Positions 1 to 64,000 of a DNA stretch of 64,000 nt are shown one piece after another. Every line of letters starts with the position of its first letter. Positions within the stretch are counted from its first letter, which is position 1. Origin of the DNA: Fusibacter paucivorans (GTDB lineage: Bacteria; Bacillota; Clostridia; Peptostreptococcales; Acidaminobacteraceae). Location: assembly GCF_018390735.1 (NCBI RefSeq), contig NZ_JAHBCL010000014.1, forward strand, positions 1 through 64,000. Reading direction: 5' to 3'. A program made the position numbers and the translations under genes. The notes beneath the pieces are model-generated. The model was not told the origin of the DNA and made no database searches. It was given only the letters and a program-made list of their open reading frames with translations.

Positions 1-128
1 AATATCGATAGATTTTGAAAACTGCCTTTTAGGGAGTCTTATTAAAGTTGCCCTTTTTTAGACCTACTGATTAAAGTGAATTTCCGGTTATTTTAGTCTT
101 GACTTTTCATAGCTGGTCTCCTCTCCCA
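1..128. other. Region downstream of sufB, no clear gene
   Basis: No convincing gene is visible. On the minus strand, just after sufB, a good ribosome site (GAGGAG) precedes an ATG, but the reading frame stops after five codons (M-K-S-Q-D). It may be a broken start of the next suf gene or chance. What lies to the left is outside the window. Confidence 0.4.
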
Positions 129-1532
129 TTAACCGATCGTTCCTTCCAATTCCAGTTCAATGAGCCGATTTAGCTCTACAGCATACTCCAGCGGCAGTGT
201 TTTGGTAATCGGCTCGACAAAACCTCTGACAATCATCGCCTTAGCCTCTGCCTCACTGATTCCCCTGCTCATTAAATAAAAAATGGTTTCATCACTAATT
301 CGTCCAATTTTCGCCTCATGTCCAATGTCTACACTGTCCGTATGCGCTTCGATGATCGGCAGTGTATCGGATTTCGATCGATTGTCGAGCATCAGCGATT
401 CACAATTGGCAACCGCTTTGCTGTTGACGGCGTTCTTGGCGATGCGAAGTAAGCTGCGATAAAATGCGTGCCCGCCATCTTTGGAAATGGATTTAGAATT
501 AACCACGGAATGAGTATTCGGCGCCGCGTGCACGACTTTTGTGCCCGTATCGAGGTATTGTCCCGTCGAAGCAAATGTGATGCCTGTAAATTCACAGGAT
601 GCGCCCTCACCGCGCAAAATACTCATGGGATAAAGCATGGAAACGCGCGATCCAAACGAACCCGAAACCCATTCGATCTTACCGTTGCGTCCCACTGTTG
701 CCCGTTTGGTATTGAGATTGTACATATTGCGCGACCAGTTTTCAATAGTGGAATAGCGCAGCGTCGCATCCTCTGCGACAAATAGTTCCACTGCCCCGGC
801 GTGCAGATTATTGACACTGTATTTCGGTGCGGAGCAGCCTTCAATAAAGTGAAGATTCGCGCCCTTTTCCAAAATTATCAGCGTATGTTCAAACTGACCA
901 GCCCCCTTGGCATTGAGTCGAAAATAGGATTGCAGCGGAAAGTCTACTGTTACACCTTCCGGTACGTAAACAAAGGAACCGCCTGACCATACCGCGCCAT
1001 GCAGTGCAGAAAATTTATGATCACGATTGGTAATCAATTTCATAAAATGTTCTCGCACAATAGATTCATGTGTTCGCAGCGCCGTTTCGATGTCCGTATA
1101 AACAACCCCCTGCTCAAGCAAGTCTTCTCGTATCGAATGGTAAACAACTTCCGAATCGTACTGGGCGCCAACGCCTGCAAGGCTTCTCTTTTCAGCTTCC
1201 GGAATGCCAAGCCGATCAAAAGTCGCCTTGATGTCATCGGGGACATCAGCCCAGTCGTGCTTCATGTCCGTATCAGGTTTGACATAGTGAACGATATTTT
1301 CAATATCGAGATCTTCAAGATCAGCCCCCCAAGCGGGAACTGGCATTGACTTATAAATTTCAAGGGATGCAAGTCTAAAGTCCAACATCCACGATGGTTC
1401 TCCCTTTTCTCTTGATATTTCGCGAATCACAGTTTCCGACAATCCCTTGTCCGTCACAAAACGATGGTGTTCTGGATTAATGACGTCATAAATACCACGT
1501 TCGATATCTGCAATATATGTTTTTTGTGCCAT
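129..1532 (-). CDS. sufB: Fe-S cluster assembly scaffold SufB
   Basis: SufB is the cytoplasmic scaffold on which [Fe-S] clusters are built by the SUF machinery, working with the ATPase SufC. The 467-residue product has the usual SufB length and the family's conserved core. Cys377, in the stretch NCESLMLD, and His405-Glu406, in DIGHEAKIG, sit where the family keeps its cluster-assembly Cys and His/Glu residues. The start is clear: AAAGGAGG lies 5 nt before the ATG. It follows sufC by 11 nt, so the two are almost surely cotranscribed. No sufD, sufS or sufU is present on the upstream side. If they exist they must lie to the left of the window or elsewhere. Confidence 0.97.
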   Translation of the reverse strand: MAQKTYIADIERGIYDVINPEHHRFVTDKGLSETVIREISREKGEPSWMLDFRLASLEIYKSMPVPAWGADLEDLDIENIVHYVKPDTDMKHDWADVPDDIKATFDRLGIPEAEKRSLAGVGAQYDSEVVYHSIREDLLEQGVVYTDIETALRTHESIVREHFMKLITNRDHKFSALHGAVWSGGSFVYVPEGVTVDFPLQSYFRLNAKGAGQFEHTLIILEKGANLHFIEGCSAPKYSVNNLHAGAVELFVAEDATLRYSTIENWSRNMYNLNTKRATVGRNGKIEWVSGSFGSRVSMLYPMSILRGEGASCEFTGITFASTGQYLDTGTKVVHAAPNTHSVVNSKSISKDGGHAFYRSLLRIAKNAVNSKAVANCESLMLDNRSKSDTLPIIEAHTDSVDIGHEAKIGRISDETIFYLMSRGISEAEAKAMIVRGFVEPITKTLPLEYAVELNRLIELELEGTIG

Positions 1533-1543
1533 GGCCGCCTCCT

Positions 1544-2293
1544 TTACACGGAAGCCCGAAACGCTTCGTAGCCCGATGACTGTATCGTGTTTGCGAGACC
1601 GAGATCGCCTTCTTTGACGATCTTGCCGTCGACGAGAACGTGTACGAAATCCGGTTTAATATAATCTAAAATTTTATTGTAATGAGTAATGACGAGAATC
1701 GCGTTATCGGCATTTGCCAGCGCCTGAACTTTTTCATAGACAACGCGGATTGCATCGACATCAAGCCCTGAATCCGTCTCATCCAAGATAGCGAGTTTGG
1801 GCGCTAAGACAGCCATTTGCAAAATTTCGCTCTTTTTCTTCTCACCGCCTGAAAAACCTTCATTCAAATAACGCGCCAGATATTTTTCATCCATTTCCAG
1901 CGATTGCATTTCCGACTTGACCGTCGCATTAAATCGCCCCATCATGGGCATAATGCCCGAAACCTCTTTTTTCGCCGTTCGCAGAAAATTTTCCACAGTC
2001 ACACCAGATACTTCTTGAGGGTACTGAAAAGATAAAAAAAGACCCGCTCGCGCGCGCTCATCTACTTTCATCGACAGTAAACCTTTGTTCATAAAGAGGG
2101 CTTCTCCTCCAGTGACTTCATACGCCGGATGTCCCATGAGTACATTTGCCAGCGTCGATTTTCCGGCGCCATTCGGCCCCATAATCACATGCACTTCCCC
2201 CGGATTGATTTCTAAATTAACGCCCTTTAATATTTCTTGATCTCCTACTGTTGCACGAAGACCGCTAACCTTTAAAATGCTTTCACACATCAT
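1544..2293 (-). CDS. sufC: Fe-S cluster assembly ATPase SufC
   Basis: SufC is the ABC-type ATPase of the SUF complex; it binds SufB (and SufD where present) and drives cluster assembly in the cytosol rather than transport. In the 249-residue product the Walker A motif GPNGAGKST, the signature SGGEKKK with the SufC-specific lysine run, and Walker B LAILDETDSGLD are all visible. The length is normal for SufC. Two consecutive ATG codons begin the frame, behind a moderate ribosome site (GAGGCAG), so the start could be one codon later. It is the first recognisable gene of the sufC-sufB unit. Confidence 0.97.
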   Translation of the reverse strand: MMCESILKVSGLRATVGDQEILKGVNLEINPGEVHVIMGPNGAGKSTLANVLMGHPAYEVTGGEALFMNKGLLSMKVDERARAGLFLSFQYPQEVSGVTVENFLRTAKKEVSGIMPMMGRFNATVKSEMQSLEMDEKYLARYLNEGFSGGEKKKSEILQMAVLAPKLAILDETDSGLDVDAIRVVYEKVQALANADNAILVITHYNKILDYIKPDFVHVLVDGKIVKEGDLGLANTIQSSGYEAFRASV

Positions 2294-2325
2294 CTGCCTC
2301 GCTTTCGCTCTTCTGTTAATTTTCT

Positions 2326-2554
2326 ATGAACAAGTTCTCTATTGGTACAATTCCTATTGCTTTAGTCACTGCTGCTGTCAGCTGCAACATCACACACCGC
2401 CTTAGCACCCGCATTTAAAACAGCTCGTCAAGCAGGTAATCGCAATGGTTTTACAGCTATCTATCGTTTATACCTTAGTAATTTAGTCGGAATTGTTTTC
2501 GTAATTATGTTAACACACTTTGATCACGTCGTCAACGTCCTAAAATCCCTTTAG
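2326..2554 (+). pseudogene. Frameshifted 3' remnant of a membrane protein
   Basis: Reading from ATG 2326, the frame begins MNKFSIGTIPIALVTAA and then breaks. A +1 shift near position 2375 restores a continuous frame of about 60 residues to TAG 2554, with an alanine/serine-rich hydrophobic stretch, a charged KTARQAGNRNG loop and a further hydrophobic segment (LVGIVFVIMLTHF). This looks like the end of a multi-pass permease. The family was not recognised. Total length (229 nt) is not a multiple of three, which fits a frameshift. It has no clear ribosome site and lies in an AT-rich patch unlike the neighbouring suf genes. Confidence 0.45.
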
Positions 2555-2794
2555 CCAGTCAATGCTATCGCATCGTACTGCCTGATAAAATCGACATCAT
2601 TTTGCTTGTCAAAGAAAAAACGCACTGTTTAAAATAAACAGTGATGGTTTTTTCTCATACCAAAAGGATTCCTCTAACATTAGTTTAATGATAGAGCAGC
2701 AAACAACATTAATTCTGTTTTACAAAATGGAAATATGTGTTATTGTAGTAAAAAAAGTAATCTTTATAGAATGACATAGTGAGGATGGTTTAAA
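2555..2794. other. AT-rich intergenic stretch
   Basis: No gene seen. It contains the hairpin terminator at 2623-2643, and further on a loose promoter-like stretch (TTATTG then TATAGA near 2740-2770) in front of the decayed frame that starts at 2795. Confidence 0.5.
2623..2643. terminator. Bidirectional hairpin terminator
   Basis: Perfect 9-bp stem CACTGTTTA / TAAACAGTG with a 3-nt loop. A T-run follows on the plus strand (TTTTTT) and an A-run precedes it, so it can work in both directions. It closes the decayed permease fragment. Confidence 0.75.
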
Positions 2795-3168
2795 GTGAAA
2801 CGTTTTAAGATAAACACCTAAATGATAGCTGTAAAATTCGCAGTCATAAATTTAACAATATATATCATAATAGACACTTATTATTTTATAAATAGTCGTT
2901 GGTAATTTGGGTAAATGAGAAGATTGAGGTTTCATCAATAGTTTCTGCTGTTTTGTCGTCATTGGCAGCCATGTTTGCAGTCGGTGTGATGCCATATAAT
3001 TACTATATGACATTGGATGTTTTACTAGAAATAAGCATTTTATCAACCTATTTACCTAAAATTTTAAAATATCAAGGCCACACAGGAATTTATACTGGCC
3101 CAAGTTCAAATTACAAATTGAATACATTGTATTATGCAACACCGCATTATATTGTTGAAGAATATTGA
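2795..3168 (+). pseudogene. Decayed small gene, probably frameshifted
   Basis: A ribosome-site-like GTGAGGATGG precedes GTG 2795, but that frame stops after eight codons. An overlapping ATG at 2822 gives 27 residues (hydrophobic, Ile/Tyr rich) before a stop. A third frame from TTG 2899 runs 89 residues to 3168, with one or two hydrophobic segments and the C-terminal end YYATPHYIVEEY. No single start has a proper ribosome site. The most economical reading is one membrane-associated gene broken by frameshifts, but the 89-residue frame could be an intact small protein with a poor start. Function unknown. It lies directly before the intact small membrane gene at 3191. Confidence 0.3.
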
Positions 3169-3190
3169 TAGAATATTAAGGTAGGATTAA

Positions 3191-3418
3191 ATGAGAAATA
3201 AAATAATAAAGAATGTTATGATACGCATACAGGTAATATTGCTCTTAATCGTATTATGGTTTGCATTTAGTCTTCTTTTTAGCATTCGACCACTGAGTTA
3301 TTTTTGGAATTTCTTATATAAAATCGGAGATCATAAATTACAGGTTGGTTTTCTAACAGGATTAATTACTTTCGTTTCATCAATAATACTTCACAAACGC
3401 AACCATTATGATCTTTAG
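3191..3418 (+). CDS. Small two-helix membrane protein, unknown function
   Basis: A 75-residue protein with a basic N-terminus (MRNKIIKNVMIR), a strong first hydrophobic helix (about residues 12-33), a short linker, and a second hydrophobic helix (about 51-66) followed by a basic tail ending HKRNHYDL. The ribosome site AGGTAGG is well spaced before the ATG. It lies 22 nt after the decayed frame and is AT-rich like it, which suggests transfer together. No family recognised; small size and two helices would also fit an immunity-type or regulatory membrane peptide, but nothing in the sequence proves that. Confidence 0.55.
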   Translation: MRNKIIKNVMIRIQVILLLIVLWFAFSLLFSIRPLSYFWNFLYKIGDHKLQVGFLTGLITFVSSIILHKRNHYDL

Positions 3419-3538
3419 CTATTATAACTTACACAAAACCAACTTAATACTAGTTCTTTAAGAATGAAAGAAAAGTCAGTACAAAAGGAGGCCACTGAAA
3501 TAATGGCCAACTAATATAAGTTAAAACAAAAAATAAAA

Positions 3539-3582
3539 AATCACGTTTGGTCAGAAAATAAAAATCTAAACCGAACGTGATT
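3539..3582. terminator. Long hairpin terminator between convergent genes
   Basis: A 13-bp stem (AATCACGTTTGGT with ACCGAACGTGATT, one G-U wobble) is flanked by A-runs and followed by a T-rich tract. It separates the small plus-strand gene from the minus-strand ZIP transporter and can serve both. Confidence 0.8.
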
Positions 3583-3690
3583 TTCTTTGTTTTTATCAGA
3601 TAAATATATATATTTCTTAATCATTTTTGATGCGTCAACTTCAAATCCAACTTAAAATCAAGCTTTTCTTCTTTAACTGGTTATGCAATG

Positions 3691-4500
3691 TTAGATAAAG
3701 AGCAACAAGCTCAGCGCCATAACCACCATTCCAGCAATAAGGCCATACATCGACAAATGATGTTCGCCGTATTCTCTTGCAGACGGCAGCAGTTCATCTA
3801 AGCTTATGTAAACCATAATCCCTGCTACAGATGCAAAGATAAAACCAAAGACCGCATCGTTGAAAAACTTGTAGAGCAATACATAACCAACCAGTGCACC
3901 AATCGGCTCTGATAACCCCGACAGAAATGACAGACGAAATGCCTTGCGGCGATCGCCGGTCGCATAGAAGATCGGAACGGCTACGGCAATCCCCTCTGGG
4001 ATATTGTGAATGGCAATTGCAAAGGCGATGGGAATCCCCAGCGACGGGTCGCTTAATGCCGCTGTAAACGTGGCAAGTCCTTCCGGGAAATTATGAATGC
4101 CAATTGCCAAAGCTGTAAACAACCCCATACGCATCAAATTAGATTGATGCTCTTCACTTTTACCATCCATTTCTTCAACCGTGTGCACTTCATGTGGATT
4201 TTCGACATCGGGAATCAACTTGTCGATAACGGCAATGATCAGGATCCCAAAGAAAAAACCGCCAACAGTGGCCCAAGTTCCCAAGCGCACACCCAAAGCT
4301 GACGTCAGTGCCGCTTGCGCCTTTGAAAAGATCTCAACAAAAGAGACATAAATCATTACACCTGCAGAAAAACCAAGTGCCACAGATAAAAATTTCGTAT
4401 TCGTTCGATTGGTCAGCAGTGAAAGCGCACTGCCGATCCCAGTAGATAACCCCGCTAAGAGGGTTAATGAAAACGCAAAAATAACCGCATTGAAATCCAT
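3691..4500 (-). CDS. ZIP-family divalent metal transporter (ZupT-like)
   Basis: An integral membrane ZIP transporter that brings divalent metals (zinc, iron or manganese) into the cytosol. The two family metal-site helices are visible as [10 protein letters not shown] and [10 protein letters not shown], about 35 residues apart, and the protein has the usual eight hydrophobic segments with a His/Glu-rich cytoplasmic loop (about residues 95-125). Start chosen at ATG 4500, because AAAGGAG lies 8 nt before it; an upstream in-frame ATG at 4524 would put this ribosome site inside the gene. Length 269 residues, normal for ZupT. It lies just downstream of the DtxR/MntR-type regulator gene, which points to metal-dependent control. 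Confidence 0.93.
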
Positions 4501-4562
4501 TGCAACAACTCCTTTTCTATTCATATTTTGCCGATACTATTTTATTTCTATTGGGAAGGCGC

Positions 4563-5303
4563 TTATGCGTTATCTTCCGCGTCGTACACCTCACATACAA
4601 ACAACTTTTGGGCAACCGCGCCACTGAGCGGCGTATTCCGCCCATCATACGTCAATGTCACGATATCACTCACCAAATCTCTTTCAATGATCTTGAAGCA
4701 CAGATCAATGTAAATATTCAAGCTGTTTAAATAAACTAATAAAGCCTTATCGTCAACAACACTTTTAAGACAATACTGTTTGCCTTTCTTCGCTTTAGAA
4801 AGCTTTAAGCGCCCGCAAGTGTCTAGATCATCACGTTTCAAGTCACTCAGTGCCGGAATATAATTGCCATGGGGACACACTTCTGGCGCTCCCAAGAATG
4901 CATACAGTTTATCTGCCAATTTTGTAGAGGTGAGATGTTCCAGCATTTCGGCTTCTTCATGAACCTCTTCCCAAGCATAGCCTAGTTTATCTGTCAGAAA
5001 TGTTTCCCATATGCGGTGTGCACGGATAAGTCTTACCGCTTCCTCCATGCCAAGTGTCGTTAATACAGAGCCTTTATAAGGCTGGTAAACCAACATTTCC
5101 TTCTTTTCAAGCTTTCGGACCATTTCATTTACGGTTTGGGCGGTATGCGCAAAATAAACGGCCAACTGATGATTGGTTACCCTCTCGCCCTCTGCTTCAT
5201 CGCTGAGTTTATAGATTGCTTTGATATAATCTTCTTCGCCTCTACTCGTTACTTGTTTTCCTTTAATAATAGGCTTTTCTTTAATCACTTGCCTCTTAGA
5301 CAT
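4563..5303 (-). CDS. DtxR/MntR-family metal-dependent repressor
   Basis: A 246-residue cytosolic repressor that binds DNA when loaded with iron or manganese. A winged-helix domain covers about residues 15-80 (motif VTNHQLAVYFAHTAQTVNEMVRKL holds the recognition helix in two parts), followed by the metal-binding dimerisation domain with the family pattern of His and Glu residues (RAHRIWETFL, EEVHEEAEMLEH). The C-terminal 80 residues extend beyond MntR, as in the longer DtxR/IdeR type. It precedes the ZIP transporter by 62 nt in the same direction, behind a consensus promoter. Inference: it regulates its own operon and metal uptake. Confidence 0.92.
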   Translation of the reverse strand: MSKRQVIKEKPIIKGKQVTSRGEEDYIKAIYKLSDEAEGERVTNHQLAVYFAHTAQTVNEMVRKLEKKEMLVYQPYKGSVLTTLGMEEAVRLIRAHRIWETFLTDKLGYAWEEVHEEAEMLEHLTSTKLADKLYAFLGAPEVCPHGNYIPALSDLKRDDLDTCGRLKLSKAKKGKQYCLKSVVDDKALLVYLNSLNIYIDLCFKIIERDLVSDIVTLTYDGRNTPLSGAVAQKLFVCEVYDAEDNA

Positions 5304-5446
5304 GAAATATTCCTTCTTAATCCCTATTAATCATTATATGCTTCCTTAGTGGTTCCTTAAAAGTCATTTCACCGATTACACCAATCGCCATTTTTTATAA
5401 TCGTCCGTCAATTCTTAAGGTTAACCATAAAAAGTTGTTCGATAAT

Positions 5447-5475
5447 ATTATATGCTTTTCGCCATTGTATGTCAA
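5447..5475 (-). promoter_or_regulatory. Consensus promoter for the metal regulator/transporter unit
   Basis: On the minus strand TTGACA (5475-5470) and TATAAT (5452-5447) are separated by exactly 17 nt, a perfect sigma-A-type promoter. It points at the repressor gene 144 nt downstream. The leader contains a small hairpin (GATTGGTGTAATC) and the direct repeat AAGGAACCACTAAGGAA; neither matched a known riboswitch. The 5304-5634 interval otherwise holds no gene. Confidence 0.75.
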
Positions 5476-5634
5476 TACGTACAATCGTGTCCTTTTTATT
5501 TGTCGATCGCCCAAAATGTATTGTTAAAAAGCACCATACACGATCTTCACACAGATTTAACCTGCTCTTGCGAATGACGCTAAATGTACTGTGATAAAAT
5601 GACACGCATAACAAATTGTAATTGGGAGGATATT

Positions 5635-8600
5635 ATGGTAAATGGAAAACCTGCAACAGTGCACATTTCCAAGGCAAAACTGGCATTAAATCTCATTTTG
5701 CTGTCACTTTTGACCCTCGTCATGTGTGCGATACCAGTTTCGGCAGATGAAATGACGACTGGTTATGTGACCGATGTACCCGGTCGCATCGAAATGAATT
5801 TAAGTGCACGTTATGATGTTGATGTCAATGACCCCGAAGGCGGTCTGGAAATCGTCACTTACAACCCAGCCAATCATACAGCCTATGCGATTGACGGTAT
5901 TAACAGCGTGCTCATCGCCGTGCCAATGAATGCTTTGAGTACAGATCGATTCAATGATCTTAGCGCCGACGGCTATCAAATCGACCTCGCTGCTGCCGCA
6001 GAAGCAGCCGTCAGCGGCTTCAAATATGGTGATATTACCAGCATTGACATTTCACCCGATCATACCAAGCTGGCTGTTGCCATTCAAGCGGCAGGCTATA
6101 ATGACACGGGACTCGTCGCTGTTTTTCCAATTGACAGCAGTGATGATACTTTAGGAACCCCTGCATATTATGCCGTTGGTGTACAACCGGATATGGTTAT
6201 CTTTGCCGATGATGCAACAGTGCTTTCCGCGGACGAAGGTGAACCGCGCATGGGTTACGGCACCAATTCAGCTGGTGTCAACGTCATCGATCCTAAGGGA
6301 AGCATCTCTGTCATCAACCTTGCGTCAGGCACCGTTACCATTGCTGATTTTACTGCTTTCGATAGTCAAAGAGCTGCGTTAGCAGCATCAGGTGTTCTCA
6401 TGACAAAAGGCCAAACGCCTTCTGTTGATTTAGAACCCGAATACATGGTCATTAGTGGCGATGGGAAAACAGCTTATATCACCCTTCAAGAAAACAACGC
6501 CATTGGCGTATTGGACATTCCTTCTGCCACACTAACGAAAGTCATGCCCCTCGGGTTCAAAGATTACGGCGCAGAAGGCAATGCAATCTATTTGGATGGC
6601 AGTGCCCGCAGTTATGAAGATCTTTACGGCGCCTATATGCCTGACGGTCTCAGCCTCTATGAAACAGGCGGCAAGACATACCTGATCACTGCAAATGAGG
6701 GCGACGGCAGAGAATGGTCTTCAACTGAATTCCCAGAAGACCATGAAGATGCCGGAGATCCCAACAGTGATGACACGTCATATTATTCAAATGAAACAAA
6801 AATAACCCTTTCAAAAGAAGACGACTACGAAATAAAAAAAGTCGTCGTCATTGATCCAGAAATGGTTGATGGTCTCCCAAGCGGCGCAGATGTCATGTTT
6901 GGCGGCCGTTCAATGACCATTTTTGAAGTGACGGCCAACAGCCTCGTTCCCGTCTATGACAGCGGCAGCGACTTTGAAGACATCACTGCAAAACTGTATC
7001 CTGAATGGTTTAATACTTCCAACAGCAAACTGAAGCTCAATGACCGTTCGACTAAAAAAGGACCTGAACCTGAAAACGTCACCATTGGTCAAATCAATGG
7101 TCATACGTATGCATTTGTCGTCCTCGAACGCATTGGCGGCATTATGGCTTATGATATTACGACACCGTCAAACAGCAGCTATGTGAATTATATCAACTCT
7201 CGTGATTTTGATGCAGAAGACGGCATTGGCGGCGATTCAGGACCGGAAGGCATTCACTTCATCCCTGCTTCACAAAGCGTCACCGGTACTGCTTTACTCA
7301 TCACCGGCTGTGAAGTAACGGGGACAATGCCCATCTATGAAATAACCGCTTATCCGGGTGATCTTACCGGCAAGCTCGTCATTCTTCATACCAATGATAC
7401 CCACGGCGGCGACGTTGCCGTTAAAGGCGTTTCAATCGGTACCGCAGGTGTGGCAAAACTTGCAGAAGACTATAGAGCAGCAGGCGCTGAAGTATTGCTC
7501 ATCTCAGCGGGCGATGCAACACAGGGTGATCCGCTTGTGAACCTTAGCAAAGGTGCAACGGCGATTGATTTTATGAACCTCGCGCAATACGATCTAATGG
7601 TTCCAGGAAATCATGAATTCGACTACGATTACGACAATTTACTCAAACTCAAAGCCAGTGCAGACTTCCCGTTTGTCTCTGCCAATATATTAGACAAAAC
7701 AACCGGCGAACCCGTCTTTGATGCACATGTCATTTTTGACACGGTCATTGGCAAAGTTGGCGTCTTTGGTCTCACGACGCCGGAAACATTGACGAAAGCC
7801 AATCCAGACAACGTCGCTTCACTTTCATTCCCTGAGGGGAAAGCAATGTACGCCATTGCACAAGCCCAAGTTGATGCGCTAAAAGCAGCAGGATGTAGCA
7901 CGATCATCTGTGTCGCGCACCTCGGTACAGATACCGGCAGTGAGCCTAATACATCAACAGATGTCCTTCAAAATGTTAAGGGAATCAATTTGCTCATCGA
8001 CGGCCACAGCCACAGCGTTATCGAAGGTGATCTCGTCAGCCAATCCGTACTCACATCTGCGGGAACGCGTCTCGAATACGTCGGCGTCGACATGCTTGAC
8101 GGCACTAGCATCATGTCAACGCTCGTATCAGCAGAAGATTACAGTAGCGTCGATCCTGCCATCAATGCCGTTATAAACGCAAAATCCGATGAAATCGATG
8201 CACAGCTTGCAGCAAAATTTGCTGTCAGCGAAGTATTGCTCGACGGCAATCGTGCACCGGGCGTTCGAACACAGGAAACAAACCTCGGTGACTTTGCCGC
8301 AGATGCTATTTTATGGGCTGCCAATGAGGCTGTCGGCGCAGGAACTGTGGACGCAGCAATCACCAACGGCGGTGGTATCCGCGCAACAATTGAAATCGGT
8401 GATATTACCATGAAAGATATGAAGACAGTATTCCCATTCGGCAATACGATCGCCACTGTAAAAGTGACAGGGGCTCAGCTCTTGGAACTCATTGAAGCCG
8501 CGACATTCAGCACACCGGAATCCCTCGGCGCATTCCCGCACGTTGCAGGCATTGAATTCACCCTTAACACCGCCATCCCTTATGCCAAGGGTGCACAGTA

Positions 8601-9096
8601 TCCAGACTCGACCTACTTTGCACCGGCTAAGCCCGGCACGCGTGTTACCAATGTCAAAGTTGCCGGAAAAGCACTGGATCTCAACAAAACGTATACCGTC
8701 GCAACCAACAACTTTACAGCAAGCGGCGGCGACACTTATTATCTCTTTAAAAACTGTGAAACGTTCAATACCTATGTTGCTTTGGAAGATGCACTCGTCA
8801 ACTATACAACTGAAATCCTTGGCGGCGTGGTAACAGAAGCAAAATACGGTCAGCCTGCTGGGCGTATCAATATTATCGCAGCGGCGGCACCTGTACAAAC
8901 CGAAGCTGCTATGCCGACAGCCGCAAGCGGCATGCGCGTCTATACAGTCGTCAGCGGTGACAGCCTCTGGAAAATCGCTTCATCTTCCCTAGGTGACGGC
9001 GATCGCTACATGGAAATATTCAACCTTAACAAGACGCTGCTCTCTAACCCGGATATGATTGCGATTGGACAAACGTTGACGCTTCCAGCAGAATAA
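5635..9096 (+). CDS. Secreted choice-of-anchor-I / 5'-nucleotidase / LysM fusion protein
   Basis: A 1153-residue exported protein. Signal peptide: about residues 1-38, ending PVSADEM. Residues ~40-575 form a beta-propeller-type domain of the choice-of-anchor I (alkaline phosphatase-like, phytase-like) kind. Residues ~580-820 are the metallophosphoesterase domain (LHTNDTHGG, PGNHEFDYD, DGHSHS), and ~830-1080 the 5'-nucleotidase C-terminal domain with substrate loop NGGGIR. The last ~53 residues form a LysM cell-wall-binding domain (YTVVSGDSLWKIA ... IGQTLTLP). Likely role: hydrolysis of extracellular nucleotides to release phosphate and nucleosides while bound to peptidoglycan. Start chosen at ATG 5635 behind GGGAGGA (5624-5630). 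Single-gene unit ended by the terminator at 9169. Confidence 0.93.
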   Translation: MVNGKPATVHISKAKLALNLILLSLLTLVMCAIPVSADEMTTGYVTDVPGRIEMNLSARYDVDVNDPEGGLEIVTYNPANHTAYAIDGINSVLIAVPMNALSTDRFNDLSADGYQIDLAAAAEAAVSGFKYGDITSIDISPDHTKLAVAIQAAGYNDTGLVAVFPIDSSDDTLGTPAYYAVGVQPDMVIFADDATVLSADEGEPRMGYGTNSAGVNVIDPKGSISVINLASGTVTIADFTAFDSQRAALAASGVLMTKGQTPSVDLEPEYMVISGDGKTAYITLQENNAIGVLDIPSATLTKVMPLGFKDYGAEGNAIYLDGSARSYEDLYGAYMPDGLSLYETGGKTYLITANEGDGREWSSTEFPEDHEDAGDPNSDDTSYYSNETKITLSKEDDYEIKKVVVIDPEMVDGLPSGADVMFGGRSMTIFEVTANSLVPVYDSGSDFEDITAKLYPEWFNTSNSKLKLNDRSTKKGPEPENVTIGQINGHTYAFVVLERIGGIMAYDITTPSNSSYVNYINSRDFDAEDGIGGDSGPEGIHFIPASQSVTGTALLITGCEVTGTMPIYEITAYPGDLTGKLVILHTNDTHGGDVAVKGVSIGTAGVAKLAEDYRAAGAEVLLISAGDATQGDPLVNLSKGATAIDFMNLAQYDLMVPGNHEFDYDYDNLLKLKASADFPFVSANILDKTTGEPVFDAHVIFDTVIGKVGVFGLTTPETLTKANPDNVASLSFPEGKAMYAIAQAQVDALKAAGCSTIICVAHLGTDTGSEPNTSTDVLQNVKGINLLIDGHSHSVIEGDLVSQSVLTSAGTRLEYVGVDMLDGTSIMSTLVSAEDYSSVDPAINAVINAKSDEIDAQLAAKFAVSEVLLDGNRAPGVRTQETNLGDFAADAILWAANEAVGAGTVDAAITNGGGIRATIEIGDITMKDMKTVFPFGNTIATVKVTGAQLLELIEAATFSTPESLGAFPHVAGIEFTLNTAIPYAKGAQYPDSTYFAPAKPGTRVTNVKVAGKALDLNKTYTVATNNFTASGGDTYYLFKNCETFNTYVALEDALVNYTTEILGGVVTEAKYGQPAGRINIIAAAAPVQTEAAMPTAASGMRVYTVVSGDSLWKIASSSLGDGDRYMEIFNLNKTLLSNPDMIAIGQTLTLPAE

Positions 9097-9168
9097 TCTG
9101 TCGAACTGACCCTAAGCAGCGTCGAACATCAAAACAGATCTAAAATCAATTGGTTTATACACTTTAAT

Positions 9169-9211
9169 AAAGGCCATCTTCTATCGCTAATAAGCGAAAA
9201 AGATGGCCTTT
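9169..9211. terminator. Bidirectional terminator between convergent genes
   Basis: A 12-bp perfect stem (AAAGGCCATCTT / AAGATGGCCTTT) with an inner TCGCT/AGCGA hairpin and T-rich flanks on both strands. It lies between the convergent nucleotidase and DUF4256 genes. Confidence 0.85.
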
Positions 9212-9245
9212 CTCTCATATGTTTTTCTTTTATATGATTTTCATT

Positions 9246-9800
9246 TCAAATAACCAGCATTCCCCTAAACCCTCTCGCAGCATAGTATGAATCTGCGCCA
9301 TTGTGATATGTAAATACCGTATCATAACGGCGATCACAAAAGATCGCACCGCCCAGCACTCGAATGCGATCAGGGGTTTTAACCCATGAAGATGTTTTAA
9401 GATCAAATGTTCCCAGTGTTTGCAGCATGCGATACTGAATCTCTGTCAGCATGGTGATGCCCATTTCATTTGCCATCTCAATGGCACTGCCCTTTGGCTT
9501 ATTGGCTTTTCGAGCTTCCAATGCCGCCTGATCATAGCAAAGATGCCGACGTTTCGTTGGCGATTCTGCCGAGCAGTCAAAAAAGACAATCCCACCTGTA
9601 ATCTCATCGATGCCGACGACATCCGGTTCACCGCCCGTTGTCTCCATCTGATAGAGCGACCACAGTTTACCAGTGTCTGATTCTAGTTTCACAGCAACCT
9701 CTTCCCATTGAATCGACGGATGTCTCGACACGTGCTCATTAAAACGCGCTTCTAATTGTTCAAAAAATAAGCGCTGTTCTTCCTTCGATAAAATTGTCAT
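9246..9800 (-). CDS. DUF4256 domain protein
   Basis: A cytosolic protein of 184 residues that matches the uncharacterised DUF4256 family from memory: typical segments are the central TGGEPDVVG, the FFDCSAESPTKRRHLCYD motif, and the C-terminal GGAIFCDRRYDTVFTYHNGA ending GFRGMLVI. Function is not known. Start placed at ATG 9800, where AAGAGG lies 5 nt upstream; an in-frame ATG at 9857 lacks a good ribosome site. It shares its direction with the MarR gene upstream (83 nt gap), but the two need not form one operon. Confidence 0.85.
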   Translation of the reverse strand: MTILSKEEQRLFFEQLEARFNEHVSRHPSIQWEEVAVKLESDTGKLWSLYQMETTGGEPDVVGIDEITGGIVFFDCSAESPTKRRHLCYDQAALEARKANKPKGSAIEMANEMGITMLTEIQYRMLQTLGTFDLKTSSWVKTPDRIRVLGGAIFCDRRYDTVFTYHNGADSYYAARGFRGMLVI

Positions 9801-9882
9801 CACAACCTCTTTTCCATACGCTTTATCAATCGACACAATTGTCACATTATTATTCATACGCGATCTGACACGTGTTAAGCAA

Positions 9883-10317
9883 TTATTTAGCGCCAGAAGC
9901 TTCCGAAATTCCTCTGATTTTTGAAATGAGTTGTTTCAGCACTTCAATTTCATGCGAATCAAGAACCGATAGAAAGGCGGTATTGGCTGATTCCATGCGC
10001 TCTCTGACAGCTTCTGCTGCTGTAATGCCACTAGGTGTCAAGTAGATGAGAATCGATCGGCGATCATTTGGATTAGCATGTCTTTCAATCAATCCGGAAG
10101 ACTCAAGTCTGTCAATAATGCCCGTCATCGTGGAACTGTCCAAAACTGCTTTGCTCCCTAACTCAACCGCTGTTATCCCATCCGCTTCATAGAGAAAACT
10201 GAGCACCATTCCTTGAATAGCTGTAATTCCCAAATTGGCAATTTGTTTTCCCCAGAACTGCGAACTCTTCTGATTCATTTTCGCGAGCTGAAAAAATATG
10301 CAATCACTTTCATTCAT
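9883..10317 (-). CDS. MarR-family transcriptional regulator
   Basis: A 144-residue winged-helix regulator. The helix-turn-helix is at about residues 48-72 (ITAVELGSKAVLDSSTMTGIIDRLE), followed by the wing with the family motif NPNDRRSILIYLT, and long helices at both ends for dimerisation. MarR proteins usually bind small phenolic or acyl compounds and repress adjacent genes. Neighbours are DUF4256 downstream and a crotonase upstream in the same direction (147 nt gap), so control of the crotonase gene or of itself is plausible. Target not shown by the sequence. Confidence 0.93.
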   Translation of the reverse strand: MNESDCIFFQLAKMNQKSSQFWGKQIANLGITAIQGMVLSFLYEADGITAVELGSKAVLDSSTMTGIIDRLESSGLIERHANPNDRRSILIYLTPSGITAAEAVRERMESANTAFLSVLDSHEIEVLKQLISKIRGISEASGAK

Positions 10318-10464
10318 CTAATATTCCCACACTTTCTTTTTCGTCATCATTAACTGAATGGCGAAACGCCTTGACGCCTATTTTCGCTATACTTTAACAT
10401 CTGATCCATCGGACTGCGTCACTGTCGCACCGTTCTTTTCACAATGCGGCTTAGCAATGTTCTT

Positions 10465-11259
10465 TTATCGGTTAAACACCGGACTGCGCTTTTCCAAAAA
10501 CGCCTGCATGCCTTCTTGACCATCTGCCGTTGTGGAGATGTTTGCAATCATGGCCGCTTCATTTTCCATCTGCGTTTCCAACGTTGACGTCCAGCCAATG
10601 TGCATCAGCTTTTTAACAGCACCAAATGCCTGTACAGAACCGCTTGTCAGAGCAGCTGCCAACGCTTCTGCCTTTTCCATCAACTGATCTGCCGGTACCA
10701 CTTGATACGCAATTCCCCATTCCAGCGCTTCTTGTGCTGTCAACACGCGATTCGTCGTCGCCAGTTCAATTGCGCGATTCATGCCGACAATTCGCGGCAG
10801 AAAATACGTTGACGCTGCATCCGGCGTCAATCCCGCCTTGGTATAGGCCATGGTAAACTTCGCTTTTTCCGATGCAATGATAAAGTCACCCGCACATGCC
10901 AAACTCATCCCGGCACCTGCTGCAACACCGTTTACGGCGATAATGACCGGTTTTGCCATACGAACCATTTTGGCAATGGCGCTGTGTAAATAGACCGTCA
11001 CTTCTTTTAAACAGTAAGAAGCACCTTGTTCACTGCCCATAAAAGCCTTTAAATCACCACCTGCCGAAAACATCTTGCCATTCCCTGTGATAATAACCGC
11101 CAACACTTCTTCTGACGCATCACAGTCAAGCAATGCATAGAGCAGTTCCTTTGACAATGCCAAATCAAATGCATTTGCATCATTTGGTCGATTAAGTGTT
11201 ACCCATGCAATGCGATTGCGCACTTCTAAAACAATATGTTGATATTCCGAGTGATTCAT
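10465..11259 (-). CDS. Enoyl-CoA hydratase/isomerase family protein (PaaG-like)
   Basis: A 264-residue crotonase-fold enzyme acting on acyl-CoA thioesters. The oxyanion-hole sequences are visible (FSAGGDLKAF and NGVAAGAGMSLA), and the active-site segment KAGLTPDAAST carries Asp where PaaG and delta3,delta2-enoyl-CoA isomerases do, in place of the second Glu of classical hydratases. An isomerase role is therefore more likely than hydration; the substrate is not known. Start at ATG 11259 behind GGGAGG. A 7-bp hairpin (11276-11294) occupies the leader just before the ribosome site. A MarR gene follows. Confidence 0.9.
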   Translation of the reverse strand: MNHSEYQHIVLEVRNRIAWVTLNRPNDANAFDLALSKELLYALLDCDASEEVLAVIITGNGKMFSAGGDLKAFMGSEQGASYCLKEVTVYLHSAIAKMVRMAKPVIIAVNGVAAGAGMSLACAGDFIIASEKAKFTMAYTKAGLTPDAASTYFLPRIVGMNRAIELATTNRVLTAQEALEWGIAYQVVPADQLMEKAEALAAALTSGSVQAFGAVKKLMHIGWTSTLETQMENEAAMIANISTTADGQEGMQAFLEKRSPVFNR

Positions 11260-11275
11260 GATGACGCCTCCCTTT

Positions 11276-11294
11276 CATGCGCCCTTAGCGCATG
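11276..11294 (-). promoter_or_regulatory. Leader hairpin before the crotonase gene
   Basis: CATGCGC / GCGCATG, a perfect 7-bp stem with a 5-nt loop, ends three bases from the AGGGAGG ribosome site of the crotonase gene. It could be a MarR-type operator or an RNA structure affecting translation. Function not shown. Confidence 0.4.
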
Positions 11295-11471
11295 TCCTTT
11301 GTCGTTGCTGCTTTGCGATTGCCGTATTCTTTTGATGGCTGATTCTTTGTCTGCAACATTTTGTACGTATGCAAGTATCTCGCCTACAAGTATAAACAGC
11401 TAAAAGCAGCTTGTCAAATTGATGCGATACGCCTCCATTCTCAAAATGCTATCCTATTAAATCTTATTAAA

Positions 11472-14057
11472 TTACATCATATCATCCCGCAGCGCATCTA
11501 TTATATTTTCCTTTTTTATCTTGCTGACAGCATACGTCATCGTGGTAAAAATAACAAGCAGAACACTGATAATACTAATGCCTATGCTCGTCCAAGGCCA
11601 CACAAACACAATTCCGTCCGCACCGCCTATAAACATGCCCTTATAGATAAGCCAAGCAATGAGTACAGCCAACGGGAGACCTACAAGCAATGCATTCAAA
11701 CCATAAAAAACGCATTCATAACGCATCATACGATTAAAATCGCGATCAGACATGCCAACTGACCGCAGCATGGCAAATTCTCGCCGCCGCAATTTAATAT
11801 TGGTTGCAATGGTATTAAAAACATTAGCCACAGCAATGAGAGAAATCATAACAATAAACGTGTACGCAAATACATTGGCAATAAAAATATAGTTTCGGCT
11901 CTCCTCCAGCATCTCAGATGTGTTCACAATTATATACGAATCTACTGTTCCCATATGTTGCAGCATCTTTTCTATTTCCGACATCGATAGCGACGGATTT
12001 TCCGACTGAAAGGTTAAGCCTTTCACGATAATTGTATCTGGCAAAGCAAATGATGCTGCACTAGCATATGGCACAATAATCTGAAAAAAGTACGGCTGTG
12101 ATTCGAAAGGCCTTGCAGTTGGCGGCATATCCGGCGGCGTCATATCGACACAGGTTATCTTTGCGTTTTTTACATACGCCGTCTTGGATGCATCATTCGT
12201 TTCCGACTGCATCACTATCTCTATTGATGTCTCGGCGAACAGATCTTTTAGCTGACCCGCAGTTTCTGCCGAATCGCTGTCAGTCTGCATTTTAGCAACG
12301 GCAATCCATTTTGCATCTTCACCAGTATACGCTGCCTCAGGCAGTCCCAAGTCTTGAATGATTTTCAGGTAGGCAGCTTCATCAAGACATTGAATTTTAA
12401 CGGATAACGGCACTGTTTCACCTGCCAAGCCGCATTCTTGAGTCTCCCAGAAAGCATCTGACAGCATGCTGCTTTGAACTGTACACATTTGCTGCATAAC
12501 CACCTGATACGAACTGTCTGTGACGCCTTCAGTCGTTTTAAGTTTATCGTATAGCAGGAGCATTTCCTTCCCTGCCATGTTCTGTACACCTAAACCAACA
12601 TCGTAACTCGTTACGGCTTTTGCCAGTGCAGTGGCTTGCTGAAGATCAATGACAAAAGCACTCGTCGATATAAAGAGCACAATACTCAGCACCAGTGACA
12701 ATACAATGCTGTGATACCGCTTCCTATTTCGCTTAAAGTTTTTCAGAGCCAGTGTCCCTTCAAGACCACAAAGCCTTTGCATCCATTTTGATGTCTTTAC
12801 ATCATTAGGCGCCACCTTTACTTCATTTGTCTGGCGTATACAGGTCATCACAGGTGTGCCGGCTGCTTTTCTCGCCGGCAAATAAGCTGAAATTAGGATT
12901 GTTGCCAAACTGACTGCAGCCGCAGTCGCCACTGCGATTGCAGAAATGTGAAGTGTCAGCGGAACCTCACTGTAAAGTATATTGCTGAAATTATGCGTCA
13001 CAGCCGCTATGACAAGGCCGATACTGCCAAGACCAACCGCTATGCCAATCGGAATACCAACAGCACCGATGCAGAGGCCTTCGAAGAGAACTGAGCCGCG
13101 AAGCTGCTTCGCCGTAGCCCCTACAGAGGCAAAGATACCAAACTGCTGCATACGCTCGTTTAGAGAAATATCAAACGAATTGTAGATTAAAAAAATTGAA
13201 CCAATCATGATGATTGCAATGACAATCATACCGATAGAAACCAGCAGTGATACAAACAGTTTATCACCCGGATCTCTGGATCGTCCCATAAATCTAAGAA
13301 CATTGTTGTTATAGATGACAGCATGTCCCTCTGTCATGCTGTCTGTAAACGCATAGACTGACCTCGGCTTACGAAGTGTGACAAATAAACTGAAATCATC
13401 TGTCATTACCGCATCGTCTACAGCTGTTATTAACGTATATCCCGCTGCATTTTCAGTTTCAAAAACAGGTGTTTGGCAAATGCCAACGACTGTATAAGTC
13501 TTTTGCACCTCTACATTCAAGGTCTCATTCCCGGCCATATAAGAATCATATTGACCAAGTTCTTCAGAACCGTTCGTGCGCTGCCCAACCGCGAGGGAAA
13601 GCGTATCTCCTAACGCATATGAAATGCCCCCGGCTTTAAGGGCGCGCCCGGAAATGATTACTTCATTGCTGTTTTCAGGCCGCCTGCCTGAAAGCAGTCT
13701 GACCGGCAGCTTATCAAAAGCTTTATCCTCGAAACCTGCAATAAAAAAATAGGGGCTAATGTCCTCTTCGTCATTTTGAAACGTCGCATAGCCTATATTC
13801 GTAAATGCTGCCGTATCTGCCATTGCATCATTATTGATAACTTCGTTTAATAAGACAGCGTCCGCATCCAGAAATGCAACATGCCAATCGCCGTATTTCT
13901 GTGTCGCACCATCTGTCATATAATGCAGCAATGAAACACCAAAAGTAATAACTGCTGTCATCATCGCAGCAGACAGTACAACGCCAACAATCGTTACAAT
14001 CGTTCGTGTTCGGCTCTTTTTCATTCCCTGCAAAGCCACTTTATTAAAAACATTCAT
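11472..14057 (-). CDS. ABC transporter permease, FtsX/MacB family
   Basis: An 861-residue membrane protein with two FtsX-type halves. One hydrophobic segment near the N-terminus (about residues 19-41) is followed by an extracytoplasmic domain of ~220 residues, three helices (~263-395), another single helix (~446-468), a second outer domain, and three final helices (~727-850). This eight-helix duplicated layout fits exporters or lipoprotein-release type permeases. It is coupled to the ATPase gene upstream by a 4-nt ATGA overlap and lies behind a two-component system, an arrangement typical of peptide-antibiotic or envelope-stress resistance modules (inference). Confidence 0.92.
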   Translation of the reverse strand: MNVFNKVALQGMKKSRTRTIVTIVGVVLSAAMMTAVITFGVSLLHYMTDGATQKYGDWHVAFLDADAVLLNEVINNDAMADTAAFTNIGYATFQNDEEDISPYFFIAGFEDKAFDKLPVRLLSGRRPENSNEVIISGRALKAGGISYALGDTLSLAVGQRTNGSEELGQYDSYMAGNETLNVEVQKTYTVVGICQTPVFETENAAGYTLITAVDDAVMTDDFSLFVTLRKPRSVYAFTDSMTEGHAVIYNNNVLRFMGRSRDPGDKLFVSLLVSIGMIVIAIIMIGSIFLIYNSFDISLNERMQQFGIFASVGATAKQLRGSVLFEGLCIGAVGIPIGIAVGLGSIGLVIAAVTHNFSNILYSEVPLTLHISAIAVATAAAVSLATILISAYLPARKAAGTPVMTCIRQTNEVKVAPNDVKTSKWMQRLCGLEGTLALKNFKRNRKRYHSIVLSLVLSIVLFISTSAFVIDLQQATALAKAVTSYDVGLGVQNMAGKEMLLLYDKLKTTEGVTDSSYQVVMQQMCTVQSSMLSDAFWETQECGLAGETVPLSVKIQCLDEAAYLKIIQDLGLPEAAYTGEDAKWIAVAKMQTDSDSAETAGQLKDLFAETSIEIVMQSETNDASKTAYVKNAKITCVDMTPPDMPPTARPFESQPYFFQIIVPYASAASFALPDTIIVKGLTFQSENPSLSMSEIEKMLQHMGTVDSYIIVNTSEMLEESRNYIFIANVFAYTFIVMISLIAVANVFNTIATNIKLRRREFAMLRSVGMSDRDFNRMMRYECVFYGLNALLVGLPLAVLIAWLIYKGMFIGGADGIVFVWPWTSIGISIISVLLVIFTTMTYAVSKIKKENIIDALRDDMM

Positions 14058-14737
14058 GGGCGTACCCTCTCGTCACGTACGACGCTCCCATCAGATATAC
14101 CGATAATACGGTCTGCCTGCAAAGCAATCTCTTCATCATGTGTAACAATAATGAGGGTTTGATTGTACTTTTTATTGCTCTCTTTTAGTAATTTAATAAT
14201 TTCATGCCCGTTTCGACTGTCCAAACTTCCTGTAGGTTCATCCGCAAGCATCACTGCCGGCGCATTCATCAGCGCCCGTCCTATCGAAACGCGCTGCTGC
14301 TGTCCACCGGAGAGCTGATTGGGTAAATGTGTTCTGCGATCTTGAAGACCCAGCATATCAAGAAGTTCTTTTAATCGCTCTTCGTTGACCTTTCTTCGAT
14401 CCATAAGAATTGGCAGCGTTATATTTTCAACGACATTCAACGTCGGAATAAGATTGTGAAACTGATAAATCAGTCCAACCTGTCGCCTGCGAAAAATAGC
14501 CAGTTTCTCATTATTCTGTGCATACACGTCCTGTTCTTCCAAATACACATTGCCGCTCGATGGTACATCCACACCGGCAATCATATGAAGCAATGTTGAT
14601 TTGCCTGAACCCGATGAACCAACAATAGCTGTAAAAGACCCCTTTTCGATCGCTATCGAGACGTGGTCAAGTGCGGCAACCCGATTTTCACCTTTACCAT
14701 ATACTTTGCATAAGCCTTCTGTTCTTAAAAATGCCAT
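14054..14737 (-). CDS. ABC transporter ATP-binding protein (LolD/MacB-type)
   Basis: A 227-residue ATPase that powers the adjacent FtsX-type permease. Walker [11 protein letters not shown]-loop [10 protein letters not shown], signature [12 protein letters not shown], Walker [12 protein letters not shown] and the H-loop VTHDEE are all present. This set is typical of the LolD/MacB/antimicrobial-peptide exporter group. ATG 14737 was taken as start, with AAAGGA about 11 nt upstream; a TTG seven codons earlier is less likely. It overlaps the permease start by 4 nt, and is separated from the histidine kinase gene by ~110 nt, which may hold a promoter. Confidence 0.96.
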
Positions 14738-14847
14738 TCTGTAAGTTTCCTTTCTCAAATTGTTGTTTAAGGAAATTATGAATTTCCCTCACTTCTTATC
14801 ATAGAATTTTCGACTTACATCTCGGTGACTTTAAGATGACAGATTCG

Positions 14848-15837
14848 TCACTTTGTAAAGCGTATGACAAATACAGCGCCGCCCTGAAAATGATTTTTCG
14901 CAGTGATCATACCACCGTGTTTTGTTATTACCAATTTTGACAGCGCCAGTCCGATGCCATAGCCGGAAGCATTAGCTTTTTTCCCGCGATAAAATCGGTC
15001 AAATAGATTGGGCAAATCATCATTGTCAAAGCCGCATCCGCTGTCGTGTATCGTTAATTCAAGAAACAGGGGATTATCTATACAAGTGATTTCAATATGA
15101 CCCTGATCACCTGCACTTTCAATACAATTTTTCAATATATTCTGAACGGCTTCCGACAGCCATCCAAAATCCCCATTGACATTTGCTGTTTCCGGCACAT
15201 CCATCTTTAAGACGATACCATGGATTTCCATTGCTATTAGAAAGGGCTGAAGTGCCGAATCCATCAATGCTCTAACCCTAATTGACTCGTTTTTCAGCGT
15301 CACAATGTCTGCATCCAATCTGGAAATTTTCAGTAGAAAATCAAGTAGCCAGTTCATCTGTATGAACAATGTCTTTATTTCACGCACCAGTTTTTTACGT
15401 TCATTTTCATCAGGATTATCCTCGAGCAATGACAAGATGAGGCTTACAGCGGTAAGTGGCGTGCGAAGCTGGTGTGCAATATCTGCCAGCGAATCTGCAA
15501 GATATGTCTTTTCGCCTCTTAACGCTTCATTTTGTTCACGTATTCGCAGTGTCATCTTCCTGATCTCACTTTGAAGAATGGAAAGTTCCCCTTCATCTGT
15601 CTCATCAATATAAAGACGGTTTTCGTTGTGCAGCACGAGATCAATTTGATCGGCAATTTGTGCAATCTTTTTGTAACGCGCTTTTGTAAATACAAAAAAA
15701 AACACCCCAAAGACAACGGTATAGACGACGGCAAGCATGCCGGCTGTCATACTGACGGCAAAACCCATGCTCACTGCACTAACGGCTATTATGAAAAATA
15801 AAACGGCAAACTGGCGGATTTCTCTATTCCGAAACAT
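14848..15837 (-). CDS. Sensor histidine kinase (short-loop, intramembrane-sensing type)
   Basis: A 329-residue membrane kinase. Two hydrophobic segments at about residues 10-50 are joined by a very short loop, so the sensor part is essentially within the membrane, as in BceS-type kinases. H-box HQLRTPLTAV, N-box NILKNCIESA, G1 HDSGCGFDNDD and G2 GYGIGLALSK are all visible. Start chosen at ATG 15837 behind GGGGGAAGCGC; it overlaps the response regulator gene by 14 nt. Likely it detects cell-envelope-active compounds in concert with the ABC exporter downstream (inference from gene order). Confidence 0.93.
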   Translation of the reverse strand: MFRNREIRQFAVLFFIIAVSAVSMGFAVSMTAGMLAVVYTVVFGVFFFVFTKARYKKIAQIADQIDLVLHNENRLYIDETDEGELSILQSEIRKMTLRIREQNEALRGEKTYLADSLADIAHQLRTPLTAVSLILSLLEDNPDENERKKLVREIKTLFIQMNWLLDFLLKISRLDADIVTLKNESIRVRALMDSALQPFLIAMEIHGIVLKMDVPETANVNGDFGWLSEAVQNILKNCIESAGDQGHIEITCIDNPLFLELTIHDSGCGFDNDDLPNLFDRFYRGKKANASGYGIGLALSKLVITKHGGMITAKNHFQGGAVFVIRFTK

Positions 15838-16510
15838 GCGCTTCCCCCAATCGGTACCCCATCCCACGAACCGTTAGAATAATCTGTGGTTTTGCCGGTT
15901 CATCTTCAATTTTCTCCCGAAGCCGTTTGATATAGACAGTCAGTGTATTGTCATTGACGAACTCACCTACTGCGTCCCACAATTCATCAAGCAGCTTATG
16001 TCTTGTTATAATTACTTTTTGATTATTAATAAACACCAGCAGCAATCGATACTCTAAAGCTGAAAGCAACACTTCGGCACCGTTTTTTTTAACAACACCG
16101 CTTGTCGTATCCACAGAAAGTCCGCAAACTTCAATAACTGCCGGTGAACGACCTCGTTTCCTCAGTGCCGCCTTAATGCGAGCAATCAGCTCGCGCGGCC
16201 GAAAAGGTTTAATGATATAATCATCCGCCCCCATGTTTAGGCCCGTCACAACACTTGCTTCATCCCCAGATGCCGTCAAAAAGATGACAGGAATATCTCC
16301 AGCAGTTTTAATTTCTGTGCAGACAGCAAATCCATTCCCATCAGGAAGTGCAACGTCGACCAATGCTAGGTCAAATCGACTCATGTCGATTGCCGCAACC
16401 GCTTCAGCCTTTGTCGAAACATGTTTGACTGCAAAGCCTTCCGCTTTAAGGAGACGTATGAGATTTTTGGCGATTCCCCGATCATCCTCAACGAGCAATA
16501 TCTGTTCCAC
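15824..16510 (-). CDS. Response regulator, OmpR family
   Basis: A 228-residue regulator: receiver domain (residues ~1-120) with phospho-acceptor Asp in DLALVDVALPDG, conserved Lys in DDYIIKPFRPRE, then an OmpR-type winged helix (~130-225) ending GMGYRLGEAH. Partner of the overlapping kinase gene and likely activator of the downstream ABC exporter. The gene starts 33 nt upstream of a T-rich region; the 290 nt before it (to 16801) contain the plus-strand promoter of the next unit. Confidence 0.95.
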   Translation of the reverse strand: MEQILLVEDDRGIAKNLIRLLKAEGFAVKHVSTKAEAVAAIDMSRFDLALVDVALPDGNGFAVCTEIKTAGDIPVIFLTASGDEASVVTGLNMGADDYIIKPFRPRELIARIKAALRKRGRSPAVIEVCGLSVDTTSGVVKKNGAEVLLSALEYRLLLVFINNQKVIITRHKLLDELWDAVGEFVNDNTLTVYIKRLREKIEDEPAKPQIILTVRGMGYRLGEAHVSE

Positions 16511-16721
16511 GATAGATCACCTTCTCTATTTTTACATGCTGTATTGACATGCTTTTTAGTTTGTATACGATTCATTTATATGCTTTGAACACTTTTGGAT
16601 GTTTATTGCCATCACGCCGCATATAACTCTATTGTATTGCGTCAGATTGCATTATACAAGCTGTGTCATTTGAATCCGTTTATACAGAATTTCTATTCAG
16701 TCAATTAGTCGATGCAGTTGC

Positions 16722-16750
16722 TTGACAAAAGATAGTCAAACCCCTATAGT
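16722..16750 (+). promoter_or_regulatory. Promoter of the C_GCAxxG_C_C gene
   Basis: TTGACA (16722-16727) and TATAGT (16745-16750) are separated by 17 nt and lie 52 nt before the GTG start. No other gene is seen in 16511-16801. Confidence 0.75.
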
Positions 16751-16801
16751 GAGATTATTATTGAAAACGCGCACAGATTGCGCATACACGAGGAGGGCAA
16801 C

Positions 16802-17296
16802 GTGTCAGAAGAACAGAAGGCAGCTTTGATCGCCGAGGCTGAAGAGAAAGCGAGAAATTATTTTAAACAGGGGCTTAACTGTACAGAATGTCTACTGCAA
16901 ACAATTATGGATCTTAATGACGTGAATCTGCCGCAAGAAGTCATTTGTCTGGCAACCGGATTTGGGGGCGGAATCGGCGAAACGAAAAATACATGCGGCG
17001 CCATCACAGGAGCCGTATTGGCACTTAGCGCTGTGAAAGGCCGTCGCAATCCCTTTGCCAAAGAAACATTGAGAGAACGCGTTGTCGAAATCAAATCGCA
17101 TTACGACCCCTTTGCCGACATGATTAATGAAATCGACGAAATCTACGGTACATTGATTTGTAAAGAACTGACGGCGCCGCTTGGCGACTATGAAGGCAAA
17201 GCCCGCAAGAAAAACTGTATGCAAATCATTGGCCATTGTGCCGGCATTACACAAAAATATGCTATGGCACCATATAATGACCATAACCAAGGATAA
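16802..17296 (+). CDS. C_GCAxxG_C_C family (redox-type) protein
   Basis: A 164-residue cytosolic protein of the widespread anaerobe family named for its cysteine pattern. The conserved stretches are GLNCTECLLQ near the N-terminus, CGAITGAVLA (the GCAxxG-equivalent), and two further Cys in the C-terminal half (KNCMQIIGHC). A redox or metal role is presumed for the family but not proved. Start GTG 16802 chosen, since GAGGAGGG is 4 nt upstream; an earlier TTG would bury this ribosome site. It stands alone, with its own promoter and terminator. Confidence 0.85.
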   Translation: MSEEQKAALIAEAEEKARNYFKQGLNCTECLLQTIMDLNDVNLPQEVICLATGFGGGIGETKNTCGAITGAVLALSAVKGRRNPFAKETLRERVVEIKSHYDPFADMINEIDEIYGTLICKELTAPLGDYEGKARKKNCMQIIGHCAGITQKYAMAPYNDHNQG

Positions 17297-17356
17297 AACA
17301 GCGTTTTAAAACCAAGAATCTCTTATCAAACAAAATAAGTAATACGCCATGCTATG

Positions 17357-17400
17357 AACCGAATAGCGGTTAACCTTTAAAAGGTTTATCGTATTCGGTT
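17357..17400 (+). terminator. Rho-independent terminator
   Basis: Stem AACCGAATA / TATTCGGTT with an inner AACCTTTAAAAGGTT hairpin, followed by TTTTCTTTTT. It closes the C_GCAxxG_C_C gene. Confidence 0.85.
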
Positions 17401-17473
17401 TTCTTTTTGCTCAGTTATTCATAACATTATATAAGGTAATGATGCCATTTCCTCATCCAACAAAATCACAAAT

Positions 17474-17502
17474 TTGACAAAACTAATCATATTAGTTAAA
17501 AT
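17474..17502 (+). promoter_or_regulatory. Promoter with embedded palindromic operator
   Basis: TTGACA (17474-17479), 17-nt spacer, TAAAAT (17497-17502). The spacer holds the perfect palindrome AACTAAT-CAT-ATTAGTT (17481-17497), and a further half-like copy AATTAGTT lies at 17511-17518. This is the expected layout for repression by the TetR-family protein encoded at the end of this unit. Confidence 0.65.
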
Positions 17503-17583
17503 ACTATTATAATTAGTTTTTGTATTGTAAATTTGCAGTGTCCTTTATGTATCTATCAATCCCATGCCAAAGGAGGTTTCCCA

Positions 17584-18285
17584 ATGAGAATAAGATCCCA
17601 TCAAAACGTTTATCAACTGACCTATTGGCCAAATCTATTTCCCATCAATGTTTATATCGTCGAGTATGACGATCATTTAATTCTAGTTGATACAGGCATT
17701 CAGGCAATGGTCACAGGCATTCTTAATTTTGCCGACCAGTTGGCAAAACCTATTCGCCATATCCTTATCACCCATTGTCACGGCGATCATATTGGCGGTT
17801 TAGAAGCATTAAAAAAAGCACTGCCAAACGCCGCGTTCTACGTCTCCAAAAGAGAAAGCCGTCTATTTGACGGTGATTTTTCCGTTGAAACCCACGAGCC
17901 CCAACAACCGATCAAAGGTGGTATACCAAAACATAAAATTAGTTATGACATCACACTTGAAGATGGTGATCACATAGAAGGCATCTGCTGCATCAGTATC
18001 CCCGGGCATACTCCCGGCCAAATGGCGTATTATGTTGAAGCCGCCGGCATACTTCTCGTTGGCGATGCTTTGCAAAGCCGCGGCGGCCTAGCTGTTGCCG
18101 GAACGATCAACTGGACATTCCCATTTCCCGCATTGGCAACTTGGTCGAAGCCGCTCGCCGTCAAAAGTGCAGAACTTATTTTGGCATTATCGCCAGAGGT
18201 TATCGGCTGTGGTCATGGCGACATGATTCATAATCCAACAGTCCCCTTAACCCAAGCCATTAATCGCAGTAAAACAGCACGATAA
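17584..18285 (+). CDS. MBL-fold metallo-hydrolase
   Basis: A 233-residue metallo-beta-lactamase-fold hydrolase, cytosolic. The metal motif HCHGDHIGG, a downstream His in IPGHTPGQMAYY, and Asp in LLVGDALQSRGG are present, as is the terminal CGHGD. These residues form the usual two-metal site; the substrate cannot be read from sequence. Start ATG 17584 lies behind AAAGGAGG. The TetR gene follows in the same direction after 39 nt, and the shared promoter carries a palindromic site, so the hydrolase is likely derepressed when the regulator binds a small molecule. Confidence 0.92.
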   Translation: MRIRSHQNVYQLTYWPNLFPINVYIVEYDDHLILVDTGIQAMVTGILNFADQLAKPIRHILITHCHGDHIGGLEALKKALPNAAFYVSKRESRLFDGDFSVETHEPQQPIKGGIPKHKISYDITLEDGDHIEGICCISIPGHTPGQMAYYVEAAGILLVGDALQSRGGLAVAGTINWTFPFPALATWSKPLAVKSAELILALSPEVIGCGHGDMIHNPTVPLTQAINRSKTAR

Positions 18286-18324
18286 TGTGTCGCCATCTCT
18301 TGATCATCATACAAAGGAGTTCCT

Positions 18325-18918
18325 ATGCCCCGTCAAGAAAAACTGTCTATTGAAAAAATTATCGCTGCCTCAATCGAAATCATTGATGTCAAAGGTTATA
18401 ATGCCCTTACACTTGCAGACGTTGCCAAAGTTTTAAAGATCAAGCCGCCTTCTCTCTACAATCACATTAGCGGTCTCGATGCCTTACGACAGCAAATGGG
18501 GCATTATGCCATGACAGCATTTTACGATGCAATGACGACTTCTGCCTTTGGCAAGTCCGGCAGCGAAGCGATATATGCTGTGTCCGACGCCTATATGCAA
18601 TTTGTCAAAGAACGTACCAGCCTCTATCAGTCAATGACACGTGTACCCAATGAATCCGAGCCAGCATATGCCGCACTCAATCAAAAGCTCACATCAATGC
18701 TGACCCAACTCATGGCTCATTATGCAGAATCTGAAAGCGACCGCATCCATTGCGTCAGAGGCCTGAGAAGTTTACTGTATGGTTTTGCCGCCATTGAACT
18801 CGAAGGCGGCTTTCGCATGGCCGTATCGAAGTCCGAAAGCTTTCAATACATCCTTGACCTTTACATCAAAGGGCTCGAAAGCAACTGCCAGTCGAGGAAA
18901 CTCGAAAACAATCACTAG
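18325..18918 (+). CDS. TetR/AcrR-family regulator (WHG-type C-domain)
   Basis: A 197-residue repressor. The N-terminal helix-turn-helix (about residues 10-58; TLADVAKVLKIKPPSLYNHI) is followed by a helical ligand-binding domain resembling the TetR_C_33/WHG group. AAAGGAG precedes the ATG by 5 nt. Its position behind the MBL hydrolase and the palindrome in their promoter suggest autoregulation. Ligand unknown. Confidence 0.93.
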   Translation: MPRQEKLSIEKIIAASIEIIDVKGYNALTLADVAKVLKIKPPSLYNHISGLDALRQQMGHYAMTAFYDAMTTSAFGKSGSEAIYAVSDAYMQFVKERTSLYQSMTRVPNESEPAYAALNQKLTSMLTQLMAHYAESESDRIHCVRGLRSLLYGFAAIELEGGFRMAVSKSESFQYILDLYIKGLESNCQSRKLENNH

Positions 18919-18993
18919 TATTCTTATTTTTAATACGACCTACCATTTATCATTGTATCAATGACGCAACACAACTTATACCACCACCTTAAA

Positions 18994-19049
18994 AGGCTGT
19001 GCCATCATCCTATAACCCACCTAATGGGAGAGGATATTAGCACAGCCCT
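18994..19049. terminator. Bidirectional terminator
   Basis: GGCTGTGC and GCACAGCC with flanking A/T form the stem around a long internal loop; it lies between the convergent TetR and nadE genes. Confidence 0.65.
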
Positions 19050-19149
19050 TATTATATATCTTAAGCGTTAGCTAGCCAGTCTATGTCAATTCAGATTGGT
19101 TCGAGGTCTTTACTTGCACGCAGCCAAATCACTTGGTGATCTGATAACG

Positions 19150-21051
19150 TCATGGCACCGGATACTTCACATCCGACGGCATGCGCCAGTCCCCTCGAGG
19201 CGACAGTGAAACCGTCCCCACTTTTGGCCCATCGGGAATACATGACCTTTTGAATTGCTGTGTAAAAAACCGCCAGAAGAAGGTATCAAGTGTCTCGTCA
19301 ATCTCAGAATGATCCACTTCATTAAAAGCAATATAAGCGAGTGCCCTTATTTTCTCTTTCTGATAACTGTTCCGCACAAAATGATAGAGGAAAAAGTCAT
19401 GCAAATCATATTTGCCAATCGTCTTTTCTGTCGATTGAATCTCCTCACCATGCTCAAAAGGGATCAACTCAGGGCTAATTGTCGTATTGCAAATGGAATC
19501 GAGCACTTCTTTCAACTCAGGATGCATATCTGCATAGGTTGAGACGAGGTATTTGACCAATGTCTTTGGCACACCTGAATTAACGGCGTACATCGACATG
19601 TGATCGCCATTGTAAGTACTCCAGCCAAGGGCTACTTCTGAGAGATCACCCGTTCCAATGACCAATGCGCCCTGCTGATTGGCAACGTCCATTAGAATTT
19701 GCGTCCGTTCACGCGCCTGAACATTTTCAAATGTCACATCATAGCAGTCAGATGAATGTCCAATATCTTTAAAATGCTGTTCACAAGCCGGTTTAATATC
19801 AATGGTCTTTGACGTGACACCCATGATCGCCATCAATTGATCTGAATTTGATTTCGTCCGCTCAGAAGTACCATAACCCGGCATTGTTATTGCAACAATG
19901 TTTTCAATAGGCAGCCCTGCCATTTGATGTGCATCCGCAGCGACCAGCAATGCCAGTGTACTGTCAAGACCACCAGAAATGCCGATCACACTCTTTTGAA
20001 TCCCCGTCTTCTTAAGACGCTGTGACAACCCGCGTGACTGCAAATGCAGTATTTCCTTGCAGCGTTCTTCCTTTTCGGCGCCTTCAGGGATAAAGGGAAA
20101 TGGGTTAACCAAATCCGGCAACGGGCCCTGATCGGTTGTCGCCTTTGCCGAAACGTATTGGTAACTTTGCCGCCTATCGCGGTCTGCTCTAAAATTTTCG
20201 ACAAAGCTGTTGAACCGCAGCCGATCACTGTCTAGTTTTTCAATATCCACTACCGATGCCATGACGCTGTCATTTTCTCTGCCTTCATTGGCGATACTGC
20301 CATTGTATGCAATGAGATTGTGACCGCTGAACACGAGGTCTGTCGTACTCTCGCCTAGACCGGAAGAAGCATAGATATAAGCACAAATGCAACGTCCCGA
20401 TTGCATTCTGACCAAATCTCTGCGATAATGACTTTTCGTCGCCACTTCATTTGATGCCGAAGGATTGACAATAATATTGGCACCATAGACCGTATGAAGC
20501 GCACTTGGCGGGTTGTTAACCCAAAGGTCTTCACAGATTTCGCAGCCCAGTCGGATGCCATTCGGCGTTTCCACAATAAGATTTGGCGTAAAAGGCACTT
20601 CTTGTCCACACACGGCTACCCTATCTTCGATGCGTGCCGATGCCGGACTAAACCATCTTTTTTCATAGTACTCACCGTAATTTGGCAAAAATGACTTTGG
20701 CACAAGTCCCAATATTTTATCACCTTGAATCATTGCCGCCGCGTTAAAGAGCATGCCGCGTTGTTTCACTGGCATGCCGATCACTATAATCATTTGATTA
20801 GCCTGTGCTTCAAAGGCTTCCAGCAAACGTGCCAGTGCATTGTCTGCCGATTGATGCAGATACGACTGCAAAAATAAATCACCACAAGTATACCCCGTTA
20901 GTGATAATTCAGGAAATACCAGAATTTCAACTTTCTGCGCCACAGCATCTTGCATCACTCTAATCATTTCGTCCACGTTGGCTTCCGGGTTGCCAACAAT
21001 GACCTCAAAAGATCCCGTCGCGACTTTTACAAATCCTAATTGATTATCCAT
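19150..21051 (-). CDS. nadE: Glutamine-dependent NAD+ synthetase
   Basis: A 633-residue two-domain enzyme making NAD+ from deamido-NAD+, glutamine and ATP, in the cytosol. The N-terminal nitrilase-type glutaminase domain (residues ~1-290) shows Glu in FPELSLTGY and the nucleophile Cys in LGCEICEDLW; the C-terminal synthetase domain (~340-630) has the PP-loop GISGGLDSTLAL. Length fits the large NadE type. ATG 21051 was taken as start because homologues begin close to GFVKVA; the longer frame from 21090 uses a GTG without a clear ribosome site. Single gene. Confidence 0.95.
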   Translation of the reverse strand: MDNQLGFVKVATGSFEVIVGNPEANVDEMIRVMQDAVAQKVEILVFPELSLTGYTCGDLFLQSYLHQSADNALARLLEAFEAQANQMIIVIGMPVKQRGMLFNAAAMIQGDKILGLVPKSFLPNYGEYYEKRWFSPASARIEDRVAVCGQEVPFTPNLIVETPNGIRLGCEICEDLWVNNPPSALHTVYGANIIVNPSASNEVATKSHYRRDLVRMQSGRCICAYIYASSGLGESTTDLVFSGHNLIAYNGSIANEGRENDSVMASVVDIEKLDSDRLRFNSFVENFRADRDRRQSYQYVSAKATTDQGPLPDLVNPFPFIPEGAEKEERCKEILHLQSRGLSQRLKKTGIQKSVIGISGGLDSTLALLVAADAHQMAGLPIENIVAITMPGYGTSERTKSNSDQLMAIMGVTSKTIDIKPACEQHFKDIGHSSDCYDVTFENVQARERTQILMDVANQQGALVIGTGDLSEVALGWSTYNGDHMSMYAVNSGVPKTLVKYLVSTYADMHPELKEVLDSICNTTISPELIPFEHGEEIQSTEKTIGKYDLHDFFLYHFVRNSYQKEKIRALAYIAFNEVDHSEIDETLDTFFWRFFTQQFKRSCIPDGPKVGTVSLSPRGDWRMPSDVKYPVP

Positions 21052-21373
21052 TCTATACACCCATTTTATATTTGTCGTTAAGTCAAACACTTTCTATTTT
21101 TCTATCTTACCACATTGTCGCTCAGACTTGTATCTGCAAATGTGCATTTTTAGGGATTTGTTCGAAAACAACCACCCAATTTGTGTGACAAATCTATTTT
21201 ACAGCACATGCCACACCTGAAATAAAACGCCCTTCATCAGACGCACAGTCCGCTTCAATTGAGTCAACCCGTTTAACAAAATAAACCGTTTAACCTTATG
21301 ATGCATTTGACCGCATAATCCAACGCAGAGCGTTTGATTTATTCTAGCAGCTATTTGCTGCTTTGATTTTTCA

Positions 21374-22651
21374 CTATACTTGTGCTAACGCCTGTTTGAG
21401 GTCATCAATAATGTCCTCTGCATTTTCAATCCCGACAGAAAGCCGAATCAAATCCGGCGCAATACCGGCAGCTCTCAGCTGTTCATCTGTAAGCTGACGA
21501 TGTGTATGGCTTGCAGGATGCAGCAGGCAGGTTTTACTGTCTGCAACATGTGTGACAATAGAAGCCAGTTTCAGCTTATCCATAAACTGAATGGAACGCT
21601 CTCTACCGCCCTTGATCCCAAAGGAAAGTACGCCGCAGGATCCTTTCGGCAAATATTTCTTTGCCAGCGCATTGTAAGGATTGCTCTCTAAGTCAGGATA
21701 ATTAACCCAAGCAACATCATCGTTACCTTCTAGGAACTTGGCTACTGCCAGTGCATTTTCACAGTGCTGTCTCATTCTGAGGTGTAGTGTTTCCAGACCG
21801 ACATTGAGGTAAAAGGCATTCTGCGGCGATTGGATCGCACCAAAATCACGCATAAGCTGAGCAGTCGCCTTGGTAATATACGCACCTTTGCCAAATCGCT
21901 CTGCATAAATAATGCCATGGTAAGAATCATCCGGCGTCGTTAATCCCGGGAACTTTTCAGCCTGTGCCATCCAGTCAAAATTGCCGCTGTCCACAATGCA
22001 GCCGCCGACGCCGACGCCGTGCCCATCCATGTATTTTGTCGTCGAATGCGTTACGATATCGGCACCCCATTCGAAAGGACGGCAGTTGATTGGCGTCGCA
22101 AACGTATTGTCAACAATCAGTGGTACACCATGCGAATGCGCCAGTCTTGCAAATTTTTCAAAATCAAAAACAGAAACGGTGGGATTGGTAATCGTCTCGC
22201 CGAAAACAGCTTTGGTGTTTGGTTTAAAGTATTTTGCCAGCTCTTCTTCCGGTAAATCTTGATCGACAAATGTGCATTCGATCCCCATCTTTTTCATGGT
22301 TACGCCGAAGAGGTTAAACGTACCGCCATAGATCGCAGAAGAAGCGATAAAATGATCTCCCGCCTCACAAATGTTGAAGAGCGCGTAAAAATTAGCAGCC
22401 TGTCCAGACGATGTGAGCATCGCCGCAGCACCGCCTTCAAGTGCACAAATCTTCGCGGCTACAGCATCGTTGGTTGGATTTTGAAGTCTGGTATAGAAAT
22501 AGCCCTCTGCTTCCAAATCAAACAGTTTGCCCATTTCATCACTGGTGTCGTATTTGAAAGTCGTACTTTGGTAAATCGGCAATTGTCTGGCAGCGCCCTT
22601 TTCAGGCTTCCACCCTTCGTGAATGCACTTCGTCTCAATTTTACTTTTCAT
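21374..22651 (-). CDS. metY: O-acetylhomoserine sulfhydrylase (aminocarboxypropyltransferase)
   Basis: A 425-residue PLP enzyme of the Cys/Met metabolism family that joins O-acetylhomoserine with sulfide to give homocysteine (direct sulfhydrylation), or makes cysteine from O-acetylserine. The PLP-lysine is in THSTTKYMDGHG, and the long C-terminal half typical of MetY rather than MetB is present. CGGAGGAAAGAGC precedes the ATG. A 140-nt leader with pairing elements and its own promoter lies upstream, suggesting regulation by RNA structure. Confidence 0.95.
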   Translation of the reverse strand: MKSKIETKCIHEGWKPEKGAARQLPIYQSTTFKYDTSDEMGKLFDLEAEGYFYTRLQNPTNDAVAAKICALEGGAAAMLTSSGQAANFYALFNICEAGDHFIASSAIYGGTFNLFGVTMKKMGIECTFVDQDLPEEELAKYFKPNTKAVFGETITNPTVSVFDFEKFARLAHSHGVPLIVDNTFATPINCRPFEWGADIVTHSTTKYMDGHGVGVGGCIVDSGNFDWMAQAEKFPGLTTPDDSYHGIIYAERFGKGAYITKATAQLMRDFGAIQSPQNAFYLNVGLETLHLRMRQHCENALAVAKFLEGNDDVAWVNYPDLESNPYNALAKKYLPKGSCGVLSFGIKGGRERSIQFMDKLKLASIVTHVADSKTCLLHPASHTHRQLTDEQLRAAGIAPDLIRLSVGIENAEDIIDDLKQALAQV

Positions 22652-22689
22652 GCTCTTTCCTCCGAATTCTCGTCAATATTATGCTAAAA

Positions 22690-22780
22690 CGTGCGACCCG
22701 AAAATAATCGGTCTCTGTGTCCAAGGCTTCCGGGCAATATAACCCGCGCCGCAAACATCACTGGGCACTTTTGGACATTC
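22690..22780 (-). promoter_or_regulatory. Structured leader RNA before metY (candidate riboswitch)
   Basis: On the minus strand the leader carries TGTCCAA (22777-22771) and its perfect complement TTGGACA (22724-22718), enclosing an inner hairpin CGGG...CCCG (22746-22731). A second imperfect hairpin GACCGA/TCGGGTC (22713-22695) follows, ending in a short GTTTTA. This is the order expected for an aptamer followed by a weak attenuator. It does not match the SAM-I, SAM-II, T-box or cobalamin patterns that I know. Confidence 0.4.
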
Positions 22781-22793
22781 ATTATTATTACTT

Positions 22794-22821
22794 ATTGTAA
22801 CAAGATTTTAGAAACATTCAA
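22794..22821 (-). promoter_or_regulatory. Promoter of metY
   Basis: On the minus strand TTGAAT (22821-22816) and TACAAT (22799-22794), 16-nt spacer. Transcription would begin near 22785 and include the structured leader. The remainder of 22822-23039 shows no gene. Confidence 0.6.
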
Positions 22822-23039
22822 ACGATTTATCAAAATCCTATTGATATTCTCGGGAATTCTCAGAAATTCATCTACATAATACACATATTTTCTATATGAA
22901 AAAAATGTATCATAACCTTATCTTTTTACGATGTACAACCACCTCTTGCCGAAAAACAATTCCGATCATCTGCGCCATAGGTCATCGTCATATGCCCATC
23001 GCTCTATCTATTGCTATCGTGCGTTAATGCGTTTCACCG

Positions 23040-23852
23040 TCAATCCAATAGCTTCTGGCTGGCAATTGCTTCCTGTGCCATACTAGGATGATGGTAACGC
23101 CCCATTTTCTTTTTATAATGTTTAACGTAGATCGCCTGCTGAGGACAAAAATTAAAACAGGCATAACAATAATAGCATGCCATGTCTGCCCACATAGGAT
23201 AATCTAAAAGCTTAATGCGGTTTGAAAGACAAACTTCTTCACAAATCCCGCATCCCGTACAGGTATCATCTACCTCAAATATGAGTTTTGGTGATGAATC
23301 AATATGCCACATCAGCTTGCCAGCCCATGAAATCTTATTGATTCCCATGACAAGCGCTTCTTTAAAACCAATGCTGCGATGATTCACTGCCTCTGCAATC
23401 GTATCTATTGCCGCCATTTCACGCGCCAGCATTTCATGACGCTTTTCTGCCGTAATTTCCGTTTCCCAGTCCAAATGCATTAGAAATTTAGGCGCCACTC
23501 CTTTTGGTGTATTGTTAATCATTTCAATGGCATGATAGTCATCTAAGGCTATCTGATGATACTTTTCTAAAAGATGTTTTAAATAGTGCTCCGGTTTTCC
23601 CGGAACGCCGCCATGCGTTGTCACGGCATATAAATAGGTCACTTTTGAAAAATCGGCCTGTCTGATAAAGGCTTCAACCGGTTTTGGCAAGCCGTTCATA
23701 TAAACGGGAAAAATCAGCCCCACTTCACCGCTGAGACTTGTATCCTTTACGCTGAGTAATGGCTTTGCTTTACCATTGGTTCGCTTTGCAAGTTCTATGG
23801 CTGCATGCATAGAATTGCCGGTTCCCGAAAAATAATATAAAGTGTGCAACAC
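23040..23852 (-). CDS. EFR1-family ferredoxin/flavodoxin-type protein
   Basis: A 270-residue cytosolic redox protein with a flavodoxin-like N-terminal domain (YYFSGTGNSMHAA, FMN-binding loop) and a C-terminal double [4Fe-4S] ferredoxin domain (CTGCGICEEVC and CYYCYACFNFCP). This combination is known as EFR1 in anaerobes; partners are unknown. The start is uncertain: GTG 23852 lies too close to GGGGAGG, so TTG 23849 may be used instead. Single gene; no partner nearby gives a functional hint. Confidence 0.88.
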   Translation of the reverse strand: MLHTLYYFSGTGNSMHAAIELAKRTNGKAKPLLSVKDTSLSGEVGLIFPVYMNGLPKPVEAFIRQADFSKVTYLYAVTTHGGVPGKPEHYLKHLLEKYHQIALDDYHAIEMINNTPKGVAPKFLMHLDWETEITAEKRHEMLAREMAAIDTIAEAVNHRSIGFKEALVMGINKISWAGKLMWHIDSSPKLIFEVDDTCTGCGICEEVCLSNRIKLLDYPMWADMACYYCYACFNFCPQQAIYVKHYKKKMGRYHHPSMAQEAIASQKLLD

Positions 23853-24213
23853 TGCCTCCCCGAAATAGACGATTCTACATCAAACGTCTTTGATCTGTTT
23901 TTACCTGACTACAGCTTAACAAATCGGAACTCCTTTTTAATTAAAAATGTATTAAAATTCCGTAAAGGTATTTGAAATACAGAAGCCTTTCTAAATAAAC
24001 CGCAGGTTAGAGCTGCTTCAAAACTGCTGAAAACAATCTGCCAATTAGCTGAATACAATCTAAAAATAATCTGACAAATACAAATAACTGAAACAGTTTG
24101 ACAAATAAGCATAGATTGCTCAGTTAAGGAAATGGTATAATTAAATTGAGTCTTTAGTCCGATAAAACGTTTTTATTTAACAAGACACTTTAGAGAGAGG
24201 AAGGAAACGCAAC
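23853..24213. other. AT-rich intergenic region with degenerate repeats
   Basis: No gene seen. From about 24010 to 24110 related elements recur (CTGAAAACAATCTG, CTGAATACAATCT, CTGACAAATACAAATA, TTTGACAAATA), a loose repeat of about 20-25 bp. An extended -10 (TGG-TATAAT, 24133-24141) follows, which could serve the secreted protein gene at 24214. Confidence 0.4.
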
Positions 24214-25785
24214 ATGAAAAAAATACATATGCTGCTACTTGCCTTATGCTTTATAGCTGGAACCATGTCTTCGGCTTTTGCCGATGTAAACCAGTCCGTC
24301 CCGACGGCACAAACAGTTGCAGTACCGACGGCAATTCCCGCTGTCGTGATTCCCAAGGTAACCGTTGTTGCAAACGATGTTAAGATGTGGCAAATGATTG
24401 AGTTTACCGTTGAGAACGCACCGACCGCCGCTCAAGCATGGGTAGGCTTATTTGAATACTCACCGGACGCCGAATGGTATCAGGCCGGCTGGGAATCCGC
24501 CTATAAGGCAAAGATCATGATTGCTAATCTTGGTACAACACCTTATTTTGAAACGATTAAGTCAACTGAACAAAAGCAATATGTGATTGCCTTATTCGAT
24601 CAATACGGCTATGATTTAATGCCTGTTGCCGTCAGCGAACCGATTACTGTAGAACCTATGTACCTCAGTAAAAACATGTTCACAGAGCGCGCAGCTTACG
24701 ATGCAGAAATGAAACAAATCTACGCTGAAAAGTATGTCGGCACTTATGAGATCAAAACTGAAATGAACAAAGGCGTCTGCAACCCAAACATCACTGCCGA
24801 AGAAATCCTTCACTACATAACGCTCAAAAACAGCAATACCTCTTTTGAACAGCCTAAACAAACGGCTTATGATCAAAATGGCATTTTATCTGAAATACCG
24901 GCAAGTGCAAACTGGTACAGTTATCCGAAAGACACAACTGATGATGCCGCCGTCATTGATTCGCCCGCCGTTGAAGGCAAACGCGAGATGCTCTTTGACA
25001 ATGAAGACTTTTATAAAATGAAGCCGGCACCTACCAAAGCTACCTCATTCACCGTTCAAGAGACACTGATCCTCGATTATCTTGAAGTCATGCATCAGCT
25101 CGGTACAATACCGAATGCCGACAGCACCATCCATTTAAAAGACGCGTCAGGCAACGTTTATGGACCATGGCCCGCTGTACTTGGGGAATCCTTTGATGCT
25201 GAATCTATTGATGCTGCAGGTTATACCGTGCTGTTCGTCAAGCCGAATGCAGTCCTTTACCCAGGTACCTATACGATTATGAACGCTGAAAATGCTTCTT
25301 GGCTTTACAGCGATTACTCTGAAAATGCCGGCATGGCCTATATTGAAGGTGTTATTCCAGCTCAAGGAAACACGGTGAATACGCCGACAACATCCACCCC
25401 GACGGCACTGCCGCCGATACAAGATACCGAAGATAGCATCGCAGACAACCAAGCATCAAATAATGCTCAGGCTGTTTCCCTCCCTGTTATCACTGTCAGA
25501 GGGCACCTCTATGATGCATCACTGGCGCCACTGCCGAATACGACAATACAATACAGTCAAAACGGACTGACACTGGGCAGTGTCACAACTGATGCCTCAG
25601 GTACGTTTGCCTTAACACTTCAAAGCGGACTTTACGCGTTCAGCTGTTCTTCTGAAACCATCACGCCGGAACAGCCTGGATCTGAAACACTTGAAACAGT
25701 TGAATCGCAACTACAGTATATTGCTGTCGGCTACCGTTCGCCTCAGTCTATCTACCTGCTGAAAACGGATGAAGCTGCCGAATAG
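24214..25785 (+). CDS. Secreted protein of unknown function with C-terminal Ig-like/SpaA-like domain
   Basis: A 523-residue exported protein. Signal peptide residues 1-23 (cleavage after AFA). Residues ~45-130 resemble a beta-rich domain; the middle part (~130-370) has no family that I recognise. A Thr/Pro-rich linker (about 385-425: TPTTSTPTALPP) leads to a terminal beta-sandwich-like domain (~430-520) of the carboxypeptidase-regulatory/SpaA type. No anchor motif or transmembrane tail is visible, so it is either released or held by its domains. Ribosome site AAGGAAACGC before ATG 24214. Role unknown. Confidence 0.7.
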   Translation: MKKIHMLLLALCFIAGTMSSAFADVNQSVPTAQTVAVPTAIPAVVIPKVTVVANDVKMWQMIEFTVENAPTAAQAWVGLFEYSPDAEWYQAGWESAYKAKIMIANLGTTPYFETIKSTEQKQYVIALFDQYGYDLMPVAVSEPITVEPMYLSKNMFTERAAYDAEMKQIYAEKYVGTYEIKTEMNKGVCNPNITAEEILHYITLKNSNTSFEQPKQTAYDQNGILSEIPASANWYSYPKDTTDDAAVIDSPAVEGKREMLFDNEDFYKMKPAPTKATSFTVQETLILDYLEVMHQLGTIPNADSTIHLKDASGNVYGPWPAVLGESFDAESIDAAGYTVLFVKPNAVLYPGTYTIMNAENASWLYSDYSENAGMAYIEGVIPAQGNTVNTPTTSTPTALPPIQDTEDSIADNQASNNAQAVSLPVITVRGHLYDASLAPLPNTTIQYSQNGLTLGSVTTDASGTFALTLQSGLYAFSCSSETITPEQPGSETLETVESQLQYIAVGYRSPQSIYLLKTDEAAE

Positions 25786-25811
25786 TAGTAATGGCAATTC
25801 AAACGCGTTAA

Positions 25812-26048
25812 TCAATACCGATCTGCAATTTTATAGTGCACTTCTCTATCGACGCGTTCATTAATCATCTGAATGAGTTCAGCCGGTGTATCTGGCTGGT
25901 AATACATGCGCGATGCCTGTGAATAGAGGCTGCGATCCTTAAAGCTGCAATCGCGAAAGTCATAGAGGGTATATGTTTTCCCATTATATCGCGTCGTCTT
26001 TTCACATGCCTTTAATGCTTTGATATTACAGCTCGCTCGCTGAGCCAT
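25812..26048 (-). CDS. Small hypothetical protein, last gene of radical SAM unit
   Basis: A 78-residue protein, basic, with three Cys (in RASCNIKALKACEKT and FRDC). No signal peptide, no family recognised. It lies 30 nt behind the other small gene and is read in the same direction as the radical SAM gene, so it may be a substrate peptide, partner or unrelated protein. The ribosome site is weak (AAAAGAACAAATTG). It sits nose to nose with the secreted protein gene. Expression is not certain. Confidence 0.4.
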   Translation of the reverse strand: MAQRASCNIKALKACEKTTRYNGKTYTLYDFRDCSFKDRSLYSQASRMYYQPDTPAELIQMINERVDREVHYKIADRY

Positions 26049-26078
26049 TTCAATTTGTTCTTTTACAAAACTGTCAAC

Positions 26079-26315
26079 TTATGCAATGATTTGTTTTGAA
26101 CTGAGTTTTGCGTATTCCAACATCATATTCACACGTAAATTCCAAGGCCGACTCGTACCGAGGTAGTGAACGGCATTTTGCATCTCAATGCGTAAAAATA
26201 CACGTTCCTGATGTGGTGGATCATAAAAAATCGCCGCATTTGCCGTATATGGGTGCTGCATTAATACGCGTTCGGTCTTTCTCATTGTTTCCTCTAGATT
26301 GAAGAACAGCCGCAT
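26079..26315 (-). CDS. Small hypothetical protein downstream of radical SAM enzyme
   Basis: A 78-residue protein (MRLFFNLEETMRKTERVL...) with no Cys and a mix of charged and hydrophobic residues. AAGGAGG is 8 nt before ATG 26315, a strong ribosome site, so translation is likely; an internal ATG (26285) also has an AGAGGA in front. No family was recognised. It follows the radical SAM gene by 158 nt, a gap that contains a palindrome at 26448-26477. Possible maturation partner or substrate, by position only. Confidence 0.55.
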   Translation of the reverse strand: MRLFFNLEETMRKTERVLMQHPYTANAAIFYDPPHQERVFLRIEMQNAVHYLGTSRPWNLRVNMMLEYAKLSSKQIIA

Positions 26316-26447
26316 AACCCTTGCCTCCTTAAATATCGTCTTATTCTATTTGCCGTATCTACTGACTTACTACACATCAAATACCCGCTTATACTGCATC
26401 TTTGCTTTCGAAACTTATTTCACAGCATTTCCGTATTGATTCGCTAA

Positions 26448-26477
26448 GTAATCACAGCTACACATGATTGTGATTAC
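26448..26477 (-). terminator. Palindrome at the 3' end of the radical SAM gene
   Basis: GTAATCACA / TGTGATTAC, a perfect 9-bp inverted repeat with a 12-nt centre, overlapping the stop codon at 26474. It has no good T-run, so it may be a processing or partial-termination hairpin, or an operator for the small genes. Confidence 0.4.
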
Positions 26478-27670
26478 CCGTTGTTTATGCATGGGTGCTT
26501 TCCCTTCGCAATTTCTAAGTAAGTGCCTTCCCGATAAAAAGGATTCCCCTCAGAACTTGCCCCCTCGACTAAAATAGCATTTATGTTAACATCCGAAACC
26601 AGCTCTTCCATCATCAACTGATCCAAATGATCAAATATAGCACTATAAGCCTCACAAAGATAATCTCTTGCCAACAGATTACCGTTCGTCATGGCATTAA
26701 AGGCACACCCGCCTCGGCAGTATGCCAAATGGGTACAGGCCGCACATGCTTGCTCAATCGCTTCCTTTCTTTTTAAGAATAACGCCCCAGCCTGACTGTC
26801 TGAAAGTGTCTTTGCATTCGGTGCATCGACAATATTGCCGAGTTTCGTCATCGGATGACCAACAAATCGCTGACATGGATAGAGATCACCCATAGGATCT
26901 ATGATGAGAAACATGCCAAAACAATCTCGAAATGTACAAAGTGCATTTTCACCTTGATAAATTCCTCTGCACAGCTGATCAATGACAGGCAGTTTCATCT
27001 CACTTGTCCTATTTTCGTAATCGTCAATCATCGCAACAAACAATTGTCGATAGGCTTCTGGCGATAAATGCCATGCGTTTTCCCTTGCGTCAGCAGGTGA
27101 TGCAACAGCACCATGGCAATCAAATGGCATTTGATGCATTTGAAAAAATGACCGCACTGTTTCCCATTCATTTAATGATTGCTTCGTGAACGTAGCGATC
27201 ACGCCATGTTTAATGCCCGCTTCCTTGAGCTTTTGTATACCGCGCATTGTCTGTTCAAAATAGCCTTCGCCGCGCTGTGCATCGCTTATTGCTTTGGGCC
27301 CGTCAAGGCTGGTGCCAACCGTAACGTCATACGCTTTAAACAGTTCACAGTAAGCATCATTGAGCAGCCATAGGTTGCTCTGGATTGAAAGCTTGAGATC
27401 TTTCCCTGAAAAAGCAGCGGCAAGCCCTTTAATAAGGGCTTTGATAACGGTATAACCTGCACAAAGCGGTTCGCCGCCATGTAAAGCAATTTGGACAGTT
27501 TGCTGTTCAAGCATTTCCGAAAGCATTTTTATGTATTGGATGGTGTTGTCAACTGCTTCCAGCGTCATGGTCTTGCCGATATTGGGTCCGAAACAGTAGC
27601 GGCAAGACGCTTGACACTTCATGGATGGCACAATCATATACGTTGGATTTTGAAAAACCGTATCACACAT
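26474..27670 (-). CDS. Radical SAM/SPASM enzyme, putative peptide-modifying
   Basis: A 398-residue radical SAM enzyme. The cluster motif is Cys19-x3-Cys23-x2-Cys26 (CQASCRYCF); HGGEP and GTSLDGP follow as expected. The C-terminal ~120 residues form a SPASM/twitch domain with the Cys groups CFGMF, YPCQRF, CAACTHLAYCRGGC and YLC, giving ligands for two auxiliary clusters. Such proteins modify ribosomal peptides or mature sulfatases; no sulfatase gene is present here. It resembles peptide-modifying enzymes of the CbpB or Mhun_1560 type more than sulfatase-maturating enzymes (memory-based, not searched). GAGAGG ribosome site. It is 46 nt behind the HEAT protein gene, in the same direction. Confidence 0.88.
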   Translation of the reverse strand: MCDTVFQNPTYMIVPSMKCQASCRYCFGPNIGKTMTLEAVDNTIQYIKMLSEMLEQQTVQIALHGGEPLCAGYTVIKALIKGLAAAFSGKDLKLSIQSNLWLLNDAYCELFKAYDVTVGTSLDGPKAISDAQRGEGYFEQTMRGIQKLKEAGIKHGVIATFTKQSLNEWETVRSFFQMHQMPFDCHGAVASPADARENAWHLSPEAYRQLFVAMIDDYENRTSEMKLPVIDQLCRGIYQGENALCTFRDCFGMFLIIDPMGDLYPCQRFVGHPMTKLGNIVDAPNAKTLSDSQAGALFLKRKEAIEQACAACTHLAYCRGGCAFNAMTNGNLLARDYLCEAYSAIFDHLDQLMMEELVSDVNINAILVEGASSEGNPFYREGTYLEIAKGKHPCINNG

Positions 27671-27716
27671 TTTCTATATACCTCTCTTTTGGTGAAGCAT
27701 CTTTCTTTTACCTTAT

Positions 27717-29225
27717 TCACTCGTAAAAATCCGTATGCGGTGAATAATTGTAAATTTTATAACCAGAATTATATTCTTCAATGGTGTAACCCGTATCCGT
27801 GTGCACAGGCTGATCGTTAATCTTTTCTGCTTCTTGCACTTCTTCTTGTGCTTCTTCTATCTCCGGAAACAGCGATTGTTCAAAGGTTGTTTCAGTATTT
27901 TTGCGTTTATAATGGCGAAAAGCCTTGGCTATTTGCTTGCGGCGGCTCTTGGAGGATTTTTCAAAAATGCACATGATATCAGCTTGGTATTGATCAAAAT
28001 CAAGCGTTCCCAGCCGTTCAAAATCTTTATCGCGCTCGCCTCTAAATATTGTCGCGTATACGGGCTCGCCTAATGAGTCGAGCATTTCAGCGGCTTCTCT
28101 TCTCATATTGCCATTATCACTGCCCAAACTTTCAATTAAATAATTGCGCCCGATTGAGTCGCCTAGCGCCAAGAGCAGCCCCGCTTCCTCTATAGCAGTT
28201 TTCGATAAATCCAGTTGAAGCCGCAATACTTTTTTTCGCTTTGCAATCAGCGGTGCATAATAGGCTTCATTATAGGCAAGCAATCTTTCAAAATCCAATT
28301 GATCACCTCTGATAATCGCCTCATAAGCACCCATGCCACTGTGACGGAGCGCCTCTTTAACAGCCATTCTGACGCGAGGCGGACTAATAAAATATGCTAC
28401 CAGTTTATCCGCGGGTATTCGGTCGCCATACATACCAATTGCTTGAACAACAGCTGCTCTCAAATCGTAATTAGCCGCGGCTTCAAGCGCCGTCACCAAA
28501 TAATCAAGTGCTAAATCCAACTTCGAAAATCCCAGCGCCTTAATAATCGCCAAACGATGACAGCTGTTTTCTGATGGGTGTTTTGCTGCCAGTGCCACCA
28601 GCAATTCGACCGCAGCTGTTTTGTGAATAGTGCCAAGTGCCTGTATGAGCAATAGCTGATCGTTTCTATTTTGGGTCTCATACGCAGTGTAAACGTGTTC
28701 AATAAACGACTGTTCGTCCTCTCTTGCATAACGACGATAGTCCCATTCATCGCCTCGTATAAGTCTCTCACGGCCATTGCCCAGCAAAATCGCCAGTGCA
28801 GCGCGCCTTTGTGCTTCGTCGATTAAAAAAAGACTTAACGGTGTACACAATGCTTTATTGACGCTCATCGTCAGCTGTTGATAAATGGCGGCAATCATTT
28901 TTTTAGGCACTTTTTGCGCCATGAGCAATGAAACGACAAAACCAATGGTCGCTGGTGTATCCATTTGGATCAGATGTTCAATAATCGTTTGCCGTGCACC
29001 GCTGTAATGCTCATAATAGTGCATGAGAAAATCAGCTGTTTCGGCACCTCTCATCGCCACAAGTGCATTGATTATTCTAGGTCTTTCATCGCCTGTATTC
29101 GAAAGCAGACTATACGTGAAATCCTCTTCCAATAGATACTGTTTTAACTTCCGATCGCGTCCGGAACGGATACAAGCGTCAATTCGCGCACGCTTCTGTG
29201 CAACTGTCATCTTCTCAAATTTCAT
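27717..29225 (-). CDS. HEAT-repeat (PBS-lyase-like) protein
   Basis: A 502-residue cytosolic protein built from about ten ~30-residue helical repeats of the HEAT/PBS-lyase type, for example around VELLVALAAKHPSENSCHRL, LDYLVTALEAAANYDLRAA and REAAEMLDSLGEP. Charged tail from residue ~450, acidic at the end. Such proteins usually act as scaffolds. ATG 29225 chosen: GGAGG 9 nt upstream and a 4-nt ATGA overlap with the AAA+ gene before it, which means translational coupling. It likely works with the ClpA-type ATPase. Confidence 0.85.
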   Translation of the reverse strand: MKFEKMTVAQKRARIDACIRSGRDRKLKQYLLEEDFTYSLLSNTGDERPRIINALVAMRGAETADFLMHYYEHYSGARQTIIEHLIQMDTPATIGFVVSLLMAQKVPKKMIAAIYQQLTMSVNKALCTPLSLFLIDEAQRRAALAILLGNGRERLIRGDEWDYRRYAREDEQSFIEHVYTAYETQNRNDQLLLIQALGTIHKTAAVELLVALAAKHPSENSCHRLAIIKALGFSKLDLALDYLVTALEAAANYDLRAAVVQAIGMYGDRIPADKLVAYFISPPRVRMAVKEALRHSGMGAYEAIIRGDQLDFERLLAYNEAYYAPLIAKRKKVLRLQLDLSKTAIEEAGLLLALGDSIGRNYLIESLGSDNGNMRREAAEMLDSLGEPVYATIFRGERDKDFERLGTLDFDQYQADIMCIFEKSSKSRRKQIAKAFRHYKRKNTETTFEQSLFPEIEEAQEEVQEAEKINDQPVHTDTGYTIEEYNSGYKIYNYSPHTDFYE

Positions 29226-31312
29226 TGACAAGCCACCTCCTTCAGTTGGTGCTGATAGGTCCAAACCGTTTGATCAATTAGACGTTTCAATATTCTAACT
29301 TGTCTGTCCGGCTGGCTGTAAAAAACTTTCAAGATTTCTCGGCATAATACTGTTTCATTTAATTCAGCCAATACTGATTCTTTCGCTGCGACGGCAGCCA
29401 TTTCTCTTAGATGCTGTCTAACGATTCTTTCATAATCAGCCGCTTCTAGATCGCTAAATACCAGCACATCGTCAATTCGGGACAAGAATTCACTGGAGAA
29501 GCAAGCTGATAGCTTTTGGTACACATTGGTCATCGTGCGACTTTGGGAAACAGCCGCTGTCTGAAAACCAATGTTTCGTCGATTGAAATCTCCTTCTGTC
29601 ACAGCATTGGTCGTCAGGATAATCACGGTATTGGTCGCATCTACTAGTTTCCCACGTGCATCTCTTAATCTGCCCGTATCCAGCAACGGCAGCAGCATGC
29701 GCATAATCTCAACGGACGCCTTTTCAATCTCATCTAATATCAATACAGTGAACGGATTGGATGCAATAGCACCTGTAAGCAGTCCCTCTCTATCGCTTCC
29801 CGAATAGCCCGGCGGAGAACCGATAAGCGTATTGATGGCTGCATAATCTTTGTAAGCAGACAAATCAATCTGCAACATGTGGTCTTCACAGCCCGTCAGC
29901 TGTTTGGCAATCGCTTTGCCAAGCTGTGTTTTCCCGACACCTGTTCGGCCTGTAAACAGAAAGACCGCACGGGGACTATCGCGTCTGGATGAAGTGCAAA
30001 ATCGCCGATACAATCGTTCGCTTACGCGGTCTATGATCGCATCTTGCCCAATAATAGTCGATTTTAACGCGTTGCTTAATTGTTCTGCTGAAAACATCGG
30101 TGTATCCGCTACCATCCATTTCGGTATCTTCACCATCTCACTGAGCACTTTATCAATCATCGATTCCGACAATGCGGTATACTGGCTGTTTTTCGCATAA
30201 ACACAGGCACTATCCAGTAGGTCATGCGTCTTATCAGGCTGTTGCCGATTGGTCATAAAGCGATTTGCCTTTTCAATGGCGGTGACAATGATGGAATCGT
30301 CAATCGCAACGCCATGAAAATCAGTTAATGTCCGAGCATACGTCTTGGCAATTTGAAACATCCGCATACCCGACGGCGCCTTTAACCTTAGCTCCTGAAA
30401 TCGGCGTTCCAAAGCCGGATCTTTTGTGATATACCGCTGGTATTCTTCCGTCGTCGTCGCACCGATCATCTTAAAACGGCGATCTGTCAGCAGCGGTTTC
30501 AAGAGATTGGCCAAGTCCTGACTGCTGTTCTCCGTTCTGCCCGCCCCCATGATCGTGTGTATTTCATCAATAAAGAGTACGACTGGCTGCAGCGCTGCCG
30601 CCGCTTCGAAGACGCGGTTTAGCTTCGCTTCAAACTCGCCCCTGTACTTTGTATCGCTGATCAATTGATAAGTAAAAATCTCAATGATCGTGAATTGCTC
30701 ACGCCTGTCATCTGCCATTTGCTTTGCTAACAGCTGAACCGCTGCGGTTTTGCCAATACCAGCCGGACCCGTTAGGATGACATTGCCTTTTTCTCTTCGC
30801 TGCAAAATGCATTTTATCGCCGAAACTGTCTCATCATCCGGATGCAAGTGATTAAATTGCCCTTCACGCGCCATTTGAGTCAAGTTGCGTCCGATATCCA
30901 CAAGCGACGCCTCTGCCGTGTGCTTCTGAGAAGTCCGATATGTCAGTGACATTTCCCATTCGTAGATATTGGCGCGCATCATTGGCAAATCGACATTTTG
31001 CCGGCGCCATTCCTTTACGAGATCATACTTTTCATCATCAAGGATATAACGCAGCAATTCGTGCATTTCAAGCGGCAATCCGTCGTTTTCAAAGCTGGCA
31101 TCTTCAATAATGTCCAAATCATGAGGCCGGTACTGGGAGAGCAAAGGCTGCAGGCTCCTGTTGAAATCATCCGGTGTTAAACCTGATCTGTCCAGTATCC
31201 GCATGACTTCAGAAGGCATTTCATAATGCCACTGTGCCAACAGCACGGGGATCGTGATCGTACGCATTTTATAATGAGCTTTTGCCAGTATCTGCAATTC
31301 TGAAACTCTCAT
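29222..31312 (-). CDS. ClpA-type double AAA+ unfoldase
   Basis: A 696-residue double AAA+ protein. The N-terminal ~150 residues do not show the two-repeat Clp-N domain. First ATPase: Walker A GPAGIGKTAAVQ, pore segment KYRGEFEAKL, Walker B VVLFIDEIHT, arginine-rich ALERRF. Second: Walker A GRTGVGKTQLGKA, pore SPPGYSGSD, Walker B VLILDEIEKA. After the second Walker B lies RRNIGFQ (IGF near residue 581), at the place where ClpA keeps its ClpP-docking IGL loop; ClpB lacks this. So a proteolytic partner is likely. Start ATG 31312 has AAGGAGG 9 nt upstream; GTG one codon earlier is possible. The HEAT gene overlaps it by 4 nt. Confidence 0.9.
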   Translation of the reverse strand: MRVSELQILAKAHYKMRTITIPVLLAQWHYEMPSEVMRILDRSGLTPDDFNRSLQPLLSQYRPHDLDIIEDASFENDGLPLEMHELLRYILDDEKYDLVKEWRRQNVDLPMMRANIYEWEMSLTYRTSQKHTAEASLVDIGRNLTQMAREGQFNHLHPDDETVSAIKCILQRREKGNVILTGPAGIGKTAAVQLLAKQMADDRREQFTIIEIFTYQLISDTKYRGEFEAKLNRVFEAAAALQPVVLFIDEIHTIMGAGRTENSSQDLANLLKPLLTDRRFKMIGATTTEEYQRYITKDPALERRFQELRLKAPSGMRMFQIAKTYARTLTDFHGVAIDDSIIVTAIEKANRFMTNRQQPDKTHDLLDSACVYAKNSQYTALSESMIDKVLSEMVKIPKWMVADTPMFSAEQLSNALKSTIIGQDAIIDRVSERLYRRFCTSSRRDSPRAVFLFTGRTGVGKTQLGKAIAKQLTGCEDHMLQIDLSAYKDYAAINTLIGSPPGYSGSDREGLLTGAIASNPFTVLILDEIEKASVEIMRMLLPLLDTGRLRDARGKLVDATNTVIILTTNAVTEGDFNRRNIGFQTAAVSQSRTMTNVYQKLSACFSSEFLSRIDDVLVFSDLEAADYERIVRQHLREMAAVAAKESVLAELNETVLCREILKVFYSQPDRQVRILKRLIDQTVWTYQHQLKEVACQ

Positions 31313-31366
31313 CACTTGTCACCTCCTTCGGCAATAGATAACTGTGAACACAGCGTGATCGCCGTG

Positions 31367-32863
31367 TTATAATGCTGACTCCAGCTGCTGATTAAGCCGT
31401 TCAATTTCAGCATTCATTTTTTCATGCTGACGCCTAATGGCACGTGCATCAACAAGATTCTCTCGTTTTTCAATATAGACGGGATCATTGGCCAAAAGAA
31501 ACATTTCATTCTTAATCTGTGTTTCTTTCTTTTCAATGGCATCCGTCTTTTTACCAATATCATCAGATAAACTGTTAAGATCATTCCCCTCCAAGACGAC
31601 CTCCGGTTCAATGTCAATCCCCATATGCCGCCAGATGAGCTTTACCCTTTCTAAGATATCTTCCAGCACCATTAATGAACGCGTATCATAGGCCAGCTCC
31701 TGATCCCGAATAACAATCGTCTCTTTGTAAAGTGCCTCAAGCACTTTAACTTGTTCTTTTGTAAACGCATGGTTGAGCATTGCATCAGGATGTGTTTTCA
31801 AGTAGATTTCCCGCAGGCACTTCTTATAAGCGTACAGATATTGTTTTTGCTCCTTCTCAGACGGCATCTCAGAATGCAGGTTGATGCCTGCATATTGTTT
31901 CAATGTCATTGCCCATCTAAAAGAATCTTTTGCCGCTGCAATTTTTTGCTTTGACGCCTTCTCTCTTTGCAGTATCTTTTGGTTGATTTCAGCCTCCGTC
32001 AAATGCGGTTCGTCATCCTTTATTTGCAGATAGTCGCGTCTTCTGTTGAGTTTCTGGCGGCGATCCAATATATCAATATAGCTTTCACCAAATTCCGCCA
32101 TCCACTGCTGTTTGGTTTGTGCTATGGTCAACCTCAGTTTTTCCATCGAAAGCAAGAGATTATCCAGTTCTGTTAGTTTATTGAGCCATTGCATCTTTAA
32201 CGCTTCATATTGGATGACAACCGTGCGGTTATTTTGATTCTCTATTGCCAGTTCTTTTGCTCTGTCTTGACTAAACTGCTCAATTTCAATGGTTTCCGTT
32301 CCAAAGAGGTAAATCCTGCTCGTGAGAATATGTTTCATCAAATTATTAAAACCATCCTCATAAATGCTGTTTTCACCACATGTCTGCCAAGTTTCCTCAA
32401 ACACGTCATAAAGCGTTTTCAAATCGTGCATTGCCTCAAAGTCAGCCGTAAATGCTTTCGTATATTGTGTACCAATTGCATACAATTCTCCGATTCCACC
32501 GCAATTGCGCGCCTTTTTTAACGCGATCCTGCAATATTGTTCATAAAAACACTTCACGACGAGAATCAACGTTCTCGTCACACCAATGTGGAAAAACTGT
32601 CCAAATCGCATAATAGCTTCAATCTGCGGCCAATGGTATTCATTGGTATACCAGCAGCGTTTAACGATCTTATGCGGTTGATCGAACACGAAGCTGTCAT
32701 CAAATCCATCTGCTTCGAGTAGCCGAAGAGAATCCGCCGCATCATTGCCAAGGTATTTTTTCTTTATGGATTTTGGCCATTGCGATCGCTGGTTCACCGT
32801 CACATGCGGATTGGTTTGCCAATCACCCATGATTCGATCCATGTCGTCAATCATCAATTTCAT
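31367..32863 (-). CDS. Coiled-coil protein with buried HPD (J-domain-like) motif
   Basis: A 498-residue protein without a known family name. It has a long helical region (about residues 210-330) rich in Glu/Lys/Gln, a helix pair around an HPDA motif at residues 358-361 (YAYKKCLREIYLKTHPDAM), and a C-terminal coiled coil (~420-498). The helix-HPD-helix layout fits a degenerate or internal J-domain that could recruit DnaK, but helix II and III signatures were not checked. It has AAAGGAGG before the ATG, overlaps the upstream gene by 17 nt and precedes the unfoldase gene by 54 nt. Confidence 0.65.
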   Translation of the reverse strand: MKLMIDDMDRIMGDWQTNPHVTVNQRSQWPKSIKKKYLGNDAADSLRLLEADGFDDSFVFDQPHKIVKRCWYTNEYHWPQIEAIMRFGQFFHIGVTRTLILVVKCFYEQYCRIALKKARNCGGIGELYAIGTQYTKAFTADFEAMHDLKTLYDVFEETWQTCGENSIYEDGFNNLMKHILTSRIYLFGTETIEIEQFSQDRAKELAIENQNNRTVVIQYEALKMQWLNKLTELDNLLLSMEKLRLTIAQTKQQWMAEFGESYIDILDRRQKLNRRRDYLQIKDDEPHLTEAEINQKILQREKASKQKIAAAKDSFRWAMTLKQYAGINLHSEMPSEKEQKQYLYAYKKCLREIYLKTHPDAMLNHAFTKEQVKVLEALYKETIVIRDQELAYDTRSLMVLEDILERVKLIWRHMGIDIEPEVVLEGNDLNSLSDDIGKKTDAIEKKETQIKNEMFLLANDPVYIEKRENLVDARAIRRQHEKMNAEIERLNQQLESAL

Positions 32864-34589
32864 CTTCGTCGCCTCCTTTTTTTTCTGCCATTGCTGTAGG
32901 GTGATATTTCGTTAAATCGCTTGACGCTGCTTCTATGAGCAACCTCTCCTGTGCCTCGATCAATACAGGAGCCCCCGCATCATAGGTGTCTTTTAGCTGC
33001 TGCAAACCTTGTGAAAAGGCTACATTCCCCAAAAGTGCTTCCCTGATTAGATCCTTGCGGTTGTGCGTGTGGTAATAGAGATCCCGCTGCGAATCCTCCG
33101 CTGTCAATAGCCTTTCTGTTGCCTTTTCATAAATCAGAATGCAATCCGGTTTATTGGTATAAAACCAACCGGATGGTGACAGCTGATCTCCCTGAGTTAT
33201 AAAGACAAACCCATCCTTAAAACGTTCCAGTGAACACAAAACGCGTCGCGTCGCTATTTCAATAAAGTCAAAGCCGTGAATAAACTTGGTTACTACTACA
33301 GCAACTTTCGCTGGATTGAGTCGCAGCTTCTCCCGCTCTAAAAAACGTGTCAAATCGGCTATAACCTCTTCCATAATTAATGGTATAAACGGTTTTTGAA
33401 CCTTTTCAATGCCTTCAATTTCAGGGATGCACAACGCGTAAAAGATCAAATCATCTTTCATTTTAATCTGTTGCCAGTCTGACAAGATAGCTCTTTTTTC
33501 GTTATCCATGAAGTGTGTCCGATCATCAACTGAAAAATGGCTCAAATGCACCGCCATTATGTAAACCTTTTCGATATCTAACAGGATATGCTGTCGTTGT
33601 TCTTTTGTAAATGAAGCCCTGCTCAATATTGTATTGGCATGCATCAGGTAAATCGGCCACCATTTCTGTGTTTTTAATTGGATCAGCCTTCGATTTAAGT
33701 AAAGCCATTCACCGTTGTTAGCCATAACTGCAGCATAGGTTTCATCTATCAAAGATGACGTTTTATCGGCGACTAATTCTTTGCCGCAATATTTGACGTT
33801 CCCCGTTGAGACATCTACAACGCCATAATACAAAATATTCGCCCTAAAATCTCCCGCTGTAACGAGCAGATAGCAGCCATCATCTGTAAAGGAACAGCAA
33901 AAACGGCTTGGCCAAATATTGCGAATGTCGACGTAAGGTGTGTCAGCAATCTGTTTAAAATCAATTGATGCGATGACTTTTTTCGTCGTTAGATCGACGA
34001 TTTTAATCGTAATCCCCGGTCCGCAGCGATACGCCATCAGCTTCCCGTCTCTGGATAAAAATAGATTCCAAATCGTTTCTGTTTCAATCCAAAGAACTTC
34101 TGATTTTTGACTGGCGTCGAACGGCACTCTATAAATAATGTTATCCTGCTGATAGGCCACAGCAAGATGGTCCGGCAATATAAAATCATGTCCTGCAGGT
34201 GAACGCCTCTCAATTCGCCCCAAACACCTGCCTGTCTCAATCTCCCATGCATAATAAGCTGTCCCCAGTTCTTTTGAATTTCCCACTGCATAAAAGAAAC
34301 ACAAATCCTTTGACAGTACCGGTACACACAGACTTGCCGTTCTCCAGAAATTCATACAATTCTCAGGCAGCGCTAAATCGCGTTGTATCTCGTCGGCTGC
34401 AAAATTATAAACGTGAAGGCTGCGCCCGTCTTTGCCCATTGCAATGCAGCGATTGCTTCCAATAAAAGCTTTCATCTCAAACTGCCTCGTTAATGTTTGA
34501 ATACATGAATGTGCAAGTTGATTTTCGTAATTCTGCACCCCAATCTGATATTGCGATTGACTTTGTATTAATTGTTTTTGTTCGCCCAT
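32847..34589 (-). CDS. Beta-propeller-like protein of unknown function
   Basis: A 580-residue cytosolic protein. Repeats of the WD40/YVTN kind can be seen in residues ~40-300 as short strand-turn-strand segments (SRDGKLMAYRCG, FTDDGCYLLVTA, NNGEWLYLNR), with a further possible half-propeller in ~430-520. No canonical WD dipeptides in every blade. The end is charged (KKGGDEDEIDD). It is the first gene of the unit, behind a repeat-containing leader, and its stop overlaps the next start by 17 nt. A role as substrate receptor or scaffold for the chaperone/unfoldase genes downstream is an inference from gene order. Confidence 0.65.
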   Translation of the reverse strand: MGEQKQLIQSQSQYQIGVQNYENQLAHSCIQTLTRQFEMKAFIGSNRCIAMGKDGRSLHVYNFAADEIQRDLALPENCMNFWRTASLCVPVLSKDLCFFYAVGNSKELGTAYYAWEIETGRCLGRIERRSPAGHDFILPDHLAVAYQQDNIIYRVPFDASQKSEVLWIETETIWNLFLSRDGKLMAYRCGPGITIKIVDLTTKKVIASIDFKQIADTPYVDIRNIWPSRFCCSFTDDGCYLLVTAGDFRANILYYGVVDVSTGNVKYCGKELVADKTSSLIDETYAAVMANNGEWLYLNRRLIQLKTQKWWPIYLMHANTILSRASFTKEQRQHILLDIEKVYIMAVHLSHFSVDDRTHFMDNEKRAILSDWQQIKMKDDLIFYALCIPEIEGIEKVQKPFIPLIMEEVIADLTRFLEREKLRLNPAKVAVVVTKFIHGFDFIEIATRRVLCSLERFKDGFVFITQGDQLSPSGWFYTNKPDCILIYEKATERLLTAEDSQRDLYYHTHNRKDLIREALLGNVAFSQGLQQLKDTYDAGAPVLIEAQERLLIEAASSDLTKYHPTAMAEKKGGDEDEIDD

Positions 34590-34663
34590 ATCAGTCCTCC
34601 TTCGGCAATTGCCACTATATACGCCTATAAAATTCGGCTTATTCTGTATGCTTTTCAGGCTTC

Positions 34664-34755
34664 AGTCTTGGTTTCGGTTTCGGTCTCGGTTTTAGCTTCG
34701 GCCTCGGCCTTGGTTTTGGCTTCGGCCTTGGTTTTGGTCTCGGTCTCGGTTTTGA
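34664..34755. repeat. Degenerate hexanucleotide minisatellite
   Basis: About 15 tandem copies of a hexamer GGYYTY (as GGTTTC, GGCCTT, GGTCTC). On the minus strand it lies just before the ribosome site of the beta-propeller gene. All six frames give low-complexity peptides (such as Gly-Phe/Gly-Leu or Thr-Glu) without a start signal, so it is probably not translated. Confidence 0.85.
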
Positions 34756-34846
34756 TTCCAATATTGAATGCGGTTCCGGGTTATTGCTTTTGATAGTTAT
34801 AGTTTACCGCGTTTTATTGCTGAAAACGATGTGCAAAATGCAAAAA

Positions 34847-34875
34847 ACACGTGCAAAAATAGTTTTTACACGTGC
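34847..34875. repeat. Two ACACGTGC elements, 21 bp apart
   Basis: ACACGTGC at 34847-34854 and 34868-34875, centred 21 bp apart (two helical turns). Each holds the palindrome CACGTG. It could be an operator for the operon to the left. Confidence 0.35.
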
Positions 34876-34922
34876 CAAATCATTAAGCTACTGTTTGAGT
34901 TCAGTTTAATTCTCTATGCTGA

Positions 34923-35621
34923 TTATTTGCCTCGGCTGCGTCTGACCCAAAAAGGACTACCATGTCCGGGGATGATTAAAGCGGCACTTTTGAGAAGCCG
35001 CTCTTGGCTTTCAAACAAATTCGCTTTATTATAAAAATCACCATTGCAATGATAATAATGCGGTGAATTCAGCCATGCGAGGTCGATAATGGCATCACCT
35101 GCAACGGCAATGGTAAAGTTATCGGCCGCATTGGTATAAAGAAGACTCGCATGACCTTCCACATGGCCTGGTGTATGAAGGAGTTTTGTCCCCTGACACA
35201 GCGTGTCGCCTTCAGCCACTTCAATCATTTTCCGACCGATGATTTCGGGATAAGTATCTCGTGTTCCCTTTAAGCAATACCATACTGCATGTTCGAACAT
35301 CCGTAGGTTACCATAGTGATCGCGATGTGCATGCGTGATTAGAACACCGTCAATCGTCTCAGGCGTCAGTCCGATCTGGGAGAGTTCAAAAGACAGCCTA
35401 ACCCGGTTCCTTCTTTGATTTTCAAAACTGCCATCCATTTCATTCTCAAAACCCGTATCAATCAATAGGTTTCGACCGTCGGCCTGAATATACGAAACCG
35501 TTGCACCACCGCCGATCCCCATCATCGCCTTTATACGATTAAACTGCGGGGAGATAATATTGCTAGGATCTGTCTGTGCCGTGCCGACGTGCACGATTTT
35601 CACATTGATATCCCAGTCCAA
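34923..35621 (-). CDS. MBL-fold metallo-hydrolase
   Basis: A 232-residue MBL-fold hydrolase with HAHRDHYGN metal motif, further His in HTPGHVEGHAS, Asp in AVAGDAIID and a final PGHGSPFW. The GHGSP end and the sequence around the site fit general lactonase or glyoxalase-like subgroups; substrate unknown. The start is chosen at TTG 35621, 5 nt behind AAGGAGG; the longer frame to 35660 would place this ribosome site within the gene. Transcribed alone; the diguanylate cyclase lies upstream in the same direction with 119 nt between. Confidence 0.88.
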   Translation of the reverse strand: MDWDINVKIVHVGTAQTDPSNIISPQFNRIKAMMGIGGGATVSYIQADGRNLLIDTGFENEMDGSFENQRRNRVRLSFELSQIGLTPETIDGVLITHAHRDHYGNLRMFEHAVWYCLKGTRDTYPEIIGRKMIEVAEGDTLCQGTKLLHTPGHVEGHASLLYTNAADNFTIAVAGDAIIDLAWLNSPHYYHCNGDFYNKANLFESQERLLKSAALIIPGHGSPFWVRRSRGK

Positions 35622-35740
35622 AACAGCCTCCTTAATAACCGAGCACAGATACATGCTCATGTGTTTATCATCAGCATTTTCGCCATCACTGGTCGTCTAA
35701 TTTATTGAATATAGCCTCCTATTCATCAAGGATATTCTCG

Positions 35741-36919
35741 CTATAAACTGCCCGTCTGAATACCGGATAAACGCCCTTCCGCCTTATGCGCCTGTTTTTC
35801 CCGGTACATCGCCTGATCTGCCGCCGCTAAGAAAGAATCAATGGTGTCCCCTTCTTGAAAAACAGCATGTCCCATACTTAAAGTTAATACATAAGGCGCT
35901 GGATGCTCTTGATTATATTTGACGACATTCATCTGCAGCCGTTCCATGAATAGAGCAATTTCATCTTGGTGATTGCGTTCACCCACAATGATAAATTCGT
36001 CACCGCCAAGTCTAGCCACAAAAGCTTCACTGCGCTTGCTCGTCTTCCGCAGGATTTCCGATACTTTTACAAGCGCGCGATCGCCTTCAACATGCCCATA
36101 AGTATCATTAATGCTTTTAAAAGCATCGACATCAATAATAGCGGCAAACAACAATCGATTTTGTCGCCTCATACGTATTCTTCGCCTCAAATGCTGGTCA
36201 AGCCGTCTTCGGTTATAGACACCCGTCAAATAATCCGTTGAAATCTGTGCATTTTGCGTCTTAATATAGACACTCGTACACGCGAGCATGGTACAAACCC
36301 AAATAATCGAAAGTCCAAAATACCATATTTGAATTAATACTGAGGCAATGACAATAAAGGGAAAAATCAGCAACGTCATATTAACTTCCTGACTCGCACC
36401 CCAGCCATTGCGCCTTATATCATCTAATGACATCCATACTGCATAAACCAAATAAATCAAAGCAAGTATTGACATCACTGGAAATCCTTCACCTCTGATA
36501 TAATGATTATTGACATCAATGATAAAATAGTACTGGGTTTTAATTGTCGCGAGTGACAAAATAGTTGATATAATCGCAGGGATGACATAAAATCGCATTC
36601 GGCGCAGCAGCCCATATTTGCTTTCATAAATCTTAAAATCTGCATACATGACCCAGAGCAGGCAAATAAGCGGATTAAAAATATAATAGAGTATTGTTGA
36701 AGCATACATAACATGCCGCATCCATGGGCGCGGATCGCCGTCCGCCAACCACATGCCCGTATCAAAGACAAAGATCAGCAAGTTAAAAAACATCACACCA
36801 TTAAAAATCTTCTGATCCAAGGGTAGTTTATTGAAGCTGCTTCTATTCCAATTTGTTATCATCAGCAGTAAGACCATCGCGCCGACAAAATTAACCTCTG
36901 CATATAGAAAATTCAGCAC
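35741..36919 (-). CDS. Membrane diguanylate cyclase (GGDEF)
   Basis: A 392-residue protein with six hydrophobic segments in residues ~1-210 (a seven-helix-like sensor without a known ligand) and a GGDEF domain in ~225-385, with the intact active-site motif RLGGDEFIIVG. It makes c-di-GMP from two GTP. The RxxD inhibitory site five residues upstream of the motif is not seen (KRSE there). Start is GTG 36919 behind GAGAGGGG. Likely controls surface behaviour; no partner gene identifies the signal. Confidence 0.92.
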   Translation of the reverse strand: MLNFLYAEVNFVGAMVLLLMITNWNRSSFNKLPLDQKIFNGVMFFNLLIFVFDTGMWLADGDPRPWMRHVMYASTILYYIFNPLICLLWVMYADFKIYESKYGLLRRMRFYVIPAIISTILSLATIKTQYYFIIDVNNHYIRGEGFPVMSILALIYLVYAVWMSLDDIRRNGWGASQEVNMTLLIFPFIVIASVLIQIWYFGLSIIWVCTMLACTSVYIKTQNAQISTDYLTGVYNRRRLDQHLRRRIRMRRQNRLLFAAIIDVDAFKSINDTYGHVEGDRALVKVSEILRKTSKRSEAFVARLGGDEFIIVGERNHQDEIALFMERLQMNVVKYNQEHPAPYVLTLSMGHAVFQEGDTIDSFLAAADQAMYREKQAHKAEGRLSGIQTGSL

Positions 36920-37298
36920 ACTTGACGCCCCTCTCCATTCAAAATTTTATTATCTTATGAATACCCGCAAGCGTTTAGAAGTAAACCAGATGTGTCTCTC
37001 CTTACATCATAGCTTATTTTTTGAATAATGTGTCGAAAAAATCACCTCAGCTGACAATATTCTTGCAAAATGACATCCTTTTCAGGCTGCTCCAAAACGA
37101 CAAAAACTCCTGATTAACAATACCAGAAGTTTTTTGTCATTCTTTTTTATACTATTATAAACATTAATCAAGCGCCCTTACTTCCTGCACAAAAAAATAC
37201 TGCCGATCAGTTTTTAAAGGATTATTTTCTACAGGTATTTCCACAGGAGAATCCTGCCTTTCACAACTGGCAATGATTGAAATGTTCTGGCGCTGCAT
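36920..37298. other. Intergenic region with two hairpins
   Basis: No gene seen. It contains the hairpins at 37100-37136 and 37287-37308, which end ykvA transcription on the minus strand, and the leader of the diguanylate cyclase gene. Confidence 0.6.
37100..37136 (-). terminator. Terminator downstream of the YkvA gene
   Basis: Imperfect stem AAAAACTTCTG / CAGGAGTTTTT on the minus strand, followed by GTCGTTTTGG. It ends the DUF1232 gene's transcript. Confidence 0.6.
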
Positions 37299-37308
37299 TC
37301 AGCGCCAG
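37287..37308 (-). terminator. Hairpin overlapping the 3' end of the YkvA gene
   Basis: Perfect 9-bp stem CTGGCGCTG / CAGCGCCAG with a 4-nt loop; the stop codon of the gene (37301-37299) lies in or beside the loop. Confidence 0.55.
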
Positions 37309-37727
37309 AGTAGCCTAACAGCGGTTGTCAGAATCACCACCCAAATTGCAATAAAGGGCAATGCATAATACCACTTTTTACGCCCGATACCATTGGTCTG
37401 AGCATCATTTCTGCAACGCATCATCACATCATCAGGAATTAATTTAAGGGTAAGCGCTATTAATCCCGGTAAAAGGATAAGATCATCCAAATAGCCTAAT
37501 ACAGGGATAAAATCAGGAATGAGATCTACCGGGGAGAGCGCATAAACAATGACTACACCCGCAAAAAACTTTGCTAAAAAAGGCGTTTCCTTATCTTTCA
37601 ATGCTAAAAACACAATGGGAATATCTGATTTTAATTGCTTTGCACGCATTTTTAGACTGATTGACTTCACCCCCGCATCATACACATCATGATTATCAAA
37701 TACCCTGCTGTAACTGCCGTTCGACAT
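37299..37727 (-). CDS. YkvA family (DUF1232) membrane protein
   Basis: A 142-residue protein. Residues ~20-60 are a cytosolic helix with the DUF1232 pattern (KAKQLKSDIPIVFLALKDKETPFLAK, cut here in two), then FAGVVIVYALSPVDLIPDFIPVLGYLDDLILL, the family core with the DLIPDF motif, and a C-terminal hydrophobic segment (KWYYALPFIAIWVVILT). Family function is poorly known. Weak ribosome site before ATG 37727. No operon partner. Confidence 0.85.
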   Translation of the reverse strand: MSNGSYSRVFDNHDVYDAGVKSISLKMRAKQLKSDIPIVFLALKDKETPFLAKFFAGVVIVYALSPVDLIPDFIPVLGYLDDLILLPGLIALTLKLIPDDVMMRCRNDAQTNGIGRKKWYYALPFIAIWVVILTTAVRLLWR

Positions 37728-37761
37728 TTATACCAGTATTGATGCATTCCTTACGACCATT

Positions 37762-38964
37762 TTATTGCATGACGTCACTTTCTTCAAGTGCTTGACTGGC
37801 GTCTGCACTAACTGCCACACCATCCTTTAAGGTGGATGACCAACTGGTGATGACAACTTCATCCACTGTCAGCCCTGTTTGAATAGCCGCTGTCGTTGCA
37901 TCATATAGGGTCACAGTCACATCGCGTTTAACCGCTTTTGAATCCTCAACAACATAAACATATGCCGCTCCGTTTTCGAAATAAAGTGCGTCATAAGGCA
38001 CTAATATCTGATCTTTTGCAGTTTCAGTAACTGTTGTCAGTTCAACAGTTGCACCATTTGGCAAATCAGCTGCGCCCTGTAGGAATGCCTTGACCCTAAA
38101 CAAACCTGCGGCCATGTCAACAGCCATGCCGACTTCACTTACCGTTCCCATATATTCACTGCCATTGTATTGAACAGCTACCGCATTTCCCTCAGCCAAA
38201 TGTGCTCTCACCTTGTCAGAAACATAGAAAACAACGGATCTGCTGTCCGGATCAGTGATCGTCATCGCAACGGTACCGGACGGCATTAGATTGTTTACAG
38301 TGGCATTAATACTGTCAATGACGCCTGAAATCGGCGCTGTCAACTGATATAAGCTTATTTGATAACGTGCCGAATCGACGCCTGCCTGAGCCGACTGCAT
38401 TGCCGCCTGCGCTGTTTCAATCCCCGCTTTGGCGCTTTTTAATGCAGCTTCCGCTTCTATTTGTGTATCTATAGCACCGTCTAGTTGAGCCTGGGATACG
38501 GCGCCATCTTGGAAAAGCGCCTGCATATTCTCCGTATTTTGTCTAGCCAGTCGGACTTTGTTTTCAAGTGAGGAATCTGTATCGTCCGGTGCGTAGTGTG
38601 CTGTCGCCGTATTGTAACCGGCAACAGCGCTTTCATATCCCGCTTCTGAGCTCGCTAAACTATGCTGTACCGCCGAATCGTCTAATTGGCAAAGCAGCGC
38701 GCCAGCTGTTACCGATTCGCCTACGGAAACATTAACGGCTTCCACAACTCCGGAAACCTGCGCGATCACATTGGCGCTGTTTTCAGATGAGACCGTGCCA
38801 ATATAGGTCCCATCAATTGCAAGCGTTCCGATTGCTGTCTTTTGCGTCGCTACGCTAATGGCGGCATTTGAAACCGCCAGTGCATCATCTTTTCCACAGC
38901 CCGCCAGCATCATAATGGTTAAGATAATCATAAAAAACACGCCTATTTTATGATAATTGTTCAT
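37762..38964 (-). CDS. RND efflux adaptor lipoprotein (MFP/HlyD-type)
   Basis: A 400-residue membrane-fusion protein, anchored outside the membrane by lipobox LAGC (Cys24). A lipoyl/biotinyl half-domain in ~60-95, a helical hairpin of ~110-200 (alanine-rich), the second lipoyl half, then beta-barrel and membrane-proximal domains to ~380 are visible from the sequence pattern. It couples the RND pump encoded next to it, 38 nt downstream. No outer-membrane partner is expected in this cell type. Ribosome site GGAAGG before ATG. Confidence 0.92.
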   Translation of the reverse strand: MNNYHKIGVFFMIILTIMMLAGCGKDDALAVSNAAISVATQKTAIGTLAIDGTYIGTVSSENSANVIAQVSGVVEAVNVSVGESVTAGALLCQLDDSAVQHSLASSEAGYESAVAGYNTATAHYAPDDTDSSLENKVRLARQNTENMQALFQDGAVSQAQLDGAIDTQIEAEAALKSAKAGIETAQAAMQSAQAGVDSARYQISLYQLTAPISGVIDSINATVNNLMPSGTVAMTITDPDSRSVVFYVSDKVRAHLAEGNAVAVQYNGSEYMGTVSEVGMAVDMAAGLFRVKAFLQGAADLPNGATVELTTVTETAKDQILVPYDALYFENGAAYVYVVEDSKAVKRDVTVTLYDATTAAIQTGLTVDEVVITSWSSTLKDGVAVSADASQALEESDVMQ

Positions 38965-39001
38965 GGTCTTCCTTCCCTTTCATCAATGATTAGTCTATAG
39001 A

Positions 39002-42000
39002 TTACTGTACGTCATGATCAGATGCCGCCAAGGTTAGCCCTATCGTCTCACTCTTTTTACCTGCAATCAGCAAATAGAAATTCGGTAGAAACAGCAATAT
39101 TAATAGTGTTGACGTTATTAAGCCGCCAATGATGACAATGGCCAATCCACTCATCATGCCCGTATTGCCGCCTTTTTCCAGCGACATTGGAATCATTGCA
39201 ATAACCGTTGTCAGCGTCGTCATTAGAATAGGGCGCAAACGGATAACGCCGCTTTCGATTAATGCTTTTTCAGCAGGCATATTGCGCTTTAATCCATTTG
39301 CCGTATCGACAAAGAGAATCCCATTGTTGACAACGGTTCCTACCAACGTCATAAGACCAAGCATGGAAATTAGGCTGATATTAATGCCAAACAATCGCAT
39401 CATGACAATGGAACCAATAAAACTGAATGGTATACTCATCATCACCATGGATGATAAACGCGGTGATTCAAACTGCATTGCCATCACTAAGAAGACCAGA
39501 AAAATACCTGCGAATACGAAAATAGCCATCTTCGTCAGTTCTTCATTCAAAATCCGGTCATCTGTCGTTTCTGCAACATTAATCCCCTCTGGAAGCGATA
39601 CCTGCTTCATATATCCTTTTACAGCAGAAGACACCTCCATCATATGTGCCGCATCCGGAATAACTTGAAGCGAAGCCATGTACTTGCCATCCATTCTAAC
39701 GCGCGACTGCAGGACATCTTCATAATGAACTTCTGCAATATTGCCAATAGTGATTACCCCGCCCATTCCCGTCTGAATTTGCTTGTTCATCAATGCATTG
39801 GCATCAAGATAAGTCCCATCGGGGTAAGTCACTTTTAAATCATAAGTCTTGCCGTCAAGTGTCGTCGACATCACATCGACGCCATTGAGTGCATAATAAA
39901 TTTCAATCGCCACTTGTGCCGGTGTTAATCCAAAGCGCATGGCTTTCAGCGAATCTGTTCGAATGACGGCTTGTGTTGCTGAATCGCCACTCTCAGCATT
40001 AACTTGAACGACGCCGGGAATCATTGAAAGTTCTTCTTTTAGTGCATCTGCTGCTGCAATTGCTTGATCGAGTTCTAGACTCTGTAAATTAACCATGGTG
40101 TAGGGCTGTACTAAAAAACCAAGCGATGAACTGTTGCCGCCCGTCGGCAGTACCGTCACATCCATATTGGCATAAGCTTTAAATTTTTGGTTATATGTTT
40201 TAACCGCAGCTTCTGAACTTCGCGTTTGTGCTGTTTCGCTATAAGCCGTAAAAGATGCTTTCGAATCTGCAATTACCATGTTCACTTCTTTAAAATGCGG
40301 ATCCTCCAGCAAGCTTTCTTCAATGCGACCAGCCTGTTCCGCCATCGATTCCAAAGTCGTTCCCGGTCTAAAAACAGCTTCAACGATAATGCTGCCGTCA
40401 TAGGTTGTCGGCAACAGTTCGAAATTCAGTGTAGCACCTAATGCAATTGCTCCCGTGAAAAGCACTACGGCTCCACCGATAACCGTCACGCGGTGTTTCA
40501 TAAGCTTGGGCATCATACGGCGGTAAGCCTTTGTGACATGGCTTAAAATTCGATCCGTTCGAAGACCCTTTTTTTCGGTCGGTTTAAGCAAGGTATAAAA
40601 CAGCGGTACAACTGTAACAGCACTTAACAGCGAACTGACCATAATAATGATAATCGTGTAGCCAAATTCCGACAAAAACTGACCGGCAAAACCACTCATA
40701 ATCGCAAATGGCAGATAGACAACACTGGTTGTAATGGTTGATGCCGTCACAGAAGCGATCACTGATTTAGTTCCCTTAACAGCAGCCTCCCGAAAAGTTG
40801 TTGCTTCCTTCTGATGCCGAAAACAGCTTTCGATGACGACAATTGAATTGTCGACAATCATACCAATGGCAATAACAAGTGCACTGCCCGTCATTAGATG
40901 CAAGGTAAAGCCAAATAAACGCATCACTGAAACCGCTAACAGCAGCGATAACGGAATGGAACTTCCCACAATCAAGCTCGCCTTCATATCACCAAAGAAT
41001 ATAAAAATGACGATCATGGCTAAAACAGCACCGATAATCAGTGTTTTTAAAATTGAAATTAGAATTTTTTGAATGGCATCGCCATTGTTATTCATAACGT
41101 GAAAGGCAATATCCGGATAGGATGCCGCATATTTTTCAATAACGTTTAAAGCATCCTCAGTAACCGCAACAGTATTGGCGCTTTGCGCCTTTGAGAGGTC
41201 AATCGTGATACTTGGTGATCCGTTAAAAGCACTCATACTTTCCTGATCTTCCGAATCGATGCGAATCTCTGCAATATCGGATAGCGTAATGAGACTTCCC
41301 TTCTCAGTCATCATCGGAATCTGTTTTAGTGCCGAAAGCGAATGAACTGTTTCAGATGCCGCAACCGTAATATCTCTGTTTTCTGCCGAGAACTTCCCGA
41401 CTGGCATGTTAAAATCAGCACTGCCAATGTAATTGGCAACATCCCCTATCGACAGGCCGTATCGCGCCATCGCTTTAGAATCTAATATGACTTGAACGTT
41501 ATTCTCTTTACCACCAGAAGTCGTCACTTGAGCAACACCTGAAACGGCTTCTAGTTCCGGAATAATTTCATCATTGACAATGGCAGTCAGCGCCTCACTG
41601 TCCGATGACTGAACCGCCAGTGAAAGTGTCGCTGCGGTATGCGAATCAAATGTCATTTCAAGAATAGTCGGTTCTTCTACTTCTTCAGGCAAATCAATAT
41701 TATTCAACGCCTTTGTGAGATCCATATAACTACTGTCAATATTGACCCCATACTGGTATGAAAAGACAATGGTACAATAGTTTTCGTAAGAATAGGCTGT
41801 ATAGCTATCCAAACTGCTTAAACCTCTGCAAGCATCTTCTACCGCTTCGACGACATCTTCTTCAACAATATCAGCTGGTGCGCCGGGATAGACATAAGTG
41901 ACGGCGAGCATGGGCACTTCCATACTTGGAAACATTTCCATTTTAAAGCTAAAAATTGACGCAATCCCGAAGACGGCAATTGCAATAATAAACATGATTG

Positions 42001-42034
42001 CCGATACAGGACGATTTAATGCTAATTTTGTCAT
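39002..42034 (-). CDS. RND-family (HAE1/AcrB-like) efflux pump
   Basis: A 1010-residue inner-membrane pump with twelve predicted helices and two large outer loops, in the HAE1 style. Helix 4 has GMIVDNSIVVIES: the first of the two Asp residues used for proton coupling in AcrB (Asp407-Asp408) is present and the second is Asn, a feature seen in many Gram-positive RND pumps. Start ATG 42034 lies behind AAAGGAG (a longer frame exists but lacks this site). It lies divergent from the TetR gene, with overlapping promoters between them, so it is probably regulated by that protein. Substrate unknown. Confidence 0.94.
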   Translation of the reverse strand: MTKLALNRPVSAIMFIIAIAVFGIASIFSFKMEMFPSMEVPMLAVTYVYPGAPADIVEEDVVEAVEDACRGLSSLDSYTAYSYENYCTIVFSYQYGVNIDSSYMDLTKALNNIDLPEEVEEPTILEMTFDSHTAATLSLAVQSSDSEALTAIVNDEIIPELEAVSGVAQVTTSGGKENNVQVILDSKAMARYGLSIGDVANYIGSADFNMPVGKFSAENRDITVAASETVHSLSALKQIPMMTEKGSLITLSDIAEIRIDSEDQESMSAFNGSPSITIDLSKAQSANTVAVTEDALNVIEKYAASYPDIAFHVMNNNGDAIQKILISILKTLIIGAVLAMIVIFIFFGDMKASLIVGSSIPLSLLLAVSVMRLFGFTLHLMTGSALVIAIGMIVDNSIVVIESCFRHQKEATTFREAAVKGTKSVIASVTASTITTSVVYLPFAIMSGFAGQFLSEFGYTIIIIMVSSLLSAVTVVPLFYTLLKPTEKKGLRTDRILSHVTKAYRRMMPKLMKHRVTVIGGAVVLFTGAIALGATLNFELLPTTYDGSIIVEAVFRPGTTLESMAEQAGRIEESLLEDPHFKEVNMVIADSKASFTAYSETAQTRSSEAAVKTYNQKFKAYANMDVTVLPTGGNSSSLGFLVQPYTMVNLQSLELDQAIAAADALKEELSMIPGVVQVNAESGDSATQAVIRTDSLKAMRFGLTPAQVAIEIYYALNGVDVMSTTLDGKTYDLKVTYPDGTYLDANALMNKQIQTGMGGVITIGNIAEVHYEDVLQSRVRMDGKYMASLQVIPDAAHMMEVSSAVKGYMKQVSLPEGINVAETTDDRILNEELTKMAIFVFAGIFLVFLVMAMQFESPRLSSMVMMSIPFSFIGSIVMMRLFGINISLISMLGLMTLVGTVVNNGILFVDTANGLKRNMPAEKALIESGVIRLRPILMTTLTTVIAMIPMSLEKGGNTGMMSGLAIVIIGGLITSTLLILLFLPNFYLLIAGKKSETIGLTLAASDHDVQ

Positions 42035-42071
42035 GTACAATCTCCTTTCGTCTCTCTCTGCTGTCACGACA

Positions 42072-42100
42072 TTGACAAATCTAACAGCAATCATTATAAT
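42072..42100 (+). promoter_or_regulatory. Overlapping divergent promoters and TetR operator
   Basis: Plus strand: TTGACA (42072-42077), 17 nt, TATAAT (42095-42100) for the TetR gene. Minus strand: TTGTAT (42121-42116) and TATAAT (42098-42093) for the pump operon. The two -10 boxes share bases. The inverted repeat TATAATC-N10-GATTATA (42095-42118) covers both and fits a TetR operator. Confidence 0.6.
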
Positions 42101-42211
42101 CGACATGTGTAGATTATACAACCGACTGTTCAATCACTATCGTTGTAAAAGCAACACAACCGCCAAATATGTTGCCTTTACATCCAAAAAAATACATAGT
42201 GAGGAAAAACA

Positions 42212-42784
42212 ATGACTCAAGAAAATCAACGCGTAAGGCTCACCAAACGCCTTTTAAAAGACAGCCTAATGGCAATGCTCAAAACAGAAAGCATTTACGC
42301 GATTTCCATTCGCGAGCTATGCGAAAATGCCGGGATTAACCGGTCCACTTTTTATAAACACTATGGCTCACAATTTGAAGTGCTCGCCGAGATGGAAAAA
42401 GAAGTGTTAATGGGAATCGAAGCAGAATTAACAGACAAAAAAAATGCCCTCAAAGATCGCTCAAGTACGAGCCAGGACAATTTAACACGTATTATTCAAT
42501 TCATTGACCAAAATCTTGAGCTGTTTAAAATGCTGGTCAATTCCAATGTTGATCCCGAATTTCCAGTCAAGCTGCTCTATCTGCCAATCATTAAGGCACA
42601 GCTCGAAAATTTAATGCCTGAGAATCATGCAAAAGTTGATCCTAATTATTATTATGATTTTATTGTCTATGGCGGCTACAGCATTCTACAACGATGGATT
42701 AACAAAGAACAGCGCGAAGCACCTGAGGAAATGGCGCGTACCATGCTGCAGATCTTTAATAATCTCATCGATCTAAGCGACTGA
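42212..42784 (+). CDS. TetR/AcrR-family regulator of the RND pump
   Basis: A 190-residue regulator. The N-terminal helix-turn-helix covers ~20-55 (ISIRELCENAGINRSTFYKHY), the C-terminal domain is of the TetR_C/DUF-like helical type (IVYGGYSILQRWIN). It is divergent from the pump and adaptor genes, with a shared promoter-operator region, the classic arrangement for an efflux repressor. Ribosome site GTGAGG, 6 nt before ATG. A plus-strand terminator follows at 42894. Confidence 0.94.
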   Translation: MTQENQRVRLTKRLLKDSLMAMLKTESIYAISIRELCENAGINRSTFYKHYGSQFEVLAEMEKEVLMGIEAELTDKKNALKDRSSTSQDNLTRIIQFIDQNLELFKMLVNSNVDPEFPVKLLYLPIIKAQLENLMPENHAKVDPNYYYDFIVYGGYSILQRWINKEQREAPEEMARTMLQIFNNLIDLSD

Positions 42785-42865
42785 TAGCCGAAACCTTTAT
42801 CAACATCTGTCTGCTTTTCTGTCTGCTTTATCGTAGACACTGACACTGCAATAGCAGTTATTCAC

Positions 42866-42888
42866 TGTTATGCGGATTACGCATAACA
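42866..42888. repeat. Perfect 9-bp palindrome
   Basis: TGTTATGCG / CGCATAACA with 5-nt centre. Operator or hairpin; no adjacent promoter was seen. Confidence 0.4.
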
Positions 42889-42893
42889 CCATA

Positions 42894-42937
42894 TGAGGCT
42901 ACCCCAGCATATCAAATCGGCTGATGGGAAAGCCTCA
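42894..42937 (+). terminator. Terminator of the TetR gene
   Basis: TGAGGCT / AGCCTCA stem with an inner CCCCAGC...GCTGATGGG pairing, followed by TTTTTTT. Confidence 0.8.
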
Positions 42938-43153
42938 TTTTTTTGCCGATCGACTTTTTTTTAATCCCCGGCGCCATCTTTGAAATCGTACTGCCGCTCC
43001 TATTGATTGTGCGAAAAAAATCAATACTCACATCAGTCACTTTGCAGACATCAGCCACTATGGAATAATATATATAAACTCTACGTCCCTCTTTTATTAA
43101 ACAATGTGCATCCATTCTTCTGTTTCAAATAGTGAATAACCATCCATGCCTAT

Positions 43154-43229
43154 TGAATGTACAAGCAATTGTAAAATGTTAAATAATATTTCCGATGCCA
43201 AAAATTTACACACTTTGCTTGTACATTCA
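43154..43229. repeat. Inverted repeat pair before the orphan TetR gene
   Basis: Arms TGAATGTACAAGCAA (43154-43168) and TTGCTTGTACATTCA (43215-43229), perfectly complementary over 15 bp and separated by 46 bp. The spacing suggests paired operators (or looping) rather than an RNA hairpin. The TetR gene starts 92 bp downstream. Confidence 0.6.
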
Positions 43230-43321
43230 GTGGATTTATTATATGATTATTTTTACTTGAAGACAATCTTTCTCGCCTATAGTATCACACATGCATCGAT
43301 ATTGTTACATGGAGACTGGTT

Positions 43322-43873
43322 ATGATCATCGAAAATAAAAACAACGGTACAAGATCGAAAAAAAGATTAACAGATGCGCTTTTAAGATTGATGACAAATT
43401 ATATTTATTCAGAGATAACCATTACCCAGATTTGTCAAGAAGCTCAGTTAAGCCGAAAAACATTCTACCGCCTTTTTAGAACAAAAGATGACATCATCAA
43501 TGAACTGATCGTCGATATGCATGCGCAGTTAATCTCAAAAATTGAAGCGCGTCATTCTTGTGTTTACCAAGAAATTGCATTCACTTACTTTGAGTTTTGG
43601 CATGCGCACAAAGCACTTTTACTGCTGATTAAAAAACAAGATGTACCCTTTGATTTTGATGATATTTCCCGCATCAATGCAATGGAAATCTATCATTTGG
43701 TAAAATCCGATAAAAGCAGCCACGTTAGTGAACACAATATGCAATATGTTCTGGCTTACTGCATCGGAGGGCTGAACAGCATGCTCCTGCAATGGGTTGA
43801 CCAAGGTGCACTGCTGACGCCTAAAGAATTGACACAGCTGTTAAAATACACATTGGAAACGCCATTATTTTAA
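43322..43873 (+). CDS. TetR/AcrR-family regulator, orphan
   Basis: A 183-residue TetR protein: helix-turn-helix in ~25-58 (ITITQICQEAQLSRKTFYRLF), helical C-terminal domain (TetR_C-like, ending LLKYTLETPLF). A GGAGA ribosome site lies 6 nt before ATG. The neighbouring genes are not obviously its targets: the opp operon is convergent. The long inverted repeat before it is a candidate autoregulatory site. Confidence 0.9.
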   Translation: MIIENKNNGTRSKKRLTDALLRLMTNYIYSEITITQICQEAQLSRKTFYRLFRTKDDIINELIVDMHAQLISKIEARHSCVYQEIAFTYFEFWHAHKALLLLIKKQDVPFDFDDISRINAMEIYHLVKSDKSSHVSEHNMQYVLAYCIGGLNSMLLQWVDQGALLTPKELTQLLKYTLETPLF

Positions 43874-43949
43874 TCTTGCACCTATAGCGCATTTTGCGAA
43901 CAAAACTCACGATTAATATCAATGCAATCCCATACTTCATCATAAAAAA

Positions 43950-43976
43950 TTAGGCCCTCACAAAGTGAGGGCCTAA
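43950..43976 (-). terminator. Terminator of the opp operon
   Basis: Perfect 12-bp stem TTAGGCCCTCAC / GTGAGGGCCTAA with a 3-nt loop, followed on the minus strand by TTTTTTATG. Confidence 0.9.
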
Positions 43977-44007
43977 ACTGATTCGATACTTGCTGTTTCA
44001 GTTCACA

Positions 44008-44934
44008 TTACAGCCATTTCTTCAGTTCTTCCGGCGTCGCATGCACATAGTGCGTACCGTCAATATGGTTGCTGACGCCCTTAGCATAGTCAATACCGCT
44101 GGTTTCATAATCATAGGTTTCCGACGTACGGTGTTTTTCGACCCGCGGGTTGGAAAGCGGAATAGCCGATAAAAGCGATCGCGTGTAAGGATGAACGGGA
44201 TTTGAAAAGATCTCTTCTTTTGTCCCTGTTTCAAGTAAATACCCTAAGTGAAGCACACCAATTCTGTCTGAAATGTATTTGACCATTGATAAATCGTGCG
44301 CAATAAATAAAAAGGCTATATTGGTTTCCTTTTGAATTTCTTTCATGAGATTGACGACCTGCGCCTGAATGGACACATCCAATGCACTGATCGCTTCATC
44401 TGCAATAATGAGTTTGGGATTCATAATAAGCGCTCTGGCAATGCCGATGCGCTGACGTTGACCTCCTGAAAACTGATGCGGATAACGATTGGCATGTTCT
44501 CTTGACAAACCAACCTTCTCGAGGATTTGATAAACCCTTTCCTCGCGCTCTTGTTTTGATTGATAAAGATGATGAACATCGAGTCCCTGTGCAATAATAT
44601 CCAACACCTTTCGACGCGGATTAAGGCTCGCCATCGGATCTTGGAAAATCATCTGCATATTGGTTCGCAAGTGCTGAACTTCTGTATCCGAAAGCTTGCC
44701 GGAAATATCAACACCGTCAAAGTTTATCGTCCCCGCAGTCGGATCGTAAAGACGTATCACCGATCTGCCAATGGTCGACTTGCCGCTGCCCGATTCGCCG
44801 ACGAGACCATACGTTTCGCCGGGATAAATATGAAATGAGACGCCGTTAACCGCTTTGACGGTAAATTTGTTGCTGATTCGAAAAAACTGCTTTAAGTCTT
44901 TAACATCCAGCAATGGCTGTTTATTTGCCATCAT
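44008..44934 (-). CDS. oppF: Oligopeptide ABC transporter ATPase OppF
   Basis: A 308-residue ATPase of the peptide importer. Walker [11 protein letters not shown]-loop IFQDPMASLNP, signature FSGGQRQRIG, Walker B LIIADEAISALD, and the family's C-terminal oligopeptide/dipeptide extension (LETGTKEEIFSNPVHPYT). It pairs with OppD, whose gene it overlaps by 14 nt. Two ATG codons in a row follow AAGGAGG, so the start could be at 44931. Confidence 0.96.
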   Translation of the reverse strand: MMANKQPLLDVKDLKQFFRISNKFTVKAVNGVSFHIYPGETYGLVGESGSGKSTIGRSVIRLYDPTAGTINFDGVDISGKLSDTEVQHLRTNMQMIFQDPMASLNPRRKVLDIIAQGLDVHHLYQSKQEREERVYQILEKVGLSREHANRYPHQFSGGQRQRIGIARALIMNPKLIIADEAISALDVSIQAQVVNLMKEIQKETNIAFLFIAHDLSMVKYISDRIGVLHLGYLLETGTKEEIFSNPVHPYTRSLLSAIPLSNPRVEKHRTSETYDYETSGIDYAKGVSNHIDGTHYVHATPEELKKWL

Positions 44935-46015
44935 CGCTCGCCTCCTTTAACATTCTATCAATACGGTCTCTAAGTGCCTGAGGCATTTCAACTTTTGGCG
45001 CTTTCTCATGCAACAACCATGTGGCTGCGTAATGAGTATCCGTAATTTTGAACATCGGTGGTTCTAAACGATGATCAATATTGAGTGCGTAAATATTGCG
45101 ATCGGCAAAGGCATCACCCTCAACTTTATGACTGAGATTAGGCGGCGATCCCGGGATCGTATACAGAACATCATCGAAAGTATCGAGATCAGGCATCGCA
45201 GATAAGAGTCCCCATGTATATGGGTGTTTCGGATCGTAAAAAACTTCGTCAACCGTTCCCTTTTCCACAATCTTCCCAGCATACATAACGGCAACGTAAT
45301 CTGCTACTTTTGCCACAACACCTAAGTCATGCGTAATGTAGATAACGGAGATATTCATTTTCTTTTGAATGTCTTTAATGAGTTCCAAAATTTTCGCTTG
45401 AATAGTCACATCCAGTGCCGTCGTCGGTTCATCGCAAATCAGAAGATCAGGATTGCACGCCAGTGCAATGGCGATGACGACGCGTTGCCGCATACCGCCG
45501 GAAAGCTGATGCGGATAGTTTTTCATTCGCTTCTTTGCATCCGTAATGCCTACGAGCTCTAAAAGTTCCAATGCGCGCTGATAGGCTTCTTTTTTATTGG
45601 CTCTCTTATGCCAGATCATACCTTCCATAATCTGTGCGCCGATATTCATCGTCGGATTCAGTGAAGTCATAGGGTCTTGAAAAATCATGGCAATGTGCTT
45701 CCCGTTTATATGTGAACGCATGTGCTTCTTGGTTAGTTTGAGAATATCAACATCAATTTTTTCATGATTGTCATAATAGCTAAAATCAATGCTGCCGGAA
45801 TTAATGACGCCGTTGCTGCTGAGAATGCCCATGACAGCTTTCATCGTAACCGATTTGCCGCTCCCGCTCTCGCCGACAATTGCCAGCGTTTCACCGCGGT
45901 AAAGATCCATTTCAACGCCGCGAATGGCATCAACACGCCCTAGAGCCGTTTGAAACGAGATAGACAAATCTCTAATTGACAATATTTTTTCTTCCATTTT
46001 TTTCGATTCTGTCAT
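44921..46015 (-). CDS. oppD: Oligopeptide ABC transporter ATPase OppD
   Basis: A 364-residue ATPase. Walker [12 protein letters not shown]-loop [11 protein letters not shown], signature [10 protein letters not shown], Walker [13 protein letters not shown]. The C-terminal part carries the peptide-transporter extension (PGSPPNL) common to OppD/DppD, which lead into the Cys-containing tail of the family; here few Cys are seen. Located between oppC and oppF; GGGGG ribosome site. Confidence 0.96.
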
Positions 46016-46024
46016 CTCTGCCCC

Positions 46025-47089
46025 CTACATTTCTTTCATCTTTGGATCAAAGGCATCGCGAATGCCATCTGCCAACATGTTGAAACTGAGCATTAGAATT
46101 GCGAGAACGACGACAGGTGGAATAATCATATAAGGATGCGTCGTAAAGGATTTAAAGGCATCGCTAATGAGAAGTCCAAGTGAAGCCATTGGAACGGGTA
46201 CGCCTAACCCTATAAATGCCAAGAATGCTTCTGTAAAAATCGCCGTTGGAATCGAAAACATTGTATTGGTGATAATCTGTCCGAATATGTTAGGCAGTAT
46301 TTCTCTAAAAATGATAAAGAAATCCCTTGCACCCAATGTGCGTGAAGCCAGCACAAACTCCTGCTGTTTTAGTTTCAGCATCTGCGCTCTGGCAATTCTG
46401 CTCATCCCAATCCAGCCTGTAATCATCAGTGAAAACGTAATGGTCATAAGTCCCGGCTTTAAAACGATAATCAGCAGTGTTACGACAACTAAATTGGGAA
46501 TACCGTTCAGCACTTCTGCAAAGCGCTGCATCGCATTGTCAACTTTACCGCCAAAATAACCTGAAATCAAACCATAACTCAAACCGAAAACCATATCAAC
46601 CAGAACTGCTACCAACGAGATATAAAGCGATATACGCGTCCCCATCCAAGTTCGTGTAAAGATATCCCGTCCGAGTACATCGGTGCCAAACCAGTAATAT
46701 ACATCCTCAAGGCCTGTAACAGAGCCATCTTCGGCAATATATTTATTGCGGTTTACCACACCTGTAGAAGTGTTCATCGTTTCGCTGCCGTCAAAAATAC
46801 CAAGATTTTCAACGCCTGGTATACGCGGCGGCAAATTTTGATGGGTAATCGTTTGCTCATCAAAAGTGTATTCATTTAAGTCTAGACCTACAATGGCCAT
46901 GAAAACGATTAAAATAATGCAGATTAAACCAATAACAGCGCCTCTATTTCTAAAGAAACGCTTTGACACATCCTTCCAGTACGATTGGCTCATATAGGTT
47001 TCATCTATATGTGTTCTGTTTTCTTGAGAAACAAATTCAAAATCATTTTCGAGAAAAATCAACTGCTCTTCCGATGCCGTATTATTCAT
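46025..47089 (-). CDS. oppC: Oligopeptide ABC transporter permease OppC
   Basis: A 354-residue permease with an N-terminal cytosolic segment of ~50 residues, one helix (~57-77), an extracytoplasmic stretch (~80-150) and five helices with the EAA-like loop (EFVLASRTLGARDFFIIF). OppC type, pairs with OppB. Overlaps oppB by 8 nt. Confidence 0.95.
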   Translation of the reverse strand: MNNTASEEQLIFLENDFEFVSQENRTHIDETYMSQSYWKDVSKRFFRNRGAVIGLICIILIVFMAIVGLDLNEYTFDEQTITHQNLPPRIPGVENLGIFDGSETMNTSTGVVNRNKYIAEDGSVTGLEDVYYWFGTDVLGRDIFTRTWMGTRISLYISLVAVLVDMVFGLSYGLISGYFGGKVDNAMQRFAEVLNGIPNLVVVTLLIIVLKPGLMTITFSLMITGWIGMSRIARAQMLKLKQQEFVLASRTLGARDFFIIFREILPNIFGQIITNTMFSIPTAIFTEAFLAFIGLGVPVPMASLGLLISDAFKSFTTHPYMIIPPVVVLAILMLSFNMLADGIRDAFDPKMKEM

Positions 47090-48023
47090 GACTTTCCTCC
47101 TTTGCCAATCGAATTCTTGGATCTATGATGCCGTAGAGAATATCCACAACTAACATAATGCCAATGTACATAGCACTGTAAATAAAGGCAATGGCAATGA
47201 TGACGTTATAGTCATTGGATTGGATTGCCGTCACCAGCAGACTGCCGATTCCTGGAATTGAGAAGATCTTCTCAATAACCAGACTGCCCGTCATTAAGCT
47301 GACAATAAGCGGTGCCAGTACTGTTATAATTGGAATGAGTGCGTTGCGGAGCTGATGCCTTACGATGAGGTGAATGCCGCTAATCCCCTTACTTTCTGCC
47401 AATTGAATATAATCCGAGCCCATGACTTCTATCATTTCAGTTCTTGTAAATCTGGCAATAGACGCAATGGTAAACATACTTAGCGAGATCGTTGGCAAAA
47501 TCGACGAATCAAAAGGTGCCTTACTAGAGTAAAGCAGTGGGAACCACTCCAGTTTATACCCCAGTGAATAAGACAGTGCCAGTGCGAAGACATACGACGG
47601 TAAACTTACCCCAATAACTGAGATAATCGTCGTCAGCGTATCCCAGATCGTATTGTGTTTGAGTGCTGCGATAATACCGAGTATCAAACCAACGACGGTT
47701 CCCAATAGAACAGCCTGCCCGCCAATTGTTACCGAGATCGGCAAACGCGACAGCAGCAAGGTTGAAATAGGTGTGTTTTTGCTAATGGTATAAGAAACGC
47801 CAAAGTCGCCGGACAACATGTTTTTAACATAGTTGAAAAAGCGAATAATGACGGGTTTATCCAATCCATATTTGGCATTTAATAACTCGATCTGAGCTGT
47901 TGTAAGTTTTTCATCGTTAAATGGCGAGCCCGGCATGAATTCTAACATGAGAAAGAGAATCACTAGAATAACAAGCAGTGTTGCTATTGAAATGAGTACC
48001 CTTTTCAATAGATATTTTTTCAT
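47082..48023 (-). CDS. oppB: Oligopeptide ABC transporter permease OppB
   Basis: A 313-residue permease with six helices; the EAA-like loop is YIQLAESKGISGIHLIVRH. The gene lies 86 nt downstream of the binding protein gene, with a strong hairpin in this gap, and overlaps oppC by 8 nt. Ribosome site AAGGAG. Confidence 0.95.
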   Translation of the reverse strand: MKKYLLKRVLISIATLLVILVILFLMLEFMPGSPFNDEKLTTAQIELLNAKYGLDKPVIIRFFNYVKNMLSGDFGVSYTISKNTPISTLLLSRLPISVTIGGQAVLLGTVVGLILGIIAALKHNTIWDTLTTIISVIGVSLPSYVFALALSYSLGYKLEWFPLLYSSKAPFDSSILPTISLSMFTIASIARFTRTEMIEVMGSDYIQLAESKGISGIHLIVRHQLRNALIPIITVLAPLIVSLMTGSLVIEKIFSIPGIGSLLVTAIQSNDYNVIIAIAFIYSAMYIGIMLVVDILYGIIDPRIRLAKEESHE

Positions 48024-48046
48024 GTGTTACTCCTTAATATAAGTTT

Positions 48047-48074
48047 AACAGTGGCTGCAAACGCAGCCACTGTT
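48047..48074 (-). promoter_or_regulatory. Hairpin between oppA and oppB
   Basis: Perfect 12-bp stem AACAGTGGCTGC / GCAGCCACTGTT with a 4-nt loop and no T-run on the minus strand. It probably stabilises the oppA message or makes the permease genes be expressed at a lower level than the binding protein. Confidence 0.7.
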
Positions 48075-48108
48075 ATTGGCATTGCTTCTTATGGCTGCAA
48101 TTTAACGA

Positions 48109-49779
48109 CTAATTTTTAACAGCATTTTTGTAAATTCGATTAATTCCCACTGAGTGGAATTCAATACCGGTTACATTCCCTTTAATCATAACGGCATTAC
48201 CTCTTTGGTAAACAGGGAAAATGACGGCTTCATCCATGACCATTTTTTCAGCTTCTTTGAGGCCTGCCCAACGTGCATCGAGGTCAAGCGCCAATTCACC
48301 ATTTTTAGCCGATTGAATAATGGCATCATAGTCAGCATTTGACCAGAAACCGTAGTTGTTTGAACTTCCCGTTGTCCACATGTCAAGGTAAGTCATTGGG
48401 TCAGCATAATCCGGTCCCCATCTTGTTAAGCCAAGTTCAAAATCACCGTCTTGCATTCTTTCAACACGGTTTTTCTTAGGCATTGTTTCAATGGTAACCG
48501 TCATGCCAGGCAGTGTTGTTTGAATTTCTGATTGGATGAATTGTGCTACATTTTGCGAAGCTTCTGTATCTTCAACAATTAATGTATATGAGAATTCGTC
48601 AACCCCGAGTTCTGCTTTGGCCGTATTATAGTATTCAAGTGCCAATGCTTTATCCGTTTCAAGGTAAGTATCAGCGGTTTCACGATAGTCTTTGCCGTCC
48701 GGACCAGTTGCCAGTAAAGTTGGCACAGCAAAGTTTGCCGCAATCGAACCGTCTTTTAAAATGTTTTTAGCAATTGCAGATTTATCATAAGCAAGTGCAA
48801 TGGCTTTGCGCAGATTGACGTTTTCAAGACCGGCAACGGTTTGATTTGGAGAGATGTACCAAAGATATCCTGCCACGATGTTATGGAACTCAGGATCCGC
48901 TTGGAACTGCTCTACTTGCTCACCTGCAAGGGTTGCTATGTCAATGTCGCCGTTTTGGTATGCGAGCATTGTCTGTTGCGCTTCTTTTATAACTTGATAC
49001 TCAATACCGTCGAGTTTAACGGCATCAGCATCCCAGTAATCTTCGTTTTTAACGAGTTCAATCGTTGTCGCTGCCGGTTCATAGGCAGAGATTTTGAAAG
49101 GTCCATTTGCTAAAATTGTATCTGGTGATGTGCCGAATAAGTCACCCTTTTCAGTAAAGAATGCTTCATTTACCGGGAAGAATGAGTTAAATGACATTAA
49201 CGATTCAAAGTAAGAAACCGGGAAGTCCAGTGTGACAACCAGTGTCTTGTCATCCTCAGCGACAGCGCCGAGTTCATCAACTGCTGCATCGCCTGAAATA
49301 ATGGCTGCTGCATTTTTAATCCCTGCGATTTCTGCGATAAAGGAATACTCACTTGCGGTTGCTGGGTCGACAAGTCGTTTCCATGCATAGACAAAATCGT
49401 CTGCTGTTACAGGTGTGCCGTTTGACCAGTTTGCATCTCTTAAGTGGAAGGTATAGCTCATGCCATCTTCACTCTTATCAACACTCTCTGCCATTGCTAA
49501 GATCGGAGACCCTGCGGCGTCAACAGAATAGAGTCCTTCTGTGACGGCGCCCATCACTTCAAATGATGTTCCGTCTGTTGCAATTTGTGGATCCATTGAA
49601 GCGACTTCAACTTCAACTTGTACTTTCAAGATGTTTGCAGCGTCTTCAGATGTTGCTGTCTCTGAAGCCGTTGACGAATCTGCCGGTGTTGCCGCTGCCG
49701 GTTCAGCCTCTTTGCTGCCGCATGCCGTTAAGCTGAATAACAGTGCCAATACGGTGAGCAGCGAAATAATTTTTTTCAT
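48109..49779 (-). CDS. oppA: Oligopeptide-binding lipoprotein OppA
   Basis: A 556-residue SBP_bac_5 family protein. Signal peptide with lipobox LTAC (Cys20) for lipid anchoring, then the peptide-binding domains. Typical motifs: ITADDFVYAWKRLVDPATASEY region, and the C-terminal RWGPDYADPMTYLDMW. It captures peptides and hands them to OppBCDF. It is the first gene of the opp operon behind a strong promoter, separated from oppB by a hairpin. Confidence 0.96.
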   Translation of the reverse strand: MKKIISLLTVLALLFSLTACGSKEAEPAAATPADSSTASETATSEDAANILKVQVEVEVASMDPQIATDGTSFEVMGAVTEGLYSVDAAGSPILAMAESVDKSEDGMSYTFHLRDANWSNGTPVTADDFVYAWKRLVDPATASEYSFIAEIAGIKNAAAIISGDAAVDELGAVAEDDKTLVVTLDFPVSYFESLMSFNSFFPVNEAFFTEKGDLFGTSPDTILANGPFKISAYEPAATTIELVKNEDYWDADAVKLDGIEYQVIKEAQQTMLAYQNGDIDIATLAGEQVEQFQADPEFHNIVAGYLWYISPNQTVAGLENVNLRKAIALAYDKSAIAKNILKDGSIAANFAVPTLLATGPDGKDYRETADTYLETDKALALEYYNTAKAELGVDEFSYTLIVEDTEASQNVAQFIQSEIQTTLPGMTVTIETMPKKNRVERMQDGDFELGLTRWGPDYADPMTYLDMWTTGSSNNYGFWSNADYDAIIQSAKNGELALDLDARWAGLKEAEKMVMDEAVIFPVYQRGNAVMIKGNVTGIEFHSVGINRIYKNAVKN

Positions 49780-49924
49780 AGTTCCCCCTTCTCTTTATAA
49801 GAAAATACAAAAAAATGAACTCTTAATTACTCAAAAATCATCGTCAATATTGCCTAAAAGTGTTGGCTTATCAAGAACATTTCTAACAAATTTTGAGCAC
49901 CAGACCCCATCCTCTTATGAAATA

Positions 49925-49952
49925 ATTATATACTCCTGTCTATTTATGTCAA
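49925..49952 (-). promoter_or_regulatory. Promoter of the opp operon
   Basis: On the minus strand TTGACA (49952-49947) and TATAAT (49930-49925) with a 16-nt spacer; transcription begins about 135 nt before oppA. The 49780-50088 stretch holds this promoter and the 5' leader, plus the terminator of the kinase-fold gene at 50065; no gene is visible. Confidence 0.75.
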
Positions 49953-50064
49953 GATAATTCAATGCAAAGTATTCGCATCTGTACATACAGCTTCTGGATT
50001 CACTGTTATTTATTTGATCGTCAAACAAACATAAAAAGACTGGCAATCTCTTTCAAAAAACAAA

Positions 50065-50091
50065 TGAGAGTCCTCATTTAAAGAACTCTCA
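50065..50091 (-). terminator. Terminator of the ECF/MobB operon
   Basis: TGAGAGT / ACTCTCA stem on the minus strand, overlapping the last codons of the kinase-fold gene, followed by TTTGTTTTTTG. Confidence 0.8.
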
Positions 50092-50781
50092 CCGTCTAAT
50101 TGACAGACGTTTTCCATCTCGTCTATGCTGTATTCTAGCGACTTCCGAACGATATATGGCATCGTACATCAATGCCGTTAAATCGACATTTCCTATTTCC
50201 CCCAATTGTTCTAGCGTTGATTCTGTCAGAAATGCTCTGACTGCCGCCTGTTTAAACAAACTATCAGTTGGTGCGTATTGTCGATACATCGCGATGAGCC
50301 GAATCATCGAAACCATTCTATTTTCATAAGCCATTTCTTCAAAATCAATTCCAAAAACGCGTCCGTCATTCGCGAACACAAAATTTTTCAAATTCAAATC
50401 TGCAAGCGCTGCACTGCCGCTGGATACATTGGTCGCCTCATCGTAAACGCAATAAAAGGCAATCAACCATTCAAACAATTGATGCAGCAATGCCGTCGCC
50501 GCTTTTTCATCTCCCAAGGTCTCACATCGTTCCAAATACGCAAGCACTGTCATACCTTCAATATATGCATAGCGGCAAATCCATTCATCATCTGAATAAG
50601 ACAGTATCTCGGGGATGAGCTTTTGCGATGTACTCGCTCCAATGCGAATGTAAACGTCCTTTTCAAAACGGTATGCCGTCTCGTCAGCAAAATGCTTTTC
50701 TACATAGAGGCATTTTTTTAGCGCATCCTGCATCAAATACACGCGATTGCGTTTCGATTCGAATTGTTTAATGCTTTTCAC
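50089..50781 (-). CDS. Kinase-fold (phosphotransferase-like) protein
   Basis: A 230-residue cytosolic protein with the features of a small protein-kinase-like fold: a catalytic-loop like ADLNLKNFVF (D-x-x-x-x-N), followed by the metal-binding GIDFEEM. This is the layout of LPS-kinase/aminoglycoside-kinase-like proteins. It lacks a clear Gly-rich loop. Substrate unknown; in this operon a small cofactor or lipid is possible. It is the last gene and overlaps mobB by 14 nt. Confidence 0.7.
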   Translation of the reverse strand: MKSIKQFESKRNRVYLMQDALKKCLYVEKHFADETAYRFEKDVYIRIGASTSQKLIPEILSYSDDEWICRYAYIEGMTVLAYLERCETLGDEKAATALLHQLFEWLIAFYCVYDEATNVSSGSAALADLNLKNFVFANDGRVFGIDFEEMAYENRMVSMIRLIAMYRQYAPTDSLFKQAAVRAFLTESTLEQLGEIGNVDLTALMYDAIYRSEVARIQHRRDGKRLSIRR

Positions 50782-51535
50782 TTTTCAACTCCCCGCCTAT
50801 CGAAAGCTTTATTGTACTCCCCTTCTGATAGCCCTCCAGTTCAGATACGACACCAATAACAGCATTGTGCAGAATCTTTTGAACAAAGGGCACCATTGGG
50901 ATCTTAACGCCGTCGATACTCAAGTCAATGATACTATCGTCAATGACACAGTCGGTTCGCTTGCGTTCACCTCTAATGATCGCCGTACAGAGTTCTCTGC
51001 ATGTCATCCCGCATGCAGAACAGCAATCCGAATCAAAATCCGGCAGTAAATCAAAGACGGTCGCCTCAATCATATCGCAAATTTCCTCGGTATGCTCAAG
51101 TGCGCTTAAAGCTTTCAGCGAATGGTAATGATCGATGCTGTCGGCAATTTTTCCAGAGACTAGAAAAGCTCTCCCATCATAGCGCTCATCCAAATCCTTG
51201 ATGCAGTCAGCCGTTAAAATCATCGGTACATTGCCGTCGCGATACCCTTCTAATATAAGATAATCGGTGTCATAAAATTTTGCCATTTCATATAAATCCA
51301 GCGGCCTCTGGAAAAGGATGTCGGTTTCATACAGTCCACGCGCTGTGACGAGTTGCGAGCCCGCTTTTTTATGGCGATCTGTATTCGTTCCCTCTGAATC
51401 AATCTGAAAAGCCTCAAAGTGAATATCCTTGACAGAGCCAACCGTATAGCCTCTTTTACGTAGCGTTGCAATAATCTTTTCAATCGTCGTCGTCTTGCCA
51501 GACTTCGTATAACCGACGACAGCAAATACTTTCAT
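50768..51535 (-). CDS. mobB: Molybdopterin-guanine dinucleotide biosynthesis protein MobB
   Basis: A 255-residue P-loop GTPase-type protein. GYTKSGKTTTIEKI is the Walker A motif at the N-terminus, with the MobB core through ~160; the C-terminal ~90 residues form an extension with Cys residues (CCSACGMTCRELC), longer than the usual MobB of ~170 residues. MobB assists insertion of the guanine dinucleotide form of molybdenum cofactor. Start ATG overlaps the ecfT stop codon by one base (TAATG). Its presence in an ECF transporter operon links the system to a molybdopterin-type cofactor. Confidence 0.88.
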   Translation of the reverse strand: MKVFAVVGYTKSGKTTTIEKIIATLRKRGYTVGSVKDIHFEAFQIDSEGTNTDRHKKAGSQLVTARGLYETDILFQRPLDLYEMAKFYDTDYLILEGYRDGNVPMILTADCIKDLDERYDGRAFLVSGKIADSIDHYHSLKALSALEHTEEICDMIEATVFDLLPDFDSDCCSACGMTCRELCTAIIRGERKRTDCVIDDSIIDLSIDGVKIPMVPFVQKILHNAVIGVVSELEGYQKGSTIKLSIGGELKSEKH

Positions 51536-52272
51536 TAAAACACCAGCCTTTCTGACACGAGGAGCATCGCAAAGACCAGCGTGATCGTCGCCGCTCCAAT
51601 ATAATCATGTTTTCCAAATTTCAGCTTTTCAAATGTACTCCGTTTTCCTCCTATAACAAATCCCCTGGATTGCGCCGATTCTGCAAGTGCCTTCCCACGG
51701 AGCAGCGTCGCATAGACGATGGGAATAAAAAGACTGCCAATCATTGCTAAGCGCTTGGCGATCGGCAAACGATTGACATCGATCCCCCTTAAAGCCATGG
51801 ACACATAGGTATTGCGAATTTCCTCGGTTAAAAGCGGTAAGAAACGAATCCCCAAGCCCACCATAAAACCGAACTCATATGGCAGCCCCAACTGTACGAA
51901 TCCTTGTATGGTGGCCTTCATACTCGATGTTGAAATAATCATCCCCGAAATCAGAATAATCAACACTCTGAAGAGGTAATTAATCCCGCGGTACATCCCG
52001 ACATCTGTCAAAATCGTTATTTTGCCAATGAGCAAAATCGCACTGCCGCTTCTGTCAAATAAACTCTGAATAACGATTAGTGCTAGACACACACCGAGGA
52101 AGCGCTTCATCTTTCGTATTATTTTCAGCAAGTTAACCTTGAAAATGCTGCACATTACCAGACCGACGAGAAAATTGACAAGTGAGAGTACCGGACTCGC
52201 ACTCAGAACACCAACCGTGGAAATCGCAGTAGCCGCAAGCAATTTTACTCTAGGATCAAATTCCTGTTTCAT
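51535..52272 (-). CDS. ecfT: ECF transporter transmembrane subunit EcfT
   Basis: A 245-residue membrane protein that couples the two ATPases to a substrate-specific S-component. Hydrophobic segments and the two conserved coupling motifs with Ala-Arg-Gly (ALRGIDVN and LLRGKALAESAQSRGF) are visible. Start ATG 52272, behind GGAGG; it overlaps the second ATPase gene by 17 nt and the mobB gene by one base. Confidence 0.92.
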   Translation of the reverse strand: MKQEFDPRVKLLAATAISTVGVLSASPVLSLVNFLVGLVMCSIFKVNLLKIIRKMKRFLGVCLALIVIQSLFDRSGSAILLIGKITILTDVGMYRGINYLFRVLIILISGMIISTSSMKATIQGFVQLGLPYEFGFMVGLGIRFLPLLTEEIRNTYVSMALRGIDVNRLPIAKRLAMIGSLFIPIVYATLLRGKALAESAQSRGFVIGGKRSTFEKLKFGKHDYIGAATITLVFAMLLVSERLVF

Positions 52273-52918
52273 TGGCAATCCTCCCACTTCGAATGGTGAA
52301 TACTTCCGTTGGCATCTTGCGGATGAAATCGTGGTCATGGCTGATTAGTAAAATGCCAATCCCCTCTGCATGTATTTGGAGCAGCACCTCCGCTAGCATT
52401 TGGCGTCGCTTTTGATCTAATCCAGTTGTCGGTTCGTCCAGAATCAAGTACTTGGGATCGTTCATAAGAATCGTCGCAAGTGCAAGACGCTGCTTTTCAC
52501 CTTGACTCAAATGGTAAGCGGGCGTATCCAGCGTGTGTCTCAAGGAAAAACGGTCTATCATGATTTCGCTTTTCGCATTGATAACCGCTTGATCAACCCC
52601 CTTGTATTTTAGCGCAAACCCCAATTCGCCTCTAACCGTCGGCGCAAAAATCTGAACATTTGGATTTTGAAACAAATAGCCCACTTGATTGCCAATTTCA
52701 TACATTTTATACTCATTAACATCTTTTTGATCCAATAAGATTACGCCTTCAGAAGGTTTAATCATACCGATCATCATTTTGGAAAATGTTGTTTTACCCG
52801 CGCCATTTGCCCCCACTAAGGTCTTAAAACTGTTGCGCCCCAATGACAAGTTTACATTTTGAAACAGGTACTTGCCTTGCACATGATAGCCGACATCTTT
52901 AAAAGTTATATAGGACAT
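52256..52918 (-). CDS. ECF transporter ATPase (second subunit)
   Basis: A 220-residue ATPase. Walker A GANGAGKTTFSKM, Q-loop FQNPNVQIF, signature LSQGEKQRLAL, Walker B LILDEPTTGLD. It forms the energy-coupling module with the preceding ATPase and EcfT. Overlaps the first ATPase gene by 13 nt, ribosome site AAGGAGG in it. Confidence 0.93.
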   Translation of the reverse strand: MSYITFKDVGYHVQGKYLFQNVNLSLGRNSFKTLVGANGAGKTTFSKMMIGMIKPSEGVILLDQKDVNEYKMYEIGNQVGYLFQNPNVQIFAPTVRGELGFALKYKGVDQAVINAKSEIMIDRFSLRHTLDTPAYHLSQGEKQRLALATILMNDPKYLILDEPTTGLDQKRRQMLAEVLLQIHAEGIGILLISHDHDFIRKMPTEVFTIRSGRIANETGI

Positions 52919-53604
52919 AACTTCAAATCCTCCTTAGCAACCATTTGCAATTTGCCCGCTTCCATTTTATAGATACGATCGCATGGCCTTAAATTTTCAT
53001 AATCGTGCTCAACCATCACAACTGTCTTATGATGCGTTTTCATGCGCCGAATCGCTTCTGTGATAAGCACTTTGCCTTTGGCATCCACTTGCGCCATGCA
53101 TTCGTCCAAAATAAGGATTCCAATGTCGAGACACAGAATTGCCGCAACGGTAACCAATTGCTTTTCCCCACCGGAAAGTGTATTGGGGTTCCTGTCGCGG
53201 AGATGTTCGATCGCAAGCATTTTTAACACTTCATCTATTTTGCTTCTCATGATCTCCGGACTAATGCACATATTCTCCATGCCAAAAGCCAGCTCATCGG
53301 TTACATTTGAAAAGATAATCTGGTTATCCGGATTTTGATAAATTGTACCGATTTTTTGAAAAAAATCCTCTTCTTTTGCCATGCGCTGACCATCAATAAA
53401 AATACTGCCTTTGATCTGACGTTCATATTCATGGAAATAGCTGCCGTTCATAAGCCGAAGCAGCGTTGTTTTCCCAACACCACTCTCCCCAATAATGCCG
53501 ACGGCTTCACCCTTTCCAATCGATAGGTTGACATTATCCAATATCTTTTTGCGTTTATTGTATTGAAACGTCAGTGCCTCAAGTTGAATTGCCGTCAATA
53601 ACAC
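52906..53604 (-). CDS. ECF transporter ATPase (first subunit)
   Basis: A 232-residue ATPase. Walker A GESGVGKTTLL, Q-loop IYQNPDNQIIF, signature LSGGEKQLVTV, Walker B ILILDECMAQVD. GTG 53604 is too close to GAGAGGGG (1 nt), so the true start may be TTG 53598, 7 nt behind it. Last part of the ATPase pair together with the next gene. Confidence 0.93.
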   Translation of the reverse strand: MLLTAIQLEALTFQYNKRKKILDNVNLSIGKGEAVGIIGESGVGKTTLLRLMNGSYFHEYERQIKGSIFIDGQRMAKEEDFFQKIGTIYQNPDNQIIFSNVTDELAFGMENMCISPEIMRSKIDEVLKMLAIEHLRDRNPNTLSGGEKQLVTVAAILCLDIGILILDECMAQVDAKGKVLITEAIRRMKTHHKTVVMVEHDYENLRPCDRIYKMEAGKLQMVAKEDLKLCPI

Positions 53605-53627
53605 ACCCCTCTCACCATTCTCTAAAA

Positions 53628-54155
53628 CTATTCATTAACGGATACGCTGTAGGCGTATTTGCACCAGTATTGACTGAATTGATCTTTTTTAATAATCATT
53701 TGATAAGGCCCATCGCCGTCTTCTTCTCGCGTACCAATTAGCGCGTCATCTCTTATATACGCCAGATAGACATTGTCATCTTCCATCAATTTATCCGTGC
53801 TAAGTGAAACGGCGTAACCGTCAATTGCATAGACGACAACTGCTTCAACTGTCTCTAGATCAATACCGGAATCCGTCAAAATCGTTTTTAACAGGACACC
53901 TTCATAGGTATGCTCTACAGGATCTTTACCGCTCGACTTCAAATTAGCTGTAAATGTTTCGCGTCCCAACTGATCAATTGCTGCCATGTCGTATGTCTTC
54001 ATTTCAATGCCTTCATACTGAACGCTAAAAGCCGCTTCATTATTGAGTGCTCTTTTGGTTTCGATATCACCTTTACTCATCCATGTTGTGACGATAATGA
54101 CGAGCGCTAGAATACCAATAACACCCGCAACAATAATTGCCTGCCTGTTTTTCAT
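53628..54155 (-). CDS. Membrane-anchored molybdopterin-oxidoreductase-like domain protein
   Basis: A 175-residue protein. One N-terminal helix (residues ~5-24) as membrane anchor, then one domain that fits the Oxidored_molyb (PF00174-like) fold: GVLLKTILTDSGID, VVVYAIDGYAVSLSTDKL, the DDNVYLAYIRDD stretch and GDGPYQMIIKKDQ. No catalytic Cys is present in the usual site, so it is not a sulfite oxidase; it may bind or present a cofactor. AGGAGG before the ATG, only 4 nt away. Upstream frame dismissed (overlapping the phosphodiesterase gene). Confidence 0.75.
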   Translation of the reverse strand: MKNRQAIIVAGVIGILALVIIVTTWMSKGDIETKRALNNEAAFSVQYEGIEMKTYDMAAIDQLGRETFTANLKSSGKDPVEHTYEGVLLKTILTDSGIDLETVEAVVVYAIDGYAVSLSTDKLMEDDNVYLAYIRDDALIGTREEDGDGPYQMIIKKDQFSQYWCKYAYSVSVNE

Positions 54156-54201
54156 ATACCCTCCTGTACTGCGTAGACGCGTTATTGCGCATACTTCCGA
54201 C

Positions 54202-55698
54202 CTAATCAATCGCATACGGCACGATGAGATCTTCATATCTAAAATCGCCGTGATCGCCGCCGTCTGCCGTATCGTGCATACCGTGATCCGCAGTGATCAC
54301 AACTTTGGTCTCTGCCGACATCAACGCTCGCAGTTCTTTCACATAACCATTAACGGCTTCAATGCGCTGTAGCGTCTTTTCATGAAATCTGCCATAATCG
54401 TGACCGGCATCATCAATGCCGTGAAAGTGAACCAATAAGTAATCCGGCTGCTCTCCTGATTCAATCAGTGCTTTTGCACGCTCAAAGACTTCATCATCCG
54501 TATAACCATCGCCATTATCATCTGTATTTAAATAGGTTTTGGTTTGAATATCGAGAATTTTAATATCGCCTTCAATTAAGGCGCTTGAGCGCCCCATAGA
54601 CGCTGTACGATCAAAGATCGTCCCGCAATTGATCATTCGATACGATCGATCAAAAACGCCGTTGACAGCCGGCACTTCCCCTGTAATCATCGCCGCAAAT
54701 CCTGCATTGGTTACTGGTTTATACACCGTTGTCGCCATCTGAACAGCTTCAAGCTGCGACAAGAACCAATCGGGATGCGTCGCTTTTATCGCCTCATACT
54801 GCGTGTAAGAAAAGCCATCTAAGAACAATGTCACAACCTTTTGCCCCTTCTCGAGATAGTGAATACTGTCATCAAAATTATCACGGTTTGAAACGGCCGG
54901 CGGATTAATCACAGCACCGTAAATATCTCGAATGACAGTATGCAGATCTGTGCTGATATAGTTGATTTTTTGATTTTCAACTTCAAAATAGCCGTCTGAA
55001 ACCGACTCATAATAATGTTCGCCCTCTCGATCCATTATCAGTAGATTACTGACGTCAAGTGTGCTGCCGGCATCTGTTAATAGATCAGATAATCGAATAC
55101 ACTTTTTGCGCTTCATTACATCAATTTCGAGCCCATCCAGATTGGAACTGCCGTCTAGAAAGGCAATACTGCAATACGAACCTGCCAACAGCTCTCCCAG
55201 AGACAAATGCACATTGGCTTCTTTGGTCACGATGTTGAGCCCCGACTTTCCAACTGCATCGGCATCATCGCCGATGACAATGATTTCACGAATATGCTTA
55301 ATGCGCGCGTTCACAGGGTGTTTTTCAGTGAGGTAACACCAGCCCAGCTCTTCACGATAACCAATGTAAGTATCTGTCAATGTATCATATGGCAGCTTCA
55401 CCATAAAGCCGTCGTCGGCAATCAAAGCAACTTCACGCGTACCCTCTAATGGTTGAAATGCGGCAATAAGCATCTCAGCTGGAATAGCAGTATAATCGTT
55501 CTCATCAAAAACAACGGTTTCTTTCGTCAGTGTATCCCAATACACTGTCACATCGCCAAACTGTGCAACATCTCCCAGTACTTGTAGGCCTTCCGGCGCC
55601 ATACCAATCGGTTTTTCCGAATGCAGCACTTGGCATCCAGACAGCATCCCAATGAGCACTAAAAATACGATGACCAATATTTGATTACGTTTCATCAT
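54202..55698 (-). CDS. Phosphodiesterase/nucleotide pyrophosphatase-type lipoprotein
   Basis: A 498-residue lipoprotein (lipobox LSGC, Cys22). Residues ~40-150 and ~165-250 resemble the same molybdopterin-oxidoreductase-like fold as neighbouring genes (IADDGFMVKLPYDTL, MKRKKCIRLSDLLTDAG). The C-terminal ~230 residues are an alkaline-phosphatase-superfamily domain: FLDGFS, nucleophile region PVTNAGFAAMITG, VHFHGIDDAGHDYG, TADHGMHD, consistent with type I phosphodiesterase/nucleotide pyrophosphatase. It could cleave the phosphoester of a nucleotide-type cofactor outside the cell. Stop 54202 overlaps nothing; the next gene begins 46 nt on. Confidence 0.85.
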   Translation of the reverse strand: MMKRNQILVIVFLVLIGMLSGCQVLHSEKPIGMAPEGLQVLGDVAQFGDVTVYWDTLTKETVVFDENDYTAIPAEMLIAAFQPLEGTREVALIADDGFMVKLPYDTLTDTYIGYREELGWCYLTEKHPVNARIKHIREIIVIGDDADAVGKSGLNIVTKEANVHLSLGELLAGSYCSIAFLDGSSNLDGLEIDVMKRKKCIRLSDLLTDAGSTLDVSNLLIMDREGEHYYESVSDGYFEVENQKINYISTDLHTVIRDIYGAVINPPAVSNRDNFDDSIHYLEKGQKVVTLFLDGFSYTQYEAIKATHPDWFLSQLEAVQMATTVYKPVTNAGFAAMITGEVPAVNGVFDRSYRMINCGTIFDRTASMGRSSALIEGDIKILDIQTKTYLNTDDNGDGYTDDEVFERAKALIESGEQPDYLLVHFHGIDDAGHDYGRFHEKTLQRIEAVNGYVKELRALMSAETKVVITADHGMHDTADGGDHGDFRYEDLIVPYAID

Positions 55699-56236
55699 GT
55701 ACTCCCTCTAATTTTTTAATCTGTTTATGAATAGAGTACGCGATCAGTCCACCGATCCCGCCGGACAACGTTGCCCATGAGAGACTCATCAGTAGTGGTA
55801 TAAGCGGCAGCCTGAAAAAGACCAGGTTAGACAGGTAAGTCCCTGCCAGATTTGCAATAATCCCTGCGAGGAAAAAATCGCCGATCGTTTCCCAACGGCG
55901 GCGAATAATGAAAAAGACAGCATCAATGGCAAATCCCGGAAGTGTATACGTTATCACACTCACGATGCCATGACTGCCAAAAGCACCCGTAACAATCACG
56001 ATGAGCGCTTGTGTAAACGCCGTCATCGTCGCTGTCCCTCTTTTTCCGACAAGCCCGGCAGCCAGGGCAATCCAAAACATATAGAGTCCCCCGGCTACGG
56101 CACCTCCCGGTATAAAGAGCGGGCCGGTAATCATATGTGCGATGGGGACGACAATTGGCTTAGCAGCAATGCCAAGCGTCGCCATCAACGCAATAAGAAT
56201 TAAATCATATACCCTGAAATATTTTAGTAATCGCAT
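55685..56236 (-). CDS. ECF transporter S-component, substrate unknown
   Basis: A 183-residue hydrophobic protein with six helices; the N-terminal MRLLKYFRVYDLILIALMATLG and the loop HMITGPLFIPGG are like S-components of ECF vitamin transporters (YkoE-like). It determines the ligand in the transporter. In most ECF systems the S-component is close to EcfAAT, as here. A molybdopterin- or flavin-like compound is suggested only by the neighbours. It overlaps the phosphodiesterase gene by 14 nt. Confidence 0.8.
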   Translation of the reverse strand: MRLLKYFRVYDLILIALMATLGIAAKPIVVPIAHMITGPLFIPGGAVAGGLYMFWIALAAGLVGKRGTATMTAFTQALIVIVTGAFGSHGIVSVITYTLPGFAIDAVFFIIRRRWETIGDFFLAGIIANLAGTYLSNLVFFRLPLIPLLMSLSWATLSGGIGGLIAYSIHKQIKKLEGVHDET

Positions 56237-56267
56237 ACTTCTTACCTACCACCCAGATTTAATGACT

Positions 56268-57902
56268 TTATTTCACGGTAATTTTCACAACACCTTTGAC
56301 CCATGTTGTTGAAAACTCGGTGTTTTGCACAAGCTGTACAAGATTGTCCGCTTTAACCGGTTCACCGTTTTTAATGACCGCCAAAATTGTATCCTCATCG
56401 ATTTGATCTTTTGGCAGTTCGACTTCATAACCGTCACCAGCTGTGATGACAAGTGCACTGAAATCCTCAACATGTAAAAATTCGAGCATTTCTAAAACAC
56501 GATAGCCTTCCCAGTCATTTGGTTTTTTCTCATCATTCTTTGTATGCTCCGTATGAAGGCTGATAAGCGTCAACTTACGCGCCGCTTTTTCACTGGTCAG
56601 ATCAAACGAACCATCGCTTAAGCCGTCAAATGTCACCGTCCATTCCGGCAGTTCAACTGCTGCATCGCCATCAGTGCCCTCTGTACTGACGTTTGCCGTG
56701 TCAGTCGTCTCCGATACATCTGCTGCCTCCATCGTTGCTTCACCCGCCACAGCTTCAATAGTCAATAAATGCTTAACATTGTATTTTTTAGGCATACTCT
56801 CATCAAATTTCGCTGCCGCCGTACCGTCATCAGATAATCTGAGAATACCACTCGCCAGCTCTTCTTTTGTGATTTCAACTTCGTATCCTGTGTTATCAGA
56901 AAATTTGAACAGATCGCCTTCAATCCCCGCCGCTGTTAAAGCGTCAATAAGCTTAATCCCTTCAACGTCACCCACCGTACCGTTCATTTGACCATACGCA
57001 AGCGCTGAACCTACTGATATAAAAGTTGTATCGCCAACGCCCAGTGTCATTACCGATTTGACATTCATGCCCTTTGGCAGGTCTTTGCCAGTAAACAGCG
57101 GTGCATCTTCACCAGTTATTTTCAAATAACCGTTGTAAACCACGTCATAATCTTCGGACTTTTCAAAACCGTCATTCGCTTTAAACGCCGGGTTTCCTTT
57201 GCCTTCCGATACATAGGCATCGACGAGATCTGACATTAAAACAGATTTATCTTCACTTTCATAATAGGTGAACGGCTCCGTTTCAATGCCGCTGGCATAT
57301 GCCGTTTCCAGCATTACCATTCTTGCCGGAACGCTTTCCATCGCTTCAACACCTTCGCTGATTGCAGCAATTTCAACGAGATTAGAAACATAATACATGC
57401 TTCGAACATCATCAATAGCGGCACGCAGCGGCATTTCTTTCTCTTCCAGTGCCGCACCGTCAAATTCATAGGCGAGCACGATGTCCTTATTGTTTAATAG
57501 ATCAGCGGTAACATCAATGGCATAACCATCGCCTGCAATCAATCGAATGGTACTAAAATCTTTTTGTGACATGCCGTGTTCGGCTAAAATTGTTTCCAAC
57601 AGAACACCTTTAACGGTGTTATCTGCTTCTTCACCACTTGAAGAGACACTGTGAACCGATGTTTCAACAAAAGGCATCGCGTAGATATCGTCATAAGCGA
57701 CTTCAAATGGTTCCGCCATTCCGGTAAATTTTAAACTGCCCTCGTAATGAAGTGATACCCCTTCTGTCGTCTGTTCAGCCGCCGCAGGAGCCGAGGTTGT
57801 TTCAGCAGTTTTAGCGGTTTGGCTGTCTGCTGATTGGCATCCTGTCATCAGCATGGCACATGTCATTAATAAAACTAATATCCTTCTAAATTGTTTCGTC
57901 AT
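56268..57902 (-). CDS. Lipoprotein with three molybdopterin-oxidoreductase-like domains
   Basis: A 544-residue lipoprotein (lipobox MTGC, Cys22). Three copies of the Oxidored_molyb-like fold are visible: ~50-200 (VKGVLLETILAEHG, IAGDGYAIDV), ~255-400 (IKLIDALTAAGIEG), and ~425-544 (VLEMLEFLHVEDF, ITAGDGYEVEL). As in the related genes, no catalytic Cys is present. The end of the gene is 31 nt before the ECF-S gene; its start overlaps the FMN-binding gene by 17 nt. Ribosome site GGGGAGA. Confidence 0.82.
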   Translation of the reverse strand: MTKQFRRILVLLMTCAMLMTGCQSADSQTAKTAETTSAPAAAEQTTEGVSLHYEGSLKFTGMAEPFEVAYDDIYAMPFVETSVHSVSSSGEEADNTVKGVLLETILAEHGMSQKDFSTIRLIAGDGYAIDVTADLLNNKDIVLAYEFDGAALEEKEMPLRAAIDDVRSMYYVSNLVEIAAISEGVEAMESVPARMVMLETAYASGIETEPFTYYESEDKSVLMSDLVDAYVSEGKGNPAFKANDGFEKSEDYDVVYNGYLKITGEDAPLFTGKDLPKGMNVKSVMTLGVGDTTFISVGSALAYGQMNGTVGDVEGIKLIDALTAAGIEGDLFKFSDNTGYEVEITKEELASGILRLSDDGTAAAKFDESMPKKYNVKHLLTIEAVAGEATMEAADVSETTDTANVSTEGTDGDAAVELPEWTVTFDGLSDGSFDLTSEKAARKLTLISLHTEHTKNDEKKPNDWEGYRVLEMLEFLHVEDFSALVITAGDGYEVELPKDQIDEDTILAVIKNGEPVKADNLVQLVQNTEFSTTWVKGVVKITVK

Positions 57903-58467
57903 TTTTTATATCTCCCCTCTTGTCAATGCAGCGATTGACTGCTTTAACCGCTGCTTTACTCGTTTGCGTAGCACCTGTGATTGCAACGACTTCATTTTCA
58001 TTTTTCTTTCGATACCGAACCACTTTAAGCTTTTCCTCTGTCGACAGCAAAAGCCGGTCCAAGAACCACGTTTCTGTCACGTAACCGCCATAATCTGCTG
58101 TTTCCTGATTAGAAAGTACATCAACGTGTTCAATGGCGTCTTCTCCCACTTCGATGAAAAAAAGGATTTCGGATTCATAACCCATTTCAGTTACTAAAAA
58201 ACCATATCGCCCCTCTGCCAGTTTATACACTCGATGTACTTTCGCATCTTCAAATGCAGGCAGTCTCTCTTCATATTGCTGGTCATATTCTAAAAATATT
58301 GGTGTAAAAACAGAAGGTTCTTCCGGTGCGCTCGATGGATTATTTCCATATTTTCCCACAACAAAAAAGAGCAAGGCTAGGATACATAGAAATGTATACA
58401 GCCCTGCTCCTTTGCCCAAGTTTTTTATAATCTTATCAACCCCAATCTTTATTACAATCCCTGTCAA
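57886..58467 (-). CDS. FMN-binding domain protein, membrane-anchored
   Basis: A 193-residue protein with one N-terminal transmembrane segment (about residues 21-37; TFLCILALLFFVVGKYG) and a C-terminal FMN-binding (RnfG/NqrC-type) domain. The covalent-flavin motif TGATQTS is present with Thr167 as the likely attachment site. No ApbE-type flavin transferase is seen in the window, though one could lie elsewhere. TTG 58467 is the only apparent start, and its ribosome site is weak, so the exact start is uncertain. First gene of the operon, with a promoter before it. Confidence 0.82.
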   Translation of the reverse strand: MTGIVIKIGVDKIIKNLGKGAGLYTFLCILALLFFVVGKYGNNPSSAPEEPSVFTPIFLEYDQQYEERLPAFEDAKVHRVYKLAEGRYGFLVTEMGYESEILFFIEVGEDAIEHVDVLSNQETADYGGYVTETWFLDRLLLSTEEKLKVVRYRKKNENEVVAITGATQTSKAAVKAVNRCIDKRGDIKNDETI

Positions 58468-58508
58468 ATCATTTTATTCCCAGATTATCATGACATTCGA
58501 CGGATTGC

Positions 58509-58538
58509 AGTATATGTATTCATACACTTGTCATGCAA
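58509..58538 (-). promoter_or_regulatory. Promoter of the FMN/ECF/MobB operon
   Basis: On the minus strand TTGCAT (58538-58533) and TATACT (58514-58509), spacer 18 nt. The -35 overlaps CACTTG-N5-CAAGTG (58525-58541), a possible operator. Confidence 0.45.
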
Positions 58539-58765
58539 GTGCTATTGATCATTTTATTTAGTATACACTTTCAGTATATAAATTTCAACACTCTCCCATT
58601 TGATACCGTTCCCATGCAATTGTACTTGCATTTTGCATGAACAGCCATGCAGCGCTATTCCCTGCACCTTCTTTGATGACGCATTTCTCAATAGCTTTAA
58701 TGTTACATTCATCTCTCAGCTTTTCAATAGATCCAAAGCATATTCTAGCTTTGTAGGCATCAAAA

Positions 58766-58794
58766 TAAGATGTCCTTTTCAAAAGGACATCTTA
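58766..58794 (-). terminator. Hairpin downstream of the PanB-like operon
   Basis: Perfect 14-bp inverted repeat TAAGATGTCCTTTT / AAAAGGACATCTTA with a single-base centre, followed on the minus strand by TTTTG. It ends the unit that begins with the SDR gene. Confidence 0.7.
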
Positions 58795-58870
58795 AATTTA
58801 ATACTGTCATCACTTTCACGCGATACAATTTGATATCTGCTTCAAACGTAAAAGCGGTTGTTCAATCATT

Positions 58871-59761
58871 TTATTTTACTTTTTCAAGTGCATTCAAGAA
58901 TTTTTCGAGTTCACTTTCTTCCATGTGAAAACCGTGTTTGTCTTCAGGATACGCACCTGTGCGAACATCATTTGCCCAAGCGCCATAAGCCGATGCAGAC
59001 CACTTGAAGAAATCGCCATAAACTTTAGCATGAGAAGCGAGTGAAGGCATCATATTGAATGTATCGAAGTCAACCATTTCACAACCGTCAGCAGCGCCGC
59101 CGGCTGCGATTGAAATAACCGGCACACGCAACTTTTTCGCAATGGCATTTGTCACTTCAATTGGCGTTAATTCAATCGTCATCGCCATCATGCCGCATTC
59201 TTGGTATTCATATGCCATACGGAAAATTTTCATTGCATCTTCAGCTGTTTTGCCAAGGCGCTTGTAGCCGCCGTGTCTGCTTGTTTGCCATCCTGAAAGC
59301 GCACCGACATGACCAAATACCACGAGATGATTGTCTGCCATATATTGGAGCGTTTCGTTATTGATACCCATTGGCAATAATGAATCAGCGCCTTCCGCCA
59401 TATACATTGAACCGTATTCGAGTGCTTTTTCTTTTGATGCAAATGTTGGTGTCTGCATATAGAAGTTAATATGAATGTATTTTGCCGCATTTCTAACCGT
59501 GCGAATCCACCATGGTGCATGTTCGATAGACATTAATGTATTTTCAGCTGGTACAGTCAAACGGCAAATATCACAGCCAGCCATTTCCGCTGCCATTGTA
59601 AAAAACTGATCTCTATTGGCAGGACACATCTGAACAATCGGCGTTCCTTCATCTTTACATTTTTGAAGATATGCGATTGATTTACGGCCTTTTACCATCT
59701 TTGACGATTTAACTTTTTTGTCCTCCGAATTAATTTGAACATCTTTTTTTTCTTCAGCCAT
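58871..59761 (-). CDS. PanB-like protein with lost catalytic residues
   Basis: A 296-residue TIM-barrel protein related to ketopantoate hydroxymethyltransferase (PanB): the segments GHVGAL..., GGYKRLGKTAEDA, IELTPIE and the end GAYPEDKHGFHM match the family. However, the metal ligand Asp residues of PanB (in VGDSLG and ADLPF) are replaced here (RLTVPAENT, FYMQTPTF), and the Lys (KIEGG) is lost. So ketopantoate synthesis is unlikely; a related aldol- or lyase-type reaction, or a non-catalytic role, is more probable. Last gene in the unit with the trigger-factor-like and SDR genes; 156 nt gap before it. Confidence 0.8.
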   Translation of the reverse strand: MAEEKKDVQINSEDKKVKSSKMVKGRKSIAYLQKCKDEGTPIVQMCPANRDQFFTMAAEMAGCDICRLTVPAENTLMSIEHAPWWIRTVRNAAKYIHINFYMQTPTFASKEKALEYGSMYMAEGADSLLPMGINNETLQYMADNHLVVFGHVGALSGWQTSRHGGYKRLGKTAEDAMKIFRMAYEYQECGMMAMTIELTPIEVTNAIAKKLRVPVISIAAGGAADGCEMVDFDTFNMMPSLASHAKVYGDFFKWSASAYGAWANDVRTGAYPEDKHGFHMEESELEKFLNALEKVK

Positions 59762-59917
59762 GATTTATCTCCTTTTCAATCAATAGATTATTGGGCGCTT
59801 CTTGTTGCGCCTTAAAGACTTTTCCGTAGAACCTGTGCATTTATTTGCTGAAAGCTCTTTTCTGACGGCAAATCGCTAATATTTTATAAGCATTTCATAA
59901 ACAGAACGATATCATCA

Positions 59918-60427
59918 TTACATCTGGATCACAGCGTTATCATAGATAAAATCAAGCGCTTTGCGGATTAACAAATCATTTCTTAACGACTCTAAATTTT
60001 CACCAAGAAAATCTTTGACCATTTCAATGCTGATCTGTTCGCGTGTAGCAATTACCTGCGCCTCTGCTTCCAGTTCATCTATTGTAACTTCAAAACGCTC
60101 TGCATCAATAATTCCTCTCAGAATAACTTCCGTCTTCAAGTACTTGCACGCCTCTTCTTTTAACTCGGCCATATCTTCTTCCCGAGGATAGAAATAGTCA
60201 AAATCACAAGTACCTGCCAAGCTTTCGTACTTCATTTGATGCTGCCTTTCCATCGCCATTCGCGACGCCTCTTCATCAATGACATTCTGTGGTATGTCAA
60301 TATCATTTGCATCGAGAATCTTATCGAGTATTGCATCCCTTATTTGTATTTCAGCTTTTTTTTCAGATACCGCGTTTTTCATTCGCGTCACTTCAACACC
60401 TTTGTAATGCTTAACGACTATTCCCAT
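59918..60427 (-). CDS. Orphan trigger-factor C-domain protein
   Basis: A 169-residue protein with the sequence pattern of the trigger factor C-terminal (chaperone arm) domain, for example IPQNVIDEEASRMAMERQHQMK. The N-terminal ribosome-binding and the PPIase domains are missing. It may act as a specialised chaperone for a protein of the same operon. ATG 60427 chosen (GGAGG 13 nt upstream); the longer frame begins 60460. It is 36 nt behind the SDR gene. Confidence 0.78.
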   Translation of the reverse strand: MGIVVKHYKGVEVTRMKNAVSEKKAEIQIRDAILDKILDANDIDIPQNVIDEEASRMAMERQHQMKYESLAGTCDFDYFYPREEDMAELKEEACKYLKTEVILRGIIDAERFEVTIDELEAEAQVIATREQISIEMVKDFLGENLESLRNDLLIRKALDFIYDNAVIQM

Positions 60428-60463
60428 TGCAGTTGCTTTTCCTCCATCCATTAATATCAATGC

Positions 60464-61294
60464 TTAGCCTAAGCAGATTCCACCATCAATTCTCAGTACC
60501 GCCGAGTTCATGAACGCCGACTCATCACTTGCCAAATAGACAGCACCGCCAGCGATATGTTTGGCATCAGCAGAAACATACTGATCTGTCACCCAGTCAC
60601 CCGATAAAATCCAGTCACGACCGCTCTTATTGTAGCCAGAACCCCTATGGATAGCAGCCCCTTTATTCTGCATTGCTTTTGGCCCCCATGCAGGATCCAT
60701 GCAAATAGCCGTCATGTATGGCCCCGGTTGAATCGTATTGACGCGAATACCGTTTCGCCCATACTCAAAAGCCAGACACTGCGCCAGTGATTGCGCGCCG
60801 CCTTTGGATGCAATATAAGCGACCCCAGATGTACTGCCTTGAATCGCACCATTTGATGTGACTAAAATCATGCTCGCTTTAATTTCATTTGGCAGAAAAT
60901 ATTTAAGGCAAGCACGTGAAATTTTCATCGTACCCGTTAGATTATTGGCGATGACATAATCCCAGTCTTCGTCTAATACTTCTTCGCCGGTCGCAAAATA
61001 ATCCATCACACCGGCAAAATGCGTCAATACGTTAAGCGATCCGTAGGTACTGACCGCGATATCCACCGCTTTGTCACAGTCGGCATTAACCGTTATATCT
61101 CCAGTAAACGTAACCAAGTTATCAGAAAATCCCTTCTCCTCAACTTCCTTTTCCAATGCCTCCAACCGATCTTTCTTGTTGTCCATTGCAACGACTTTGC
61201 AATGCTCTTCGAGATATGCAAACGTCGTCGCTTTACCCATTCCTGCACCGGCACCTGTAACAATTGCAATTTTTCCGTCTAATCTGTTAGCCAT
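60464..61294 (-). CDS. Short-chain dehydrogenase/reductase (SDR)
   Basis: A 276-residue NAD(P)-dependent oxidoreductase. TGAGAGMGKA dinucleotide motif, NNLTG (NAG-like) motif, active site Ser in VTSNGAIQ, and YIASKGG (Tyr-x3-Lys). An insertion of ~30 residues (~205-240) near the substrate loop sets it apart from short SDRs. First gene of the unit with the trigger-factor-like and PanB-like genes; a LuxR regulator lies upstream in the same direction. Substrate unknown. Confidence 0.92.
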   Translation of the reverse strand: MANRLDGKIAIVTGAGAGMGKATTFAYLEEHCKVVAMDNKKDRLEALEKEVEEKGFSDNLVTFTGDITVNADCDKAVDIAVSTYGSLNVLTHFAGVMDYFATGEEVLDEDWDYVIANNLTGTMKISRACLKYFLPNEIKASMILVTSNGAIQGSTSGVAYIASKGGAQSLAQCLAFEYGRNGIRVNTIQPGPYMTAICMDPAWGPKAMQNKGAAIHRGSGYNKSGRDWILSGDWVTDQYVSADAKHIAGGAVYLASDESAFMNSAVLRIDGGICLG

Positions 61295-61859
61295 AAAACA
61301 ACACTCCCTTCTTAAAATTATAACCGCTTAAATTGAAGATCATATATCGGTAATACTGCCACCCTTTGTAATAGCAATCCACAAAACCTTTTCTAAACAC
61401 CAGCCTATGCCATGACGAATTTTTATCGCGACTAGCCTTGATCTCCCCAAGGCAATTGAAGCCTTTTTCATCGTATCCCATACATCTATTGCTGCCAAAA
61501 CGCATCTTGCGCTATTGGTTTTCCCTATTTTGTCGTTATTTTCTAAAGTACAGGTTTCTATACATTCATTATAAAATTTATTAATTTTACTGAAAATAGT
61601 AAGAACTATGTATTTATTTTCAAAACGACTTAGGTCAACTTCCATCAAATACAAAAAGCAAGGGTAACGGTTTTAAGAACCGTCACCCCCAGCAGATGGC
61701 CTTTAAATCAAAAAAAGAATATCAACACAAACAAGTTGTGTGAACATTCTTCTATACCCTAACCATTTTAAATATGTTTTATGCTTATTGGATGCATTTG
61801 CATCATTTAATCTTGATTGCTTTTAAATCAGTTTTGGCAATGCTTCAAAGTGAGCCGTC
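61295..61859. other. Long leader region between the LuxR and SDR genes
   Basis: No gene supported: a 104-residue minus-strand frame (61340-61654) lacks a ribosome site. It contains the terminator of the LuxR gene (61662-61688) and promoter-like TTTTCA-N17-TATAAT around 61560-61600. A 300-nt leader would precede the SDR gene. Confidence 0.45.
61662..61688 (-). terminator. Terminator of the LuxR-family gene
   Basis: GGGTGACGGTT / AACCGTTACCC (one wobble) on the minus strand, followed by TTGCTTTTTG. Confidence 0.8.
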
Positions 61860-62645
61860 CTAAGATTGCTGGTAGATGCCGTCTTTCATTTCAATCAATT
61901 TTAAAATCAATTCCTGACGATTAGACACATCAAGCTTCGTATGGATATTGGCTATATGTTTATACGTCGTCGACAAACTGAGATATAACTTACCACTAAT
62001 CATTCTAGGCGTCATACCATCGCATAACAAACCTGCAATTTCCACTTCACGTTTTGTGAGTACGTCGCGCAGCTTTGCATATTTGTCTTTTTTGCTGATT
62101 TTAGGACCGTTTTCAAGTACTTTCCGATAGAGGTTTTCAATATGAGGCTGAACAATGCTAAGTGTATCAATATCAGAAGCATGGTATTTACTCAGCTTTG
62201 TGCGTTCAAGTGTAAAGACAATACAGGAATAATCGTTTACATCGTGCAACATCATCCCCACGCTGTGTTTAATGCCTTGTGGGCGTATAAAGTCTGTAAT
62301 AAACTCATTGGGTTTGCTCTCCGTCCAGTCGCGCGATTTTACTTTTATTTTAGAACTACTGCCATCATTTAATTTTTCCAATAATGAGTAGTTCCCTTGT
62401 TCCAACTTGGAATAATAATCAAAATAGCGCTCTATCCAGCCCTCATCTGCACCCATTATGGTGGCATCATTTAATTTTCCATTAGAATCCACATAAAAAA
62501 CACTAAATCGATCGTAAGGAATCAATGTATGTAATTTTTGAATAACCTGCATGGAAAAATTTTTTGAATCTGACAAGGACTCTATATAGAGTAAAAAATC
62601 ATTTATTTTCATCCAAGGTAACTGTTGGGGATAATTCATGACCAT
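61860..62645 (-). CDS. LuxR-family transcriptional regulator (GAF-like sensor)
   Basis: A 261-residue regulator. Residues ~20-165 resemble a GAF/autoinducer-type sensor domain, and the C-terminal ~65 residues are a LuxR helix-turn-helix (LTKREVEIAGLLCDGMTPRM, then LYLSLSTTYKHI). It lies upstream of the SDR/trigger-factor/PanB-like genes in the same direction; activation of those genes is the likely role. Start at ATG 62645 or at the internal ATG two codons downstream. Confidence 0.88.
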   Translation of the reverse strand: MVMNYPQQLPWMKINDFLLYIESLSDSKNFSMQVIQKLHTLIPYDRFSVFYVDSNGKLNDATIMGADEGWIERYFDYYSKLEQGNYSLLEKLNDGSSSKIKVKSRDWTESKPNEFITDFIRPQGIKHSVGMMLHDVNDYSCIVFTLERTKLSKYHASDIDTLSIVQPHIENLYRKVLENGPKISKKDKYAKLRDVLTKREVEIAGLLCDGMTPRMISGKLYLSLSTTYKHIANIHTKLDVSNRQELILKLIEMKDGIYQQS

Positions 62646-62900
62646 ATTTCTACTCCATTTCTTTGCGATTTTCGTTAAATAATTGGCTGATTTCTTGAAA
62701 CAATTAATTAATGTTATTATTCGACTGGAAAGATTCTATGTAGTTTTTTGATTGACATAATCAGTTGATTACTATTAATTATAACGAAGTTCCAAACTTA
62801 ATGCAATTGCATAATCGGATGTATCTTATACTTTCACTTACAGCAATTATCTGTATCGACCTTTAAAAAGCTTTAGATCACTCTAAAGAGCACATGCAAA

Positions 62901-62928
62901 ATGCTGTCAGTTATGCAGCTGACAGCAT
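62901..62928. terminator. Hairpin terminator after the thiolase remnant
   Basis: ATGCTGTCAG / CTGACAGCAT, perfect 10-bp stem. On the plus strand TCTTTT follows. It was probably the original end of the thiolase gene whose last part remains at 62962-63030. Confidence 0.7.
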
Positions 62929-62961
62929 TCTTTTAATGAGGAAAATCATAAACTTGAGACA

Positions 62962-63030
62962 CTATTTGATCTTTTCAATCACCATGGCAGTTCCTTGCCC
63001 GCCTCCGATGCATCGTATTGCCAAACCCAT
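62962..63030 (-). pseudogene. 3' remnant of an acetyl-CoA acetyltransferase gene
   Basis: On the minus strand, the last 22 codons spell MGLAIRCIGGGQGTAMVIEKI followed by one Lys and TAG, matching the highly conserved C-terminal end of thiolases (GLATLCIGGGQGTA...). The frame is blocked just upstream. The rest of the gene has been lost, probably when the SDR gene at 63050 came to lie here. Confidence 0.75.
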
Positions 63031-63049
63031 TCTAATGATTCGGCTGTTA

Positions 63050-63925
63050 TTACTGCATTAACTTATGCGTATGCTCCTTTATAAACATTTCCGTTAAAGA
63101 TTTTACGTTTTCAATGGCCGTCTGATCGCAGGTATACTTCCCCGAGTGAATAATTTGACCATGTTCATCAAAATATTTGCCGCTAACATGCATCAAATCC
63201 TGCGCCGTCGCCAAATAGAGATAAGTTTCCGCCATCTGTTCCGGCGTAATCGTTTTTTTAGATTTCAAGCGGTAAACTAATTTTTGAAAGCTCGAAAGAT
63301 TGGGATGTCTGTCCAAGTCCACTTTAACCGCCGTCACTCTAATACAGTTAGCCGTAATGCCAGGCATACTTGAAAGCCAATAGGTAAACATTATCTGTGC
63401 GAGTTTTGATTGATAGTAAGCCTTTGTTACTGAAAAGTGACGCCTTCGAAATTCAGGATCTTCCAAGTTAATGCGCAATCCCGGCATTGCCAGCAACCCC
63501 TTAGACGCAATCGTAATAACGCGACCATCATCACTCTTTTCGACCAGATCCTGAACAAGAGATGTCAAATAAACCGGTCCGATATGATTGGTCATCCAGA
63601 TCGTCTCATGACCTTCTGATGAAAATATGGGTTCTTTTTGAGCAATATCAAATATAGCGGCATTATGAATGAGGACATCAATATGATCGAAATGCGTATG
63701 CAGGTATTCGGCACATTGCTCAATCGAGTGAAAAAGACTTAAATCAATTTGAACGAGTTCAACTGCTTCTGATTGACTTATCTGCTTTATATAGGCCACC
63801 GCTTCTTGACCTCTTGATAAATTTCTGCATCCAATGATAACACGGTAACCTTTACTCGCAATTTGTATTGCCGCGGCTCTGCCGATACCTGCATTCCCAC
63901 CTGTAATAAAACATATTTTCTCCAT
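63050..63925 (-). CDS. Short-chain dehydrogenase/reductase, retinol-dehydrogenase-like
   Basis: A 291-residue SDR. TGGNAGIGRA coenzyme motif, NHIGP (NNAG-like), active-site Ser in ITIASKG, Tyr-x3-Lys in YYQSKLA. This pattern is of the WWOX/retinol dehydrogenase group. ATG 63925 chosen, 7 nt behind GGAGG; the longer frame adds 11 residues. A palindrome 24 nt upstream suggests TetR-type control. Substrate unknown. Confidence 0.9.
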   Translation of the reverse strand: MEKICFITGGNAGIGRAAAIQIASKGYRVIIGCRNLSRGQEAVAYIKQISQSEAVELVQIDLSLFHSIEQCAEYLHTHFDHIDVLIHNAAIFDIAQKEPIFSSEGHETIWMTNHIGPVYLTSLVQDLVEKSDDGRVITIASKGLLAMPGLRINLEDPEFRRRHFSVTKAYYQSKLAQIMFTYWLSSMPGITANCIRVTAVKVDLDRHPNLSSFQKLVYRLKSKKTITPEQMAETYLYLATAQDLMHVSGKYFDEHGQIIHSGKYTCDQTAIENVKSLTEMFIKEHTHKLMQ

Positions 63926-63948
63926 AATATCGCCTCCGTCCATGCAAC

Positions 63949-63968
63949 TATAGACCATGTGGTCTATA
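63949..63968. promoter_or_regulatory. Palindromic operator before the SDR gene
   Basis: TATAGACCA-TG-TGGTCTATA, a perfect 9-bp inverted repeat with a 2-nt centre, directly before the SDR leader. The TAGACCAnnTGGTCTA pattern is like known TetR-family operators. The regulator would be outside the window. Confidence 0.6.
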
Positions 63969-64000
63969 TTGAAAATATAACACTTTTCATAATGGTTGTC

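Follow-up and report, generated by a model that had tools for sequence, protein, structure and literature searches.

What is a ClpA-like Hsp100 unfoldase doing in a row of genes with two orphan proteins, a HEAT-repeat protein and a radical SAM enzyme? The question is raised by the window, the whole 64,000-nucleotide (64-kb) stretch of Fusibacter paucivorans DNA analysed here, in which the open reading frame listing places co-directional minus-strand frames that fill exactly positions 25812-34589. The operon probably encodes a machine dedicated to removing or modifying proteins. Five intact genes follow one another head to tail on the minus strand: PROP (an orphan of 580 aa; 32847..34589), HPD (a helical orphan of 498 aa; 31367..32863), the ClpA-like Hsp100 (697 aa; 29222..31315), HEAT (502 aa; 27717..29225) and a radical SAM/SPASM enzyme (26474..27670). 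The common direction stated in the original prediction is confirmed, but its count of seven genes is not. The two terminal frames of 78 aa each (26315-26079 and 26048-25812) are not separate genes but the two ends of one broken gene (25812..26315), which leaves five intact genes and one broken one. The counterpart in a genome of the same genus (G548) is intact and encodes 249 aa, whereas the window copy is missing 246 nt and carries an in-frame stop.

The two predicted overlaps are present, 17 nt between PROP and HPD and 4 nt between the stop of the ClpA-like gene and the ATG of HEAT (29225). Strong ribosome sites were also expected; sites of the AGGAGG type precede PROP, the ClpA-like gene, HEAT and the broken gene, but the one before the radical SAM gene is weaker. 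The PROP, HPD, Hsp100 and HEAT genes form a tight cluster that has its own leader. The gap between HEAT and the radical SAM gene is short, and order and strand are equal in both species. The G+C content of the five genes (0.415-0.468) is similar to that of the window (0.430), and no Rfam family was found in 23000-38000.

The claim of a ClpA-type unfoldase is borne out in that the protein is an AAA+ enzyme matching TIGR02639, the family of ClpA proper, with 415.8 bits, a score below the curated cut-off of 993.15. Both AAA+ modules are present with Walker A (x2) and the pore-loop motifs KYRG and GYSG. In the second module, NIGF aligns with the ClpE loop NVGF, and the genome's ClpB has no IGF-type motif at the aligned place. 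In the part of PMC7707817 that deals with such loops, the IGF/IGL-type loop of Hsp100 proteins is the ClpP docking element. Judged by its motifs, the Hsp100 is equipped to hydrolyse ATP, to thread a protein and to dock on ClpP. The proposed link to ClpP is thus partly upheld: the loop lies in the right place and the genome holds a single ClpP gene, which suggests ClpP, yet a loop does not prove a partnership and this one remains predicted.

Identity as an ordinary ClpA or ClpC is ruled out by score and tree, as the protein occupies its own long branch, apart from the sampled ClpA, ClpB, ClpC, ClpE and phage sequences. The adaptors of the ClpAP, ClpCP and ClpEP proteases include ClpS and MecA. 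Two AAA+ modules, pore-loop motifs and a ClpP-docking loop motif are common to them and the ClpA-like protein. The latter differs in its distance below the ClpA cut-off, its isolated branch and its N-terminal region, since residues 1-131 match neither Clp_N nor any other Pfam family even at E ≤ 10; moreover, its gene is grouped with the orphan PROP, HPD and HEAT genes. The tree that included two phage proteins lends no support to a jumbo-phage origin, at which phrog_4871 (483 bits) had hinted. Three family matches in other genomes (G553-G555, 31-32% identical) are ClpC-like proteins; their genes adjoin radA-, disA- and ispD-like genes (names given by eye), and no other window gene is common to them in the stretches read.

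These motifs and the single ClpP, together with the gene packing and with the exchanged block, the faster change of PROP and HEAT and the full row in both genomes described below, lead us to favour, tentatively and with less than even confidence, a dedicated, ClpP-coupled unfoldase module for protein removal that selects targets through a receptor of its own and has a separable radical-SAM step. The faster-changing PROP and HEAT proteins would choose and hold the target, and the helical HPD protein would bridge them to the Hsp100, possibly through DnaK. The Hsp100, which does not resemble Clp_N in its N-terminal region, would then pass the target on to the housekeeping ClpP. An attached, separable step would be added by the radical SAM enzyme, which would modify a flexible segment; candidate substrates are the invariant Tyr-rich tail of HEAT and the 249-aa protein.

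The proposed recognition parts are less readily classified, and PROP, HPD and the 249-aa protein matched no family above cut-off. For the beta-propeller announced in PROP, a poor model (mean pLDDT 32.8) gives a beta-rich N-terminal half, and a WD40-type propeller family is matched below cut-off: the N-terminal piece reaches 17.9 bits against PF25172 (E 0.0019; cut-off 140) and the whole protein yields a Pfam propeller match at E 0.012, with 15-18 bits across both searches against the cut-off of 140. The congener's PROP, however, gave no Pfam propeller match, and the fold is best called putative. The HPD tripeptide itself is present at residues 358-360, within a helix-HPD-helix pattern of a model that is poor there (pLDDT about 30-37), but identity as a J-protein finds no DnaJ profile match in Pfam even at E ≤ 10 (best match DUF4460, E 0.035), so that the J-domain is likewise putative. 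The suggested recruitment of DnaK gained no support beyond the tripeptide. The HEAT protein is as predicted, with a HEAT_2 match of 60.1 bits that exceeds the cut-off. Its Tyr-rich C-terminal tail (34 residues and the stop; 27717..27821, minus strand) is identical in both species. A HEAT match in another genome (G257; E 3.5e-5, 20.9 bits) is generic and lacks the unit's neighbours; the search that yielded it omitted the window's own 249-aa pieces and says little on that protein.

Profile matches bear out the radical SAM and SPASM domains of the last intact gene. The enzyme scores 316.1 bits against TIGR04083, over the curated cut-off of 300, and hence as a member of that family, but here it is set behind an unfoldase unit. 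When the top 4 candidates per genome were scored, this cut-off was exceeded in only this genome among 391 of its class and in 1/14 controls, Methanosarcina acetivorans. The closest solved structure is an anaerobic sulfatase-maturating enzyme (E 4e-22), with which all 3 + 8 cluster cysteines align; none is lost. Nevertheless, identity as a sulfatase maturase is ruled out by the score against TIGR03942 (169.2 bits, cut-off 349.45), by Gln267 at the position of Asp277, the catalytic base of the maturase, and by the lack of any sulfatase (PF00884) in the genome, which is 97.5% complete. Because the genome holds no sulfatase, the substrate should be something else. Candidates, we infer, are the 249-aa protein and the tail of HEAT, which is invariant and looks flexible.

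Modification of the target, one of the two outcomes originally proposed, is possible with a complete set of cluster cysteines, but the gene for the radical SAM enzyme is not part of the recently exchanged block described below. A maturation machine would go further, with the unfoldase and its helpers presenting an unfolded protein to the radical SAM/SPASM enzyme and with remodelling, not degradation, as the output. The short gap between HEAT and the radical SAM gene in both species, the intact cysteines, the need for a substrate other than a sulfatase and the invariant HEAT tail would all fit this. We nonetheless consider it unlikely, as the IGF loop points to ClpP, the radical SAM gene is separate from the exchanged block and diverges faster (dS 0.59), and a literature search found no radical SAM system fed by a chaperone.

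Comparison with the congener reveals 95-99% identity from about 28.5 to 34.0 kb, a block that takes in HPD and the Hsp100 completely but PROP and HEAT only in part, whereas the upstream DNA is 60-85% identical. The dS values agree, at 0.055-0.18 in the four core genes against 1.3-2.5 in four upstream genes. From this difference the core was probably exchanged recently between the two related species, although the block could also reflect chance recombination or an artefact of assembly. Fairly high likeness (81-95%) extends to parts of the downstream flank as well. Judged by substitution rates, PROP and HEAT evolve faster than the motor (dN/dS 0.41 and 0.26, against 0.16 for the ClpA-like gene and 0.15 for HPD), although the counts are small and PROP and HEAT are mosaic at their edges. 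The radical SAM gene diverges faster than the block: identity drops inside HEAT from about 98% to about 85-90% and stays at 78-89% through the radical SAM gene. This pattern, together with the breakage of the 249-aa gene in 1/2 species, would suit a functional unit of PROP, HPD, ClpA-like protein and HEAT alone, the two remaining genes being neighbours with another job. We give this a low probability, since the two species agree in the order and strand of these genes and in the short gap, and neither gene was found elsewhere in the class or among the relatives sampled.

Sampling covered 398 genomes at the level of the phylum, 391 at that of the class, 148 at that of the order and 41 at that of the family, plus 46 relatives; some searches scored the top 2 candidates per genome, and the contig scan used the HPD protein as single query. 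In these samples the orphan parts occur in two congeners only, and 2/2 hold the full row in the same order. The original prediction would have failed had only random subsets occurred together; instead the whole row is found, in one genus. Since the distribution is confined to that genus, the co-occurrence is not independent. The secreted neighbour (24214-25785) has one relative outside the genus (G503), and since this relative sits in an unrelated neighbourhood, no empty site was found.

A mobile, plasmid or phage origin of the unit is unsupported. HPD, PROP and HEAT found no match in the plasmid search, nor did HPD, the one of these three compared with phages, in the phage search. For the ClpA-like and radical SAM proteins, the plasmid matches (69 records at E ≤ 1e-60 and 225 at E ≤ 1e-10) and the phage matches (95 records at E ≤ 1e-40) all fall below 60% identity. 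When the five intact proteins were used to scan viral contigs, by short peptide patterns that detect only close relatives, no relative emerged.

The closest known plan is that of the AAA+ chaperone/co-chaperone conflict systems. According to Kaur et al. (2020, PMC7159879), MoxR-vWA ternary systems combine an AAA+ chaperone with helpers, including beta-propeller or HEAT parts, and some carry a gene for a radical SAM enzyme whose predicted role is peptide modification. The present unit is not a member: its motor is an Hsp100, it is found in Clostridia-like genomes of one genus, and neither MoxR nor vWA occurs among the families listed for its five proteins and for three neighbours, the listing for the ClpA-like protein comprising the best 25 of 50. 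The literature search found no named system of such composition, in agreement with the original prediction. If the unit served in conflict, against invaders or to kill its own cell, a receptor that changes fast would trigger the AAA+ motor to degrade or release a target, and the radical SAM enzyme would arm a peptide. The resemblance in plan, the exchange between species, the faster change of PROP and HEAT and the rarity of the unit in the genomes searched all speak for this. Against them, PADLOC recovered no named system (its matches amount to a general resemblance to AAA+ and HEAT proteins and, in the viperin models, to radical-SAM enzymes), the families listed for the unit include no nuclease or other known effector besides lacking MoxR and vWA, and no defence or mobile genes were recognised by eye beside it. 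On balance, a conflict system seems distinctly improbable to us.

Removal of a target through ClpP is our preferred, if tentative, reading. A bolder version, to which we assign little credence, is a new system for conflict or quality control that is based on an AAA+ protease: a propeller-like receptor that changes fast would act with a HEAT adaptor to recruit a private Hsp100 lineage to ClpP, a radical-SAM step would arm or mark the HEAT tail or the 249-aa protein, and the core would be traded between species. If the ClpP-coupled reading is true, the unit shows how a private Hsp100 and equally private parts for recognition are put together into a new client system of an AAA+ protease, and it may tie radical-SAM modification to unfolding. 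ClpP dependence is directly testable because the Hsp100, apart from sampled ClpA, ClpB, ClpC and ClpE, has kept the ClpP-docking motif.

Lastly, the leader contains a hexamer-like tandem repeat (34665..34754, minus strand; TRF period 6/18) that lies at least 76 nt ahead of the PROP start. In the leader of the congener (L012 6200-6500), TRF reports no array of this kind. In the window, the repeat gives 7 overlapping pattern matches, against 0 in 100 shuffles.

The unit is real, compact and lineage-restricted, is built around an unusual Hsp100 protein and is worth pursuing. This operon comprises five intact genes arranged head to tail on the minus strand (34589-26474). The first gene encodes PROP, a propeller-like orphan of 580 aa, the second HPD, a helical orphan of 498 aa containing an HPD tripeptide, and the third the ClpA-like unfoldase (697 aa); these are followed by the gene for a HEAT protein, which has 502 aa when read from the ATG at 29225, and by that for a radical SAM/SPASM enzyme of 398 aa (26474-27670) as the last intact gene. 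PROP shares 17 nt with HPD, and ClpA-like 4 nt with HEAT. HPD is separated from ClpA-like by 51 nt, and HEAT from the radical SAM gene by 46 nt. A terminator-like hairpin is located past the MBL gene upstream of the unit (34876-34846), and a similar one is present in the congener genome G548. On this basis, a separate leader and a separate transcript are probable for the unit. Two ORFs beyond the radical SAM gene (26315-26079 and 26048-25812) were considered as separate genes, a reading which was rejected: they are the ends of a single 249-aa protein found intact on contig 8 of G548, and the broken copy in the window lacks 246 nt and carries an in-frame stop. For the intact protein, Pfam gave no match over its cut-offs, and neither PADLOC nor PHROGs gave a family at E<=0.01.

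The complete row, in the same order, is found in both genomes holding the unit, which belong to one genus. HPD was detected in 1/398 phylum genomes and PROP in 1/148 order genomes, in each case the window's own; a search of genome contigs with HPD returned a single locus, in G548. A single joined query of PROP, HEAT and the 249-aa protein hit two of the 398 genomes, namely the own genome and one with a generic HEAT protein without unit neighbours. Among 46 relatives, the 249-aa protein occurs only in the window's genome and G548. ClpA-like is matched in 8/41 family genomes at E<=1e-50, exceeds 324 bits only in these two (1549.3 and 1525.4), and is matched in 1/391 class genomes at E<=1e-95. 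Convergent with the unit lies a gene for a secreted-looking 523-aa protein (24214-25785), which is rare in the family (3/41 genomes at E<=1e-10); no unit lies close to the relative from beyond the genus.

The unfoldase contains two Walker A motifs and the pore-loop motifs KYRG and GYSG. Its NIGF motif aligns with the NVGF loop of ClpE. ClpP is docked by the IGL loop of ClpA and the IGF loop of ClpX (PMC7707817). The genome's ClpB-like protein shows no IGF-type motif past the second pore loop. Trees built from 14 and 15 Hsp100 sequences join the window protein to its 98%-identical G548 counterpart, and this pair sits at the end of a very long stem, apart from the rows of ClpA, ClpB-like, ClpC-like, ClpE-like and phage proteins. 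Only the ClpA rows are annotated, all others being named by likeness; the trees single out no nearest kin among these rows. The same genome encodes one ClpP, one DnaJ match and three further Hsp100 proteins, ClpC-, ClpB- and ClpE-like by likeness (L039:4487-6982, L038:4882-7503 and L037:4440-6722), so that the unit's unfoldase is the fourth.

Among the partner proteins, HPD and PROP matched nothing above cut-off in Pfam, nothing in NCBIfam at E<=0.1 and nothing in PADLOC or PHROGs at E<=0.01. A low-confidence model of HPD is all-helical, with the tripeptide predicted between two helices; HPD has no match to Pfam DnaJ, and the top match of the tripeptide segment is DUF4460 (E 0.035). In a poor model of PROP the N-terminal half appears beta-rich; a WD40-propeller match lies far below cut-off and does not occur in the congener's PROP. 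The HEAT protein has a HEAT_2 match over the Pfam cut-off. Its C-terminal tail (34 residues, 6 tyrosines) is identical in both species and is preceded by an acidic linker whose length differs by four residues. As only 3 synonymous changes occur there, the lack of variation in the tail is no more than suggestive.

At the position of the catalytic anSME residue Asp277, the radical SAM enzyme has Gln267, and the genome yielded no PF00884 sulfatase; a sulfatase maturase role is therefore unlikely. The SAM-cluster cysteines (19, 23, 26) and the eight SPASM cysteines (245, 250, 266, 322; 309, 312, 318, 339) are conserved in both genomes, the anSME cysteine numbering being taken in part from PMC5682303. 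The enzyme passes the TIGR04083 cut-off (316.1 against 300); its genome is the only one to do so of 391 drawn from the class, and Methanosarcina acetivorans is the only one of 14 control genomes. The name of the model ties the family to methanogens; here it is found in a Clostridia-like genome. A putative methanogen origin of the gene, by transfer between domains, is possible.

Comparison with G548 (dS by Nei-Gojobori with Jukes-Cantor; DNA identity in 250-nt bins) sets the four core genes apart. Their dS values are 0.104 (PROP), 0.093 (HPD), 0.055 (ClpA-like) and 0.18 (HEAT); those of the upstream MBL, GGDEF, DUF1232-like and RND adaptor genes are 1.3-2.5, and those of the radical SAM gene and the three genes past it 0.39-0.65. 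Identity is 95-99% from ~28.5 to 34.0 kb, 85-90% at the block edges within HEAT and PROP, 60-85% over 34.5-41.75 kb and 78-95% over 23-28 kb; the best pieces elsewhere in the alignable 40 kb reach 90-92% (21.3-22.9 and 58.9-59.8 kb). The stretch 28500-34000 is near-identical to the congener, and synonymous sites are saturated in the genes upstream of it. This pattern looks like the mark of recent homologous recombination, by which the core was probably exchanged between the species. Misassembly between strains is a less likely source of the block, as its mosaic edges and the 1-5% differences within it speak against such an artefact. Within the block, dN/dS is 0.16 for ClpA-like and 0.15 for HPD versus 0.41 for PROP and 0.26 for HEAT, and in PROP residues 201-300 the replacement rate approximates the synonymous rate (14/232 versus 4/65 sites). 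The higher ratios hint at diversifying recognition surfaces in PROP and HEAT, a hint rather than proof given the small counts and mosaic edges.

Within the literature and databases searched, the unit matches no named system. What PADLOC returned was confined to generic AAA+, viperin-type radical-SAM and HEAT hits. Searches of open-licence papers yielded nothing on TIGR04083, nothing joining radical SAM, unfoldase and ClpP in an operon or WD40, HEAT repeat, J domain and Clp in bacteria, and nothing relevant on a ClpA-like Hsp100 unfoldase in an anti-phage role. The unit is alike in plan to the AAA+ chaperone/co-chaperone conflict systems of Kaur et al. 2020 (PMC7159879). These have beta-propellers and, among scaffold-like parts, HEAT repeats; some also carry a radical SAM gene whose product is predicted to act on a peptide effector. 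A separate class in that study has HSP70 and DnaJ parts. The unit differs from the systems it resembles in having no MoxR or vWA match among the matches listed. With modest confidence in the mechanism, we propose that the unit's proteins would form a complex in which PROP and HEAT pick the target, that DnaK would be recruited and that the target would be delivered to ClpP; the radical SAM enzyme would act on a substrate of its own, for which the HEAT tail and the 249-aa protein are candidates.

Lastly, the leader before PROP contains a hexamer-like tandem repeat (34665-34754; RCCRAR on the minus strand), which can be read with a period of 6 as ~14 copies or with a period of 18 as 5. The congener leader matches up to the repeat position and has no array, so the copy number varies; the repeat could tune expression.
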